A DNA stretch of 64,000 bases from Burkholderiales bacterium (GTDB lineage Bacteria > Pseudomonadota > Gammaproteobacteria > Burkholderiales > Burkholderiaceae_C), in assembly GCA_028868895.1 (NCBI GenBank), contig JAGWTP010000005.1, forward strand, positions 1-64,000, read 5' to 3'. Shown here piece by piece: positions 1-64,000 of the stretch; the first letter of the stretch is position 1; each line of letters opens with the position of its first letter. The position numbers were made by a program, and so were the translations under genes. The notes under the pieces were generated by a model. That model worked only from the letters and a program-made list of their open reading frames with translations. It had not been told where the DNA came from and did no database searches.

Positions 1-912
1 CGCGCCGAGGAATACGCCCACCTGTTCGACCGCGCCGCCATCATCAAGCGCCGCTTCAAGAACTACGAGAAGTACCAGCCGCTGCAGGACCGCACGCTGG
101 CCATGATCTTCGAGAAGGCCAGCACCCGCACCCGCGTCAGCTTCGAGGCCGGCATGTACCAGATGGGCGGCTCGGTGGTGCACCTGACCACCGGCGACAG
201 CCAGCTCGGCCGCTCCGAGCCCATCGAGGACTCGGCGCGCGTCATCAGCCGCATGGTCGACCTGGTGATGATCCGCACCTTCGAGCAGACCAAGATCGAG
301 CGCTTCGCGGCGCACAGCCGCGTGCCGGTCATCAACGGCCTGACCAACGAGTTCCACCCCTGCCAGATCCTGGCCGACCTGTTCACCTACCTGGAGCACC
401 GCGCGCCGGTCGGGGCCGACGGCTTCGACATGGGCAGCCTGCGCGGCAAGGTGGTGGCCTGGGTGGGCGACGGCAACAACATGGCCAACACCTGGCTGCA
501 GGCCGCCGAGATCCTGGGCTTCAAGGTGCACGTCAGCACGCCCAGCGGCTACGAGGTCGACCCGAAGCTCGCGGGCATCGAGGACAGCGGCTGCTACCAG
601 GTCTTTGCCGACCCGCTCGAAGCCTGTCGCGGCGCCCACCTGGTCACCACCGACGTGTGGACCAGCATGGGCTACGAGGCCGAGAACGAGGCCCGCCGAG
701 CCGCCTTCGCCGACTGGTGCGTCGACGCCGAGATGATGGCCGTCGCCCAGCCCGACGCCCTGTTCATGCACTGCCTGCCGGCGCACCGTGGCGAGGAAGT
801 CACCGCCGAGGTGATCGACGGCCCGCAGAGCGTGGTCTGGGACGAGGCGGAGAACCGCATGCACGTGCAGAAGGCACTCATGGAGTACCTGCTGCTGGGC
901 CGGATCGGCTGA
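1..912 (+). CDS. argF: Ornithine carbamoyltransferase, 5'-truncated by the window edge
   Basis: Frame 1 is open from base 1 (RAEEYAHLFDRAAIIKRRFKNYEKY...). Motifs FEKASTRTRVSFE, HPCQILADL and FMHCLPAHRGEEV. Confidence 0.95.
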   Translation, partial: RAEEYAHLFDRAAIIKRRFKNYEKYQPLQDRTLAMIFEKASTRTRVSFEAGMYQMGGSVVHLTTGDSQLGRSEPIEDSARVISRMVDLVMIRTFEQTKIERFAAHSRVPVINGLTNEFHPCQILADLFTYLEHRAPVGADGFDMGSLRGKVVAWVGDGNNMANTWLQAAEILGFKVHVSTPSGYEVDPKLAGIEDSGCYQVFADPLEACRGAHLVTTDVWTSMGYEAENEARRAAFADWCVDAEMMAVAQPDALFMHCLPAHRGEEVTAEVIDGPQSVVWDEAENRMHVQKALMEYLLLGRIG

Positions 913-942
913 TCGTTACTGCTTCACAGCCGCGCGGACTTA

Positions 943-1350
943 CTACGCCTTGGCGGCGGGCTTGAGGCCCAGCAGCGCGTGCACGTCCATCCCGTCGGCG
1001 CCGGGCGGGAAGCCGCGCTGCGCGAGTTCGTCCTCGATGTCGAGCAGCAGTTCGCCGGTGGTGGTCGCGCCCATGCGGTCGATGCAGCGCTTGACCATCG
1101 CGTCGCGCAGGAAGACCAGCCCGCGCAGCTCCTCCCAGGCGCGCTGCTGGTGCGGCATCAGCTCCTTCGGGTCGGGCGCAGGCAGATCCTCCAGCGACGG
1201 GGTGAACTCGCCGCCGTGACCCGGCAGCAGGTTCAGCGCAATCACCAGACGGGCGATGCGCTGCTCCAGGTCGCGGCAGACCGACTCGGCCCAGGTGATC
1301 ATGAAGGGGTCGTTCTCGTAAGGCGCCGGGCGCAGGGCCGGTGAAGTCAT
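943..1350 (-). CDS. Conserved hypothetical protein
   Basis: Continuous ORF with typical coding composition, convergent with argF. Start could be 1350 or 1389. Family not recognised. Confidence 0.6.
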   Translation of the reverse strand: MTSPALRPAPYENDPFMITWAESVCRDLEQRIARLVIALNLLPGHGGEFTPSLEDLPAPDPKELMPHQQRAWEELRGLVFLRDAMVKRCIDRMGATTTGELLLDIEDELAQRGFPPGADGMDVHALLGLKPAAKA

Positions 1351-1648
1351 GGTGCGGCGGGCGCCGTGCAGCGCCTCTGGGTTCGACACCGCGTCATCCT
1401 ACGCGGGTCCGCAGAAGCTTGCTGCGACGCAGCATCTGCGCCCATCCGCTGGCGGCGCGTCCGCCGCGGTGGTCGCGGCGCCGTGACACCGTTCGGTAGA
1501 ATGCGGTGTTTACAAGTCCAAACGGTCCTTCCGGAGGCGCGTTTTGCGCGAGGTCGGTACGGTGCGGGCGCCAACCGCGCGTTGGTCGCAGCGCCCGGTC
1601 GGCTTCGACGGGTGTGGTGCGCGAGGGGCTCCCTACAGGCGATTGAAC

Positions 1649-1921
1649 ATGACGACAGCCGACAACAGCCAGTTGCAGCGGGACGTGGCAGCCCTCCTGG
1701 TCGAGGCGCTCAACCTCGACGTGGCACCGGAATCCATCGACCCCGACGCGCCGCTGTACGGTGATGGCCTGGGCCTTGACTCGATCGACATCCTCGAGGT
1801 GGCGCTGGTCGTCTCCAAGCGCTATGGCTTCCAGCTGCGCTCGGACGACGACGACAACGTGCGCATCTTCGCCTCGCTGGCCAGCCTGACCGAGCATGTC
1901 GCTCGCCACCGGACCGTCTGA
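1649..1921 (+). CDS. Acyl carrier protein, first gene of the aryl-polyene cluster
   Basis: Phosphopantetheine site GLGLDSIDILE in a short acidic helical protein. ATG at 1649. Confidence 0.9.
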   Translation: MTTADNSQLQRDVAALLVEALNLDVAPESIDPDAPLYGDGLGLDSIDILEVALVVSKRYGFQLRSDDDDNVRIFASLASLTEHVARHRTV

Positions 1922-1940
1922 GCCGACGCGCCCGGGCACG

Positions 1941-2621
1941 ATGGATGAGCGCGCCCGCCTGGGGCTGATCGCGGCGGTGCTGCTCGGCTACGCCGGGCTG
2001 TCGCACTACCTCACCGCGCAGGCCGCCGATTCGGCCTGGTCGCTGCTGGCCATCCTCGGGCCGATGGCGCTGCTCGCGCTGGTCGGTTTCTGGCGCAGCG
2101 GGCAGCGCTGGCTGGCCGTCGCACTGGCGTTGGGCATCGCCGCGCTCACCTGGCGGCTGCAACGCGGCGGCGACTTCGACCCCACCTGGCTCTACCTCGC
2201 GCAGCACGCCGGCATCCACGCCGCGCTGGGCGTGGCCTTCGGCCGCACGCTGCGCCCGGGCCGCCAGCCGCTGATCTCGGCGATGGCCGAGCGGGTCCAT
2301 CGCGGCCTGCCGCCCGGCATGGCTGAGTACACGCGCCGCGTGACGGCGGTCTGGACCGCCTACTTCTTCGGCATGGCGCTGACCTCGCTGGGGCTGTTTG
2401 CCTTCGCGCCGCTGGAGATCTGGTCGCTGTTCGCCAACGTGGTCACGCCGGTGGCGATGTGCGCTTTGTTCGTCGGCGAGTACATCCTGCGTTACCGCCT
2501 GCACCCGGAGTTCGAGCGCGTGAGCCTGGTCACCGCGATTCGTGCCTACTCGGAGCACCAGCAACGCCGTGAAGCGGCGGCGCCGGTCTCGGGTGAGGCG
2601 GGGCGCCGGAGCGAGCCATGA
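1941..2621 (+). CDS. Integral membrane protein associated with the aryl-polyene cluster
   Basis: Several hydrophobic segments; sits between the ACP and the acyl-ligase. Confidence 0.75.
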   Translation: MDERARLGLIAAVLLGYAGLSHYLTAQAADSAWSLLAILGPMALLALVGFWRSGQRWLAVALALGIAALTWRLQRGGDFDPTWLYLAQHAGIHAALGVAFGRTLRPGRQPLISAMAERVHRGLPPGMAEYTRRVTAVWTAYFFGMALTSLGLFAFAPLEIWSLFANVVTPVAMCALFVGEYILRYRLHPEFERVSLVTAIRAYSEHQQRREAAAPVSGEAGRRSEP

Positions 2622-4063
2622 TGGCCGGTGCCGCTACTGCCGCTATTGCCGCTGTTGCCGATCCCGATCTGACGCTGCTGCAGGGCGCGCCGCTCGACGC
2701 GCCGCTGGCCTGGCGGGGCGGGCTGCCGATCAGCCGGCAGGCCTACCTGGCCGACATCGCCGCACTGGCCCGGCGCCTGCCCGAGGCGCCCGCGGTGCTG
2801 GCCATGACCGGGGACCGCTACCGCTTCGCGGTGGCGCTCGGCGCTGTGGCGCTGCGCGGCGGCCACAGCCTGCTGCCACCCAACCACACGCCGGACATGC
2901 AGCGCCGCCTGGCCACGCTGTTCCCGGCCGCCTGCGCGCTGGTCGAGCCCGACGGCGGCGAGATGCTGCTGCCGACGCTGCCGTTCGTGGAAGCGTCTGG
3001 CCAGACGGAGGCGCCCGCTACCGAGCCGCCGCAGTTCGATGCCGATCAGGTGCTGGCCCAGGTGCTGACCTCCGGCTCCACCGGCATGCCGATGCCGCAC
3101 CCGAAGCGCTGGGGCGGCCTGGTCGAGAACATCGCTGCCGAGGCCGAGCGCATCGCCGAGTACCTGGGCCGGCCCGACCTGCAGGGTGTCACGCTGGTGG
3201 GCACGGTGCCGCCACACCACATGTACGGCTTCGAGTCCACGGTGCTGATCGCGATGCTGGGCGGCGCCGCCTTCGCCGCCGAGCGGCCCTTCTTCCCGGC
3301 CGACGTGGTGCAGGTGCTGGAGAGCGTGCCGCGCCCGCGCGTGCTGGTGACGACGCCCTTCCACCTCAAGACGCTGATCGAGTCCGACCTGGCTCTGCCG
3401 CCGGTGGACCTGACGGTCTGCGCCACCGCACCGCTGTCGCCGCAGCTGGCCGCGCGCGCCGAGGCGGCGCTGGCCGCGCCGCTGATGGAGATCTACGGCT
3501 GCACCGAGGCGGGGCAGGTGGCCACGCGCCTGACCACCCGCGGCCCGGAATGGCGGACTTTCCGTGGTCTGACCCTCAGCGGCGACGGCGAGGCCAGCAT
3601 CGTCCAGGGCGGCCATGTGCCGCAGCCGACCCCGCTGGCCGACGTGCTGGAGGTGCTGACCGAGGCGGATGACGCCCCGGCGACGCGCTTTCGCCTGCTC
3701 GGGCGCTCGAACGACCTGATCAACGTCGCCGGCAAGCGCAGCTCGCTGTCGCACCTGAATTTCCACCTCAACAGCATCGAGGGCGTGCAGGACGGCGCCT
3801 TCTGGGTACCGCCCGACGGCGAGGCGGTCGAGGACGTGGTGCGCCTGGTCGCCTTCGTCGTCGCCCCGGGCCTGGACCGGGCGGCGCTGCTGGCCGCGCT
3901 GCGCGAGCGGGTGGACCCCGCCTTCCTGCCGCGGCGCATCGTCGCGATGGAATCCCTGCCGCGCGACCCCACCGGCAAGCTGCCGGCCGGCCGGCTGGCG
4001 CAGCTGGCGGCCGAGCAGCTCGGCGCGCCGCGCGCTTCGAATTCGCCACGCGCGCCGGGCTGA
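2618..4063 (+). CDS. AMP-dependent acyl/aryl ligase (ANL superfamily)
   Basis: ANL motifs LTSGSTGMPMPHPK, EIYGCTEAGQVA and PRDPTGKLPAGRL. 4-bp overlap with the previous ORF. Confidence 0.85.
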   Translation: MMAGAATAAIAAVADPDLTLLQGAPLDAPLAWRGGLPISRQAYLADIAALARRLPEAPAVLAMTGDRYRFAVALGAVALRGGHSLLPPNHTPDMQRRLATLFPAACALVEPDGGEMLLPTLPFVEASGQTEAPATEPPQFDADQVLAQVLTSGSTGMPMPHPKRWGGLVENIAAEAERIAEYLGRPDLQGVTLVGTVPPHHMYGFESTVLIAMLGGAAFAAERPFFPADVVQVLESVPRPRVLVTTPFHLKTLIESDLALPPVDLTVCATAPLSPQLAARAEAALAAPLMEIYGCTEAGQVATRLTTRGPEWRTFRGLTLSGDGEASIVQGGHVPQPTPLADVLEVLTEADDAPATRFRLLGRSNDLINVAGKRSSLSHLNFHLNSIEGVQDGAFWVPPDGEAVEDVVRLVAFVVAPGLDRAALLAALRERVDPAFLPRRIVAMESLPRDPTGKLPAGRLAQLAAEQLGAPRASNSPRAPG

Positions 4064-4087
4064 GCGGCTCGCTGCGCTGGTTCCGCC

Positions 4088-4444
4088 ATGTCGATGTCCC
4101 TGCCTGGTCCTGTGCGCGCGCCGCTGCCCATCGCGGACGACCACCCCTCTTTCGCCGGCCATTTCCCGGGCCAGCCGATCCTGCCCGGCGTGGTGCTGCT
4201 GGCCGAGCTGATCGAGGCGATGCGCCGCGACGCCGCCACCGCCGCCTGGTTGGGCGCGGCACCTCAGTTGACGCAGGCCAAGTTCGTCACCGCGGTGCGA
4301 CCCGGCCAGGCGCTTGAGGCCGAGTGGATCCTGCCGGGCGCGGCGGGCGGCCGCGCGCGTTTCGAGATCCGCCTGCTCGCTGCCGACGGCAGCGCCGCGG
4401 GCCTGGCCGCCAGCGGTCAGATCCAGGCTGGAGCGCCGTCTTGA
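4088..4444 (+). CDS. FabA/FabZ-like 3-hydroxyacyl-ACP dehydratase
   Basis: Hot-dog motif HPSFAGHFPGQPILPGVVLLAELIEA. Confidence 0.85.
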   Translation: MSMSLPGPVRAPLPIADDHPSFAGHFPGQPILPGVVLLAELIEAMRRDAATAAWLGAAPQLTQAKFVTAVRPGQALEAEWILPGAAGGRARFEIRLLAADGSAAGLAASGQIQAGAPS

Positions 4445-5454
4445 GCGCCCCCGCCAGCGGCCAGGCCTGGACGCAGCACCGCGAGCGCAGCAACCTGGCG
4501 ACCCTGCGGCTGATGCGCTGGATCGCCACCGCGCTGGGCCGCCGCGTCGCGCGGGGCGTGCTCTGGCCGATTGCGCTGTACTTCCTGATCTTCGGCGGGG
4601 CAGCGGCGCGCGCCTCGCGCGACTACCTCGAACGCGTGCTCGGTCGTCCGCCGCGCTGGGTCGAACGTTATCGGCACATCCACCACTTCGCGGCCACCGT
4701 GCTCGACCGGGTCTACCTGCTGATGGGCCAGCTGCACCACTTCGACCTGCAGGTCAGGGGCATGGACGCCTTCGACGCGGCCCTGCTCGATGGCGAGGGC
4801 GTGCTGCTGATCGGCGCGCACCTGGGCAGTTTCGAGGCGCTGCGGGCCATCGGCCGGCAGCGCCACGGCCTGCGCATCGCGATGGTGATGTACGAGGACA
4901 ACGCCCGCCAGATCAACGCCACGCTGCAGGCCATCGCTCCGGAGGCCGCGCTGCACGTGATCCCGCTGGGCCGGCTGGAGGCGATGTTGCAGCTGCGCGA
5001 GTGGCTCGATGGGGGCGGAGTCGCCGGCATGCTCGGCGACCGCACGCTGCCGGGCAGCGCCCAGCGTTCGCACAGCCACGTGCTGGACTTCCTCGGCCGG
5101 CCGGCGCCCTTCTCGGACGGGCCCTTCCGCCTGGCCGCGCTGCTGCGCCGCCAGGTGCTGTTCATGACCGGGCTGTACCAGGGCCGCGCCGGTTACGAGC
5201 TGCGCTTCGTGCCGCTGGCCGACTTCCGCGAACGGCCGGCCAACGCTGCGGCGCAGGATGCGGCCATCCGCGCTGCGCTGGCGCGCTACGTCGCGCTGCT
5301 CGAAGGCCTGTGCCGCGAGTCGCCTTACAACTGGTTCAACTTCTTCGACTTCTGGGCCGGCGCCAAGGCCACCGGCCCGCAGGCCGTACCCCCGGCGGCT
5401 GCACCGGCTGCCCACGACCCGGACTCTTCCGCCCATGCCGCACGCCCTTCGTGA
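4441..5454 (+). CDS. LpxL/HtrB-like acyltransferase
   Basis: GVLLIGAHLGSFEALR and GMLGDRTLPG motifs. TTG start at 4441 gives a 4-bp overlap with the preceding stop. Confidence 0.8.
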   Translation: MSAPASGQAWTQHRERSNLATLRLMRWIATALGRRVARGVLWPIALYFLIFGGAAARASRDYLERVLGRPPRWVERYRHIHHFAATVLDRVYLLMGQLHHFDLQVRGMDAFDAALLDGEGVLLIGAHLGSFEALRAIGRQRHGLRIAMVMYEDNARQINATLQAIAPEAALHVIPLGRLEAMLQLREWLDGGGVAGMLGDRTLPGSAQRSHSHVLDFLGRPAPFSDGPFRLAALLRRQVLFMTGLYQGRAGYELRFVPLADFRERPANAAAQDAAIRAALARYVALLEGLCRESPYNWFNFFDFWAGAKATGPQAVPPAAAPAAHDPDSSAHAARPS

Positions 5455-6037
5455 CCCCCTCGCCATTCGCCTGTCCGGCCTGAAGCGCTGGCTGGTCGCT
5501 GCGCTGCTGCTCGCCGCCGGTGCCGCCCAGGCGCTCGAACTCGACAGCCTGATGAAGCTGCTCGCCCAGGTGAAGACCGGCGAGGCCACCTTCACCGAGC
5601 GCCGGGTCGTGACCCAGCTCGAGCGCACGCTGGAGTCCTCCGGGCGGCTGAGCTTTGCGGCGCCGGACAGCTTCGTGCGCGAGACGCTCAAGCCACGGCG
5701 TGAGCGCGTCGAAGTGAGCGGCAACACGCTCACCGTGACCCAGGGCTCGCGCACGCGCACGATGGCGCTGGACGCCAGCCCGGAGGCGGTGGCCATCGTC
5801 GAGGCCATCCGCGGCACGCTCACCGGCAACGGCGGGACGCTGCAGCGCCACTTCAACACCCAGGTCGAGGGCGACCTGGAGCGCTGGACGCTGGAGCTGG
5901 TGCCGCGCGACGCGCGCATGCGCGGCCAGGTCGCGCAGGTCCTGGTCAGCGGCCGCCAGGCCCTGCTGCGCGAGGTGAAGATCCTGATGACCGACGGCGA
6001 CACCTCGGTGATGCGCATCGAGGCGCTGCCGCGCTGA
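5435..6037 (+). CDS. LolA-like outer-membrane lipoprotein carrier homologue (aryl-polyene associated)
   Basis: Signal peptide (LVAALLLAAGAAQA) followed by LMKLLAQVKTGEATFTERR, a LolA-like pattern. Second LolA-like gene of the window. Confidence 0.75.
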   Translation: MPHALRDPLAIRLSGLKRWLVAALLLAAGAAQALELDSLMKLLAQVKTGEATFTERRVVTQLERTLESSGRLSFAAPDSFVRETLKPRRERVEVSGNTLTVTQGSRTRTMALDASPEAVAIVEAIRGTLTGNGGTLQRHFNTQVEGDLERWTLELVPRDARMRGQVAQVLVSGRQALLREVKILMTDGDTSVMRIEALPR

Positions 6038-6040
6038 CGC

Positions 6041-8551
6041 ATGGCCGAGCGCGAACCTTTCGATCCGGGTCGGGACCAGGCCCAGACTTCCCGTCGTCCG
6101 CGCGCGGCGCTGTGGCTGCTCGGCCTGTGGCTGCTGCTGCTGGCTGCGGGTGGCTGGGTGGCGGCGCGGGCGCAGTACCGCGCCGACCTGTCGGCCTTTC
6201 TGCCGGCCGCGCCCAGCGCCGAGCAGCGCGTGCTGCTCGACCAGCTGCGCAGCGGCGTCACCACCCGCCTGCTGCTGATCGGCATCCGCGGCGGCCAGCC
6301 CGAGCAGCGCCAGCAGGCTTCGCGCGAGCTGGCGCAGGCGCTGCGCACAGGTGGGCCGCAGGCGGGGCACTTCGATGCGCTGCACAACGGCGAGGGCGAC
6401 AGCTGGAAGGAAACCGGCGAGTTCCTCTTCGCGCACCGCTACCTGCTCAGCCCGGCGGTGGACGCGCAGCGCTTCACCGTCGAAGGGCTGCGCGAGGCCT
6501 TCGACGAGACGGCCTCGGTGCTGGGCACCCCGGCCGGCAGCCTGATGAAGCCGCTGCTCTGGCGCGACCCCACCGGTGAGACGCTGCGCATGGCCGAGTC
6601 GATGATGAGCGCCAATTCGCCGCGCAGCGAGGGCGGCGTCTGGGTCTCGCGCAGCGAGCCACGCGCCCTGCTGCTGGGCACCACCCACGCCGACGGGGCC
6701 GACCTGGACGGCCAGGCCGCCGCCCAAGCGGCGGTGCGTGCGGCCTTCGCGCCCTGGGCGGCCCGGGGGCTGACGCTGGAACTGTCCGGCCCCGGTACCT
6801 TTGCGGTGCAGTCGCGCGCCAGCATCCAGCACGAGGTTGAGCGCCTCGCCTGGGCCGGGACGGCGATCATGCTCGGTCTGCTCTGGCTGGCCTTCGGCAC
6901 GCTGCGCCCGCTGGGCGTGGCCATGCTGCCGGTGGCCAGCGGCGTGCTGGCCGGCATCGTGGCGGTGGCGCTGGGCTTCGGCACGGTGCACGGCATGACG
7001 CTGGGCTTCGGCACCACGCTGATCGGCGAGGCGGTGGACTACGCGATCTACTTCCTGATCCAGTCGAATCCGCCGCCCGGGGTTGCCCGGGCGGGCGAGC
7101 CAGGCGAGCCGGGCGCGACCGGCCAGGGCTACCGCGCCTGGCTGCGCGAGCAGTGGCCGACGGTGCGCCTGGGGCTGTGGACCTCGGTGGCCGGCTTCGC
7201 GGCGCTGGTGGGCTCGGGCTTCCCGGGGCTGGCGCAGCTGGGCGTGTTCTCGATCGCCGGGCTGCTGGCCGCTGCGGCCACCACCCGCTGGGTGCTGCCG
7301 GTGCTGGCACCGGACGGCGCGCCCGGCCAGGGCTGGCTCGGTGCCCGCCGCCGCCTCGGCCGGATCGCACTGCGCGCCGCCCAGCGCCTGCCCGCTACGC
7401 GGGCCCTCTGGATCGGCCTGGTGGCGCTGGCGCTGGTCTGGCTGGTCTGGCAACCCACGCCCTGGCGCGCCAACCTGAGCTCGCTCAGCCCGGTCACCCC
7501 GGCGGCGCTGGCGCTGGACGCCTCGCTGCGCGCCGACCTCGGCGCCTCCGAATCCGGCTCGCTGGTCGCGGTGTCCGGCGCGGACGAGCAGACGGTGCTC
7601 GAACGCGCCGAAGCGGTCGGCCTGCGCCTGGATGCGCTGGTGGCCCGCGGCCTGTTGCGCGGTTACGACTCACCCGCCCGGCTGCTGCCCAGTGTGCGGC
7701 GCCAGCAGGCGCGGCTGGCGGCCTTGCCCGAGGCCGAGGTGTTGCGCCAGCGCGTCGCCCAGGCGGCGCAGGATGGTCCGCTGCGGGCCGACAAGCTGGT
7801 GCCCTTCGTCGAGGCGGTCGACGCGCAGCGCCACCTGACGCCGTTGACCGGCGCCAGCCTGGCCGGCACGCCCCTGGCCCCGCTGCTGCAGGCCCAGCTC
7901 GTGGCCGGCGCCGCGGCAACCACGAAGGAACCCGGCCGGCCCTGGACCGCGCTGTTGAGCCTGCAGTTTCCCGGCGACGACGCCCAGGCCCAGGCCGCCG
8001 CGCTGCAGGCGCTGCGCGCGGCGTTGGCCGACCTGCCCGAGGTGCGGGTGGTGCAGATCCAGTCCGAACTGAGCGCGCTGTACGCCCACTACCTCCGCGA
8101 GGCCCAGTGGCAGGCGGGGCTGGGCGCCCTGGCGGTCGTGCTGCTGCTCTTCTGGCACCTGCGCGCTGAGCGCCAGGCGCTGCGGCGCCTGGTCGCGCTG
8201 CTGCTGCCGCTGGCCGCGGCCGTGCTGCTGGTGATGGGCGCTCTGGCGGCGGCCGGGGTGGCGCTGGGGGTGCTGCACCTGGTCGGCTTCCTGCTCGTCG
8301 TGGCGGTGGGGTCGAACTACGCGCTGTTCTTCGACCACCTTGCGCAGGCAGGCAGCGGGCCGGTCGATGACAGCGAGACGCTGGCCTCGCTGCTGCTGGC
8401 CAACTTGACCACGGTGGCCTCCTTCGGGCTGCTGGCGACCTCGGGCGTGGCGGTCCTGGCGGCGATCGGGCAGGTGGTCGCCCCGGGCGCCGCGCTGGCG
8501 CTGATCCTGTCGGCGGCCTTTCAGTCCCGCCGGGGAGTCGCGCGTAGCTGA
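6041..8551 (+). CDS. MMPL/RND-family exporter
   Basis: About 836 aa with two sets of TM helices and RND-like motifs (GFGTTLIGEAVDYAIYFLIQ; LVVAVGSNYALFFDHLAQ). Confidence 0.85.
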   Translation: MAEREPFDPGRDQAQTSRRPRAALWLLGLWLLLLAAGGWVAARAQYRADLSAFLPAAPSAEQRVLLDQLRSGVTTRLLLIGIRGGQPEQRQQASRELAQALRTGGPQAGHFDALHNGEGDSWKETGEFLFAHRYLLSPAVDAQRFTVEGLREAFDETASVLGTPAGSLMKPLLWRDPTGETLRMAESMMSANSPRSEGGVWVSRSEPRALLLGTTHADGADLDGQAAAQAAVRAAFAPWAARGLTLELSGPGTFAVQSRASIQHEVERLAWAGTAIMLGLLWLAFGTLRPLGVAMLPVASGVLAGIVAVALGFGTVHGMTLGFGTTLIGEAVDYAIYFLIQSNPPPGVARAGEPGEPGATGQGYRAWLREQWPTVRLGLWTSVAGFAALVGSGFPGLAQLGVFSIAGLLAAAATTRWVLPVLAPDGAPGQGWLGARRRLGRIALRAAQRLPATRALWIGLVALALVWLVWQPTPWRANLSSLSPVTPAALALDASLRADLGASESGSLVAVSGADEQTVLERAEAVGLRLDALVARGLLRGYDSPARLLPSVRRQQARLAALPEAEVLRQRVAQAAQDGPLRADKLVPFVEAVDAQRHLTPLTGASLAGTPLAPLLQAQLVAGAAATTKEPGRPWTALLSLQFPGDDAQAQAAALQALRAALADLPEVRVVQIQSELSALYAHYLREAQWQAGLGALAVVLLLFWHLRAERQALRRLVALLLPLAAAVLLVMGALAAAGVALGVLHLVGFLLVVAVGSNYALFFDHLAQAGSGPVDDSETLASLLLANLTTVASFGLLATSGVAVLAAIGQVVAPGAALALILSAAFQSRRGVARS

Positions 8552-8730
8552 AGCACGGCCAACACCTTGTGGGAGAATCCACACAGGTCGTGATGCAGGG
8601 GGCTAGGCTGCCAGCGTCGCGCGCCCAGTGTTTTCCGTTCGAGTCCGGCCATCCATTGCCGCCCCACATCCGTGCCCGTCGCCTCCGCTGTCAACCGCGC
8701 GGCGGGCCGCCTGTCGCAGACGCCATCGCC

Positions 8731-9663
8731 GTGACTTCCCCGTTGCCTGCCGCGCCCCGACCGCCCTGGCCGATGCCGCGCTTCGTCCGCGCGACGCTGG
8801 CGCTGCACGGGCTGCTGCTGCTGGGTCTGCTCGTCTGGCCAGCGCAGTGGCCATGGCTGCTGGCGCTGCTGGTGGCCAACCACGCGCTGATCACCGGGCT
8901 CGGCCTCTGGCCGCGCTCAACCTGGCTGGGGTCGAACCTGCGCCGCCTGCCCGCCGCCTCCAGCGCGCGCGGCGAAGTGGCGCTGACCATCGACGACGGC
9001 CCGGACCCGGCGCTGACGCCGCGGGTGCTCGACCTGCTCGATGCGGCCGGCGTGAAGGCCACCTTCTTCTGCATCGGTGAGCGGGTGCAGCGCCACCCCG
9101 AGCTGGCGCGCGAGATCCTGGCCCGCGGCCACGAACTGCAAAGCCACAGCCAGCGGCACCGCCATAACTTTTCGCTGCTCGGCCCGCGTGGCTGTGCGAA
9201 GGAGCTGGAAGCCGCACAGCGCAGCTTTGAGCAGGTCACCGGGGTCACGCCGCGGCTGTTTCGCGCCCCGGCCGGGCTGCGCAACGCCTTTCTCGCGCCG
9301 GTCCTGCACCGGCTGGGCCTGCAGCTGGTGAGCTGGACGGCGCGCGGCTTCGACACGCGCGAGCGCGACCCGGCGCGCGTGCTGCATCGCCTGACGCGAC
9401 AGTTGCGTGCCGGCGACATCCTGCTGCTGCACGACAGCAACGCTGCGCTGACCCTGTCCGGCGAACCGGTGGTGCTGGCGGTGCTGCCCGAGCTGCTGCG
9501 CCGCCTGCGCACGGCCGGCCTGCACCCGGTGCGCCTGGGTGACGCACTGGCACTGGCGCCGGACGCGGCCGCGGCCAAGCCGCTGGCTGCCCCGGCGCTG
9601 CGGCGGCCGGCCTCGCCCGGTGCGATCGCCTCGAAGTTCAGCCCTCCTTCCAGCACGGCATGA
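8731..9663 (+). CDS. Membrane-anchored NodB-family polysaccharide deacetylase
   Basis: NodB motif TIDDGPDPALTP, metal motif HSQRH, N-terminal hydrophobic helices. GTG at 8731 is a plausible start; the ORF is open from 8569. Confidence 0.85.
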   Translation: MTSPLPAAPRPPWPMPRFVRATLALHGLLLLGLLVWPAQWPWLLALLVANHALITGLGLWPRSTWLGSNLRRLPAASSARGEVALTIDDGPDPALTPRVLDLLDAAGVKATFFCIGERVQRHPELAREILARGHELQSHSQRHRHNFSLLGPRGCAKELEAAQRSFEQVTGVTPRLFRAPAGLRNAFLAPVLHRLGLQLVSWTARGFDTRERDPARVLHRLTRQLRAGDILLLHDSNAALTLSGEPVVLAVLPELLRRLRTAGLHPVRLGDALALAPDAAAAKPLAAPALRRPASPGAIASKFSPPSSTA

Positions 9664-10427
9664 GTCGCTCCCGTGATCCCGACTGGCGGCGCATCGTCGA
9701 TGCCGCCAGCGCACCGTACCGCCGCGCCGGGCGCTTCGCCTGGCACTTTGCCCGCGGCAAGCTGGGCATGGACCCGGTGTTCCGCCACCTGCTGAGCGTC
9801 GGGCTGATCCTGCCCGGCGCGCGGGTGATCGACATCGGCTGCGGCCAGGGCCTGCTCGCCAGCCTGCTGCGCTGCGCCGACCAGGCCGCCGTCGCGGGTC
9901 GCTGGCCGCAGGGTTGGGCGCCGGCGCCCAAGGGAGCGAGCTACACCGGCATCGAGCTGATGCCGCGCGATGTCGAACGCGCCCGCGCCGCGGTGGGCGA
10001 GGCGGGCACCTTCGTCTGCGGCGACATGCGCCAGGTGCCTCTGCCGCCCTGCGACACGGTGGTGATCCTCGATGTGCTGCACTACGCCACGCTGGCCGAG
10101 CAGGACGCGCTGTTGGTGCGGGTGCGCGACGCCCTCAGCCCGGGTGGCCGGCTGCTGCTGCGCGTGGGCGATGCCGATGCGCGGCGCGGCTTCGTCATCA
10201 GCCAGTGGGTTGACCGGGTGGTCACCCACGTGCGCGGCCACCGCGTGCCGCCCACCTACGGCCGCCCGCTCTCGGCCTGGCGCGAGACGCTGCGGCGCCT
10301 GGGCTTTGCCGTCGAGCCCCGGCCGATGAGCGAGGGCACGCCCTTCGCCAATGTGCTGCTGGTGGCAGAGCGTCGGCCCGAGCGACCCCCTGAGGGCTTG
10401 GCCGACCCCGCGAAGGCAGGAAGATGA
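9660..10427 (+). CDS. Class I SAM-dependent methyltransferase
   Basis: VIDIGCGQGLLASLL motif I. 4-bp ATGA overlaps on both sides. Confidence 0.85.
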   Translation: MSRSRDPDWRRIVDAASAPYRRAGRFAWHFARGKLGMDPVFRHLLSVGLILPGARVIDIGCGQGLLASLLRCADQAAVAGRWPQGWAPAPKGASYTGIELMPRDVERARAAVGEAGTFVCGDMRQVPLPPCDTVVILDVLHYATLAEQDALLVRVRDALSPGGRLLLRVGDADARRGFVISQWVDRVVTHVRGHRVPPTYGRPLSAWRETLRRLGFAVEPRPMSEGTPFANVLLVAERRPERPPEGLADPAKAGR

Positions 10428-11614
10428 TGAAACCGCTGGCGATCACCCACCTCACCCTGACCACCGCGCTGGGCCGGGGTCTGGACGAGCACCTGCAGGC
10501 CCTGGAGGCAGGCCGCAGCGGCCTGGCGCCCTGCCGCTTCATGGACGTGACGCTGCCCGGCTGGGTCGGCGAGGTCGCGGGCGTCGACGACGTCGCGCTG
10601 CCCGCCAGCCTGGCGGCGGCGCACGACTGCCGCAACAACCGCCTCGCCTGGCTGGGCCTGCAGGCCGACGGCCTGATCGACGCGGTGACCCAGGCGCGCC
10701 AGCGCTGGGGCGCACGGCGCATCGCGGTGCTGCTGGGCACCAGCACCTCAGGCATCCTGAGCACCGAGCTGGCCTACCGCCGCCGCGGGCCGGACGGCGC
10801 GCTGCCGACCGACTTCCACTACGCGCAGACCCACAACACCTTCTCGCTGGCCGGCTTCGTCGCTGAGGCGCTGGGGCTGCAAGGCCCGGCCTGGGTGGTG
10901 TCCACCGCCTGTTCGTCCAGCGCCAAGGTCTTCGCCTCGGCGCAGCGGCTGATCGACGCCGGCTGGGTCGATGCGGCGCTGGTGGGCGGCGTGGACAGCC
11001 TGTGCCTGACCACGCTCTACGGCTTCAACTCGCTGGAGCTCTTCGCCGGCGAGATCTGCCGGCCCTGGGACGCTCAGCGCAAGGGCCTGTCGATCGGCGA
11101 GGCGGCCGCTTTCGCGCTGTTGCAGCGCGAGCCGGTGGATGCGCCCGCCGCCTGGCTGCTCGGCAGCGGCGAGAGCAACGACGGCCACCACATGAGCTCG
11201 CCGCACCCCGAGGGCGTCGGCGCGATCGCGGCGATGCGCCAGGCGCTGGCCGAGGCCGGGCTGCAGCCCGAGCAGATCGACTACATCAACCTGCATGGCA
11301 CCGCCACGCCCAACAACGACGCCGCCGAGGACCGCGCGGTGTTCAGCGTCTTCGGCGACCGGGTGCCGGCCAGCTCCACCAAGGGCGCCACCGGCCACAC
11401 GCTGGGCGCCGCGGGCGGGGTCGAGGCGGCGATCTCGGTGCTGGCGCTGCGCCATGGGCTGATGCCCGGCGGGCTCAACCTGCGCGAGCGCGACCCCGCG
11501 CTGCACATTCAGTACCTCACTGAGAACCGCCGTGCGCCGCTGCGCCGCGTGCTGAGCAATTCCTTCGGCTTTGGCGGCTCGAACGCCAGCCTGATCTTCG
11601 GAGCCGCGCCATGA
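10424..11614 (+). CDS. Beta-ketoacyl-ACP synthase (KAS I/II type)
   Basis: Active-site STACSSSAK, plus INLHGTATPNND and KGATGHTLGAAGG. Confidence 0.93.
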   Translation: MMKPLAITHLTLTTALGRGLDEHLQALEAGRSGLAPCRFMDVTLPGWVGEVAGVDDVALPASLAAAHDCRNNRLAWLGLQADGLIDAVTQARQRWGARRIAVLLGTSTSGILSTELAYRRRGPDGALPTDFHYAQTHNTFSLAGFVAEALGLQGPAWVVSTACSSSAKVFASAQRLIDAGWVDAALVGGVDSLCLTTLYGFNSLELFAGEICRPWDAQRKGLSIGEAAAFALLQREPVDAPAAWLLGSGESNDGHHMSSPHPEGVGAIAAMRQALAEAGLQPEQIDYINLHGTATPNNDAAEDRAVFSVFGDRVPASSTKGATGHTLGAAGGVEAAISVLALRHGLMPGGLNLRERDPALHIQYLTENRRAPLRRVLSNSFGFGGSNASLIFGAAP

Positions 11615-12456
11615 AGGCGGTCGAGTTGTATGTCCAGGGCGTCGGGCTGGTCGGCCCGGGCCTGCCCGGCTGGGCCGCCGCACAGCCGCTGCTGGTCGGC
11701 CGGCAGAACTACGAACCGGCCGCGACGGTCGTGCCCGCGCCGATGCGCCTGCCGCCGGCCGAGCGCCGCCGCGCCGGCACGGCGATCAAGATCGCCATCG
11801 CGGTGGCCGATGCCGCCTGCAGCGCTGCCGGCGTCGACCCCGCCACGCTGGCCACGGTCTTCACCTCCTCCAGCGGCGACGGCGGCAACTGCCACACGCT
11901 GTGCGAGATGCTGGCTGGCGGCGACCGGCTGGTGTCGCCCACGCGCTTCACCAACTCGGTGCACAACGCCGCGGCCGGCTACTGGCACATCGCGGTCGGC
12001 AGCCAGGCGCCGTCGACCAGCCTCTGCGCCTTCGATGGCAGCTGGGGCGCCGGCTTGATCGAGGCGGCCACGCTGGCGGCGGCCAGCGGCCGGCCGGTGC
12101 TGCTGGTGGCCAGCGATGCGCCCTATCCCGAACCGCTGCATGGCACGCGGCCCTTGCCCGACTGCTGCGGCGTCGCCCTGGTGCTGACGCCTGAGGCGCG
12201 ACCCGGCCACCTGGCGAAGCTCGCGTTGACGCTGGAGGCGCCCCAGCCGGCCAGCGGCTGTGCCGATGCCGCGCTGGACGCGCTGCGTCAGGCGATCCCC
12301 GCCGCGCAGGCGCTGCCGCTGCTGAGCGCGTTGGCACGCGGCGAGGCCGCCGCGCTGCGCTTCGACGCCCGCCAGGCGCTCAGCGTGGCGGTGGAGGTCA
12401 CGCCGGGGTCCACGGCCCTGACGGGCGCTGATCCCGTCGTCGGAGCTGCGGCGTGA
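11611..12456 (+). CDS. Beta-ketoacyl synthase-like / chain-length-factor-like protein
   Basis: Thiolase-fold text (TVFTSSSGDGGNCHTLCEML, TNSVHNAAAGYWHIA) without the canonical ACSSS nucleophile. 4-bp overlaps with neighbours. Confidence 0.8.
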   Translation: MKAVELYVQGVGLVGPGLPGWAAAQPLLVGRQNYEPAATVVPAPMRLPPAERRRAGTAIKIAIAVADAACSAAGVDPATLATVFTSSSGDGGNCHTLCEMLAGGDRLVSPTRFTNSVHNAAAGYWHIAVGSQAPSTSLCAFDGSWGAGLIEAATLAAASGRPVLLVASDAPYPEPLHGTRPLPDCCGVALVLTPEARPGHLAKLALTLEAPQPASGCADAALDALRQAIPAAQALPLLSALARGEAAALRFDARQALSVAVEVTPGSTALTGADPVVGAAA

Positions 12457-12908
12457 GCGTTGGCGGCGCGCCGCTGGGCCCGGCCGAGATCGCGGCGCTG
12501 ATCCCGCACGCGGGCCGCATGTGCCTGCTCTCGCGCTGCCTGGGCTGGGACGCCCAGCGCATCCGTTGCCAGGCCGACAGCCACCGCGACGCCGACAACC
12601 CCCTGCGCAGCGCCAGCGGCCTGCTGGCGCCGGTGGCCATCGAGTACGCCGCGCAGGCGAGGGCGCTGCACGGCGGCCTGCTCGCCCGCGCAGCGGGGGG
12701 GGCGGCGAGCCCGGGCTTTCTCGCCAGCGCCCGCCAGGTTGAGCTGCTGAGCGAGCGGCTCGACGACCTGGCCGGCCCGCTGGACATCGAGGCTGAGCGC
12801 CAGGCCGGCGACGAGCGCCAGATCCTCTACGCCTTCACCGTCTCGCACGCCGGCCGGCCGCTGGTGCGCGGGCGCGCCGCGGTGGTGCTGAACACACCGC
12901 TGGGCTGA
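12453..12908 (+). CDS. 3-hydroxyacyl-ACP dehydratase-like protein
   Basis: IPHAGRMCLLSRCLGWD and VAIEYAAQARALHGG; position in the fatty-acid-like cassette. Confidence 0.75.
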   Translation: MSVGGAPLGPAEIAALIPHAGRMCLLSRCLGWDAQRIRCQADSHRDADNPLRSASGLLAPVAIEYAAQARALHGGLLARAAGGAASPGFLASARQVELLSERLDDLAGPLDIEAERQAGDERQILYAFTVSHAGRPLVRGRAAVVLNTPLG

Positions 12909-12934
12909 GCGCTTTTCTTTTCTTGCTGCGAGCC

Positions 12935-13699
12935 ATGCCCGACACTTCTGCGACTTCAGTCTCTCCGGGCCCGCTGGCCGGCCGCCGCGCTCTGGTGACC
13001 GGCGCCAGCGGCGACCTGGGCTCGGCCATCGCCCGCCGCCTGGCGCGCGAGGGCGCCGAGGTGATCGTGCACGCCAACAGCCGCCTGGCGCAGGCCGAGG
13101 CGCTGGCCGCGGCAATTCGCGCCGAGGGCGGCCGGGCGCAGGCCCTGGCTTTCGACCTCACCGACCGTGAGGCCACGCAGGCGGCGCTGGCGCAGCTGAT
13201 CGAGAGCGGGCCGGTGCAGATCCTGATCAACAACGCCGGGTTGCACGACGACGCGGTTTTCCCCGGCATGCGCGGCGAGCAGTGGGACCGCGTCATGGCG
13301 GTGAACCTGGACGGCTTCTTCAACGTCACCCAGCCGCTGATGCTGCCGATGATCCGCACCCGCTGGGGCCGCGTGATCAGCATCTCCTCGGTGGCGGCGG
13401 TGGCGGGCAACCGCGGCCAGGTCAACTACGCCGCGGCCAAGGGCGCGCTGCACAGCGCGACCAAGGCGCTGTCGATGGAGGTGGCCAGCCGCGGCATCAC
13501 CGTCAACGCGGTGGCGCCGGGCATCATTGCCTCGGCGATGGCGGACGCCGCCTTCGACGCTGCCGCGGTGGCCCAGCTCGTGCCGGCCAAGCGCGCCGGC
13601 ACGCCCGAGGAGGTGGCCGCGCTGGTGGCCTTCCTGGCCGGGCCCGAGGCCGGCTACATCACCGGTCAGGTGCTTTCGATCAACGGCGGGATGATCTGA
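12935..13699 (+). CDS. 3-oxoacyl-ACP reductase (FabG-like SDR)
   Basis: TGASGDLGSAIARRLA, NNAG, SSVAAVAGNRGQVNYAAAKG and C-terminal GQVLSINGGMI. Confidence 0.93.
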   Translation: MPDTSATSVSPGPLAGRRALVTGASGDLGSAIARRLAREGAEVIVHANSRLAQAEALAAAIRAEGGRAQALAFDLTDREATQAALAQLIESGPVQILINNAGLHDDAVFPGMRGEQWDRVMAVNLDGFFNVTQPLMLPMIRTRWGRVISISSVAAVAGNRGQVNYAAAKGALHSATKALSMEVASRGITVNAVAPGIIASAMADAAFDAAAVAQLVPAKRAGTPEEVAALVAFLAGPEAGYITGQVLSINGGMI

Positions 13700-13727
13700 G
13701 GCCGGCCCCGGCCGCCGCTTTGAGGGG

Positions 13728-14762
13728 TCAGGGGCGCGGGGTCCGCGCGTCGGGCCAGGGTTCGGCGGGCCGCGCGGCGCGGCCGGTGAAATTGCGGCCG
13801 TCGGGCGTGAAGGCGCCGGGGCCGCTGAAGTCGGCGGCCTCGTAGCCGCGGTCGATGTCCAGCCCGACCAGGCGCCAGTCGTGCACCGGCAGGCCGGGGA
13901 TCGGGCGGCGCAGCCGCTCGTGAAAGCGCGTGGGCCACATCACGCCGTGAGCGCGCCGGTGCTCCCAGACGTCGACTTCGGCCACCGCGCCCTGGGTCGA
14001 GGCCAGGCCTTCGAGCGAGAAGCGCACCCGGCGCATCAGCCGCTCCTCGCGGTCGATGAAGAGGATCAGCTGGTCCACGGCGGCGAAACCCAGCCCGGGC
14101 GCCAGGCGAACCGCCAGGGCGTCGCAGAGGCGACCGTCGACGGCCTCGGGCTCGTCCAGACGCATCGCCAGGGTCTGGCCGGCGGCCTCGCGGTCGGCCA
14201 GCGCGAGCGGGCCGAGCAGAAAGAGCAGGTAGCCGTCCACCACCAGCGCGGCGGCGTCACGCGCCGCCTCGACCGTGCTCGGCTGGCCGTTGTAGGCCAC
14301 CGCGACGTCTCCGACACCGGTCGCGGAGCCCGTGCCGGTCGCCCTGTTTGCGCCGATTGCGCCGCGGCGCCGGATCACCTGCTTGTGCCCCGCCGGACCG
14401 GTGTGCAGCTGGGCGACCAGGCCTGCGCCGGGCAGCACGCGCTCCTCGGAACGGCCGCGAAAGCCCGCATCGACCAGCTCGGGCTGCAGGCGCGGCACCA
14501 GCGCACGCCATTCGCCCTCGAAGGTCAAGTTCAGGTCGTGGATGCGCCGCCAGGCCGCCAGGCCGTGCGCGGCACAGGCGGCGTCGAAGACCCGGCGCGC
14601 CGCTGCGTCGCCGTCGCTCGCGGTGCCGTCCCCAGCGATGCCGGGCAACGGGCTGGCACAGCCGCTGGCCAGTAGCGGCAGCACCGTGCTCAGGCTGGCC
14701 GCGGCGAGCAGCCGGCGGCGCGGGATCGGGCGGGCGGGGGTGTCGGCGTCGGCGTTGGGCAT
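13728..14762 (-). CDS. Putative Tat-exported lipoprotein of unknown function
   Basis: N-terminus IPRRRLLAAASLSTVLPLLASGC has a twin-arginine-like motif and a lipobox-like LASGC. No family recognised. Confidence 0.7.
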   Translation of the reverse strand: MPNADADTPARPIPRRRLLAAASLSTVLPLLASGCASPLPGIAGDGTASDGDAAARRVFDAACAAHGLAAWRRIHDLNLTFEGEWRALVPRLQPELVDAGFRGRSEERVLPGAGLVAQLHTGPAGHKQVIRRRGAIGANRATGTGSATGVGDVAVAYNGQPSTVEAARDAAALVVDGYLLFLLGPLALADREAAGQTLAMRLDEPEAVDGRLCDALAVRLAPGLGFAAVDQLILFIDREERLMRRVRFSLEGLASTQGAVAEVDVWEHRRAHGVMWPTRFHERLRRPIPGLPVHDWRLVGLDIDRGYEAADFSGPGAFTPDGRNFTGRAARPAEPWPDARTPRP

Positions 14763-14775
14763 GGCGATGGCGGGG

Positions 14776-15681
14776 TCAGGCGCGGCGCGGGCGGCTGCGC
14801 GGCAGGTACTGGAAGGGCGCGTGGCGCAGCAGCCGCTGGCGCAGCAGCAGCGGTAGGCGCAGCAGGAACTCGATCACCAGGCGGGTGTGCATCCAGGTCA
14901 GCAGCGCGTTGTCGCGGCCGTAGTGAAAGTGCGAGACGCCGCCTTCTTCGGCGCTGAGGTACTTGACCGGCGCCGCGCGGTTGATGGGCGCGACGCCCGC
15001 CCAGGCCAGGCGCACGACGGCCTCGGTGTCGAAGTCGAAGCGGCGCATCCAGGGCTGGTGCCGCATCACGCCGATCAGCTCGGCGATCGGGTAGACGCGA
15101 AAGCCGTAGAGCGAGTCGCCGATGCCCGCGCCCAGCGTCTCCAGGTCGGTCCAGCCGTTGGAGATGCGTCGCCCGCGCACGCGCAGCAGCGGCGCGGAGG
15201 CGTCGAAGACCGGCTGGCCCAGCACCATCGCGTCGATGTGCGTCAGCGAGGACTCCATGAAGGTGCGAATCAGGTCGGCCGGGTGCTGGCCGTCGGAGTC
15301 CATCGTCAGCGCATGGGTGTAGCCCTGGGCGCGAGCGGCCTCCAGGGCGGCCAGCACCGCGGCGCCCTTGCCCTGGTTCTGCGGCAGCACGATCAGGCGC
15401 AGGTCCGGATCATCGGCGGCGAGCTGGGCCAGGCCTTCCGCGGTCCCGTCGGTGGAGCCGTCGACCACCACCCAGACCGGCGCCCACTGCGCGCGCGCGG
15501 CGCGCACCGTGTCGTAGACCTTCGGGCCGGTGTTGTAGCTGGGGATGATGACCGTGTGGGTGGCCGAGCGCACGCTGGCTCGGGCGGCGACCGGACTCGG
15601 CGCGGGGGGGGGGCTGGCGGGGCCGGCGGGGGACGTGGCGTTCAAGGTCGTCGGGTTGCTTGGGGTGTCGGCGGGGCTCAC
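14776..15681 (-). CDS. Family 2 glycosyltransferase
   Basis: TVIIPSYNTGPKVYDTV, VVDGSTDGTAEGL, LTMDSDGQHPADLI. GTG at 15681 overlaps the upstream stop by 4 bp. Confidence 0.85.
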   Translation of the reverse strand: MSPADTPSNPTTLNATSPAGPASPPPAPSPVAARASVRSATHTVIIPSYNTGPKVYDTVRAARAQWAPVWVVVDGSTDGTAEGLAQLAADDPDLRLIVLPQNQGKGAAVLAALEAARAQGYTHALTMDSDGQHPADLIRTFMESSLTHIDAMVLGQPVFDASAPLLRVRGRRISNGWTDLETLGAGIGDSLYGFRVYPIAELIGVMRHQPWMRRFDFDTEAVVRLAWAGVAPINRAAPVKYLSAEEGGVSHFHYGRDNALLTWMHTRLVIEFLLRLPLLLRQRLLRHAPFQYLPRSRPRRA

Positions 15682-16448
15682 GCGGCCAGCTCCTGGCGGA
15701 AATAGGATTCGAGGCGACCGAGCAGGGCCTCGTGGTCGGCTTCGGGTTCGAAGCGCTCGCCCAGGCGCAGCCGGTACCGGATCGGGATGGGCGGCAGGCG
15801 CCAGATCGGCCAGCCCTTGGCGAGGTAGGGCGATTCGGTCTCGATGATGACGGTCTGGATCGGCGCCTTGGCGCGGTGGGCGATCAGCGTGATCCCGGGG
15901 CGAAACGGGTTGGGGCCGCGCTGACCGGGCTCGGTGCGGGTGCCCTCGGGGAAGAGGATCAGGTGCGCTCCGCCGTGCAGGGCCTCCACCGCGGCGCGAA
16001 TCATCTGCAGCGGCGAGTCGTTGGCGATGTAACGCGCCAGCTTGGCGCCCGCGCCGAGGAAGACGTTGTTCAGCAGCGAGGCCTTCATGATGCACACGCT
16101 GCGCGGCAGCCGCGCGCCGATCAGCAGGGCGTCGGCCATGCAGGGGTGGTTGGCGGCGATGATCAGGCCGCGCGGGTCCTCATTCAGGGCGTCCAGCGCG
16201 CTGGCATCGATGCGCATCAGGCCTGAGGCGCGCGCCAGCACCCAGTACAGCCGGTAGCCGTAGGCGATGCCGGCACGGCCGAGGGTGGCACCGCGATCGT
16301 CCGTCACGACGAAGTGCAGCAGCCAGGCGCCGAAGTTGAAAAGCAGCGAGATCAGCCCCAGCACCATGACCAGCAGCACCAGCCAGAGACCGAGCACAGG
16401 CCGCAGCAGCAGCGGGGGCGGGCGCACATCGGCGAGAGAGGGGATCAC
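15678..16448 (-). CDS. PlsC-like 1-acyl-glycerol-3-phosphate-type acyltransferase
   Basis: IIAANHPCMADALL and LFPEGTRTEPGQ motifs. GTG start at 16448 is preferred over the longer ORF. Confidence 0.85.
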   Translation of the reverse strand: MIPSLADVRPPPLLLRPVLGLWLVLLVMVLGLISLLFNFGAWLLHFVVTDDRGATLGRAGIAYGYRLYWVLARASGLMRIDASALDALNEDPRGLIIAANHPCMADALLIGARLPRSVCIMKASLLNNVFLGAGAKLARYIANDSPLQMIRAAVEALHGGAHLILFPEGTRTEPGQRGPNPFRPGITLIAHRAKAPIQTVIIETESPYLAKGWPIWRLPPIPIRYRLRLGERFEPEADHEALLGRLESYFRQELAA

Positions 16449-16555
16449 GGTCGGGTTGCGGCAGTGGGGAAAAGGGGCAGGGGGCAGGGGGCAGGGTCGG
16501 GACCGGGGACCGTGGGCCGGGCGGCGCGATCCGCTGGGTCGCCCGGGCCGCGGCC

Positions 16556-17455
16556 TCAGGGCAATTCGGTCACGCGCACCATCTGGCTCGATTGGGCGAA
16601 AACCCAGGACAGGCCGAGGCCGGCCGACCAGCTGCGTCGGCGCTCGACCAGCGGGCTGTCGGCAAAGACGGCGCTGCCCAGGTCGTCGTGGCGAAGGAAG
16701 GCGCCCATCCACACCGGGCCGACCCGGTGCGATACGGCGGCCAGTGCCTTCCAGCCGGCGCGACCCGCGCCGGCCTCATAGGCGGGGCGGGCGGCCGTGG
16801 CCTCGTCGGCGGCCACGCCGTAGAAGTGCTGGTGGTAGCGATGCGACCCCCACAACAGGCCGCCCTGCAGGCCGACGTTCCAGCCCCGAGGCGCCGCCAG
16901 GTCCAGGTTCAGCACCGGTTCGAACACGGTGCCGATGTTGCGCGCCGAGCGTTGCACCGTCATGACAGCGCGCAGCGGCAGGCGCAGCTCGACCTTGCCC
17001 AGGGTCACGCCCGCGCTGTTGAGGTCGCGCCACAGCGTCAGGTTCAGGCTGGGGCCGATCTCCACCGTCGCCGGAAGGTCGTCCATGCCGGCGCGGGTGG
17101 GGTTGTTGCGGCTGGCGGCCGGGGCACTGCCGCCCACGCTGACGTCGATCTCGGCCAACTGGGTGTCGAGCAGCACCGCGCGGGTGCCTTCGCGGTCGGC
17201 CCGCAGCCATTTGCCGCGGTACACCACATAGGGCAGCGGCAGCCAGAGCGTGCGGCGGTGTGCCGAGCCGCGGTAGTCGGCCATGTTCAGCGCGGCTGCG
17301 CCCAGACCGGCTTCCCAGAGCGGGCGCTCGACGCCGGCGGGGAAGGACGATGGGGCGGGCGATGGGGCAGGCGTGGCTTCCGTCTGCGCTGCGGCGACCC
17401 CGGTCAGCATGGCCGCAATCAACGTGGCCGCGATCAGCGCCCCGCCCCGTGCCAT
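16556..17455 (-). CDS. MipA/OmpV-family outer-membrane protein
   Basis: Signal peptide then EAGLGAAALNMADYRGSAHRRTLWLPLPYVVYRG; alternating beta-strand pattern. The longer ORF to 18592 is mostly out-of-frame antisense/alternate-frame text. Confidence 0.75.
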   Translation of the reverse strand: MARGGALIAATLIAAMLTGVAAAQTEATPAPSPAPSSFPAGVERPLWEAGLGAAALNMADYRGSAHRRTLWLPLPYVVYRGKWLRADREGTRAVLLDTQLAEIDVSVGGSAPAASRNNPTRAGMDDLPATVEIGPSLNLTLWRDLNSAGVTLGKVELRLPLRAVMTVQRSARNIGTVFEPVLNLDLAAPRGWNVGLQGGLLWGSHRYHQHFYGVAADEATAARPAYEAGAGRAGWKALAAVSHRVGPVWMGAFLRHDDLGSAVFADSPLVERRRSWSAGLGLSWVFAQSSQMVRVTELP

Positions 17456-17493
17456 GAGCCGAGGCGGCGGGCGACCTCCCTGGCAGACGACGC

Positions 17494-18834
17494 TCACGTG
17501 CCGCTCACCCCGACGTCCTGGATGTTGACCTGCCGTTGTCGCCAGGCGCGCCAGGTACGGCCGAAGTTCTGCAGCGAGACCAGGTAGTACAGGCCCTTGA
17601 GGATGCGCAGCGGGCCCCACAGCGGCGTGTTGCCGTAGATGTCGCCGGCCAGCAGCGACAGCAGCGCCTCCTTGACCCGGAAGGGGTTCTGCGGGCTCAT
17701 GAAGAACTCGCGCATCGTCGGGTTGGTGACGCGGAAGATGAACCAGCTGAATTCCTTCGGCCCAAAGGCCATCTTCTTCTCGAATTCGCGGCGCGCAGAA
17801 GCCGCCTCGCGCGGGCGGTCCAGCGTGGCCTCGATCAGCGGCACTGCGGCCACCGCGCTTTGCATCGCCAGCAGCACCCCCGAGGAGAACACCGGGTCGA
17901 TGAAGGCGTAGGCATCGCCCAGCATCAGGAAGCGCTCGCCGCTGCCCTTGGAGCTGCTGTACGAATAGTTGCCGGTGGCGTGCACCTCGTCGCCGACGAG
18001 TACCGCACCTTCGAGGCGCCGCGCCAGCTCGGGGCACAGCGCGATCGTGTCGCCGAAGAACTCCGGCAGCGGCTTGGTGCGCGACTTCAGGTAGTACGGC
18101 CAGCACACCGCGCCGACGCTGGTGGTGCCGTCGGCCAGCGGGATGACCCAGAACCAGCCGTGGTCGAACCACAGGATCGTGATGTTGCCTTCGAGCTTGC
18201 CTTCGAGCCGCTGTGCGCCGGTGTAGTGGCCGTACAGCGCCGAGCTGTCGTGGCGCCGGTTCTTCTGCTTGCACTTGAACTGGTTGGCCAGCAGCGTGTC
18301 GCGGCCCGACGCATCGACGACGAAGCGCGTGCGCCAGGTCTGGCGCACGGCGTCGCCGCCCGGCGTGTCGACGTCGACCTGGACCGTCGCGCCCTCGGCG
18401 TCGAACGCGACTTCGCGCACGCGGTGGCCTTCGAGCGCACGCGCGCCCTTGGCGGCGGCGTTGCGGAACAGGATCTCGTCGAGTTCCGAGCGCCGCACCT
18501 GCCAGGCGTACGGCATGTGCTTGTCCCAGGCGTCGGCGAACTCGACGTAGCCGCGCTGTGCATGGTCGGGCGAGACGAACTCGACCCCCCACTTGCGCAG
18601 CCCGATGCGCTCGACCTGCTCGCGCACGCCGAGCCGGTCGAACAGGGCCGCGTTGGCCGGCAGCAGCGACTCGCCGATGTGAAAACGCGGGTGATGGGCC
18701 TTTTCCAGCATCGCCACGTCACGGCCGCGCTCGGCCAGCAACGCGCTGATCGTGGACCCGGCCGGGCCGCCGCCGACGACCAGCACGTCGCACCGAAATT
18801 CGGTTGGAGAAACGACAGTGGCAGGTGGGTGCAT
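17494..18834 (-). CDS. Flavin-dependent halogenase-like oxidoreductase
   Basis: N-terminal VVGGGPAGST (GxGxxG), FHIGESLLP, and halogenase-type GWFWVIP (WxWxIP). Confidence 0.85.
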   Translation of the reverse strand: MHPPATVVSPTEFRCDVLVVGGGPAGSTISALLAERGRDVAMLEKAHHPRFHIGESLLPANAALFDRLGVREQVERIGLRKWGVEFVSPDHAQRGYVEFADAWDKHMPYAWQVRRSELDEILFRNAAAKGARALEGHRVREVAFDAEGATVQVDVDTPGGDAVRQTWRTRFVVDASGRDTLLANQFKCKQKNRRHDSSALYGHYTGAQRLEGKLEGNITILWFDHGWFWVIPLADGTTSVGAVCWPYYLKSRTKPLPEFFGDTIALCPELARRLEGAVLVGDEVHATGNYSYSSSKGSGERFLMLGDAYAFIDPVFSSGVLLAMQSAVAAVPLIEATLDRPREAASARREFEKKMAFGPKEFSWFIFRVTNPTMREFFMSPQNPFRVKEALLSLLAGDIYGNTPLWGPLRILKGLYYLVSLQNFGRTWRAWRQRQVNIQDVGVSGT

Positions 18835-19069
18835 GCAGGGGAAGCGGGGCGGGCGACGGCGGCGGAGGGTTCGGTCGGGCGCGCTTCAAAGGGTGTGAAG
18901 CACAGCGACCGCGAGGCCGGCAGGAGGCGCCGATTGTAGCGTCCGCGCCACGTCGGGCAGCACGCCGGGCACGCCAACGGACACCACGTCCGGCATCGCG
19001 GCCGACAGCGGCCGGCACCGGTCACCGGGCCGCACCGCCGCAGCCGGCGGGCTCGCCGGCGCGAGCCTC

Positions 19070-19783
19070 TCACTCGCCGAGGTAGGCCGCGCGCACCTTC
19101 GGGTCGTCGAGGAGTTGCTTCGCGTCGCCGCTCATCGTGATCTCCCCCGAGTCCATCACGTAGCCGCGCGAGGCGAGTTGCAGCGCACGGCTCGCGTTCT
19201 GCTCGACCAGCAGCACGGTGGTGCCGCGCTGGTGGATGTCGTTCACGACCTCGAAGATCTTGTCGACCATGATCGGCGACAGGCCCATCGACGGCTCGTC
19301 GAGCAGCAGCACCTTCGGGCGCGCCATCAGCGCGCGGCCCATCGCGAGCATCTGCTGCTCGCCGCCGCTCATCGTGCCGGCGAGCTGGCTGCGGCGCTCC
19401 TTCAGTCGCGGGAAGATCGCGAAGACCTGGTCGATGTCGGCGTCGATGTCCTTGTCGGTGCGCACGAACGCGCCCATCTGCAGGTTCTCGGTGATGGTCA
19501 TGCGGGCGAAGACGCCCCGCCCTTCGGGCACCATCACCAGGCCCTGCTTGACGAGATCCCACGGGCCCTGGCCGCGGATGCTGCGGCCCATGTATTCGAT
19601 GTCGCCGGCGGCCGCCGGTTGGATGCCGGTGATCGCCTTCAGCGTGGTCGTCTTGCCAGCACCGTTGGCGCCGATCAGGCTGACGAGTTCGCCCTCGAAG
19701 ACATCGAACGACACGCCCTTGACCGCCTGAATGCCGCCGTAGGCCACCTTCAGACCCGTGACCTTGAGCATCGTGTTTGCCAT
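19070..19783 (-). CDS. livF: Branched-chain amino-acid ABC transporter ATP-binding protein LivF
   Basis: GANGAGKTTTLKAITG Walker A, MSGGEQQMLAMGRALM signature, LLDEPSMGLSP. Confidence 0.93.
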   Translation of the reverse strand: MANTMLKVTGLKVAYGGIQAVKGVSFDVFEGELVSLIGANGAGKTTTLKAITGIQPAAAGDIEYMGRSIRGQGPWDLVKQGLVMVPEGRGVFARMTITENLQMGAFVRTDKDIDADIDQVFAIFPRLKERRSQLAGTMSGGEQQMLAMGRALMARPKVLLLDEPSMGLSPIMVDKIFEVVNDIHQRGTTVLLVEQNASRALQLASRGYVMDSGEITMSGDAKQLLDDPKVRAAYLGE

Positions 19784-19805
19784 TGTTCTCTCCGTCGCCC
19801 CGGGG

Positions 19806-20582
19806 TCAGTGGGCCTTGTGGTCGGCGCCGAGGTAGGCCTCGATCACCTTCGGGTTCTTCTGCACCTCGGCGGCGGTGCCTTCGGCGATCTGCTTGCCGT
19901 AGTCGAGCACGGTCAGGCGGTCGCACAGGCCCATCACCAGCTTCACGTCGTGTTCGATCAGCAAGATGGTGCGGCCATCCTTGCGGATCTGGTCGATCAA
20001 CTGGCGCAGCACCAGCTTCTCGCTCGCGTTCATGCCGGCCGCGGGCTCGTCCAGCGCGATCAGCTTGGGGTCGGTGGCCAGCGCGCGGGCGATCTCCAGC
20101 CGGCGCTGGTCGCCGTAGCTCAGCGTGCGCGCCTTGTACTGGGCGAAGCGGCCGATGCCCACGTAGTCCAGCAGTTCCTGGGCGCGCTGCGCGATCGCCG
20201 CTTCTTCGGCCTTGAAAGCTCCGGTGCGAAACACCGCGCCGATCAGGCCCGAACGGGTGCGCACATGGCGCCCGACCATCACGTTCTCGAGCGCGGTCAT
20301 TTCGGCGAACAGGCGGATGTTCTGGAACGTGCGCGCGATGCCGGCCTTGGCAACCTCGTGCACCGCGGTCGGCTTGTAGGGCTGGCCACCGAGCTCGAAG
20401 CTGCCCGAGTCGGGCGTGTACAGCCCCGTGAGCACGTTGAAGAAGGTGGTCTTGCCGGCGCCGTTCGGGCCGATCAGGCCGTAGATCTGGCCCTTGAAAA
20501 TCGTGATGCCGACATCGGACAGCGCCTGCAGACCGCCGAAGCGCTTGGAGACGCCGCTGACCTTGAGGATGGTTTCGCTCAT
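19806..20582 (-). CDS. livG: Branched-chain amino-acid ABC transporter ATP-binding protein LivG
   Basis: GPNGAGKTTFFNVLTG, LSYGDQRRLEIARALA, ALDEPAAGMNASE. Start MSETILKVSG at 20582. Confidence 0.93.
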   Translation of the reverse strand: MSETILKVSGVSKRFGGLQALSDVGITIFKGQIYGLIGPNGAGKTTFFNVLTGLYTPDSGSFELGGQPYKPTAVHEVAKAGIARTFQNIRLFAEMTALENVMVGRHVRTRSGLIGAVFRTGAFKAEEAAIAQRAQELLDYVGIGRFAQYKARTLSYGDQRRLEIARALATDPKLIALDEPAAGMNASEKLVLRQLIDQIRKDGRTILLIEHDVKLVMGLCDRLTVLDYGKQIAEGTAAEVQKNPKVIEAYLGADHKAH

Positions 20583-20595
20583 CGGTAGCTCCTGC

Positions 20596-21699
20596 TCACT
20601 TGATCGTCGGCGCCGGCGCCGGCGTCGGCGCGGGTGCGGCCTTGCCATGCTCGGGCGAGGGCCACAGGCCGCGTGGGCGCATCAGCATGATGCCGATCAT
20701 CGCCAGCGCGATCAGCAACTGGCGCAGGATCGAGGCGTCGAGCCGCCCGCCGGTCATGTGCTGCAGCGGGTCGGCCACGTAGCGCAGCACCTCGGGCAAC
20801 GCCGACAGCAGCAGCGCGCCGACGATCACGCCGGGCAGGTGGCCGATGCCGCCGAGCACCACCATCGCGACGATCATCACCGACTCCGGAAGGCTGAACG
20901 ATTCGGGCGAGACGAAGCCCTGGAAGCTCGCGAACATCGTGCCCGAGACGCCGCCGAAGGTCGCGCCCATGCCGAACGCGAGCAGCTTGAGGTTGCGCGT
21001 GTTGATGCCCATCGCCTTGGCCGCCACTTCGTCCTCGCGGATCGCCATCCAGGCGCGCCCGATGCGGCTGTACTGCAGGCGCGAGCAGATGACGACGCCG
21101 AAGATCACCAGCACGAGGAACAGGAAGTAGTAGTTCGTGACGTTGGGAATGTCGAGCCCGAACGCCGTGTGGGTGCGGTTCAGGCTGAAGCCGAACATCG
21201 TGATGCCGTCGATCGCGTCGATGCCCTTCGGGCCGTTGGTGATGTTGATCGGCTGGTCGAGGTTGTTCAGGAACACGCGCACGATCTCGCCGAAACCCAG
21301 CGTCACGATTGCCAGGTAGTCGCCACGCAGCTTCAACGTCGGCGCGCCGAGCAGCACGCCGGCGCCGCCGGCGAGCACCGCGCCGAGCGGGATCACGACC
21401 CACCAGGGCGCGTGGATCCCGTGCGGGAACATCGCCGCGAGGGCCGGGAAGTTGTCGGTGAGCTGGGTCGAACCGAGCAGCGCGAACATGTAGGCACCGA
21501 CCGCGTAGAACGCGACGTAGCCCAGATCGAGCAGCCCGGCGAAGCCGACCACGATGTTCAGCCCCAGCGCGAGCAGCACGTAGAGCAGCGCGATGTCGAT
21601 GATGCGCACCCACGCGTTGCCGAAATACTGCGCGATCAGCGGCAGCACCAGCAGACCGAGCGCGGCCAGGGCGAAGCGGAAGAACTTGTTGTCTTTCAT
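20596..21699 (-). CDS. livM: Branched-chain amino-acid ABC transporter permease LivM
   Basis: GLLDLGYVAFYAVGAY and GDYLAIVTLGFGEI. Start MKDNKFFRFALAALG at 21699. Confidence 0.93.
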   Translation of the reverse strand: MKDNKFFRFALAALGLLVLPLIAQYFGNAWVRIIDIALLYVLLALGLNIVVGFAGLLDLGYVAFYAVGAYMFALLGSTQLTDNFPALAAMFPHGIHAPWWVVIPLGAVLAGGAGVLLGAPTLKLRGDYLAIVTLGFGEIVRVFLNNLDQPINITNGPKGIDAIDGITMFGFSLNRTHTAFGLDIPNVTNYYFLFLVLVIFGVVICSRLQYSRIGRAWMAIREDEVAAKAMGINTRNLKLLAFGMGATFGGVSGTMFASFQGFVSPESFSLPESVMIVAMVVLGGIGHLPGVIVGALLLSALPEVLRYVADPLQHMTGGRLDASILRQLLIALAMIGIMLMRPRGLWPSPEHGKAAPAPTPAPAPTIK

Positions 21700-21719
21700 G
21701 GAATGCTCCAGTGGCGCGC

Positions 21720-22643
21720 TCAGGCGCGGTCCGCCACACGCTCGCCGAGCAGGCCCTGCGGGCGCAGCGTGAGCACGAGGATGAGCACGATGAACGCGAA
21801 GATGTCCTGGTAGTTGCTGCCCAGCACGCCGCCGGTCAGCTGCCCGATGTAGCCGGCGCCGAACGACTCGATCAGCCCGAGCAGCACGCCGCCAAGCATC
21901 GCGCCGGCGAGGTTGCCGATGCCGCCGAAGACCGCCGCGGTGAAGGCCTTCAGGCCGGGCAGGAAGCCCATCGTGTGCTGCACCGAACCGTAGTTGGCGG
22001 CGTACATCACGCCGGCCAGCGCGGCCAGCGCGGCGCCGATCACGAAGGTGGCCGAGATCACGTGGTCGGGGCGCACGCCCATCAGGCCGGCCACGCGCGG
22101 GTTCTCGGCGGTGGCGCGCATCGCGCGGCCGAGCTTGGTCTTGTTGACGAGGTACATCAACCCGGTCAGCGTGATCGCGGTGACGACCAGGATCAGGATC
22201 TGCACGTTGTTGATGACCGCGCCGCCCAGGTTGTACGGGTTGTCGGGCAGCAGGATCGGGTACGACTTGTAGTTGGGCTTCCAGATGATCATCGCCAGCG
22301 TCTGCAGCAGCAGGCTCATGCCCATCGCGGTGATCAGCGGCGCCAGGCGCGGGGCGTTGCGCAGCGGCCGGTAGGCGACCTTCTCGATGGTGTAGTTCAG
22401 CGCCGCGCAGACCACGACGGCCGCGATCAGCGAGATCAGCAGCATCAGCCACCCCGGCAGGCCGGCGTGGGCCAGCGCGGTGACGACCGTCCAGCTCACC
22501 ATTGCCCCCACCATCAGCACTTCGCCGTGGGCGAAGTTGATCAGGTTGATGATGCCGTAGACCATCGTGTAGCCCAGCGCCACCAGCGCGTAGACGCTGC
22601 CGAGCACCAGACCGTTGATGATCTGCTGGATGAAGGTGTCCAT
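21720..22643 (-). CDS. livH: Branched-chain amino-acid ABC transporter permease LivH
   Basis: QQIINGLVLGSVYALVALGYTMVYGIINLINFAHGEVLMVGA. Confidence 0.95.
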   Translation of the reverse strand: MDTFIQQIINGLVLGSVYALVALGYTMVYGIINLINFAHGEVLMVGAMVSWTVVTALAHAGLPGWLMLLISLIAAVVVCAALNYTIEKVAYRPLRNAPRLAPLITAMGMSLLLQTLAMIIWKPNYKSYPILLPDNPYNLGGAVINNVQILILVVTAITLTGLMYLVNKTKLGRAMRATAENPRVAGLMGVRPDHVISATFVIGAALAALAGVMYAANYGSVQHTMGFLPGLKAFTAAVFGGIGNLAGAMLGGVLLGLIESFGAGYIGQLTGGVLGSNYQDIFAFIVLILVLTLRPQGLLGERVADRA

Positions 22644-22915
22644 GGTTTCACTCTCCTGCGTTGTCGCCGAGCACCACCGCCTGTGATGCGAAGGTGCCGG
22701 CGGCAGCTGCGATTCCGTTTGGGTTGCGCGCGCTTCGTTCGTGCCTCGAGCATTAGCAAGATCCCGACCACGGGTGGCGTCGGCGGTCGGGTTTCCGAGC
22801 TTTCACCCGATCGGAGGCCCGCGATTCTAGATCGCGCCTCGGCGCGCACAGACCAGACTATCCCGATGACAAGTCCGACGATCGGTGTCAGGAACAACGC
22901 TGCCCGAGAGGGCGC

Positions 22916-24226
22916 TCAGCGTTGCGGCGCCACGTCGTTGAGGCGACGCAACTCGCGCAGCCTCTCGGCGATGCGGATCTCCAGGCCGCGCTCGACCGGC
23001 TCGTAAAAGCGCGGCGCGGCCAGGTCGTCGGGCCAGTAGCGCTCGCCGGCTGCGAAGCCGCCTTCCTCGTCGTGGGCGTAGCGGTAGCCCTTGCCGTAGT
23101 CCAGGCCCTTCATCAGCGCGGTGGGCGCATTGCGCAGCCGCAGCGGCACCGCGCGGGTGCCGTCTTGCTGGACGAACGCACGCGCGGCCTTGTAGGCCGT
23201 GTAAAGCGCATTGCTCTTGGGCGCCACGGCGAGGTAGACCACGGCCTGCGCCAGCGCCAGTTCGCCCTCGGGCGAGCCCAGGCGTTCGTAGGTTTCGGCG
23301 GCATCCAGCGCCAGGCGCAACGCGCGCGGGTCGGCCAGGCCGACGTCTTCGCTGGCGATGCGCACCAGCCGGCGCGCCGCATAGCGTGGGTCGACGCCGC
23401 CGTCGAGCATGCGCACGAACCAGTACAGCGCGGCGTCGGGGTCGCTGCCACGCACCGCCTTGTGCAGCGCCGAGATCGTGTCGTAGAACTGCTCGCCGCC
23501 CTTGTCGTAGCGGCGCAGTTGCGCGCCGAGCGATTTTTCGAGCAGCGCCTCGTCGATCAGGTTCACGGCGCCGGCCACGCCGACCAGGTTCTCGTAGGCG
23601 TTGAGCAGGCGCCGCGCGTCGCCATCGGCGTAGGCGATCAGGCGGTCGCGCGCGGCGTCGCTCAGTGGCGGCGCCGCGAGCAGCGCCGCGGCGCGCGCGA
23701 GAAGTTCGCGCAGGTCGCTCTGGGCCAGCGGCTCCAGCACGTGCACGGTGGCGCGCGACAGCAGCGCCGAGTTGACCTCGAACGACGGGTTCTCGGTGGT
23801 CGCACCGATGAAGGTGAACAGGCCCGACTCGACGTGCGGCAGGAACGCGTCCTGCTGCGCCTTGTTGAAGCGATGCACCTCGTCGACGAACACCACCGTG
23901 CGCCGCCCGGCCGAGCGCGCGACCTGCGCACGTTCGACCGCTTCGCGGATGTCCTTCACGCCGCCGAGCACTGCCGAGATCGCGATGAACTGGGCGTCGA
24001 AGTCCTGCGCGACCAGCAGCGCCAGCGTGGTCTTGCCCACCCCCGGCGGTCCCCACAGGATCATCGAATGCAGCCGGCCCGAGTCGAACGCCACGCGCAG
24101 CGGCTTGCCCGGGCCCAGCAGTTGCTGCTGGCCGATCACCTGCGCCAGCGTGGCCGGGCGCAGCCGGGTGGCCAGCGGGGCCAGCGCGTCGGCGTCATCG
24201 TCGAAGGGCAGCGTGGGGGTCGACAT
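22916..24226 (-). CDS. rarA: Replication-associated recombination protein A (AAA+ ATPase)
   Basis: LRPATLAQVIGQQQLLGPGKPLR, GPPGVGKTTLALL, VVFVDEVHRFNKAQQDAFLP. Confidence 0.95.
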   Translation of the reverse strand: MSTPTLPFDDDADALAPLATRLRPATLAQVIGQQQLLGPGKPLRVAFDSGRLHSMILWGPPGVGKTTLALLVAQDFDAQFIAISAVLGGVKDIREAVERAQVARSAGRRTVVFVDEVHRFNKAQQDAFLPHVESGLFTFIGATTENPSFEVNSALLSRATVHVLEPLAQSDLRELLARAAALLAAPPLSDAARDRLIAYADGDARRLLNAYENLVGVAGAVNLIDEALLEKSLGAQLRRYDKGGEQFYDTISALHKAVRGSDPDAALYWFVRMLDGGVDPRYAARRLVRIASEDVGLADPRALRLALDAAETYERLGSPEGELALAQAVVYLAVAPKSNALYTAYKAARAFVQQDGTRAVPLRLRNAPTALMKGLDYGKGYRYAHDEEGGFAAGERYWPDDLAAPRFYEPVERGLEIRIAERLRELRRLNDVAPQR

Positions 24227-24452
24227 CGGCCGGATTGTCGCCGCCTGCGCGGCGCCGGGTCACGCCTGCGCCCGAGCCGTGCCACGCCCGGCCGGGCCGG
24301 GCGTGGCGCACGGCGCTGCTGTTAGAGTCTCGGCTGCCGAAAAGACCGGGCCCGACGGCGCCACTGCCGCAGCCCGGCACCACCCGCGCCGCCCCGTCCA
24401 CACGACCCGCCGGCCACCGCGCGGACCCTGCCGCATCGTCATCCGATCGCTC

Positions 24453-26108
24453 TTGAATCCACACCCACCCTTGCCCGAGCGCACTGCCGATCTGCCGTCG
24501 CGGGGCGGGTTCTACGCGCTGCTCGCGGTGTTCACGGTGGTGTGGCTGGCCACGCTGGCCGGGCGTTCGCTGATCAGCGCCGACGAAGGCCGCTACGCGA
24601 CGATCTCGCTGGGCATGCTGCAAAGCGGCGACTGGATCACGCCGCGCCTGAACGGCCTGCTCTACTTCGAAAAGCCGGCGCTGCAGTATTGGGGCGGCGC
24701 GCTGAGCCTGTGGCTGTTCGGCATCAACGAATTCGCCGCGCGGCTGTATTCGGGCATCGCGGGGCTGGCCACGGTGTTCCTGGTCGGCCACACCGCGGCG
24801 CGGCTGTGGGGCCCGCGCGCCGGGCTGCACGCCTTGCTGATTGCCGGGGCAACCACCTGGATCGTCGTCAACAGCCATTTCCTGTCGCTCGACGCCGGGC
24901 TGACCGCCACGCTCACGCTGGTGCTGTGCGCCGTGTTGCTCGCCGAGCGCCCAGGCGCCAGCGAGGTCGAGCAGCGGCGCTGGATGGTCGCGGCCTGGGT
25001 CGGCATGGGCCTGGCGGTGTTGAGCAAGGGCCTGGTCGGCATCCTGATCCCCGGCGCGGTGCTGATCCTGCACAGCCTGTGGCGGTTCGAGTTTTCGCTC
25101 TGGCGGCGCCTGCGCTGGTGGCCAGGCCTGGCGCTCATGCTGCTCGTCACGGTGCCCTGGTTCGCGCTGGTGTCGGCGCGCAACCCGGACTACGCCTGGT
25201 TCTTCTTCATCCATGAACACTTCCAGCGCTACCTGACCAACGTGCACCACCGCGAAGGTGCCTGGTGGTACTTCGTGCCCTATCTGCTGCTCGGCCTGCT
25301 GCCCTGGACCAGTGCGCTGCCGTGGCTGCTGCGCCCGCGGCGCGCCGACTTCGCGGCCGGCCTGCTGCTGGTGTGGAGCGTGTTCATCTTCGTGTTCTTC
25401 AGCGATTCCGACTCCAAGCTGCCTTCGTACATCCTGCCGATCTTCCCGGCGCTGGCGCTGTTGCTGGCGCGCGAGATCGACCGTGCCAGCGTGCGCGCAC
25501 TGCGCCTGCACCTGCTCGTGCCCGCGCTGCTGTGGGCCGCCGCACTGCTGGCGCTGACGCAGACCGAACGCTTCGTCGGCCCCGGGGTGCCGCGGCCGGC
25601 GGTGGAGGCATTGGCGCGCGGCATCGGCAGTGGCGCGGTGCTCTTTCTGGCAGGCGCGGCGCTGGCCTGGCACCTGCTCGGCCGGCAGCGCCGCTCGACC
25701 GCGCTGGCGGTGGTGGCAGCGGCCCACCTGGGCGCCACGCTGATCGTGCTGGAGTCGCATGACACCTACGGCCAACTCAAGAGCGGCGACGCGATCGCGC
25801 GCGTGCTCGCCACGCGCATCGACGCGACCACGCCGGTGTACTCGGTGCGCAGCTACGAGCAGACGCTGCCGTTCTACCTGCGCCGACCGATAATCCTGGT
25901 CGACTACCGCGACGAGTTCGCGTTCGGCGAGCAGCACGAGCCCGACCGCTGGATCCCGACACTCGACGCGTTCATCGCGCGCTGGCAGAGCGAACCGCAC
26001 GCGGCGGCCTACATGACACAGCCCACGTTCGATGAACTGCGCCGGCGCGGCCTGCCGATGCAGGTGGTCTACCAGGACCCGCGCCGCCTGGTGGTCGTCA
26101 AGCCCTGA
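24453..26108 (+). CDS. arnT: ArnT-like lipid A L-Ara4N transferase (GT-C glycosyltransferase)
   Basis: SADEGRYATISLGMLQSGDWITPRLNGLLYFEKPALQYWGG plus many TM helices; followed by arn genes. Likely TTG start at 24453. Confidence 0.88.
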   Translation: MNPHPPLPERTADLPSRGGFYALLAVFTVVWLATLAGRSLISADEGRYATISLGMLQSGDWITPRLNGLLYFEKPALQYWGGALSLWLFGINEFAARLYSGIAGLATVFLVGHTAARLWGPRAGLHALLIAGATTWIVVNSHFLSLDAGLTATLTLVLCAVLLAERPGASEVEQRRWMVAAWVGMGLAVLSKGLVGILIPGAVLILHSLWRFEFSLWRRLRWWPGLALMLLVTVPWFALVSARNPDYAWFFFIHEHFQRYLTNVHHREGAWWYFVPYLLLGLLPWTSALPWLLRPRRADFAAGLLLVWSVFIFVFFSDSDSKLPSYILPIFPALALLLAREIDRASVRALRLHLLVPALLWAAALLALTQTERFVGPGVPRPAVEALARGIGSGAVLFLAGAALAWHLLGRQRRSTALAVVAAAHLGATLIVLESHDTYGQLKSGDAIARVLATRIDATTPVYSVRSYEQTLPFYLRRPIILVDYRDEFAFGEQHEPDRWIPTLDAFIARWQSEPHAAAYMTQPTFDELRRRGLPMQVVYQDPRRLVVVKP

Positions 26109-26179
26109 GCGCACGGGCCTGATTGCCGATCCCGTACGAGCGCTCTCAACAACGCAGGCTGCGAACCACGAACCCGACC

Positions 26180-26560
26180 ATGCGACTGCCCGACATGCTC
26201 ATCATCCTGGCCGGCGTGCTGCTCAACGCGGTGGCGCAGCTGCTGCTGAAGGCCGGCGCCGGCTCGGTCGGCCCGATCGCCGGCTGGAGCGCGCTGCGCG
26301 GCGTGGCCGGTGCGCTGGCGGTCCACCCCGCGGTGCTCGGCGGCCTGGCCTGCTACGTGGTCAGCGTGGTGGTCTGGATCGTCGCGCTGTCGCGCGTCGA
26401 CGTGAGCGTGGCCTACCCGATGCTGTCGATCGGCTACGTCGTCAACGCGCTGCTCGCGATGTGGCTGTTCGGCGAGGCAGTCTCGCTGCAGCGCTGGCTC
26501 GGCATCGCGGTGATCCTCATCGGCGTGACGATCGTCGCGCGCTCGGGGGCGCACACGTGA
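26180..26560 (+). CDS. ArnE/ArnF-like small multidrug-resistance-family flippase subunit
   Basis: About 126 aa with four TM-like segments between arnT and arnB; EamA/SMR-like pattern (NAVAQLLLKAGAG). Confidence 0.8.
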   Translation: MRLPDMLIILAGVLLNAVAQLLLKAGAGSVGPIAGWSALRGVAGALAVHPAVLGGLACYVVSVVVWIVALSRVDVSVAYPMLSIGYVVNALLAMWLFGEAVSLQRWLGIAVILIGVTIVARSGAHT

Positions 26561-27693
26561 CGACCGGGTTGCCGTTCCTGCCGTTCACGCGGCCGAGCAT
26601 CGACGAAGCGACGATCGCCGACGTCGCCGAAGTGCTGCTCTCCGGCTGGCTCACGACCGGCCCGCGCTGCAAGGCGCTGGAGGCGGCGCTGTCGCAGCGC
26701 TACGGCGGACGGCCGGTGCGGCTGGCGGCATCGGCCACCGCGGCGCTCGAGATGGCGCTGCGGCTCGCCGGCGTCGGCCCGGGCGACGAGGTCATCACCA
26801 CGCCGCTGAGCTGGGTCGCGACCGGCAACGTGATCCTGCAGGTCGGCGCCACGCCGGTGTTCGTCGACGTCGACCCCGCCACCCGCAACATCGACCTCAC
26901 CCGCATCGAGGCCGCGATCACGCCGGCCACGCGGGCGATCCTGCCGGTCGACCTGGCCGGCCTGCCGGTGGACCGCGCGCGCCTGTACGAGATCGCGCAG
27001 CGCCACGGCCTGCGCGTGATCGAAGACGCCGCGCAGGCGATGGGGGCGCGCAGCGGCGGCGTCGAGATCGGCCGCAGCGGCGACTTGGTGTCGATCAGCT
27101 TCCATGCCAACAAGAACATGACCACGGCCGAAGGCGGCTGCCTGGTGATGAACACCGACGACGAGGCGCGCCGCTTCGAGGCGCTGCGGCTGCAGGGCGT
27201 GGTGCGCTTCGCCGACGGCACGATGGACGTCGAGCGGCTCGGCGGCAAGGCCAACCTGACCGACGTCGCCGCCGCCATCGGCCTGGGGCAGCTCAAGCAG
27301 CTCGACGGCTTCAACCAGCGCCGCAAGCAGCTGGCGCGACGCTACTTCGAGCGGCTCGACCGCCACCTCGGCCTGACGCTGCCGATCGAGGAATACGAAC
27401 ACGGCAACTGGCACATGTTCCAACCGCTGCTGCCGCTGTCGCCGACCTCCATCACGCGCGCCGCGTTCATCGAGGCGATGAAGCTCGAAGGCATCGGCAT
27501 CGGCGTGCACTACCCGGCGATGCACCTGTTCACGCTGTACCGGGGCCTGGGCCACCGCGAGGGCGACTTTCCCGAGGCCGAGCGGATCGGACGCAGCATC
27601 GTCACGCTGCCGCTGTTCCCGGCGATGGCCGACACCGACGTCGACCGCGTCTGCGACGCGCTGCGCCGCGTGCTCGCGCCGGCCCTGAACTGA
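26557..27693 (+). CDS. arnB: UDP-L-Ara4O aminotransferase (DegT/DnrJ family)
   Basis: IEDAAQAMGA, SFHANKNMTTAEGGCLV (PLP lysine region). GTG start overlapping the upstream stop. Confidence 0.92.
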   Translation: MTTGLPFLPFTRPSIDEATIADVAEVLLSGWLTTGPRCKALEAALSQRYGGRPVRLAASATAALEMALRLAGVGPGDEVITTPLSWVATGNVILQVGATPVFVDVDPATRNIDLTRIEAAITPATRAILPVDLAGLPVDRARLYEIAQRHGLRVIEDAAQAMGARSGGVEIGRSGDLVSISFHANKNMTTAEGGCLVMNTDDEARRFEALRLQGVVRFADGTMDVERLGGKANLTDVAAAIGLGQLKQLDGFNQRRKQLARRYFERLDRHLGLTLPIEEYEHGNWHMFQPLLPLSPTSITRAAFIEAMKLEGIGIGVHYPAMHLFTLYRGLGHREGDFPEAERIGRSIVTLPLFPAMADTDVDRVCDALRRVLAPALN

Positions 27694-27715
27694 CACGCCG
27701 CTCGGGCACACGCAC

Positions 27716-28711
27716 ATGCAACTCCACGAAGCCATCGACCTGCGCTCGGGCCAGCCGGCGAGCGCCACCGCCGCCGACGCGGTGGCGTTGAGCGTCGTGA
27801 TCCCGGTCTACAACGAAGAGCCCGGGCTGGGCGCGCTGTTCGACCGGCTCTATCCGGCGCTCGACGCACTCGGGCTGCGCTACGAGGTCGTGTTCATCAA
27901 CGACGGCAGCCGCGACCGCTCGGCGCAGCTGCTCGCCGAGCAGTTCGAGCGCCGCCCCGACGTGACGCGCGTGATCCTGTTCAACGGCAACTTCGGCCAG
28001 CACCGCGCAATCCTGGCCGGCTTCGAGCACTGCCGTGGCGAGCGCGTGGTCACGCTCGACGCCGACCTGCAGAACCCGCCCGAAGACATCAAGAACCTGC
28101 TCGCCGCGATGGACGACGGCCACGACTACGTCGGCTCGATCCGGCGCCGGCGGCGCGACTCGGTCTGGCGGCGCTGGGCCAGCCGCAGCATGAACCGGCT
28201 GCGCGCCAGCATCACCCGCATCGAGATGACCGACCAGGGCTGCATGATGCGCGCCTACAGCCGCAACATCGTCCAGCTCATCAACCAGTGCGGCGAGATG
28301 AACACCTTCATTCCGGCGCTGGCCTACCAGTTCGCGCGCCGGCCCACCGAGATCGAGGTCGGCCACGAAGAGCGCCACGCCGGCGAGTCCAAGTATTCGC
28401 TGTACAGCCTGATCCGCCTGAACTTCGACCTCGTCACCGGCTTCTCGGTGGTGCCGCTGCAGTGGTTCTCGATGCTCGGCATGGCGGTGTCATTGGGGGC
28501 CGCCGCGCTGGTGGTGCTGCTGGTGGCGCGGCGCCTGATCATCGGCCCCGAAGAAGGCGGCCTGTTCACGCTGTTCGCGATCGCCTTCCTGCTGATCGGG
28601 CTGGCGCTGTTCGGCATCGGCCTGCTCGGCGAATACGTCGGCCGCATCTTCCAGGAAGTGCGCTCGCGCCCGCGCTACGTGATCAGCGCCATCCTGGAAC
28701 GCAAACCGTGA
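27716..28711 (+). CDS. arnC: Undecaprenyl-phosphate L-Ara4FN transferase
   Basis: [49 protein letters not shown] plus two C-terminal TM helices. Confidence 0.92.
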
Positions 28712-29658
28712 GCGCCGTCGCGCGCGCCAGCGCCGTCGTGTTCGCGTACCACAACGTGGGCGCGCGCTGCCTGAAGGTGCTGCTCGACGGCGGCGTCGAC
28801 GTGCGGCTCGTCGTCACCCACGCCGACAACCCGGCCGAGGCGCTCTGGTTCGCCAGCGTCGCCGCGGTCGCGGCCGAACACGGCCTGCGCTGCATCGCGC
28901 CCGCCGACGCGAACGCGCCCGACGTGCTCGCCGAGTGCCGCGGCCACGCGCCCGACTTCCTGTTTTCGTTCTACTACCGCCAGATGCTGAAGGCGCCGCT
29001 GCTGGCCCTGCCGCGCCGCGGTGCCTACAACATGCACGGCTCGATGCTGCCGAAGTACCGCGGCCGCGCGCCGGTCAACTGGGCGGTGCTGCATGGCGAA
29101 CGCGAGACCGGCGCCAGCCTGCACGCGATGGAGGTCCAGCCCGACCGCGGCGCGCTGGTCGACCAGTGCGCGGTACCGATCCTGCGCGACGACAGCGCAC
29201 GCGAGGTGTTCGACAAGGTCGTCGTCGCGGCCGAGATCGTGCTCGCGCGCGCGCTGCCGCGCCTGATCGACGGCTCGGCCGTGCTCACGCCGCAGGACCT
29301 GGCGCGCGGCAGCTACTTCGGCGGGCGGCGCGCCGAAGACGGCCGCATCCCCGCCACCGCCGGCGGCCGCCAGATCCACGATCTGGTGCGGGCCGTAGCG
29401 CCGCCGGAATACCCGGGCGCGTACTTCGAGTCCGGCGGCGTGCGCATCGGGCTGGCACGCACCCGGGTCTGCGAGACCCCCGCTCCGGCGCGCACCGGCG
29501 CGCGGTTCTCGGTGTTCACGCGCGACGGCGCGCTGTGGCTGCAGGCCGCCGACGGCGTGCTGCTGCGCGTCCTCGCCGCGTCGGTGGCGGGCGCGCCGCT
29601 CGACGCGACCGGTTTTGTGTCGCGCTTCGGCGCCACCGCACTCATGCCCGACGTCTGA
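28708..29658 (+). CDS. ArnA-type formyltransferase as a stand-alone protein
   Basis: Formyltransferase motif [35 protein letters not shown] start at 28708. Confidence 0.9.
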
Positions 29659-29711
29659 GCCTGCGGGCGCTCGCGAACCAGATCCAAACTCCTTCTTCAG
29701 GAACCTTCCCC

Positions 29712-30755
29712 ATGCTCAAAGTCCTCATCCTCGGCGTCAACGGTTTCATCGGCCACCACCTGACGCGGCGCATCATCGAAACGACCGACTGGGAGGTCTA
29801 CGGCATGGACATGCAGTCCGAGCGCGTCGCGCCCTGGATGGACCACCCGCGCTTCCACTTCTTCGAGGGCGACATCACGATCAACAAGGAGTGGATCGAG
29901 TACCACGTGCGCAAGTGCGACGTGGTGCTGCCGCTGGTGGCGATCGCCACGCCGGCCACCTACGTGAGCGAGCCGCTGCGCGTGTTCGAGCTCGACTTCG
30001 AGGCCAACCTGCCGATCGTGCGGCACTGCGTGAAGTACAAGAAGCGCGTGATCTTCCCGAGCACCAGCGAGGTCTACGGCATGTGCGCCGACGACGCCTT
30101 CGACCCCGAGCAATCGCCGCTGGTCTACGGGCCGATCAACAAGCCGCGCTGGATCTACGCCTGCTCCAAGCAGCTGCTCGACCGCGTGATCCACGCCTAC
30201 GGCCAGGAACAGGGACTCGACTTCACGCTGTTCCGGCCGTTCAACTGGATCGGCCCGGGGCTGGACAGCCTGCACACCGCCAAGGAAGGCTCGAGCCGCG
30301 TGATCACGCAGTTCCTCGGCCACATCGTGCGCGGCGAACCGATCCAGCTCGTCGACGGCGGCCGGCAGCGCCGCTGCTTCACCGACATCGACGACGGCAT
30401 CGCCGCGCTGATGCAGATCCTCGTCAACCCCGAGGGCCGCGCGCGCGGCAACATCTACAACATCGGCAACCCGGCCAACGACCTGTCGGTGCGCGAACTG
30501 GCCGAGATGATGCTGGCGCTGGCCGCCACGCTGCCGGCCTATCGCGAGCGTGCGGCCCAGGTCAAACTGGTCGAAACCTCGTCGGGCGCCTACTACGGCA
30601 AGGGCTACCAGGACGTCGAGCGGCGCGTGCCGAAGATCGACAACACGATGCACGACCTGGGCTGGGCACCGCGCGCGACCATGCAGCAGGCGCTCGGCCG
30701 GCTGTTCGACCACTACCGCGACCAGCTCGACGACGCGCGCCACCTGAACGACTGA
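29712..30755 (+). CDS. ArnA-type UDP-glucuronate decarboxylase/dehydrogenase as a stand-alone protein
   Basis: [52 protein letters not shown]. Confidence 0.92.
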
Positions 30756-30773
30756 GAACCCCCGTCGCGCGCC

Positions 30774-31718
30774 GTGGCAACGCTGTGCCTGAAGATCGAC
30801 GTCGACACCTGGCGCGGTACGCGCGAGGGCGTTCCGGCGCTCGCCCGGCTGCTCGAGCGCGTCGGCGCGCCGGCGAGCTTTCTGTTCAGCCTCGGGCCCG
30901 ACCACACCGGCCGCGCGATCCGGCGCGCCTTGCGGCCCGGCTTCTTCGGCAAGGTGGCGCGCACCTCGGTGCTCGAGCACTACGGCGTGCGCACGCTGCT
31001 CTACGGCACGCTGCTGCCCGGCCCCGACATCGGCCGCCGTGAGGCCGCCACGCTGCGCGCGATCGAAGGCGCCGGCTTCGAGACCGGCGTGCACACCTGG
31101 GACCACGTGCGCTGGCAGGACCATGTCGCCGACGCGAGCGAAGCCTGGACGCGTACCGAGCTGGAGCGCGCCACCCGGCGCTATGCGGAAGTCTTCGGCC
31201 ATGCGCCCGCCGTGCACGGCGCGGCCGGCTGGCAGATGAACGACCACGCGCTGGCGCTGCAGGCCGAGCTCGGCTACACGGTGGCCTCCGACACGCGCGG
31301 CAGCACGCCGTTCGTGCCGGTCGATGCGGCCGGCCGGGAGCTCGGTCCAACGCAATTCCCCACCACCTTGCCCACGCTCGACGAGTTGCTCGGCCTGGAC
31401 GGCCGCGACGCCGGCAACGTCGACCGGGCGCTGCTCGACCTCACCGAGCGCGACCCCGCACCGCTGCAGGTCTACACGCTGCACGCCGAGCTCGAGGGGC
31501 AAAAGCTGCTGCCGGTGTTCGAGCGGTTGCTGCGAGGCTGGCGCGCGCAGGGGCACAGCTTCGCGAGCCTGGGCCAGATTGCGGCGCTGACGGACCGCGC
31601 CACGCTGCCGCGCTGCCGCGTACTGCGCGGTGAAGTGGCGGGGCGCAGCGGTGAGCTGGCGCTGCAGGGTCCGGTGATCGACGGCGTCGGCGCGCCTCGA
31701 GCGGCGGCACCGGCCTGA
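30774..31718 (+). CDS. arnD: 4-deoxy-4-formamido-L-arabinose-phosphoundecaprenol deformylase
   Basis: LKIDVDTWRGTREGVPALARLLER, FETGVHTWDHVRWQDH; position in the arn operon. Confidence 0.92.
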   Translation: MATLCLKIDVDTWRGTREGVPALARLLERVGAPASFLFSLGPDHTGRAIRRALRPGFFGKVARTSVLEHYGVRTLLYGTLLPGPDIGRREAATLRAIEGAGFETGVHTWDHVRWQDHVADASEAWTRTELERATRRYAEVFGHAPAVHGAAGWQMNDHALALQAELGYTVASDTRGSTPFVPVDAAGRELGPTQFPTTLPTLDELLGLDGRDAGNVDRALLDLTERDPAPLQVYTLHAELEGQKLLPVFERLLRGWRAQGHSFASLGQIAALTDRATLPRCRVLRGEVAGRSGELALQGPVIDGVGAPRAAAPA

Positions 31719-31770
31719 ACGACGGCCGGTTGAGCGGCCCGAAGGTCCGGCGCGGCGACGCGCCGCACAC

Positions 31771-33099
31771 TCAGCGCATCGGCCGGCCGATGGCGTGGTA
31801 TTCGATGCCGATTCGGTGCATCAGCGCCGGCTCGTACAGGTTGCGGCCGTCGAACACCACCGCGTCCTTCAGTGCGTCGCGCACGGCCTCGAGGTCGGGC
31901 GTGCGGAACTCCTTCCACTCGGTGACGATGACCAGCGCGTTGGCGCCGGCGAGCGCCTGCTCGGCCGAAGCGACGAGGGTCAGGCCGGGCAGGTCGCCGA
32001 AGACGCGGGCAGCCTCGTCGCGGGCCACCGGATCGTAGGCGCGCACCGCGGCCCCACGTGCGGCCAGCGCCGCCACGATCACGCGGCTCGGCGCCTCGCG
32101 CATGTCGTCGGTGTTGGGCTTGTAGGCCAGCCCCCAGAGCGCGAAAGTGAGGCCGCGCAGGTCAGGGCCATAGCGGGCCACGACCTTGTCGACCAGCACC
32201 ATCTTCTGCTCGGCGTTGACGGCCTCGACCGCGGCCAGCATCTTCGACGGCAGGCCGGCCTCGGCCGATGTTCGGGCCAGCGCCTGCAGGTCCTTCGGGA
32301 AGCAGCTGCCGCCATAGCCGGCGCCAGCGTAGAGAAAGTGCGTGCCGATGCGCGGGTCGGTGCCCATGCCTAAGCGCACCAGTTCGATGTCGGCGCCCAG
32401 CCGCTCGGCCACGCGCGAGAGTTCGTTCATGAAGCTGATGCGCGTGGCCAGCATCGCATTGGCCGCGTACTTGGTGAATTCGGCGCTGCGGACGTCCATC
32501 ACCAGCATGCGGTCGTGGTTGCGCAGGAACGGCGCATAGAGCGCGCGCAGCAGCATGATCGCGCGCTCGTCTTCGGCGCCGACCACGACCCGGTCGGGGC
32601 GCGTGAAGTCGGCCACCGCCGCACCTTCCTTCAGGAACTCGGGGTTGGAGGCGACCGAGAACTCGAGCGCCACGCCGCGCAATGCCAGTTCGTGTTCGAT
32701 CGCGGCCTTGACCTTGCCCGCGGTGCCCACCGGCACGGTGCTCTTGTCGACGACGAGCTTGTAGTCGGTCATGTGGCGGCCGATGTTGCGCGCCGCGGCG
32801 AGCACGTACTGAAGGTCGGCCGAGCCGTCTTCGTCGGGCGGCGTGCCCACCGCGATGAACTGCAAGGTGCCGTGCGCGACGGCGGTGGCCACGTCGGTGG
32901 TGAAGCGCAGGCGCCCGACCTGCGCGTTGCGGTGGACGATCTCCTCCAGACCCGGCTCGTGGATCGGGATGCCGCCGGCATTGAGCATCGCGACCTTGGC
33001 CGCGTCGAGGTCCAGGCAGACCACGTGGTTGCCCATGTCCGCCAGGCAGGCCCCGGCCACCAGGCCCACGTACCCCGTTCCGATGACGGTGACTTTCAT
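31771..33099 (-). CDS. ugd: UDP-glucose 6-dehydrogenase
   Basis: [51 protein letters not shown]. Confidence 0.95.
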
Positions 33100-33704
33100 T
33101 GTTCGATGACGTCGGCCCCGGCCGGCGGTGTGAAGTGAAACGCATCGGCGGCGAAGTGCACGCCCGAAATGAACTGGCTGAACTGCAGCAACGAGTGCTG
33201 GTCGAATGCATCGACGATCTCGACGGCGGCCAAATCCTTGCCGCGGAAGCCCACGCGCACCGACTTGAACGCGCTGTCCTTCTGCTTCGGCGTGGCCAGC
33301 ACCCAGTCGAGGCCGTCTTTCGCGGGCAGCGACGTGAGTTCGAAGTCCTTGTCGAGCGAGCCGCCGGCGAGCAATGCGGCCGGCGTGGCGCCGAGTGCCG
33401 ACGAGAACTTGCGCGAGCTGGCCTGGTTCAGGTCGGCATCGAAGATCCAGACCTTCTGGCCGTCGGCGACGATGACCTGCTGAAACGGCTTTTCGTAGAC
33501 GAAGCGGAAGCGGTTCGGGCGCCAGAACTCGAAGTAGCCGCTGGACACCTTCTTCTTCGCGCCGTCGGGCGAGGTCACGGTCTGGGTGAACTGCGCGCGG
33601 CCGGTCTTCACGTCGCGGATGAAGGCCTTCAGGGTGTCGACCGCATCGGCCTGCGCGGTGAGAGTGGCCAGCGCCAGCGCGAACGCGGCTAGTAGTCTCT
33701 TCAT
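33096..33704 (-). CDS. lolA: Outer-membrane lipoprotein carrier protein LolA
   Basis: Signal peptide, [48 protein letters not shown]. 4-bp overlaps with ftsK and ugd. Confidence 0.93.
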
Positions 33705-36085
33705 TCGGCGCGGCCCGGAACGATGATGTCGCGGTTGCCGTTGGTCGACATGCTCGAGACCAGTCCCGACTTTTCCATCTGTTCGAGCAGGCGCGCCGCG
33801 CGGTTGTAGCCGATGCGCAGGTGGCGCTGCACCAGCGAGATCGACGCACGCTTGTGCTGCAGCACGATCGCCACCGCCTGGTCGTACATCGCGTCGGCTT
33901 CGCCGCCGCCCATCACGCCGCTTTCGCCCGAGAGCACGTCGCCGCCTTCGCCGTCGAGCGTGCCGCCTTCGAGGATGCCCTCGATGTAGTTGGGCTCGCC
34001 CTGGCTCTTCAGGTAGCTGACCACGCGGTGCACCTCGTCGTCGCTGACGAACGCACCGTGCACGCGGATCGGCAACCCGGTGCCCGAAGGCATGTAGAGC
34101 ATGTCGCCCATGCCGAGCAGCGCTTCGGCGCCCATCTGGTCGAGGATCGTGCGCGAGTCGATCTTGCTGCTGACCTGGAAGCTCAGCCGCGTCGGGATGT
34201 TGGCCTTGATCAGGCCGGTGATCACGTCCACGCTCGGGCGCTGCGTGGCCAGGATCAGGTGGATGCCCGAGGCGCGCGCCTTCTGCGCCAGGCGCGCGAT
34301 CAGCTCCTCGATCTTCTTGCCGATGACCATCATCAGGTCGGCGAGTTCGTCGATCACGATCACGATGAAGGGCAGGCGTTCGAGCGGCTCGGGCTGTTCG
34401 GGCGTGAGGCTGAACGGGTTGGGCAGGAGCTCGCCGCGCTCCTTGGCCTCGTCGAGCTTCTTGTTGTAGCTGGCCAGGCCGCGCACGCCCAACTTGCTCA
34501 TCAGCTTGTAGCGGCGCTCCATCTCGCCGACGCCCCAGTTGAGCGCATTGGCGGCCTGCTTCATGTCGGTGACGACCGGGCACAGCAGGTGCGGGATGCC
34601 TTCGTAGACGCTCATCTCGAGCATCTTCGGGTCGATCAGGATCAACCGCACATCGCGTGCCTCGGCCTTGTACAGCAGGCTCAGGATCATCGCGTTGATG
34701 CCCACCGACTTGCCCGCGCCGGTGGTGCCGGCCACCAGGCAGTGCGGCATCTTGGCCAGGTCGGCCACCACCGGGTTGCCGACGATGTCCTTGCCCAGCC
34801 CCATGGTGAGCTGCGATTGGGCATCGTTGTAGACCTGCGAGCCCAGGATCTCCGACAGGCGGATCATCTGCCGCTTGGCGTTGGGCAGTTCCAGCGCCAT
34901 CGTCGTCTTGCCGGGGATGGTCTCGACCACGCGGATGCTCACCAGGCTCAGCGAGCGCGCCAGGTCCTTCGACAGGTTCAGCACCTGCGAGCCCTTCACG
35001 CCGACCGCGGGCTCGATCTCGTAGCGCGTGATCACCGGGCCGGGCGAGGCCGCGACGACCCGCACCTCGACGCCGAAGTCCTTGAGCTTCTTCTCGATCA
35101 GCCGCGAGGTCATCTCCAGCGTCTCGGGCGCCACGCTCTCGGTGCGACCCGGCGCGGCGTCGAGCAGATCGACCTGCGGCAACTTGGTGTCGACGAGTTC
35201 GCTGAACAGCGGCTTCTGGCGTTCCTTGACGACGCGGGTGCTCTTGGGCACCTCCATCACCGGCGCCTCGATCACGATCGGCAGGTGGTCTTCGTGCAGG
35301 TGCTGCTCGACCTCGGCGACCGCCTCGCGTTCGCGCAGGGCCTGCTCGCCGACGCGCAAGTCCTCGGCGCGCTCGAAGCGCTCGACGCGCCGTTCGCGCA
35401 GCGACTCGATCCAGGCGCCGATGCCTTCGGCCAGCCGCAGCCATGAGAAGCGCAATGCGAGCGCCGCGCCCGCGACCAGCAGCGCGATCCACAGCACGCC
35501 GGAGCCGGCGAAGCCGAGCAGGTTCTGGCTCGCGTGGCCCAGCATGTAGCCGAGCGCGCCGCCAGCGTGGCCGCCCGCGACCCGCCCTTCCCAAAGGTAC
35601 AGGCGCGTCCATTCGAGTGACGAACTGGCGGCCAGCAGCATCGCCAGGCCGATCCAGAACAGCCACACCGGCCGCGGCGCGTCGGTGGGCGCGGGTGGCG
35701 CCGCCGGGTCGCTTCGCAGCAGCCGGGCCAACGCGCCGAGCCAGGCCCGCAACCCGACCGCCACGGCCCACCAGACCGAGTAGCCGAACATGAAATACGA
35801 AAGGTCGGAGAACCAGGCGCCGAGCGTGCCGGCCTTGTTCAACACCACGGCGGTCGAGCCCGAGGTCGAGAACGCCGGGTCGGCGGCATTGTGGGTGGCC
35901 AGTGCGAGCACGGCCAGCAGCCACAACATGCCGGTGACCAGCAGCACGAACTGGGCGCGCCAGCCGGCCGGGTGGTGCGGCACCGGCAACGCGCGCTTGC
36001 CGCCGCGCTTGGTGGCGGCTCTCGCAGAAACCGGGCTGTTGGGGGCCCCGCCGTCGGAGCGCAGTGAGCCGAGAGGAAACGTCAT
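33701..36085 (-). CDS. ftsK: FtsK/SpoIIIE-family DNA translocase
   Basis: N-terminal TM segments, Walker [18 protein letters not shown]-terminal gamma winged-helix. Confidence 0.95.
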
Positions 36086-36146
36086 CGGCGAATTGTGGCC
36101 GATCGCGACAGCGCCGGGCCGACCCGGCTGCCACGCGCCGCGCGTG

Positions 36147-38036
<1,890 letters not shown>

Positions 38037-38072
38037 GCAGGCCGGTGGACGGGTGGCGCGGAAAAGTCTGTC

Positions 38073-38078
38073 TATAAT
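38073..38078 (+). promoter_or_regulatory. Candidate -10 element (TATAAT) for rpmB-rpmG
   Basis: Exact TATAAT, 54 nt upstream of the rpmB ATG; -35 is weak. Confidence 0.55.
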
Positions 38079-38131
38079 CGCAGTCTTTGCCGAAATTCTG
38101 GCATCCGATCCAACGAACACGGAGAAGCGTC

Positions 38132-38365
38132 ATGGCACGCGTCTGTCAGGTCACGGGCAAGCGCCCGATGGTGGGAAACAACGTCTCCCACGCCAACAAC
38201 AAAACGAAGCGCCGCTTCCTGCCCAACCTGCAGTACCGGCGTTTCTGGGTCGAGGCCGAAAACCGCTGGGTGCGCCTGCGCATCACCAACGCGGCATTGC
38301 GGCTGATCGACAAGGTGGGCATCGAGCAGGTCCTCGTCGACCTGCGCGCCCGCGGTGAAATCTGA
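38132..38365 (+). CDS. rpmB: 50S ribosomal protein L28
   Basis: [34 protein letters not shown]. Confidence 0.97.
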
Positions 38366-38384
38366 ACACGCCTAGGAGCTGATC

Positions 38385-38552
38385 ATGGCAAAAGGTGGAC
38401 GCGAGAAAATCAAGCTGGAATCCAGCGCCGGCACCGGTCATTTCTACACGACCGACAAGAACAAGAAGACCACGCCGGAAAAGCTCGAGATGATCAAGTT
38501 CGATCCGAAGGCACGCAAGCACGTGACCTACAAGGAAACGAAGCTGAAGTAA
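38385..38552 (+). CDS. rpmG: 50S ribosomal protein L33 (absent from the ORF track because of its length)
   Basis: Manual translation: [55 protein letters not shown]. Confidence 0.97.
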
Positions 38553-38574
38553 CGCCTTCGGGCATCGGGGAACG

Positions 38575-38600
38575 AGGGGTCGCATCGCGGCCCCTTTTCG
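38575..38600 (+). terminator. Rho-independent terminator downstream of rpmG
   Basis: GGGGTCGC-atc-GCGGCCCC stem (one wobble) followed by TTTTCG. Confidence 0.7.
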
Positions 38601-38619
38601 TTTGCTGTCGCCAAACGCA

Positions 38620-38645
38620 ACAAGGGCCGCATTCGCGGCCCTTGT
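38620..38645. terminator. Possible bidirectional hairpin terminator between rpmG and the desaturase gene
   Basis: Perfect 11-bp stem ACAAGGGCCGC-attc-GCGGCCCTTGT between convergent genes. Confidence 0.6.
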
Positions 38646-38669
38646 CGTTCGAGCGCTTGATGCTCTGGG

Positions 38670-39893
38670 CTATGCGTGCGCCGCGCGCAGCTTCAGCGCG
38701 AATTCCTGCAGCGCAGCGATGCCGCTTTCTTCCGCCTTCTTGCACCAGGCCTGCAGGTCGGCCACGAGTTGCTCGGCCGACACGTTGGTGCGCGTCCAGA
38801 GCGAGCGCAACTCTTCGCGCATCGAGACCAGCTTGGCCAGGCCCGGGCTGTGCTCGACGGCCAGCGCAATCCGCGCCTTCAGCGCGGTGGGGATCTTGTC
38901 TTCGTCGCGGTGCAGCCAGCGATTGGCCAGGCGCATGTTCTCGAGCTTGGCCGCACTGGCCAAGCCTTCGGCCTTCAGGCGTGTCACTTCGGCGCCGCTC
39001 GCATGGCGCAGGTTACGTGCGTATTTGGCCATCACCTCGTAGCGGTTGGCGATGATCGCCTCGAGCGTCTTGTCGTCGGCCACCGGCCGCACATTGCCCA
39101 GCTTGAGCATCGGCGCGGTCTTGCGCACCTTGGCCAGCCCGAGCATTTCCAGCCCGCGGATGTAGGCCCAACCGATGTCGAACTCGTAGGGCTTGACCGA
39201 CAGCTTGGCCGAGGTCGGGTAGGTGTGGTGATTGTTGTGAAGTTCTTCGCCGCCGATGATGATGCCCCACGGCGAAATGTTGGTCGACGCGTCCGGCGCC
39301 TCGAAATTGCGGTAACCCCACCAGTGGCCGATGCCGTTGATGATGCCGGCCGCGGTGATCGGGATCCACGCCATCTGCAGCGCCCACACGGCCGCGCCGA
39401 TGGCACCGAACAGCATCAGGTCGATCAGCAGCATCACGCCCACACCCTGCCAGCTGTAGCGGGTGTAGAGGTTGCGCTCGATCCAGTCGTCGGGCGTGCC
39501 GTGGCCGAACTTGGCGAGCGTTTCCTGGTTCTTGGCTTCGGCGCGGTACATCTCGCTGCCGGTCAGCAGCACCGCCTTGATGCCGCGCGTCTGCGGGCTG
39601 TGCGGATCTTCTTCGGTTTCGCACTTGGCGTGGTGCTTGCGGTGGATCGCGGTCCATTCCTTGGTGACCATGCCGGTGGTCAGCCACAGCCAGAACCGGA
39701 AGAAGTGCGACGGAATCGCGTGCAGTTCGAGCGCCCGGTGCGCCTGGGCACGGTGCAGGAAGATCGTGACCGACGCGATCGTGACGTGCGTCATCACCAG
39801 CGCCGCCAGCGCGACCTCCCACCACGTGGTCGTGACCAGGCCATTGGCCAGCCAATTGATCACAGCGTCCCGAATCAGCATCAACGAATCCAT
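38670..39893 (-). CDS. Membrane fatty-acid desaturase
   Basis: Histidine boxes HRAQAHR, HRKHHAKC and ELHNNHHTYP. Start MDSLMLIRDAVINW at 39893. Confidence 0.93.
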   Translation of the reverse strand: MDSLMLIRDAVINWLANGLVTTTWWEVALAALVMTHVTIASVTIFLHRAQAHRALELHAIPSHFFRFWLWLTTGMVTKEWTAIHRKHHAKCETEEDPHSPQTRGIKAVLLTGSEMYRAEAKNQETLAKFGHGTPDDWIERNLYTRYSWQGVGVMLLIDLMLFGAIGAAVWALQMAWIPITAAGIINGIGHWWGYRNFEAPDASTNISPWGIIIGGEELHNNHHTYPTSAKLSVKPYEFDIGWAYIRGLEMLGLAKVRKTAPMLKLGNVRPVADDKTLEAIIANRYEVMAKYARNLRHASGAEVTRLKAEGLASAAKLENMRLANRWLHRDEDKIPTALKARIALAVEHSPGLAKLVSMREELRSLWTRTNVSAEQLVADLQAWCKKAEESGIAALQEFALKLRAAHA

Positions 39894-40062
39894 GAATACC
39901 TTTGCGTCTGCATGAAAAGCAGGTGCAAGATTGTAAGGGACGGCCCCCGCGGCAATCCCCTTCGAATTGGCGGGCAAGCAGCCGCCTGTTCGACCCATCT
40001 CGAGCCGAATCGGTGAAACGCAACCAAGGGATCAACCGGCATCGGTAGCGCGCATCGACGCG

Positions 40063-41322
40063 TCAGCGACGCTCCCACACCGCCGCGAAGAATCCGTCGG
40101 TGCCATGACGGTGCGGCCACAGGCGCAGGAAGTCGCCGCGCACCAGCGTTGGCGCGTCGGCGATGTGCGCCTTGGTCAGCACCTCGAGCGCCGGTACCGC
40201 CTTGAAGTCGCGGTCGCGTTCGGCCGTGAAGGCCTGCGCGATCTCCTCGTTCTCGGCGTCGAGCAGGCTGCAGGTCGCGTAGACGAGCCGGCCGCCCGGC
40301 TTCACCAGGCGCGCGGCACTCGCCAGGATCGCAGCCTGCTTGACCCGCAGTTCGTCGACCGACTGCGGCGTCTGGCGCCACTTCAGGTCGGGGTTGCGGC
40401 GCAGCGTGCCCAGGCCCGAACACGGCGCGTCGACGAGCACGCGGTCGAGCTTGCCCGCCAGGCGCTTGATGCGCTCGTCGCGCTCGTGGGCGATCTGCAC
40501 CGGGTAAACGTTGGACAGCCCGCTGCGCGCCAGCCGCGGCTTGAGCGACGCGAGCCGGTGGCCCGAGGTGTCGAACGCGTACAGGCGCCCGGTGTTGCGC
40601 ATCTCGGCGCCGAGCGCCAGCGTCTTGCCGCCGGCACCGGCGCAGAAGTCGGCCACCATCTCGCTGCGCTTGGCACCGAGCATCAGCGCCAGCAACTGGC
40701 TGCCTTCGTCCTGCACTTCGACATCGCCGCGCAGGAACACGGCGAGCTTGTGCAGCGCCGGCTTGCCGGCGATGCGCAGCCCCAGCGGCGAGTACGGCGT
40801 GGGCAGCGCTTCGATGCCTTCGGCCTTGAACGCCGCCTGCACCTCGTCGCGCTTGGCCTTGAAGGCGTTGACGCGCAGGTCCAGCGGCGCACTCTGGTTC
40901 ATCGCCTCGACCAGCGGCCAGAACTCGTCGCCGAGCGCAGCCTGCAGCCGCTGCGCCAGCCATTCCGGCAGGTTGTGGCGCAGCTTGTCGGGCAACGCCG
41001 CGCGGTCGATCGTGCCAACCTGCGCGAGCCACTGCTGCTCGGTGTCGCTCAGCGCCGCGCGCAGGAACGCCTCGTTGCCCTGCCAGGCCAGCACCGCCAG
41101 GCGGCGCTCCATCTCACCCTTGCCCGACTGCGCCAGGTGCTGGTACAGCAGACGCTCGCGCAGCACCGTGTAGGTGGTCTCGGCCAGCGTGTGGCGCTCG
41201 CGCATGCCCAGCGTGCGATGCTGGCGGAAGAAGTCGGAGACGACGCCGTCGGCCGGGTGCTGCAGTTGCAACACCCGATGGATCAGTTCGGTGGAGAGTT
41301 CGAGCAAGGCGTTCGGGTGCAT
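40063..41322 (-). CDS. RsmB/NOP-family rRNA cytosine-C5 methyltransferase
   Basis: DFCAGAGGKTLALGAEM, VLVDAPCSGLGTLRRNPDLKW, YATCSLLDAENE. Confidence 0.88.
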   Translation of the reverse strand: MHPNALLELSTELIHRVLQLQHPADGVVSDFFRQHRTLGMRERHTLAETTYTVLRERLLYQHLAQSGKGEMERRLAVLAWQGNEAFLRAALSDTEQQWLAQVGTIDRAALPDKLRHNLPEWLAQRLQAALGDEFWPLVEAMNQSAPLDLRVNAFKAKRDEVQAAFKAEGIEALPTPYSPLGLRIAGKPALHKLAVFLRGDVEVQDEGSQLLALMLGAKRSEMVADFCAGAGGKTLALGAEMRNTGRLYAFDTSGHRLASLKPRLARSGLSNVYPVQIAHERDERIKRLAGKLDRVLVDAPCSGLGTLRRNPDLKWRQTPQSVDELRVKQAAILASAARLVKPGGRLVYATCSLLDAENEEIAQAFTAERDRDFKAVPALEVLTKAHIADAPTLVRGDFLRLWPHRHGTDGFFAAVWERR

Positions 41323-41342
41323 CGCCAGATTATCCTTGCCGC

Positions 41343-41987
41343 ATGCTCAGACACGTACGCAATCGCCCCCGGATGTTCATCGCTGCCGCCGTCGGCCTGG
41401 CCGTTGCGATCGTGGTCCCGGGCATCGGCAGCGCACTGACGCGCGCGCTGCTCGGCTGGAACGTCGGCGTGTGGTTGTTCCTGGTGCTGATCGGGTTGAT
41501 GATGCTGCGCGCCGACCACGACCGGCTGCGCCGCGTCGCGGTCGCGCAGGCCGAAGGCGCGGCCACCGTGCTGGCAGTCGTCAGCGTTGCGGCGGTTGTC
41601 AGCATCGTCGCGATCGTGTTCGAGTTGTCCACCGCCAAGCAGCCGGGCGCGCACTACGCGTTGCCGCATGCGCTGTTTGCACTCACCACCGTGGCCGGAG
41701 CGTGGTTGCTGCTGCCCACGCTGTTCGCGATGAACTACGCCAGCCTGTACTACCTCACCGGGCACGGCGATGGGCTGCAGTTTCCGAGCACCGAGGCCGG
41801 CTTCAAGCCCGACTACGCCGACTTTCTGTATTTCTCGTTCACGATCGCGGTGGCCTCGCAGACCGCCGATGTGTCGATCTGTACGCGCCCGATGCGCCGT
41901 CTCGTGCTGCTGCAGTCGGTGCTGTCGTTCGTGTTCAACACGACCATCCTCGCGTTCACGATCAACATCGCGGCGAGCCTGTTCTGA
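41343..41987 (+). CDS. DUF1345-like membrane protein
   Basis: Four or five TM segments and DFLYFSFTIAVASQTADVSICTRPMRRLVLLQSVLSFVFNT, typical of this family. Confidence 0.75.
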   Translation: MLRHVRNRPRMFIAAAVGLAVAIVVPGIGSALTRALLGWNVGVWLFLVLIGLMMLRADHDRLRRVAVAQAEGAATVLAVVSVAAVVSIVAIVFELSTAKQPGAHYALPHALFALTTVAGAWLLLPTLFAMNYASLYYLTGHGDGLQFPSTEAGFKPDYADFLYFSFTIAVASQTADVSICTRPMRRLVLLQSVLSFVFNTTILAFTINIAASLF

Positions 41988-42015
41988 CGCCGCGTCGGCG
42001 CCGCGCCGGCCCGCG

Positions 42016-42642
42016 CTACAGGAAGAGTTGCGGCTCGCCCTGCGTGTGCGTGACGACGCCACCGTCCAGGCGCAACTGATCGTGCACCAGCCAGCTCAGC
42101 GCGCGCGGGTACATCACGTGCTCGCGCTCGAGCACGCGCGCCGACAACGCCTCGGGCGTGTCGCCGGGCAGCACCGGCACCACGGCCTGCGCGATGATCG
42201 GCCCATGATCGAGCGCGGGTGTCACGAAGTGCACCGTCGCGCCGGCCAGCTTGCAGCCGGCCTCGATCGCGCGGCGGTGCGTGTGCAGGCCGGTGAACGC
42301 CGGCAGCAGCGACGGGTGCACGTTGACCAGGCGCCCCGCGAAGCGCGCGACAAACCCGTCGGTCAGGATGCGCATGAAACCCGCCAGCGCCACCGCATCG
42401 GGCGCGTAACCTTCGATGGCACTGGCCAGCGCAGCGTCGAAGTCTTCGCGCGACGCGTAGGCCCTGTGATCGACGACCGCCGTGGCGATGCCCTGCCGCT
42501 GCGCGAACGCCAGCCCCGCCGCGTCGGCCCGGTTGCTGACCACGGCCACGACCTGTGCGCTCCAGCGTTCGGCTGCACACGCGCGCACGATGGCTTGCAT
42601 GTTCGAGCCGCGGCCCGAGATCAGGATGACGATGCGTTTCAC
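42016..42642 (-). CDS. purN: Phosphoribosylglycinamide formyltransferase
   Basis: VILISGRGSNMQAIV, NVHPSLLPAFTGLHTHRRAIEAGCKLAGATVHFV. GTG start at 42642. Confidence 0.95.
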   Translation of the reverse strand: MKRIVILISGRGSNMQAIVRACAAERWSAQVVAVVSNRADAAGLAFAQRQGIATAVVDHRAYASREDFDAALASAIEGYAPDAVALAGFMRILTDGFVARFAGRLVNVHPSLLPAFTGLHTHRRAIEAGCKLAGATVHFVTPALDHGPIIAQAVVPVLPGDTPEALSARVLEREHVMYPRALSWLVHDQLRLDGGVVTHTQGEPQLFL

Positions 42643-42677
42643 AGGGCGCGCAGTGTAGCCGCCTACAATTTCTGCCG

Positions 42678-43703
42678 ATGGATGCACCCGTTCCCGCCAG
42701 CCCGCGCCCGCGCTCCAGAGTGGTGTCGGGCATGCGCCCGACCGGCGCGCTCCACCTGGGCCACTACCATGGCGCGCTGAAGAACTGGGTGCGGCTGCAG
42801 CACGACCATGAGTGCTACTTCTTCGTCGCCGACTGGCACGCGCTGACCACCCACTACGCCGACCGCGAAGACCTGGAGCGCAACGTCTACGACATGGTCG
42901 TCGACTGGCTCGCCGCCGGCATCGACCCCGACCGCGCCACGCTGTTCATCCAGAGCCGATTGCCCGAACACGCCGAGCTGTTCGCGCTGCTCGCGATGGG
43001 CACGCCGTTGTCGTGGCTCGAGCGCGTGCCCAGCTACAAGGACCAGATCAAGGCGCTTACGGGCCGCGACCTCGCCACCTATGGCTTCCTCGGCTACCCG
43101 CTGCTGCAGGCGGCCGACATCCTGATCTACAAGGCCGCGCTCGTGCCGGTCGGCGAAGACCAGGCGCCGCACGTCGAGATCACGCGCGAGGTGGCGCGCC
43201 GCTTCAACCACCTGTACGGCGGCGGCAACACCGTGTTGCCGGAGCCCGCGGTGCTGCTCACCGAAGTGAGCAAGCTGCCCGGACTCGACGGCGCGAAGAT
43301 GAGCAAGAGCCTGGCCAACGACATCGCAATGCGCGAGGAACCGGCCGAAGTCGAACGCAAGATCCGGCGCATGCCGACCGACCCCGACCGGGTTCGCCGC
43401 ACCGACCGCGGCAACCCCGAACGCTGCCCGGTCTGGCAGTTCCACCGCGTCTACTCCGACACCGACACGCAGGCCTGGGTCACCCAAGGCTGCACCACCG
43501 CCGGCATCGGCTGCCTCGAGTGCAAGCAGCCGGTGATCGACGCGATCGTGCGCCAGCAGGCCCCGTGGCGCGAGCGCGCCGAAGCCTATCTGAGCAACCC
43601 GAAACAGGTGCACTGGATCGTCGAGGTCGGCACCGAACGCGCGCGCGCTCGGGCCCGGCAGACCATGCGCGAGGTGCGCGGAGCGATGGGGCTGGTGTAC
43701 TGA
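42678..43703 (+). CDS. trpS: Tryptophanyl-tRNA synthetase (copy 1)
   Basis: SGMRPTGALHLGHYHGALKNW (HIGH region) and AKMSKSLAND (KMSKS). Confidence 0.93.
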   Translation: MDAPVPASPRPRSRVVSGMRPTGALHLGHYHGALKNWVRLQHDHECYFFVADWHALTTHYADREDLERNVYDMVVDWLAAGIDPDRATLFIQSRLPEHAELFALLAMGTPLSWLERVPSYKDQIKALTGRDLATYGFLGYPLLQAADILIYKAALVPVGEDQAPHVEITREVARRFNHLYGGGNTVLPEPAVLLTEVSKLPGLDGAKMSKSLANDIAMREEPAEVERKIRRMPTDPDRVRRTDRGNPERCPVWQFHRVYSDTDTQAWVTQGCTTAGIGCLECKQPVIDAIVRQQAPWRERAEAYLSNPKQVHWIVEVGTERARARARQTMREVRGAMGLVY

Positions 43704-43918
43704 GGGCGGCGCGGTGTTGGTCGGGACGGCCGGAGTTCGGATGTTTGGGAGGGTTGGCAAGCAACCCACATTCGTCATTGCTACGACGTGTTGCGCTTGG
43801 GACTTGAAACCGGCCTGCTACGTCGCTGACGAGTGTCTTGGTCAGCTGGTGAACGAACTAATCCACACGCGGCCGAAACCCCCGAGGCGAGGCAAGCGCC
43901 CTGCCCCTCCCGGCCCGC

Positions 43919-45232
43919 TCAGGACGCCGGCGACACCACCGCAGCTGCACCCAGCAACGCCAGCGCATCCTCAACCTCCCGCACGCTGACACTGTCACCG
44001 CGTGCCACCGGCGCGTCGGCCACGGCACCGGAGGTCTTCAGCCGCGCCACCCACTGTCCGGCGTCGCGGCCCGAGTCGAACGCGGCGCTTTGCAGCAGCA
44101 CGCGACCATCGCTCGCGGTGAGCTTGAAATAGAACTTGCCATCGGTCTCTCGGTATTGCTTGAAGACCGGCAGCGCGGGTCGGGCCTTCGCTTCGACCGC
44201 CACCGGCGCGACAACGGCCACCATCGGGCGCAGGCCGACCGCGTGGCGCAGCTCCTTCAGGAACGGCGCCGCCAGCGCGCGCGCCTTGCGGGCGCCGTCG
44301 AGCAGCGTCTGCTCGATGCGCTGCGGGTGCGCGACCAGCTCGGCGTAGCGTGCGCGCATCGGCGCGATGTCGCGCTCGATGCGCGCGACCACCTGCGCCT
44401 TCGCGTCGCCCCAGCCCAGGCCGGCGCGCAGCGCGGCGCGCAGCGCGGCACGCTCGGCGTCGTCGGCGAAGGCATCGAAGATCGCGACCAGTTGCGCGCC
44501 TTCCGGCTCCTTCGGCTCGCCCGGCGCGCGCGAGTCGGTGACAACCCGCGCCAGCGCGTCGCGCAGGCCCGCCGCACCGCCCTCGAACAGCGGCACGGTG
44601 TTGTCGTAGCTCTTGCTCATCTTGCGGCCGTCCAGGCCCGGCAGCATCGCCACGCGTTCGTCGATGTCGGCCTGCGGCAGCACGAACAGCTCGCGCCCGG
44701 CGCCGAACAGGTGGTTGAAGCGCTGCGCCAGGTCGCGCGCCATCTCGATGTGCTGGACCTGGTCGCGCCCCACCGGCACGCGGTGGGCGTTGAACATCAG
44801 GATGTCGGCGGCCATCAGGATCGGGTAACTGAACAGCCCCATCGTGATGCCGGCGTCGAGGTCTTCGCCGGCGGCCAGGTTGGCGTCGGTCGCGGCCTTG
44901 TAGGCATGGGCGCGGTTCATCAAGCCCTTGGAAGCGACGCAGGTCAGCAGCCAGGTGAGCTCGGGGATCTCGGGGATGTCGCTTTGCCGGTAGAACGTGA
45001 CGCGCGCGGGGTCGAGCCCCGCGGCCAGCCAGGTCGCGGCGATCTCCAGGCGCGAGCGTTCGATGCGCGCCGGCTCGTCGCACTTGATCAGCGCGTGGTA
45101 GTCGGCCAGGAAGAAGAAGCTCTCGACGCCCGGCTCCAGGCTGGCCTGGATGGCGGGGCGGATCGCGCCCACGTAGTTGCCCAGGTGCGGGGTGCCCGTG
45201 GTGGTGATGCCGGTGAGGACGCGTTCGGTCAT
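43919..45232 (-). CDS. Tryptophanyl-tRNA synthetase (copy 2) with a C-terminal DUF1508/YegP-like extension
   Basis: TGITTTGTPHLGNYVGAIRP, GRKMSKSYDNTVPLF; C-terminus KFYFKLTASDGRVLLQSAAFDSGRDAGQWVARLK. Confidence 0.9.
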   Translation of the reverse strand: MTERVLTGITTTGTPHLGNYVGAIRPAIQASLEPGVESFFFLADYHALIKCDEPARIERSRLEIAATWLAAGLDPARVTFYRQSDIPEIPELTWLLTCVASKGLMNRAHAYKAATDANLAAGEDLDAGITMGLFSYPILMAADILMFNAHRVPVGRDQVQHIEMARDLAQRFNHLFGAGRELFVLPQADIDERVAMLPGLDGRKMSKSYDNTVPLFEGGAAGLRDALARVVTDSRAPGEPKEPEGAQLVAIFDAFADDAERAALRAALRAGLGWGDAKAQVVARIERDIAPMRARYAELVAHPQRIEQTLLDGARKARALAAPFLKELRHAVGLRPMVAVVAPVAVEAKARPALPVFKQYRETDGKFYFKLTASDGRVLLQSAAFDSGRDAGQWVARLKTSGAVADAPVARGDSVSVREVEDALALLGAAAVVSPAS

Positions 45233-45296
45233 GGAGGCGGGGGTCGGGTGGATTGCGGCGCGCGTTGCAGCGACGACGGGGCGAGTCGCACCGCGC

Positions 45297-45650
45297 TCAC
45301 ACCGCCGCGGTGACGACCATTTCGATCTTCCATTCGGGCCGCGCCAGCATGGCCTGCACGGTGGCGCGCGGCGGGGCGTCGCCGGGCGCGACCCAGTCGT
45401 CCCAGACCTCGTTCAGCGCCGCGAAGTCGGCCAGGTCGCGGATGAAGATCTGGCACATCAGGATGTGCGCCTTGTCGGTGCCGGCCTCGGCCAGCAGCTT
45501 GTCGATCATCGCCAGCACCTGCGCGGTCTGGCCGCGGATGTCCTGGCTGGCATCGCTCGCCACCTGGCCGGCGAGATAGACGGTGCCGTTGTAGACCGTC
45601 ATCTCCGACAGCCGGTCGCCGACGTGGAAGCGGCGCAGTCCCTGGTTCAT
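45297..45650 (-). CDS. RidA/YjgF-family protein
   Basis: [55 protein letters not shown]. Confidence 0.9.
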
Positions 45651-46357
45651 GGTTTGGCTCCGTGCTTGTGGGTGGATTTCGATGCGGGCTTGTGGGCGTG
45701 GCCGGACGCATGCTTGTGCGCGGGCGCGGCCATCGGCACGACCGGGGCCGCCTTCTGGCCGATCCGGCTCTCGGTGCCCTTCAGCAGCTTCTGGATGTTG
45801 CCGCGGTGGCGCCAGACCAACAGCCCGCCCATGAACATGACGGCGACCGCGGTCGGGCCGCCGCCCCAGATCAGCAACTGGTAGAACGGCGCGAACACCG
45901 CCGCGACGATCGCCGCCAGCGACGAGTAGCGCGAGAAGGCGGCGATGATCACCCAGGTGACCAGCGTCGCCAGCCCCAGCCAGGGGTTCAGCCCGAGCAG
46001 CACGCCGGCCGCGGTGGCCACGCCCTTGCCGCCCTTGAACTTGAAGTACACCGGCCAGAGGTGGCCGCAAAACGCCATCAGCCCGACCAGCGCCATCGTG
46101 CCCTCGCCCAAGCCGAACGGCGCGCCGTACCTCTGCACCGCGAGCACCGGCAGGTAGCCCTTGAGCGCGTCGAGCAGCAGCGTCAGCACCGCGGCCAGCT
46201 TGTTGCCCGAGCGCAGCACGTTGGTCGCGCCGGGGTTGCCCGACCCGTAGGTGCGCGGATCGTTCAACCCCATCACCCGGCTGACGATGACCGCGAACGA
46301 CAGCGAGCCGACCAGGTAGGCGGCCAGCGCGGCGAACGCGGGGTACAGGGCAGTCAT
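45647..46357 (-). CDS. plsY: Glycerol-3-phosphate acyltransferase PlsY with a His/Lys-rich C-terminal tail
   Basis: [56 protein letters not shown]. Confidence 0.93.
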
Positions 46358-46424
46358 GGGCGGTGGGGGTGCATTGCGGTGGCCGGTATTCTGCACTCGC
46401 CGTGCGCGCCCGCCGCGGCGCGCT

Positions 46425-46910
46425 TCACAGCGCGCAGTGCACCGGCGTGGCGGCCAGCAGTTCGGTGAGCACGCCCGGCGCCAGGCCCACCAGGTAGCCG
46501 CGCCGCCCGCCGTTGATGCAGATGCGCGGCAGCGCCAGCGCGGTGGCTTCCACGTACACGGGCAGCGCCTTCTTCGTGCCGAACGGCGAGGTGCCGCCGA
46601 CCTGGTAGCCGCTGTGGCGCTGCGCCGCCTCGGGCGTGCAGGGCTCGATCGACTTGGCGCCGATCTGCCGCGCCAGGTTCTTCGTGCTGACCTGCTTGTC
46701 GCCGTGCATCAGCACGATCAGCGGCCGGGCGCGTTCGTCCTGCATCACCAGCGTCTTGATGACCGCGTGCTCGGCCACGCCGAGCTGGCGCGCCGACTCG
46801 GCCGTGCCGCCATGCTCGACGTAGTCGTAGACGTGCTCGGTGAAGCTCACGCCATGGCGGCGCAGGAACTGCGTGGCCGGGGTCTCGCTGACATGCGCGC
46901 TCTTTTTCAT
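46425..46910 (-). CDS. ybaK: Cys-tRNA(Pro)/aminoacyl-tRNA deacylase (YbaK family)
   Basis: [53 protein letters not shown]. Confidence 0.9.
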
Positions 46911-46943
46911 GGCCGGCGAGTCTATCGGCCGGCGGCGCGGCGT

Positions 46944-48494
46944 TCAGCGCGCCAGCGCGGCCTTCGCCGGCACGCCCAGCCGCTCTTCCGAGAGGTACTG
47001 CAGCCGGTACTGCTCGAACGGCAGGCTGTCGCTGGCCTCGATGCGTTGGCGGTCTTCGACCGACGCCTTCGACAGCGCGACGAAGTGCGCCTGCATGTCG
47101 CTCGTGAACGGCAAGGCGAGCAGCTTGTTGCGCGTCTGCACCGACTGGGCCCGGGTGAAGGCGACGTAGGAACTGTCGAAGTCGCGCGCCATCACGGCCA
47201 GCACGCGCGCCGACGGCGCGACATCGGCGTTGCGCATGGTGGCCTGCGCCTGTGCCAGCGCGTCGCGGTAGCCGGCGCCGCCGTGCAGCGCATCGAGCCT
47301 TGCCGCGATCGGTTCGAGCTGCTGCAGCACCTGCGCGCCCCAGTCCGCCAGCGCCACCTCGGTGCCGGCGCGCTCCAGCCGCAAGCCGGGCTCGCGCCCG
47401 CGCGCGGCCACGCGCTGCTGGTTGCGCGCCAGCGCCTTGATCTCGGCGGGCGTGTCGGGCGGGCTGTCGGCCAGCAGGCAGTGCAGCAGGAACAGGTCGA
47501 GAAAGCGCATCGTCGGCGCGCCGATGCCCACCGGCTCGAACGGGTCGAGGTCCATGCAGCGCACCTCGACGTACTCGACCCCGCGTTCGCGCAGCGCGTG
47601 CAGCGGCCGCTCGCCGGGGAAGATCACGCGCTTCGGGCGGATCGTGCCGTAGAACTCGTTCTCGATCTGCAGCAGGCTCGTGGCGAGCTGGTTGTAGTCG
47701 CCGCCGAGGTTACGGATGCCGATTGCCTCATAGGGCGGATACGGCGTCGTCAGCGCCCCGTGCAGCGATGCGGCGTAACTCTCCAGGCTGTTGTAGCTGA
47801 CCGACAGCGAGGACTGCGCGTCGCTCTGGTAACCCAGCCGCCCCATGCGCAACGACGTGCCGTGCGGCATGTACAGCGTCTGGCCCTTCAGCACCTGCAG
47901 TTCGTGCTCGCGGCCCGCGACGAAGCTCGAACACAGCGCCGGCGACGCGCCGAACAGGTACAGCAGCAGGAACGAATGGCGGCGGAAGTTGCGGATCAGC
48001 CCGAAGTAGTCTTCGGTCGATACGCCCGGCATCGACCAGTTGTAGTGGATGCCCGAGATCGTCTGCATGCGCCGGCCATAGCGGTGGCCCAGTCCCATGC
48101 GGTACACGCTCTTGGCGCGACCCACGTTCGACGACCCGTACACGCCGATCGGAATCGTCTCGTCGGTCGGCAGCCCGCAGGGCATGCTCGACACCCACAG
48201 CATCTCGTCGCCCGCCTCGCGCAGCACGCGGTAGGTGAACTGATGGATCCGCGTGAGCTCCTCCACGCAGGCCGGCGCAGTGGGGTGCACACCGGTGACG
48301 AACTCGAGCTGCGATTCGCTGAAGTCGGTGGTGATGTTCGGGTGCGTCAGCGCCGAGCCGAGCGCCGCCGGGTGCGGCGTCAGCGCCAGGCTGCCGTCGG
48401 GGCGCGAGCGCAGGCTTTCCTTCTCGACGCCACGCCGCATCTCGCTCAGGCGGGCCTCGGGCAGCGCGCGCAAGCGTTCGTTCAAACCGCCCAT
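46944..48494 (-). CDS. gshA: Glutamate-cysteine ligase
   Basis: RGVEKESLRSRPDGSLALTPHP, NITTDFSESQLEFVTGVHP, GIHYNWSMP. Start MGGLNERL at 48494. Confidence 0.93.
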   Translation of the reverse strand: MGGLNERLRALPEARLSEMRRGVEKESLRSRPDGSLALTPHPAALGSALTHPNITTDFSESQLEFVTGVHPTAPACVEELTRIHQFTYRVLREAGDEMLWVSSMPCGLPTDETIPIGVYGSSNVGRAKSVYRMGLGHRYGRRMQTISGIHYNWSMPGVSTEDYFGLIRNFRRHSFLLLYLFGASPALCSSFVAGREHELQVLKGQTLYMPHGTSLRMGRLGYQSDAQSSLSVSYNSLESYAASLHGALTTPYPPYEAIGIRNLGGDYNQLATSLLQIENEFYGTIRPKRVIFPGERPLHALRERGVEYVEVRCMDLDPFEPVGIGAPTMRFLDLFLLHCLLADSPPDTPAEIKALARNQQRVAARGREPGLRLERAGTEVALADWGAQVLQQLEPIAARLDALHGGAGYRDALAQAQATMRNADVAPSARVLAVMARDFDSSYVAFTRAQSVQTRNKLLALPFTSDMQAHFVALSKASVEDRQRIEASDSLPFEQYRLQYLSEERLGVPAKAALAR

Positions 48495-48667
48495 GCAATG
48501 TCTCCTTGAAACGTTCTTGGTGGGGACAGTAACAGAGCTTTGCAGGCCACGCCGGCGCAGGCCCAAAGCCCGCCCGCGGCCGGCCGAATGCACCCGCCGG
48601 CGATCGAGCGCCCTGCGCTTTGGGCCGAGGCACACAATCATGGCCCGACCCCGCCAGGAGACCCGCG

Positions 48668-49597
48668 ATGAAGATCCGAGAAGTTGCCACCGGCCTGCAG
48701 TTCCCCGAAGGCCCGATCGCGATGCGCGACGGCTCGGTGCTGCTGGTGGAGATCGCCCGCGGCACGCTCAGCCGCGTCACGCCGGACGGCCGCATCCACG
48801 TCGTCGCCGACCTGGGCGGCGGGCCCAACGGCGCGGCGATCGGGCCCGACGGCGCGGTCTACGTCTGCAACAACGGCGGCTTTCGCTGGCGCACCGAAAC
48901 CGATGGCACGCACCGGCCGGCCGGCCAGGCCGAAGACTATTCGGGCGGGCGCATCGAGCGCGTCGACCTGGCCACCGGCCGGTTCGAGCGGCTGTACGAA
49001 AGTGTCGAGGGCCTGGCGCTGCGCGGCCCCAACGACATCGTCTTCGATGCCCACGGTGGCTTCTATTTCACCGACCTGGGCAAGTTTCGCAGGACCGAGA
49101 TCGACCTGGGCGGCGTGTTCTACGGCCGCGGCGACGGCAGTGCGGCCCGCGTGATCGCGCGCCCGGTGATCACGCCCAACGGCATCGCGCTCTCGCCCGA
49201 CGGCAACACGCTGTACTACGCCGAGACCGAAGGCGCGCGCGTCTGGGCCTACGACATCGCTGCGCCCGGTCAGGTGCGCAAGGACGGCTGGCCGTCGCCG
49301 AACGGCGCGCGCATGGTCACCGCGTCGCCCGGCAACCACTGGCAGCGTTTCGACTCGATGGCGGTCGACGCTTTCGGCAACCTGTGCGTGGCCACGCTGA
49401 TGCACGGCGGCATCAGCATCGTGTCGCCCGACGGCAGCATGACCAGCCACGTGCCGCTGCCCGATCGTTTCACGACCAACATCTGCTTCGGCGGGCGCGA
49501 CCTGCGCACCGCGTACGTCACGCTGTCGGGCAGCGGGCGCCTGATCGCGATCGACGACTGGCCGGTGCCGGGGCTGGCCCTGAATCACGAGGCTTGA
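48668..49597 (+). CDS. SMP-30/gluconolactonase-family protein
   Basis: LQFPEGPIAMRDGSVLLVEIARG, GPNDIVFDAHGGFYFTDLG, NGIALSPDGNTLYYAET. Confidence 0.85.
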   Translation: MKIREVATGLQFPEGPIAMRDGSVLLVEIARGTLSRVTPDGRIHVVADLGGGPNGAAIGPDGAVYVCNNGGFRWRTETDGTHRPAGQAEDYSGGRIERVDLATGRFERLYESVEGLALRGPNDIVFDAHGGFYFTDLGKFRRTEIDLGGVFYGRGDGSAARVIARPVITPNGIALSPDGNTLYYAETEGARVWAYDIAAPGQVRKDGWPSPNGARMVTASPGNHWQRFDSMAVDAFGNLCVATLMHGGISIVSPDGSMTSHVPLPDRFTTNICFGGRDLRTAYVTLSGSGRLIAIDDWPVPGLALNHEA

Positions 49598-49622
49598 CAC
49601 AGTTCCATGATTCGATGATCAT
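49594..49622 (+). promoter_or_regulatory. Candidate arsR promoter: TTGACA (49594-49599), 17-bp spacer, GATCAT (49617-49622)
   Basis: Exact -35 consensus; -10 matches 4/6; predicted start falls at or near the arsR ATG. Confidence 0.5.
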
Positions 49623-49634
49623 CGAATCATGGAA
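49603..49634. promoter_or_regulatory. 32-bp perfect palindrome, likely ArsR operator
   Basis: TTCCATGATTCGATGA|TCATCGAATCATGGAA, overlapping the arsR start codon. Confidence 0.8.
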
Positions 49635-49958
49635 GAGACCGATGTCGTCGCTGCGCTTGCCGCACTGGCCCAGCCGAGCCGGTTGCGGGCGTTCCGCACG
49701 CTGATCGTCGCCGGCCCGCTCGGCCTCACGCCCGGCGCGATCGGCGAAGAGCTGGGCGTGGCCGCCACCACGCTGTCGTTCCACCTCAAGGAGCTCGTGC
49801 ATGCCGGCCTGATCACCCAGCAGCGCGACGGCCGCAACCTGATCTACCGCGCCGCCTACGAGCGCATGAACGCGGTGCTGGCCTACCTCACCGCCCACTG
49901 CTGCCAGGGCACGGATTGCCTGGAAACGACACCGCGCAATGCCTGCGCCACCTGCTGA
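49629..49958 (+). CDS. arsR: ArsR-family transcriptional repressor
   Basis: wHTH (GELGVAATTLSFHLKELVHAGLITQQRDGRNLIYRA-type) and Cys-rich C-terminus HCCQGTDCLETTPRNACATC. Confidence 0.92.
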   Translation: MEETDVVAALAALAQPSRLRAFRTLIVAGPLGLTPGAIGEELGVAATTLSFHLKELVHAGLITQQRDGRNLIYRAAYERMNAVLAYLTAHCCQGTDCLETTPRNACATC

Positions 49959-49972
49959 AACGGAGCCCCGCC

Positions 49973-50458
49973 ATGAAGCGCTTTCACCTGCACCTGCACG
50001 TCGACGACCTCGCCACCAACATCGGCTTCTACTCCCGGCTGTTCGCCACCGAGCCGACCCGGGTCGAGACCGATTACGCCAAGTGGATGCTGCAGGAACC
50101 GCCGGTGAACTTCGCCATCTCGACCCGTGGCAGCCGCGCCGGCATCGACCACCTGGGCATCCAGACCGACGACCCGGCCGAGCTCGCCGCGATGAAGGCG
50201 CGCGCCCAAGCCGCCGACCTGGCGCTGCGCGACGAGGGTGTGGGCACGTGCTGCTACGCGCGCAGCGAAAAGCACTGGATCACCGACCCGCAAGGCATCG
50301 CCTGGGAGCACTTCCACACGCTCGAGAACATCCCGGTGTTCCATGAAGCCGCGCCGGCTTCGACCGGCGCCGAACGCGTGCTGGCCGAGTCCGGGCCGGC
50401 CGCGCCGCGCGGTCGGCCGGTCGGCGTCGCCGTCAAGCCCGCCGGCAACTGCTGCTGA
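49973..50458 (+). CDS. arsI: ArsI/CadI-family vicinal-oxygen-chelate protein
   Basis: KRFHLHLHVDDLATNIGFYSRLF, GIDHLGIQTDD, GTCCYARSEKHWITDPQGIAWEHFHTL. Confidence 0.88.
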   Translation: MKRFHLHLHVDDLATNIGFYSRLFATEPTRVETDYAKWMLQEPPVNFAISTRGSRAGIDHLGIQTDDPAELAAMKARAQAADLALRDEGVGTCCYARSEKHWITDPQGIAWEHFHTLENIPVFHEAAPASTGAERVLAESGPAAPRGRPVGVAVKPAGNCC

Positions 50459-50468
50459 CGGAGTTGCC

Positions 50469-50963
50469 GTGCCCGACCCGGTCCGTCATGTCCTGTTCGT
50501 CTGCACCGGCAACTCGGCGCGCTCGATCCTGGCCGAGGGCCTGTTGAACCACCTCGGCGCACCGCGCTTCGAGGCGCACTCGGCCGGCAGCCACCCGACC
50601 GGCACCGTCAACCCGCACGCGCTGGCGACGCTCGAGGCCTTGCGCATCCCCACCGACGGCTACCGCAGCAAGAACTGGAACGAGTTCGCGCAGCCCGGTG
50701 CGCCCAGGCTCGACTTCGTCCTCACCGTCTGCGACAACGCTGCCGGCGAGGCCTGCCCGTTCTGGCCGGGCCGGCCGGCCACGGCCCATTGGGGCGTGCC
50801 CGACCCGGCCGCGGTGCGCGGCAGCGACGACGAAACGACGCGCGCCTTCATGGCCGCCGCACTGACATTGAAGCGACGCATCGAACTGATGCTGGCGCTG
50901 CCGATCGAGCGCCTGGACGCGATCGCGATCCGGCGCGAACTGGCGCTGATCGGCACGCGTTGA
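50469..50963 (+). CDS. arsC: Arsenate reductase, low-molecular-weight phosphatase fold
   Basis: VLFVCTGNSARSILAEGLLNH, SAGSHPTGTVNPHAL, VCDNAAGEACPFWPGRPATAHWGVPDP. GTG start at 50469. Confidence 0.92.
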   Translation: MPDPVRHVLFVCTGNSARSILAEGLLNHLGAPRFEAHSAGSHPTGTVNPHALATLEALRIPTDGYRSKNWNEFAQPGAPRLDFVLTVCDNAAGEACPFWPGRPATAHWGVPDPAAVRGSDDETTRAFMAAALTLKRRIELMLALPIERLDAIAIRRELALIGTR

Positions 50964-50982
50964 GGGTCGCGAGCCGCCGCCG

Positions 50983-52059
50983 ATGAACCCCGCCGCCCAC
51001 ACCCTGCCCGCGCCCGCACCCACCGCGCCGATGAGCCGGTTCGAGCGCACTCTGTCGGTGTGGGTGTTCGCCTGCATCGTCGTGGGCATCGCGCTCGGCC
51101 GGTTCTTTCCGGTCGCGTTCCAGGCGGTCGGCCGGATGAATGTCGCGCAGGTCAACCTGCCGGTGGGCCTGCTGATCTGGGTGATGATCGTGCCGATGCT
51201 GCTGAAGGTCGACTTCGCGGCGCTGCACCAGGTCGGCCGGCACTGGCGCGGCATCGGCATCACGCTGTTCGTCAACTGGGCGGTCAAGCCGTTCTCGATG
51301 GCCTTGCTCGGCTACGTGTTCATCCGCCACGTCTTCGCGCCCTATTTGCCGCCCGACCAGCTCGACAGCTACGTCGCCGGCCTGATCCTGCTGGCTGCCG
51401 CGCCGTGTACCGCGATGGTGTTCGTGTGGAGCCGCCTGACCCACGGCGACCCGCTGTTCACGTTGTCGCAGGTGGCGCTGAACGACACGATCATGGTGTT
51501 CGCGTTCGCGCCCGTCGTCGCGCTGCTGCTCGGCCTGTCGTCGATCACCGTGCCCTGGGCGACGCTGATCACCTCGGTGGTGCTGTACATCGTCGTCCCG
51601 GTGGCGATCGCGCAGCTCTGGCGGCGTGCGCTGCTGCGCCGCGGGCCGGACGCACTCGAAGCCGCGCTGCACGCGATCGGCCCGTGGTCGATCGGCGCGC
51701 TGCTCGTCACGCTGGTGCTGCTGTTCGCGTTCCAGGGCGAGGCCATCCTGCGCCAGCCGCTCGTCATCGCGATGCTGGCAGTGCCGATCCTGATCCAGGT
51801 CTTCTTCAACGCCGCGCTGGCCTACGGGCTGAACCGCCGCGCCGGCGAGTCGCATGCGGTGGCTTGCCCGTCGGCGCTGATCGGCGCGTCGAACTTCTTC
51901 GAGCTGGCGGTGGCCGCGGCGATCAGCCTGTTCGGCTTCGACTCGGGCGCCGCGCTCGCCACCGTGGTCGGGGTTCTGATCGAGGTGCCGGTGATGCTGC
52001 TGGTGGTGCAGCTGGTGAATCGCAGCAAGGGCTGGTACGAAGCCGGCCTGCGGCGTTGA
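50983..52059 (+). CDS. acr3: Arsenite efflux permease, ACR3 type
   Basis: About ten TM segments; NLPVGLLIWVMIVPMLLKVDF, LAAAPCTAMVFVWSRLTHGDP, ALIGASNFFELAVA. Confidence 0.92.
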   Translation: MNPAAHTLPAPAPTAPMSRFERTLSVWVFACIVVGIALGRFFPVAFQAVGRMNVAQVNLPVGLLIWVMIVPMLLKVDFAALHQVGRHWRGIGITLFVNWAVKPFSMALLGYVFIRHVFAPYLPPDQLDSYVAGLILLAAAPCTAMVFVWSRLTHGDPLFTLSQVALNDTIMVFAFAPVVALLLGLSSITVPWATLITSVVLYIVVPVAIAQLWRRALLRRGPDALEAALHAIGPWSIGALLVTLVLLFAFQGEAILRQPLVIAMLAVPILIQVFFNAALAYGLNRRAGESHAVACPSALIGASNFFELAVAAAISLFGFDSGAALATVVGVLIEVPVMLLVVQLVNRSKGWYEAGLRR

Positions 52060-52111
52060 GGCCATCGATCGCGCGCCGCGTCACCGGCCCCGCGCCGCCG
52101 CCGGCTGCGCC

Positions 52112-52894
52112 TCAATCCGCCGACGGATCGATCTCGTCGTTGACGTCGACCAGCGCGTAGCCCGCGGGCACCGGCGGCAGCGCGCCTGGCCGTGCCGGCG
52201 CAGCGCCATCGACCGCCCGGTCGACGGCATCGAGGCGAAACACCTCGACCGGCGTGCCGTCGGCGTCGACGATCGCGACCGGCAGGCCCCACGCCGCCGA
52301 CCAGCACACCAGCGTGCGGCGCGGCTGCGACTGCGTGCGCAGCAGTGCGCGCCAGGTGCAGCCCTGGGCCTGGATGCCCGGCGGCGCATCGACGGCCTCG
52401 ATCCGGTACGGCTCCTTCGGCGGCTCGACCACATGCGCCAGGCCGAAGGCGTCGGCATAGACGCCGATGCGGTGCAGGTTGGTGCGCGAAACGTCGGCGG
52501 CGATCCGGCGCCGGTGGTCGAGCAGCCGGTAGCGGGTCTCGCCGCCGGCGGTGGTGACGCCGAACAGGTCGATCGCCGCGTCGGTGCGACGGTGCAGGTA
52601 GCCCGTGCCGGCGCGCCAGGCCTCGAGCACGTGGCGCGTGCCCCGGCCGTCGACGTAGTGGGCCCGGAAGTGCACGTCGGCCGGCGCGGCGTCGACCGCA
52701 AAGGCCTGCGCCCAGAGCATCGGCGCGGCGGCGGCCTTCGGCTTCGAGGCCGCCACCGGCGGCGCCGCCGATGCGGCCATGGCGGTCATCGCCAAGGTCA
52801 CCGCCGCAGTCACCGAAGCCACGGTGGTCACGCCAAGCGTGGCCCCGCGTGCGGCGCCGCCCGGCATGCCGCCGGCGCGCCGAACGCTCTTCAT
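52112..52894 (-). CDS. Secreted hypothetical protein coupled to the phosphatase gene
   Basis: Signal-peptide-like N-terminus (VTLAMTAMAASAA); 4-bp ATGA overlap with the upstream phosphatase CDS. Confidence 0.7.
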   Translation of the reverse strand: MKSVRRAGGMPGGAARGATLGVTTVASVTAAVTLAMTAMAASAAPPVAASKPKAAAAPMLWAQAFAVDAAPADVHFRAHYVDGRGTRHVLEAWRAGTGYLHRRTDAAIDLFGVTTAGGETRYRLLDHRRRIAADVSRTNLHRIGVYADAFGLAHVVEPPKEPYRIEAVDAPPGIQAQGCTWRALLRTQSQPRRTLVCWSAAWGLPVAIVDADGTPVEVFRLDAVDRAVDGAAPARPGALPPVPAGYALVDVNDEIDPSAD

Positions 52895-54939
52895 TGCCGC
52901 ACCGCCTTGGCCTTGTCGAAGTAGGTGTAGCTCTTGCCGTCGGGCGCGTTCAGCACCTTGGTGGACAGCGTGAAGTGGTAGCTCGTGCGCGCAGCGTCGA
53001 CGCTGCCGCCGGCCGGGTCGGAGGGGTTCAGCACGGTCAGGCCGCCGACCACCGAGCTCGCCACCGAGCCGGCACTCACGCTGCCCGCATCGCAGTTCTT
53101 GCCGGCGGACTGCAGCGCTTCGAGCAGCGGGCGGCCGTCGGCGCCGGGCAGGCTCAGGCCGAGGATGGCCGCGGCGGTGGGCGCCACGTCGACATTGCCC
53201 GACGGGCACACGTCGAGGTAGCCGGCCTTGAAGTCCGGGCCGGCCGCGAACAGGCTGTTGTGCACGTCGCGCACGCCGAACGAGCCGTGCATGCCGCGGT
53301 TGTTGAAGAAGCTCTCGTACTCGGTGCCGGGCAGGCCGGGGTTGCCGGCGGTGACGGCGTTCTCGTCGTCGTCGAAGCTGACCATCAGGTCGGGGTTGCG
53401 CAGCGTGGTGCCGGCACCCTCGGTGCGGATCAGCGTCATCGGCAAGGTGCCGGGCACGGCGCCGTAGCGGCTGGCGACGAAGACCGCGCCGTATTGCTTG
53501 CGGCTTTGCAGCGCCTTGACGATCGCGGCCAGGCGCGCCGGGTCGTGGTCGGGCAGGTAGACGTAGTCGGAGCCACCGTTGGCGGCGATCACGGTGGCGT
53601 CGGCCGGCAGCGCGGCCGGGATCGCGTAGCTGCGGGTCGAGTACTTCTGCCCCACCTTGCCGCAGACCGAGCCGTCGGCGTCGACCTGGTCCGGGTAGGT
53701 CTTGCTGCCGTCGGCCTTGATGCCACCGAGCACCGGGTCGTAGGCGCAGCCGCCGCCGTCGTACACGTGGGCGATGCCGGCCTTCGTGAGCAGGTCGGCG
53801 GTGCGCGTGTCGCCCGACACCGAGTAGCCGCTCGGGTCGACCGCGCCGACCGCGCCGCTGCCGTCGGCCGCGCCGGTCAGGCCGCGCAGCGGGAAGAACG
53901 CCGGGTCGCCCGCGACCGTGGTGTGGCCGTGGTCGGAGACCACGATCACGTCGGTGCGGTCCTGCAGGCCCAGCGCCTTGAGCTGCGCCATCAGCTTGCC
54001 GAGCAGCTTGTCCTGGCTGCTCAGCGCCGACAGGTAGGCCGGCGCGCCGGGGCCGTAGTTGTGCTCGGTGCTGTCGGGGTTGCGGAACCACACCAGCGAC
54101 AGGTCCGGGTCCTTCTTCGGCAGGATGTAGTTCAGGTACACGTCCATCATGTATTCGTTGGCCGTGTTGTAGGGCGAGCCCTGCAGGCTGCGCGGGTCCT
54201 TGCTCACGCCGTCGGCCAGGTTCACGAACGCCGTGCCGGTGGCCGCGGTCGGGTCGCCGTTGGTGGCGCTCAGCGCGAGGGCGCTGCCGTAGTTCACGGT
54301 GCTGAGCTTGGGCAGCACGTAGCCGGCGCCTTGCAGGTCTTTGGCGAACGCCAGCGGGAACGCGAACTTCTCGTCGAAGATCACGCCCTTGGCGGTGCCG
54401 TTGGCGGTGTCGGCCGCGTAGTCGGCGTAGTCCTGGATGAACGCGGCGCCCGACTTGCCGACCGCCGCAGTGGTCAGCCCTGCGGCCTGCGCGGCCTGGA
54501 ACAGCGAACCCACGAGATACAGCTTGTTGGCGTAGTAGGCGTTGAGCGCGTTCAGCACGCCGTAGTCTTCGGTGAAGACGGGGTTGTTGAAGTTCAGCGT
54601 GTTGCCGGCCGAGTCCTTGCCACTCGGGCCGCTCTGGTACAGCGTGTTGCCGTAGAAGCCGTGCGTGCCGGGGTAGGCGCCGGTGGCGAACGCCGAGGCG
54701 TTCATCATCGTGAAGGTCGGGAACACCGCGTGGTTGTCGCTGAAGTTCACGCCCTGGCTGTCGCGCAGTGCGGCCAGGTTCGGCGTGTTGGCGGCGTTCA
54801 CCGAGTCCGGGCGCAACCCGTCCCAGACGAAGATGATGACCTTCTTCTTCGCCGCCACCGGGGCTTTGGTGTCCGATGAGCCGAGGGCGCACGCCGACAG
54901 CAGCGCCACGGCGCTCAATACGATCAGGGGTCTTTTCAT
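52891..54939 (-). CDS. Alkaline-phosphatase-superfamily / type I phosphodiesterase-like lipoprotein
   Basis: Lipobox-like LLSACALG; VIIFVWDGLRPDSVN, HAVFPTFTMMNASAFATGAYPGTHGFYGN, DVIVVSDHGHTT. Confidence 0.88.
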   Translation of the reverse strand: MKRPLIVLSAVALLSACALGSSDTKAPVAAKKKVIIFVWDGLRPDSVNAANTPNLAALRDSQGVNFSDNHAVFPTFTMMNASAFATGAYPGTHGFYGNTLYQSGPSGKDSAGNTLNFNNPVFTEDYGVLNALNAYYANKLYLVGSLFQAAQAAGLTTAAVGKSGAAFIQDYADYAADTANGTAKGVIFDEKFAFPLAFAKDLQGAGYVLPKLSTVNYGSALALSATNGDPTAATGTAFVNLADGVSKDPRSLQGSPYNTANEYMMDVYLNYILPKKDPDLSLVWFRNPDSTEHNYGPGAPAYLSALSSQDKLLGKLMAQLKALGLQDRTDVIVVSDHGHTTVAGDPAFFPLRGLTGAADGSGAVGAVDPSGYSVSGDTRTADLLTKAGIAHVYDGGGCAYDPVLGGIKADGSKTYPDQVDADGSVCGKVGQKYSTRSYAIPAALPADATVIAANGGSDYVYLPDHDPARLAAIVKALQSRKQYGAVFVASRYGAVPGTLPMTLIRTEGAGTTLRNPDLMVSFDDDENAVTAGNPGLPGTEYESFFNNRGMHGSFGVRDVHNSLFAAGPDFKAGYLDVCPSGNVDVAPTAAAILGLSLPGADGRPLLEALQSAGKNCDAGSVSAGSVASSVVGGLTVLNPSDPAGGSVDAARTSYHFTLSTKVLNAPDGKSYTYFDKAKAVRQ

Positions 54940-54995
54940 GCGAGTCCTTCGAGTTGAATGCTGGGCCGCGTCGTGACGACAACGGCAAGCCTCGC

Positions 54996-55001
54996 ATTAC
55001 A
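54996..55001 (-). promoter_or_regulatory. Candidate -10 (TGTAAT) of the phosphatase gene
   Basis: 5/6 match, 10 nt downstream of the Pho box on the minus strand. Confidence 0.6.
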
Positions 55002-55011
55002 AGGTGCGAAC

Positions 55012-55029
55012 GCGACAAATTCGTGACAG
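55012..55029 (-). promoter_or_regulatory. Candidate Pho box (CTGTCAC-GAAT-TTGTCGC)
   Basis: Two 7-bp half-sites spaced by 4 nt, about 12/14 to the CTGTCAY repeats. Confidence 0.7.
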
Positions 55030-55182
55030 CACGGCAGGCCATGGTCTGGAGGCTTGCCTGTGGTCACAATCGCAGCCACTCCTCACGTCAGCCGGGAGCG
55101 TCGATGCGCAATGCTGCGAGTGCCGACTCGACTGAACCGCGACCGGCCGTCAAGAATCGACACCACACGAGACGCCTTGCAG

Positions 55183-55845
55183 ATGATGGTTCCTTCGACG
55201 CGCGTCCCGGGCCGCGTCGGCCGCGCCACACGGCGACGCCCTCTGCTGGCAGTCCCGCTGGTCGTGCTTGCGCACCTCGCACTGATCTGGCTGCTCGGCG
55301 GATCGAACGTATGGCGTCCGCGTGACATTGCACCGACGCAAGCGCCGCGGCGCGTCAGCTTGCGCTTGATCGCGCCGGCCTTGCCCGCCCCACCCAGGAC
55401 CGCGCCGCAAACGGCAGACTTGATCCCGCCACCCGTACGCGCGCCGTCACGAATCCCCAGGCACACACCGAGGCCGCCGCCCGAACCCCGCGTCGACAGC
55501 CCGCTGGCCGGACGATCGGACGATGCGCCTCCCATGGCGACGATCGACACCGCAAATCGCACCGAGCCGGCCGCGAGTGCACCGATCGCGTTGCCCTCGC
55601 TGCTGGACACCGCCGCCACGCGCCGCGCGATTCGCGCCAGCGCGCGCGAACCCTCGCTCGCGCAACAGATCGCGCGAACCAGCGGCGAGCCGCCGCCCAC
55701 CAGCGCACCGGATCGCCTGGGCAACGCAGTGAAGGCCGCCGGCCGCGGTGACTGCGCGAAGGGCGACTACACCGGCGCCGGCATGGGGTTGCTGAGCTTG
55801 CCGTTTCTCGCCGTGGCGGTGGCCGGCGGCCAGTGCGCGAAGTGA
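55183..55845 (+). CDS. Hypothetical protein: N-terminal TM helix, Pro-rich linker, small C-terminal Cys-containing region
   Basis: VPLVVLAHLALIWLLGG helix, Pro/Arg-rich linker, C-terminus RGDCAKGDYTGAGMGLLSLPFLAVAVAGGQCAK. Start uncertain (ORF from 55054). Confidence 0.6.
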   Translation: MMVPSTRVPGRVGRATRRRPLLAVPLVVLAHLALIWLLGGSNVWRPRDIAPTQAPRRVSLRLIAPALPAPPRTAPQTADLIPPPVRAPSRIPRHTPRPPPEPRVDSPLAGRSDDAPPMATIDTANRTEPAASAPIALPSLLDTAATRRAIRASAREPSLAQQIARTSGEPPPTSAPDRLGNAVKAAGRGDCAKGDYTGAGMGLLSLPFLAVAVAGGQCAK

Positions 55846-55938
55846 TAGCGGCTGGTGCGTGTGCCGATCCTGGCTCGCGGACCTGCACGCCGATGGCTGT
55901 GCGGTGTGTCGACGTGCCGCGTGCCGCGTGCCAGCGCG

Positions 55939-56463
55939 TCAGCGCGCCGGCGCGCCCAGCGCCTGCAGCGCGTCGCCGGTCATGCGGCAGATGCGCCAGT
56001 CGGGCAGCACCGACGCGCCCATGCCTTGATAGAAACGGATCGCGCCTTCGTTCCAGTCGAGCACGCTCCACTCGAAGCGGCCGCAACCGCGCTCGACCGC
56101 CAGCGCGGCGAGCCGGGTCAGCAGCGCCTTGCCGATGCCGCTGCCGCGCTGCTCGGGCTTGACGTACAGGTCTTCGAGGTATAGGCCCGGCTGCGCCAGA
56201 AAGGTCGAGAAATTGGTGAAGAACAGCGCGAACGCCACCACCTCGCCGTGGCCCTTGCCGTCGCCCAGCTCGGCCACCAGCGCCTCGGCCGCGGGCCGTT
56301 CGCCGAACAACTGCGGGCGCAGCTTCTCGGGCGTGACCTGCAGCATCGGGGTCAGGCCCTCGAACTCGGCGAGATCGCGGATCAGCTGGACGATGGCGCC
56401 GACATCGCGCAACTCGGCGCTGCGCAACGTGAAGGGGGGCGGCGCGCTCGTGGAAGGGTTCAT
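55939..56463 (-). CDS. GNAT-family N-acetyltransferase
   Basis: LYLEDLYVKPEQRGSGIGKALLTRLAALAVERGCGRFEWSVLDWNEGAIRFYQGMGA. Confidence 0.92.
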   Translation of the reverse strand: MNPSTSAPPPFTLRSAELRDVGAIVQLIRDLAEFEGLTPMLQVTPEKLRPQLFGERPAAEALVAELGDGKGHGEVVAFALFFTNFSTFLAQPGLYLEDLYVKPEQRGSGIGKALLTRLAALAVERGCGRFEWSVLDWNEGAIRFYQGMGASVLPDWRICRMTGDALQALGAPAR

Positions 56464-56536
56464 GGCGTCGATTCTCCCGCATCGGCTGTCGCGCCTTCGA
56501 CAGCGCGCCGGCACCGCGCCGCGTACAGTGCCGCGC

Positions 56537-57475
56537 ATGAACGTTGAACCCTACACCGTGCGGCGCCCGAGCCGCAGCCGTTATCTGACGCTGCGCGGCC
56601 TGCGCCACCACGTGCTCGAGTGGGGCGACGCCTCCATGGTCACGCCCGAGCGCCCGCCGCTGCTGATGCAGCATGGCTGGATGGACGTGGCGGCATCGTT
56701 CCAGTTCGTCGTCGACGCGCTGCCCACCGACCGCCACGTGCTGGCGTTCGACTGGCGCGGCTTCGGCTTGACCGACACGCCCGCCACCGACTCCTACTGG
56801 CTCCCCGACTACCTCGGCGACCTCGACGCCGCGCTCGACGCGCTGTGCTTCGACGCTGCACCCGAACGGCCGATCGACCTGCTCGGCCACAGCATGGGCG
56901 GCAACGTTGTGATGCTGTACGCCGGCATCCGCCCCGAACGCGTGCGCCGGCTCGTCAACCTCGAAGGCTTCGGCATGCCGGCGACGAAGCCGACGCAGGC
57001 GCCGCGGCGCTACGCACAGTGGCTCGACGAACTCAAGCAACCGGTCGCGCTGCGCGACTACGACAGCCTGGGCGCGGTGGCCGAGCGGCTGCGCAAGACC
57101 AACCCGCGCCTGTCGGCGCCGCGCGCCGCCTGGCTCGCGCAGCACTGGTCGCGCAGGGTCGAGAAGGCAGGCGCCGGCGCCCGCTACGAGATCCTGGGCG
57201 ACCCGGCCCACAAGCGCGCCAGCCCGCTGCTCTACCAGCGCGACGAAGTGCTCGAATGCTGGAAGCTCATCACCGCGCCGCTGCTGTGGGTCGAGGGCGA
57301 CGAGACCGACACCGCTAGGTGGTGGGGCACGCGCTACTCCAAGGCCGAGTTTCACGAGCGGCTGAACGTGGTGCGCAACGTCGAGCGCCACCAGCTCTCT
57401 CCGGCCGGGCACATGCTGCACCACGACCAGCCCGAAGCGCTGGCGCGGCGACTCGAGGCGTTCCTGGCGGTGTAA
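56537..57475 (+). CDS. Alpha/beta-fold hydrolase
   Basis: LLMQHGWMDVAASFQFV, LLGHSMGGNVVMLYAG, and a C-terminal His region (LSPAGHMLHHDQPE). Confidence 0.9.
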   Translation: MNVEPYTVRRPSRSRYLTLRGLRHHVLEWGDASMVTPERPPLLMQHGWMDVAASFQFVVDALPTDRHVLAFDWRGFGLTDTPATDSYWLPDYLGDLDAALDALCFDAAPERPIDLLGHSMGGNVVMLYAGIRPERVRRLVNLEGFGMPATKPTQAPRRYAQWLDELKQPVALRDYDSLGAVAERLRKTNPRLSAPRAAWLAQHWSRRVEKAGAGARYEILGDPAHKRASPLLYQRDEVLECWKLITAPLLWVEGDETDTARWWGTRYSKAEFHERLNVVRNVERHQLSPAGHMLHHDQPEALARRLEAFLAV

Positions 57476-57544
57476 CTTCGGGGCCGGGAGCGCAACGTAA
57501 AATCGCGCCTTTCGAGCCGCGCTCGATCCCCACGAAAGCACCCG

Positions 57545-58649
57545 ATGGACGTCGAACACATCAATGCCATAGGCAACTCCCTGGCCGACCTGACGAAGCG
57601 CACGGTCGACCTCCGGGGGTATCTTTGACTACGACCGGAAAGCCCTGAGGCTGAACGAAGTCGTCGCCGCGCTCGAGAACCCGAAGGTCTGGGACGAACC
57701 CAAGCGCGCGCAGGAGCTGGGGCGCGAGAAGCGCACGCTGGAGACCGTGGTCCAGACCATCGACCACCTGGCCAGCAACCTCGCCGACAACACCGAACTG
57801 TTCGAGATGTCGAAGGAAGAAGGCGACGAGGCCGGCCTGCGCGCGATCGAGGCCGATGCGCAGAAGCTCGAGGCCACGGTCGCGCAGCTCGAGTTCCGCC
57901 GCATGTTCAACAAGCCGGAAGACCCGCTCAACTGCTTCATCGACATCCAGGCCGGCGCCGGCGGCACCGAGGCCTGCGACTGGGCCGCGATGCTGTTGCG
58001 CCAGTACCTGAAGTACGCCGAGCGCAAGGGCTTCAAGTCGACGATGGAAGACGAGTCGGCGGGCGACGTGGCCGGCATCAAGAGTGCCACGATCAAGGTC
58101 GAGGGCGACTACGCTTTCGGCCTGCTGCGCACCGAGACCGGCGTGCATCGCCTGGTGCGCAAGAGCCCGTTCGATTCGGCCGGCGGGCGCCACACCAGCT
58201 TCGCGAGCATCTTCGTCTACCCCGAGGTCGACGATTCGATCGAGATCGACATCAACCCGTCCGACGTGCGCACCGACACCTTCCGCGCCAGTGGCGCCGG
58301 CGGCCAGCACATCAACAAGACCGACTCGGCGGTGCGGCTCACCCACATCCCGACCGGCATCGTCGTGCAGTGCCAGGACGGCCGCAGCCAGCACAGCAAC
58401 CGCGACGTGGCCTGGAAGCGGCTGCGCTCGCGCCTGTACGACTTCGAGATGCGCAAGCGCATGGAAGCGCAGCAAAAACTCGAGGACACCAAGACCGACG
58501 TCGGCTGGGGCCACCAGATCCGCTCCTACGTGCTCGACCAGAGCCGCATCAAGGACCTGCGCACCGGCTACGAGACCAGCAACACGCAGAAGGTGCTCGA
58601 CGGCGACCTCGACCCGTTCATCGAAGCCAGCCTGAAGCAAGGCGTCTGA
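57545..58649 (+). CDS. prfB: Peptide chain release factor 2, expressed by programmed +1 frameshift at CTT-T/GAC (57623-57629)
   Basis: Zero frame [27 protein letters not shown] ends at TGA 57626-57628; frame +1 continues [12 protein letters not shown]... through GGQ ([22 protein letters not shown]). Confidence 0.97.
57623..57629 (+). promoter_or_regulatory. prfB recoding site (GGGGGTATCTTTGAC context)
   Basis: GGGGG Shine-Dalgarno-like tract just upstream of CTT TGA C. Confidence 0.95.
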
Positions 58650-58650
58650 G

Positions 58651-59361
58651 ATGCATGCCTTGTTGTTCGACCTCGACGGCACGCTGATCGACAGCATGCC
58701 GCACCACCAGGACGCCTGGGTGCAGTGGTACGCACGGCGCGGCCTGTCGATGGGCAGCGGCGACTTCTTCTCGGCCACTGCCGGGCGCTCCAACGCCGAG
58801 ATCCTGCTCGACCTGTTCCCGGCCCTGTCGGTGCAGGAGCACGCGGCGATGGCCGACGAGAAGGAGGCGATCTACCGCGAGTTGGCGGCGCCGTCGCTGG
58901 CCCTGATCGGCGGCGCGCGGGCGTTCGTCGAACAGGCGCGCGCCGCCGGGCTGCGCCTGGCGGTGTGCACCGCCTCGACGCTGCCGAACATGGCGCTGGC
59001 GTTCGAGCGGCACGGCATCGATGGCTGGGTCGACACCGTGGTGAGCCCGGCCGACACCCTGTCCGGGCCGGGCGCGGGCGCCAGGGTGCGCGGCAAGCCA
59101 CACCCCGACATCTTTCTCGAAGCGGCGCGGCGCCTGGGCATCTCGCCCGAGCACTGCGTGGTCTTCGAAGACGCGCCGTTGGGCGTCGAGGGCGCACGGC
59201 GCGCCGGCATGCAGGCGGTGGCGTTGACGACCACGCTGCCGGCGCAGGCCTTCGCCGGGTTCGACAACCTGATCGCGGTCGCGCCCGATTTCACGACGCT
59301 CGAACTTTCCGAACTGATCCGCGCGCACCGCGCACACCCCAAGGCACCCCATGATGCGTGA
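58651..59361 (+). CDS. HAD-family phosphatase
   Basis: LLFDLDGTLIDSMPHHQDAW, RGKPHPDIFLEAARRLG, VVFEDAPLGVEGARRAGM. Confidence 0.92.
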   Translation: MHALLFDLDGTLIDSMPHHQDAWVQWYARRGLSMGSGDFFSATAGRSNAEILLDLFPALSVQEHAAMADEKEAIYRELAAPSLALIGGARAFVEQARAAGLRLAVCTASTLPNMALAFERHGIDGWVDTVVSPADTLSGPGAGARVRGKPHPDIFLEAARRLGISPEHCVVFEDAPLGVEGARRAGMQAVALTTTLPAQAFAGFDNLIAVAPDFTTLELSELIRAHRAHPKAPHDA

Positions 59362-62068
59362 AGGCTCCTCCACCCTGGTGCGCCGCGGCGACTACACCGC
59401 ACCGGCCTACTGGATCCGCAGCGTCGAGCTCAGCTTCGACCTCGATCCGGCCAAGACCATGGTCATCAGCCGGATGCAGATCGAGCGCAACGCCGACGCG
59501 CCAGCGCAGCCGCTGCGCCTGCACGGCGAAGAGCTGAACCTGACGCGGGTGTCGGTCAACGGCGCGTCGGTGTCGTTCCGGCATGAAGACGGCATGCTCG
59601 TGATCGACAGCCTGCAAGAGATGCCGCCGGGCCCGTTCGCGCTCGAGATCCGCAACACCTGCGCGCCCGACAAGAACACCCGGCTGTCGGGCCTGTACAC
59701 CTCGGGCGGCGGCCTGTTCACCCAGTGCGAGGCCGAGGGCTTTCGACGCATCACCTACTTCCTGGACCGGCCCGACGTGATGGCGGTCTACAGCGTGACC
59801 TTGCGCGCGAACAAGGCGGCCTACCCGGTGCTGCTGTCCAACGGCAACCTGGTGGAGCAAGGCGACCTCGAAGGCGGCCGCCACTACGCGACGTGGCACG
59901 ACCCGCACCCCAAGCCGAGCTACCTGTTCGCGCTCGTTGCCGCCGACCTGGTGGCGCGCCAGCAGCAGATCCGCACCCGCTCGGGCAAGGACCACCTGCT
60001 GCAGGTCTACGTCAAGCGCGGCGACCTCGACAAGACCGAGCACGCGATGAACTCGCTGATCGCGTCGATCGTCTGGGACGAGGCGCGCTTCAAGCTGGCG
60101 CTCGACCTGGAGCGCTACATGATCGTCGCGGTCGAGGACTACAACAGCGGCGCGATGGAGAACAAGGGCCTGAACCTGTTCAACACCAAGTACGTGCTGG
60201 CCTCGCCGGCCACCGCCACCGACGACAACTACGCCGGCATCGAATCGGTGGTCGCGCACGAATACTTCCACAACTGGACCGGCAACCGCGTCACCTGCCG
60301 CGACTGGTTCCAGTTGAGCCTGAAGGAGGGCCTGACGGTCTTTCGCGATCAGGAGTTCAGCATGGACATGGCGGGTGGCCCGGCCTCGGGGAACGGGGCC
60401 GGCTCCCCGGTCAGCGCGCGCGCCGTCCAGCGCATCGACGACGTGCGCCGCCTGCGCGAGCTGCAGTTCCCGGAAGACGCCGGCCCGATGGCACACCCGG
60501 TGCGCCCCGAGAGCTACGCGCAGATCGACAACTTCTACACCGCCACCGTGTATGAAAAGGGCGCCGAGGTCGTGCGCATGATGCACACGCTGGTCGGCCG
60601 CGACGGCTTCGCCAGAGGCATGACGCTGTACTTCGAGCGATTCGACGGCCAGGCCGTGACCTGCGACGACTTCGCGCAGGCCATCGCCGACGCCAACCCG
60701 GCGAGCGCGCTGGCCCGCACGCTGCCGCAGTTCAAGCGCTGGTACGCGCAGGCCGGCACGCCGCGCGTCACGGCACGCGGCCGCTACGACGCGCCGTCGC
60801 GCACCTACACGCTGGGCATCGAGCAGGCCGGCTCGGCCACGGGCCACACCCCGCAGGAGCCGTTCGTGATCCCGCTGGCGATCGGCCTGGTCGGGCGCGA
60901 CGGCCGCGCGCTGCCGCTGCGGCTCGAAGACGAGCCCGCCGACGCACCGGCCGCGGCCGAGCGCGTGCTGGTGCTCGAGGAGCCGCGCAGCTTCTACACC
61001 TTCGTCGGCATCGACGTCGAACCGGTGCCGTCGCTGCTGCGCGGCTTCTCGGCGCCGGTGATCCTGGTCGACGGCCTGACCGACGCCGACCTGCTGGTGC
61101 TGCTGCAGCACGACACCGACCCGTTCAACCGCTGGGAGGCCGGCCAGCGCCTGGCGCTCAGCCGGCTGCTCGCCGCCGTGCGCGGCGAGGCCGCGCTCGA
61201 ACTCGACGCGCCGTTCGTCGAGGCGATGCGCGCGGTGCTGCGCCACCCGCGGCTCGACGCCGCGTTCAAGGACCTCGTGCTCACGCCGCCCACCGAGAGC
61301 TACCTGGCCGAGCAGCTCGCGCCGGTCGACCCGCCGCGCATCCACGCCGCGCGCGAGTCGATGCTGCGCCAACTCGCCGCGGCGCTAAGGGCCGACTGGG
61401 AATGGGCCTTCGAGGCGCATCAGGTCACCGGCCCCTACACGCCCGACCCGGTCTCGGCCGGCAAACGGGCGCTCGCGAACCGGGCGCTGGCGATGCTGTG
61501 CCTCGACGCGGTCGCCAGCGGCGACCCGGTCTGGCCCGGGCGCACCTACCAGCGCTTCAAGGATGCCGCCCACATGACCGATCGGCTGGGCGCGCTGACC
61601 GCGCTGGTGCGCTCGCATGCCCAGCACGCCGAACCGGCGCTGCACCGGTTCTACGAGTTGTTCCGCAGCGAGCCGCTGGTGATCGACACCTGGTTCGCGC
61701 TGCAGGCAGGTGCGCCCGAGGTCGATGGCAAGGTGTTCGCGCGCGTCAAGCGGCTGCTCAAGCACGCCGACTTCTCGATCCGCAACCCGAACCGCGCGCG
61801 CAGCCTGTTGTCGGCCTTCTGCTCGGGCAACCCGGGTGCGTTCCACCGCGCCGACGCCGCCGGCTATGTGTTCTGGGCCGAGCAGGTGATGGCACTCGAC
61901 GCCATCAACCCGCAGCTCGCCGCGCGCCTGGCGCGCATGCTCGACCGCTGGAGCCAGCTCGCCGAGCCGTACCGTGGCGCGGCGCGCGTCGCCATCGAGC
62001 GCGTCGCGGCCAAGCCGGACCTGTCGGCCAACGTGCGCGAGATCGTCTCGAACGCGCTCGCCGCCTGA
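59351..62068 (+). CDS. pepN: Aminopeptidase N (M1 family)
   Basis: GAMENKGLNLFNTKYVLA, zinc motif HEYFHNWTGNRVTCRDWFQLSLKEGLTVFRDQEF. 11-bp overlap with the HAD gene. Confidence 0.95.
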   Translation: MMREGSSTLVRRGDYTAPAYWIRSVELSFDLDPAKTMVISRMQIERNADAPAQPLRLHGEELNLTRVSVNGASVSFRHEDGMLVIDSLQEMPPGPFALEIRNTCAPDKNTRLSGLYTSGGGLFTQCEAEGFRRITYFLDRPDVMAVYSVTLRANKAAYPVLLSNGNLVEQGDLEGGRHYATWHDPHPKPSYLFALVAADLVARQQQIRTRSGKDHLLQVYVKRGDLDKTEHAMNSLIASIVWDEARFKLALDLERYMIVAVEDYNSGAMENKGLNLFNTKYVLASPATATDDNYAGIESVVAHEYFHNWTGNRVTCRDWFQLSLKEGLTVFRDQEFSMDMAGGPASGNGAGSPVSARAVQRIDDVRRLRELQFPEDAGPMAHPVRPESYAQIDNFYTATVYEKGAEVVRMMHTLVGRDGFARGMTLYFERFDGQAVTCDDFAQAIADANPASALARTLPQFKRWYAQAGTPRVTARGRYDAPSRTYTLGIEQAGSATGHTPQEPFVIPLAIGLVGRDGRALPLRLEDEPADAPAAAERVLVLEEPRSFYTFVGIDVEPVPSLLRGFSAPVILVDGLTDADLLVLLQHDTDPFNRWEAGQRLALSRLLAAVRGEAALELDAPFVEAMRAVLRHPRLDAAFKDLVLTPPTESYLAEQLAPVDPPRIHAARESMLRQLAAALRADWEWAFEAHQVTGPYTPDPVSAGKRALANRALAMLCLDAVASGDPVWPGRTYQRFKDAAHMTDRLGALTALVRSHAQHAEPALHRFYELFRSEPLVIDTWFALQAGAPEVDGKVFARVKRLLKHADFSIRNPNRARSLLSAFCSGNPGAFHRADAAGYVFWAEQVMALDAINPQLAARLARMLDRWSQLAEPYRGAARVAIERVAAKPDLSANVREIVSNALAA

Positions 62069-62100
62069 ACCCACACCCGACCGCACGGAGGACTGCCTTC

Positions 62101-63369
62101 ATGGCCACAAGCACGAAGAAGAAGAACGCGTTCTATGCCCAGTCGGGCGGCGTGACCGCGGTCATCAACGCGTCCGCCTGCGGCGTGATCGAGACCGCGC
62201 GTGCCCACAAGGACAAGATCGGCCGCGTCTACGCGGGGCGCAACGGCATCATCGGCGCGCTCACCGAAGACCTGATCGACACCGGCAAGGAGTCGGCGGC
62301 GTCGATTGCCGCGCTGCGCTCCACACCGTCGGGCGCGTTCGGCTCGTGCCGCTACAAGCTCAAGTCGCTCGAGGCGAACCGGCGCGAATACGAACGCCTG
62401 ATCGAGGTCTTCAGGGCCCACGACATCGGCTACTTCTTCTACAACGGCGGCGGCGACTCGGCCGACACCTGCTTCAAGGTCAGCCAGCTCAGCGAGCAGA
62501 TGGGCTACCCGCTGCAGGCGATCCACGTTCCCAAGACGATCGACAACGACCTGCCCATCACCGACTGCTGCCCGGGCTTCGGCTCGGTGGCCAAGTACGT
62601 GGCGGTGTCGGTGCTCGAAGCCTCGTTCGACGTGCGCTCGATGGCCAAGACCTCGACCAAGGTGTTCGTCGTCGAGGTGATGGGCCGGCACGCCGGCTGG
62701 ATCGCCGCGGCCGGCGGCCTGGTCGAGGCGCACGGCATCCCGGTGGTGATCCTGTTCCCCGAAATCGTCTTCGACGAGCAGAAGTTCATCGCCCGCGTCG
62801 ACACGCTGGTGAAGGCGCACGGCTACTGCACCGTGGTCGTCTCCGAAGGCTGCCACCACGCCGACGGCAGCTTCCTGGCCGAACAAGGCGCGCGCGACGC
62901 GTTCGGCCACGCGCAACTCGGCGGTGCGGCGCCGGTCGTCGCCGACATGGTCAAGCGCGCGCTCGGCCACAAGTTCCATTGGGCCGTGGCCGACTACCTG
63001 CAGCGCGCGGCGCGCCACATCGCGTCGGCCACCGACGTGAAACAGGCCTACGAACTCGGGCGCAAGGCGGTCGAGCTGGCCTTGAGGGGCCACAACGCCG
63101 TGATGCCCACGGTCGAGCGCCTCTCCGACGTGCCGTACCGCTACAAGATCGGCGTGGCGCCGCTGGCGCACGTGGCCAACGTCGAGAAGTTCATGCCGCG
63201 CGACTTCATCACCAAGGACGGCTTCGGCATCACCGACAAGTGCCGCCGCTACCTCACCCCGCTGATCCAGGGCGAGGACTACCCGAAGTACAAGGCCGGC
63301 ATGCCGGCCTACGTGACGCTGAAGAACGTCGCGGTGCCGAAGAAGCTCGCGGCGTTCGAGCTGAAGTAG
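62101..63369 (+). CDS. 6-phosphofructokinase, probable pyrophosphate-dependent type
   Basis: AQSGGVTAVINASACGVI, YNGGGDSADT, PKTIDNDLPITDCCPGFGS, EVMGRHAGWIAAA. Confidence 0.9.
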   Translation: MATSTKKKNAFYAQSGGVTAVINASACGVIETARAHKDKIGRVYAGRNGIIGALTEDLIDTGKESAASIAALRSTPSGAFGSCRYKLKSLEANRREYERLIEVFRAHDIGYFFYNGGGDSADTCFKVSQLSEQMGYPLQAIHVPKTIDNDLPITDCCPGFGSVAKYVAVSVLEASFDVRSMAKTSTKVFVVEVMGRHAGWIAAAGGLVEAHGIPVVILFPEIVFDEQKFIARVDTLVKAHGYCTVVVSEGCHHADGSFLAEQGARDAFGHAQLGGAAPVVADMVKRALGHKFHWAVADYLQRAARHIASATDVKQAYELGRKAVELALRGHNAVMPTVERLSDVPYRYKIGVAPLAHVANVEKFMPRDFITKDGFGITDKCRRYLTPLIQGEDYPKYKAGMPAYVTLKNVAVPKKLAAFELK

Positions 63370-63440
63370 CCGGATCGCGTCGGCTAGAATTGCCGCTTTT
63401 GCGGAGCGGCGTTGCCGCTTCAGCGGTCTGCACAGACCAC

Positions 63441-63516
63441 GCCGGCGTAGCTCAGTTGGTAGAGCAGCGCATTCGTAATGCGAAGGTCGGGAGTTCGACT
63501 CTTCTCGCCGGCACCA
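63441..63516 (+). tRNA. tRNA-Thr, anticodon CGT, CCA encoded
   Basis: GCCGGCG...CGCCGGC-A-CCA acceptor, D arm GCTCAGTTGGTAGAGC, anticodon loop TTCGTAA, T loop TTCGACT. Confidence 0.95.
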
Positions 63517-63522
63517 CCATCC

Positions 63523-63552
63523 GCAAGGGCCTGCCAATGAGCGGGCCCTTGC
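63523..63552 (+). terminator. Hairpin downstream of tRNA-Thr
   Basis: 9-bp perfect stem GCAAGGGCC ... GGCCCTTGC, 12-nt loop; no strong T-run. Confidence 0.4.
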
Positions 63553-63680
63553 ACTTCGAGATGCATGGGTCGCGGATGCGGCCCGTGCGATCCAGACCAA
63601 GCGCCGGACCTTCGCACTGCGCGCGCCACCGGTCGGCCAACGGAGCTGGCAACCGTTGTCAATCTGCCCAAGATGCCGAC

Positions 63681-63914
63681 ATGCGCGCCTTGCCCGAGTC
63701 GATGCTCGATTACATCGACGACCGCGTCGCCGCAGGAAGCTTCGGCAACACCGGCGAGTACATCGGCGACCGGGTTCGCCGGGATCAGCAAGAGCAGGCC
63801 AAGAAGCGGCTGCGCGACATCATCGAGGCGGGACGAGCATCCGGGCGCGGTCGGCGTCGCATCAAGGCGGACGAGACGGCACTGCCGGTGATCGCTCGCG
63901 GCAAGATCGATTGA
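63681..63914 (+). CDS. ParD-like antitoxin
   Basis: ALPESMLDYIDDRVAAGSFGNTGEYIGDRVRRDQQEQAKKRLRDII, ribbon-helix-helix antitoxin pattern. Confidence 0.8.
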   Translation: MRALPESMLDYIDDRVAAGSFGNTGEYIGDRVRRDQQEQAKKRLRDIIEAGRASGRGRRRIKADETALPVIARGKID

Positions 63915-64000
63915 CGCCGGCGGTTCTGCACCCGCGGGCGCTGCGCGACCAGCAGGGCGAGGTCTGGTACCACCGCAAGGAGGGTGGCACTCGTCTGGCG
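63911..64000 (+). CDS. ParE/RelE-like toxin, 3'-truncated by the window edge
   Basis: TTG start overlapping the antitoxin stop: MTPAVLHPRALRDQQGEVWYHRKEGGTRLA... Confidence 0.65.
   Translation, partial: MTPAVLHPRALRDQQGEVWYHRKEGGTRLA

Follow-up and report, generated by a model that had tools for sequence, protein, structure and literature searches.

What does a flavin-dependent halogenase-like gene at the border of a pigment cluster do to the pigment? Pigments of the aryl polyene (APE) type are widespread in bacteria; in the literature covered, those recorded as halogenated come from Xanthomonas and its close kin. We addressed this question for a gene in a 64,000-nucleotide stretch of a Burkholderiales genome (hereafter, the window). 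The gene is real and intact, belongs to the flavin-dependent halogenase family, and accompanies clusters for yellow APE pigments in proteobacteria.

The open reading frame (17494-18834, minus strand) has an ATG start and 446 codons, with its stop codon inside these coordinates, and its GC3 of 0.91 is in line with that of the genes of the window. The gene stands at the end of the minus-strand arm of an APE cluster of the xanthomonadin/arcuflavin type, which is complete and composed as follows.

1544..1921, plus strand: acyl carrier protein (PF00550; true start probably later)
2618..4063, plus strand: AMP-ligase (starter activation)
4088..4444, plus strand: FabA-like dehydratase
4324..5454, plus strand: lipid A-type acyltransferase (PF03279; true start and end uncertain)
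5258..6037, plus strand: LolA-like protein
6041..8551, plus strand: MMPL-type exporter
8569..9663, plus strand: polysaccharide deacetylase
9660..10427, plus strand: methyltransferase
10424..11614, plus strand: beta-ketoacyl-ACP synthase
11611..12456, plus strand: chain-length-factor-like protein (PF13723)
12453..12908, plus strand: dehydratase-like protein (position and conservation only; no Pfam match)
12923..13699, plus strand: FabG-type ketoreductase
13728..14762, minus strand: lipoprotein-like hypothetical protein (no family match; kept in three related clusters)
14776..15681, minus strand: family 2 glycosyltransferase (PF00535; start codon inferred)
15678..16448, minus strand: phospholipid/glycerol-type acyltransferase (PF01553; start codon inferred)
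16556..17455, minus strand: MipA-type outer-membrane protein (PF06629, 4.7e-39; start codon inferred)
17494..18834, minus strand: halogenase-like flavoprotein, 446 aa (motifs, Pfam, PDB, fold)

The plus-strand arm also contains a hypothetical gene between those for the acyl carrier protein and the AMP-ligase. An earlier note had placed the halogenase-like gene at the edge of the polyene cluster, and the next genes outward are indeed livF and livG, part of an operon for a branched-chain amino-acid transporter. Elsewhere in the window, positions 26032-31718 hold a DegT-type aminotransferase (an assignment that was tested) together with what are probably a glycosyltransferase and a deacetylase; the three may form a lipid A modification operon.

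The protein carries the three motifs named in the earlier note, namely the GxGxxG FAD-binding motif (residues 21-26), FHIGESLLP (residues 51-59, with GESLLP at 54-59) and WxWxIP in the form WFWVIP (residues 227-232), with no change at the motif residues among the 68 members of its clade. It also contains FIDPVFSSG (residues 311-319), a form of the Fx.Px.Sx.G motif counted among those of FADH2-dependent halogenases (PMC7336383), and the halogenase catalytic-lysine motif at K81, which the earlier note did not mention. The family membership claimed there was confirmed by Pfam (Trp_halogenase, 2.3e-27; FAD_binding_3, 1.2e-19) and by sequence matches in the PDB (RadH, 6e-50; ChlB4, 2e-48; CndH, 5e-48; PltA, 6e-40). 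The best solved relatives were RadH, ChlB4, CndH, 8zop and Mpy16 (6e-50 to 1e-47), with CmlS and PltA next. The Pfam and PDB E-values and the conservation across the 68 clade members ruled out chance motif matches. In comparisons with three relatives dN/dS was 0.30-0.37, and it was 0.47 when the two halogenase-like copies of the host genome were compared; the protein is under constraint.

Narrower assignments were rejected. The CmlS equivalog (NCBIfam NF033113; E 1.9e-54) scored 185 bits against a curated cut-off of 900, and the QhpG monooxygenase equivalog (NCBIfam NF049967; E 3.1e-46) 158 bits against a curated cut-off of 240. A tryptophan halogenase in the narrow sense was likewise set aside, since only the broad Pfam family matched and the best solved relatives were RadH, ChlB4 and CndH.

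The active site of the window protein and its clade members was aligned with those of seven solved halogenases. K81 aligned with the lysine that precedes a conserved glycine in the seven enzymes. K81, W227, W229, I231, P232, F311, P314, S317 and G319 were invariant in 68/68 clade members, the window's included; this set contains some near-duplicates, and a filtered set (n=35; 41-78% identity to the window protein) retained all these motif residues too. Compared with all seven references, the window protein and its clade have a one-residue deletion directly before the lysine, and in the window protein N289 stands where all seven have Asp. We take this Asp to be the CmlS residue that is covalently bound to FAD; the numbering agrees, and we treat the correspondence as a lead only.

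The predicted fold matches those of solved halogenases. The AlphaFold model (pLDDT 91.3, pTM 0.91) had as its top Foldseek matches FasV 8zop, 3nix, RadH, CndH, ChlB4, Mpy16 and PltA, with E values of 4e-34 to 1e-30 against solved halogenases. The APE clade in the tree (46 rows) had an SH-aLRT support of 100 and contained no characterised enzyme. PltA/ChlB4/Mpy16, CndH, RadH and CmlS fell outside it, with weak and long deep branches; the tree speaks neither for halogenation nor against it. The 3nix-like flavoproteins formed a clade separate from the APE clade and carry the same motifs. The caution on non-halogenating relatives voiced in the earlier note is justified. Other Gammaproteobacteria encode, beside KS, KR and MMPL genes, 3nix-like and related flavoproteins of the halogenase fold that have the lysine and every motif (L083, L085, L087, L090-L097).

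A class-wide search of 369 genomes yielded an ortholog group with 43-84% identity and E < 1e-104; the remainder had 39% identity or less. The relatives found by protein search were mostly Burkholderiales, the closest being a Rhizobacter MAG (78%), and most ortholog loci with enough sequence contained further APE genes. Among 250 genomes of the order, the halogenase-like gene occurred in 29, the APE chain-length factor in 44, and both in 28 (Fisher p about 1e-24, shared ancestry uncorrected). Where the two genes shared a contig, they lay within 22 kb of each other. The halogenase-like gene was missing from 16/44 APE genomes. Together, these counts fit a tailoring gene that is optional yet linked to the APE pathway. 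One ortholog (L069, G179:C286) contained a single in-frame TAG and is either decayed or affected by a sequencing error.

A XanB2-type chorismatase (3-hydroxybenzoate synthase) was encoded directly downstream on the same strand in 45 of the 67 halogenase loci with enough sequence, and XanB2 also directly follows the halogenase-like gene in same-genus relatives. In the window, the MipA gene starts 38 bases past the halogenase stop (17455-17494) with no XanB2 between them, and neither profile nor protein search found a chorismatase/XanB2 in the host genome. The profile search matched in the genomes of five relatives; it gave no match in three genomes, those of L011, L015 and L016, in which the halogenase-like gene is retained. 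A search of the host genome for an alternative source of the starter unit turned up a single aromatic ammonia-lyase, which scored as HutH.

The same assembly (G000) contains a second APE cluster on contig C152 (L077, L078), with the gene set of the window minus a methyltransferase match. Its halogenase copy, truncated where the contig stops, is 84% identical to the window protein over 319 aa and is followed by genes for MipA, the acyltransferase and the glycosyltransferase and by core genes (47-81% identity to those of the window). XanB2 is absent from this cluster, as it is from that of the window. C152 probably belongs to the same genome, because valS occurs nowhere else in the assembly than on this contig and the tetranucleotide composition is alike; contamination as the source of the second cluster was thought unlikely on these grounds, although a binning mixture is conceivable. 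Between the two arms of this cluster (L077:3556-8606) lie an ECF sigma/NrsF pair and a group of MbnB/TglH/ChrH (DUF692), DUF2063 and DoxX genes. The host genome has further KS and chain-length-factor pairs on C105 (L116:1-3065) and C40 (L117:143-2199), with 50% and 41% identity, respectively; the C105 pair is followed by a gene whose 553-aa product matches halogenases weakly.

The best explanation, which we put at a probability of roughly 55%, is that the protein is an FADH2-dependent tailoring enzyme of the halogenase type that acts on the aryl head group of a xanthomonadin/arcuflavin-type APE (ArcA/XanB1 type). A separate flavin reductase would supply FADH2, which would react with O2 to give C4a-hydroperoxyflavin; attack of a halide on this intermediate would yield HOX, and K81 would relay or activate HOX towards the substrate. 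This would brominate or chlorinate the head group of the starter or polyene, an electron-rich hydroxyaryl or methoxyaryl unit; we infer the chemistry, the substrate and the halide. The suggestion in the earlier note that the pigment may be halogenated stands in part: it gains from the invariant lysine, the predicted fold and the link to APE clusters, and it is weakened by the position in a clade of its own without a characterised halogenase and by arcuflavin, the one pigment of known chemistry from a cluster with the positional counterpart of the gene (PMC3949708). Arcuflavin is nonbrominated, an outcome that the earlier note named as refuting, though here it comes from a relative only.

The chief rival, which we consider unlikely, is a non-halogenating flavoprotein with a halogenase fold, such as an aromatic hydroxylase, a desaturase or another oxidoreductase acting on the aryl head or the polyene, in which the motifs would be kept for FAD and peroxide chemistry. 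The deletion before the lysine, the Asp-to-Asn change at 289, the absence of characterised halogenases from the clade, and the presence of 3nix, annotated as a flavoprotein/dehydrogenase, among the closest folds, with its kin beside KS, KR and MMPL genes, all favour this reading. It also gains from the Azoarcus sp. BH72 arcuflavin cluster, which includes arcA and gives a nonbrominated aryl-heptaene, C41H52O4 (PMC3949708), although the growth medium alone may explain the missing halogen. Against it stand the lysine and both halogenase motifs, invariant in 68/68 members, and the distribution of brominated pigments: Xanthomonas has a halogenase gene in its clusters and its xanthomonadins contain 0-2 Br, whereas Lysobacter enzymogenes is without such a gene and its pigment without a bromine pattern (Wang et al., PMC3691225). 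That the whole APE-linked halogenase-fold clade performs another oxidative step on aryl polyenes, despite every textbook motif and the lysine, seems to us rather doubtful.

A true halogenase might instead act away from the aryl head, on the polyene chain or elsewhere in the finished pigment, which we regard as improbable. One bromine of xanthomonadin I sits on the polyene chain. The compound is dibrominated (PMC3949708), and the gene is kept where XanB2 is lost and hence is not bound to the 3-hydroxybenzoate step; the frequent direct adjacency of XanB2 (45/67 loci) points instead to the aryl starter as the substrate. Finally, a relic or a gene unused in this host would fit the lack of a XanB2 homologue, the usual partner, and with it of the usual starter supply, but is very improbable given the intact frame, the complete motifs, a dN/dS well below 1, the retention of the gene in the second cluster (where the copy runs off the contig end) and in three other XanB2-less genomes.

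If the clade halogenates, as in the reading that we prefer, many Burkholderiales of soil and fresh water should have brominated or chlorinated pigments. Otherwise, the lysine together with the standard motifs does not suffice to identify a halogenase, and 'halogenase' annotations beside APE clusters would be misleading. Relatives in culture that have the gene, namely Rhizobacter sp. Root404, Variovorax and Sphaerotilus, make the question accessible.

Among solved enzymes, the carrier-protein-linked pyrrole/aryl halogenases PltA, Mpy16 and ChlB4 share the motifs, the lysine and the predicted fold with the window protein (TM-score to the query 0.78-0.82) but differ in their 29-33% identity, separate clade, extra loops and an additional residue ahead of the lysine. 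CndH, RadH and CmlS, the best or near-best solved relatives (28-38% identity), have the motifs and the lysine in common with it; they lie on separate long branches, have Asp at the N289 position and do not share the one-residue deletion of the window protein. The 3nix-type flavoproteins share the fold and motifs with the window protein, to which they are about 27% identical, but form a separate clade (support 100); their relatives adjoin KS, KR and MMPL genes.

Reports on arcA and on the Xanthomonas halogenase mean that the pairing of such a gene with an APE cluster was already known; a literature search for xanB1 knockouts, for FasV and for more recent studies of arcuflavin was without yield. 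In further selected genomes, with Variovorax in the figure, the gene has also been described as conserved close to the ketosynthase pair (PMC3691225). In Azoarcus sp. BH72, azo3921 (arcA, 'halogenase') is accompanied by arcB (XanB2), arcC (MipA protein), arcD (acyltransferase) and arcE (glycosyltransferase), and the pathway accepts 4-fluoro-3-hydroxybenzoate (Schoner et al., PMC3949708). The window gene has the same place beside the MipA, acyltransferase and glycosyltransferase genes and is, as judged by gene order only, the positional counterpart of arcA, with the difference that arcB lies between the halogenase and MipA genes in Azoarcus and the window has no such gene. In Xanthomonas, whose APE cluster gives a brominated product (PMC3691225), a halogenase is reported together with XanB1, a 'putative reductase/halogenase' adjoining XanB2 (PMC3838355). 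One relative (L100), 44% identical to the window protein, has the order acyl carrier protein, halogenase-like protein, chorismatase and AMP-ligase, as for Xanthomonas XanB1/XanB2. Judged by gene order, the window gene is probably also the positional counterpart of xanB1.
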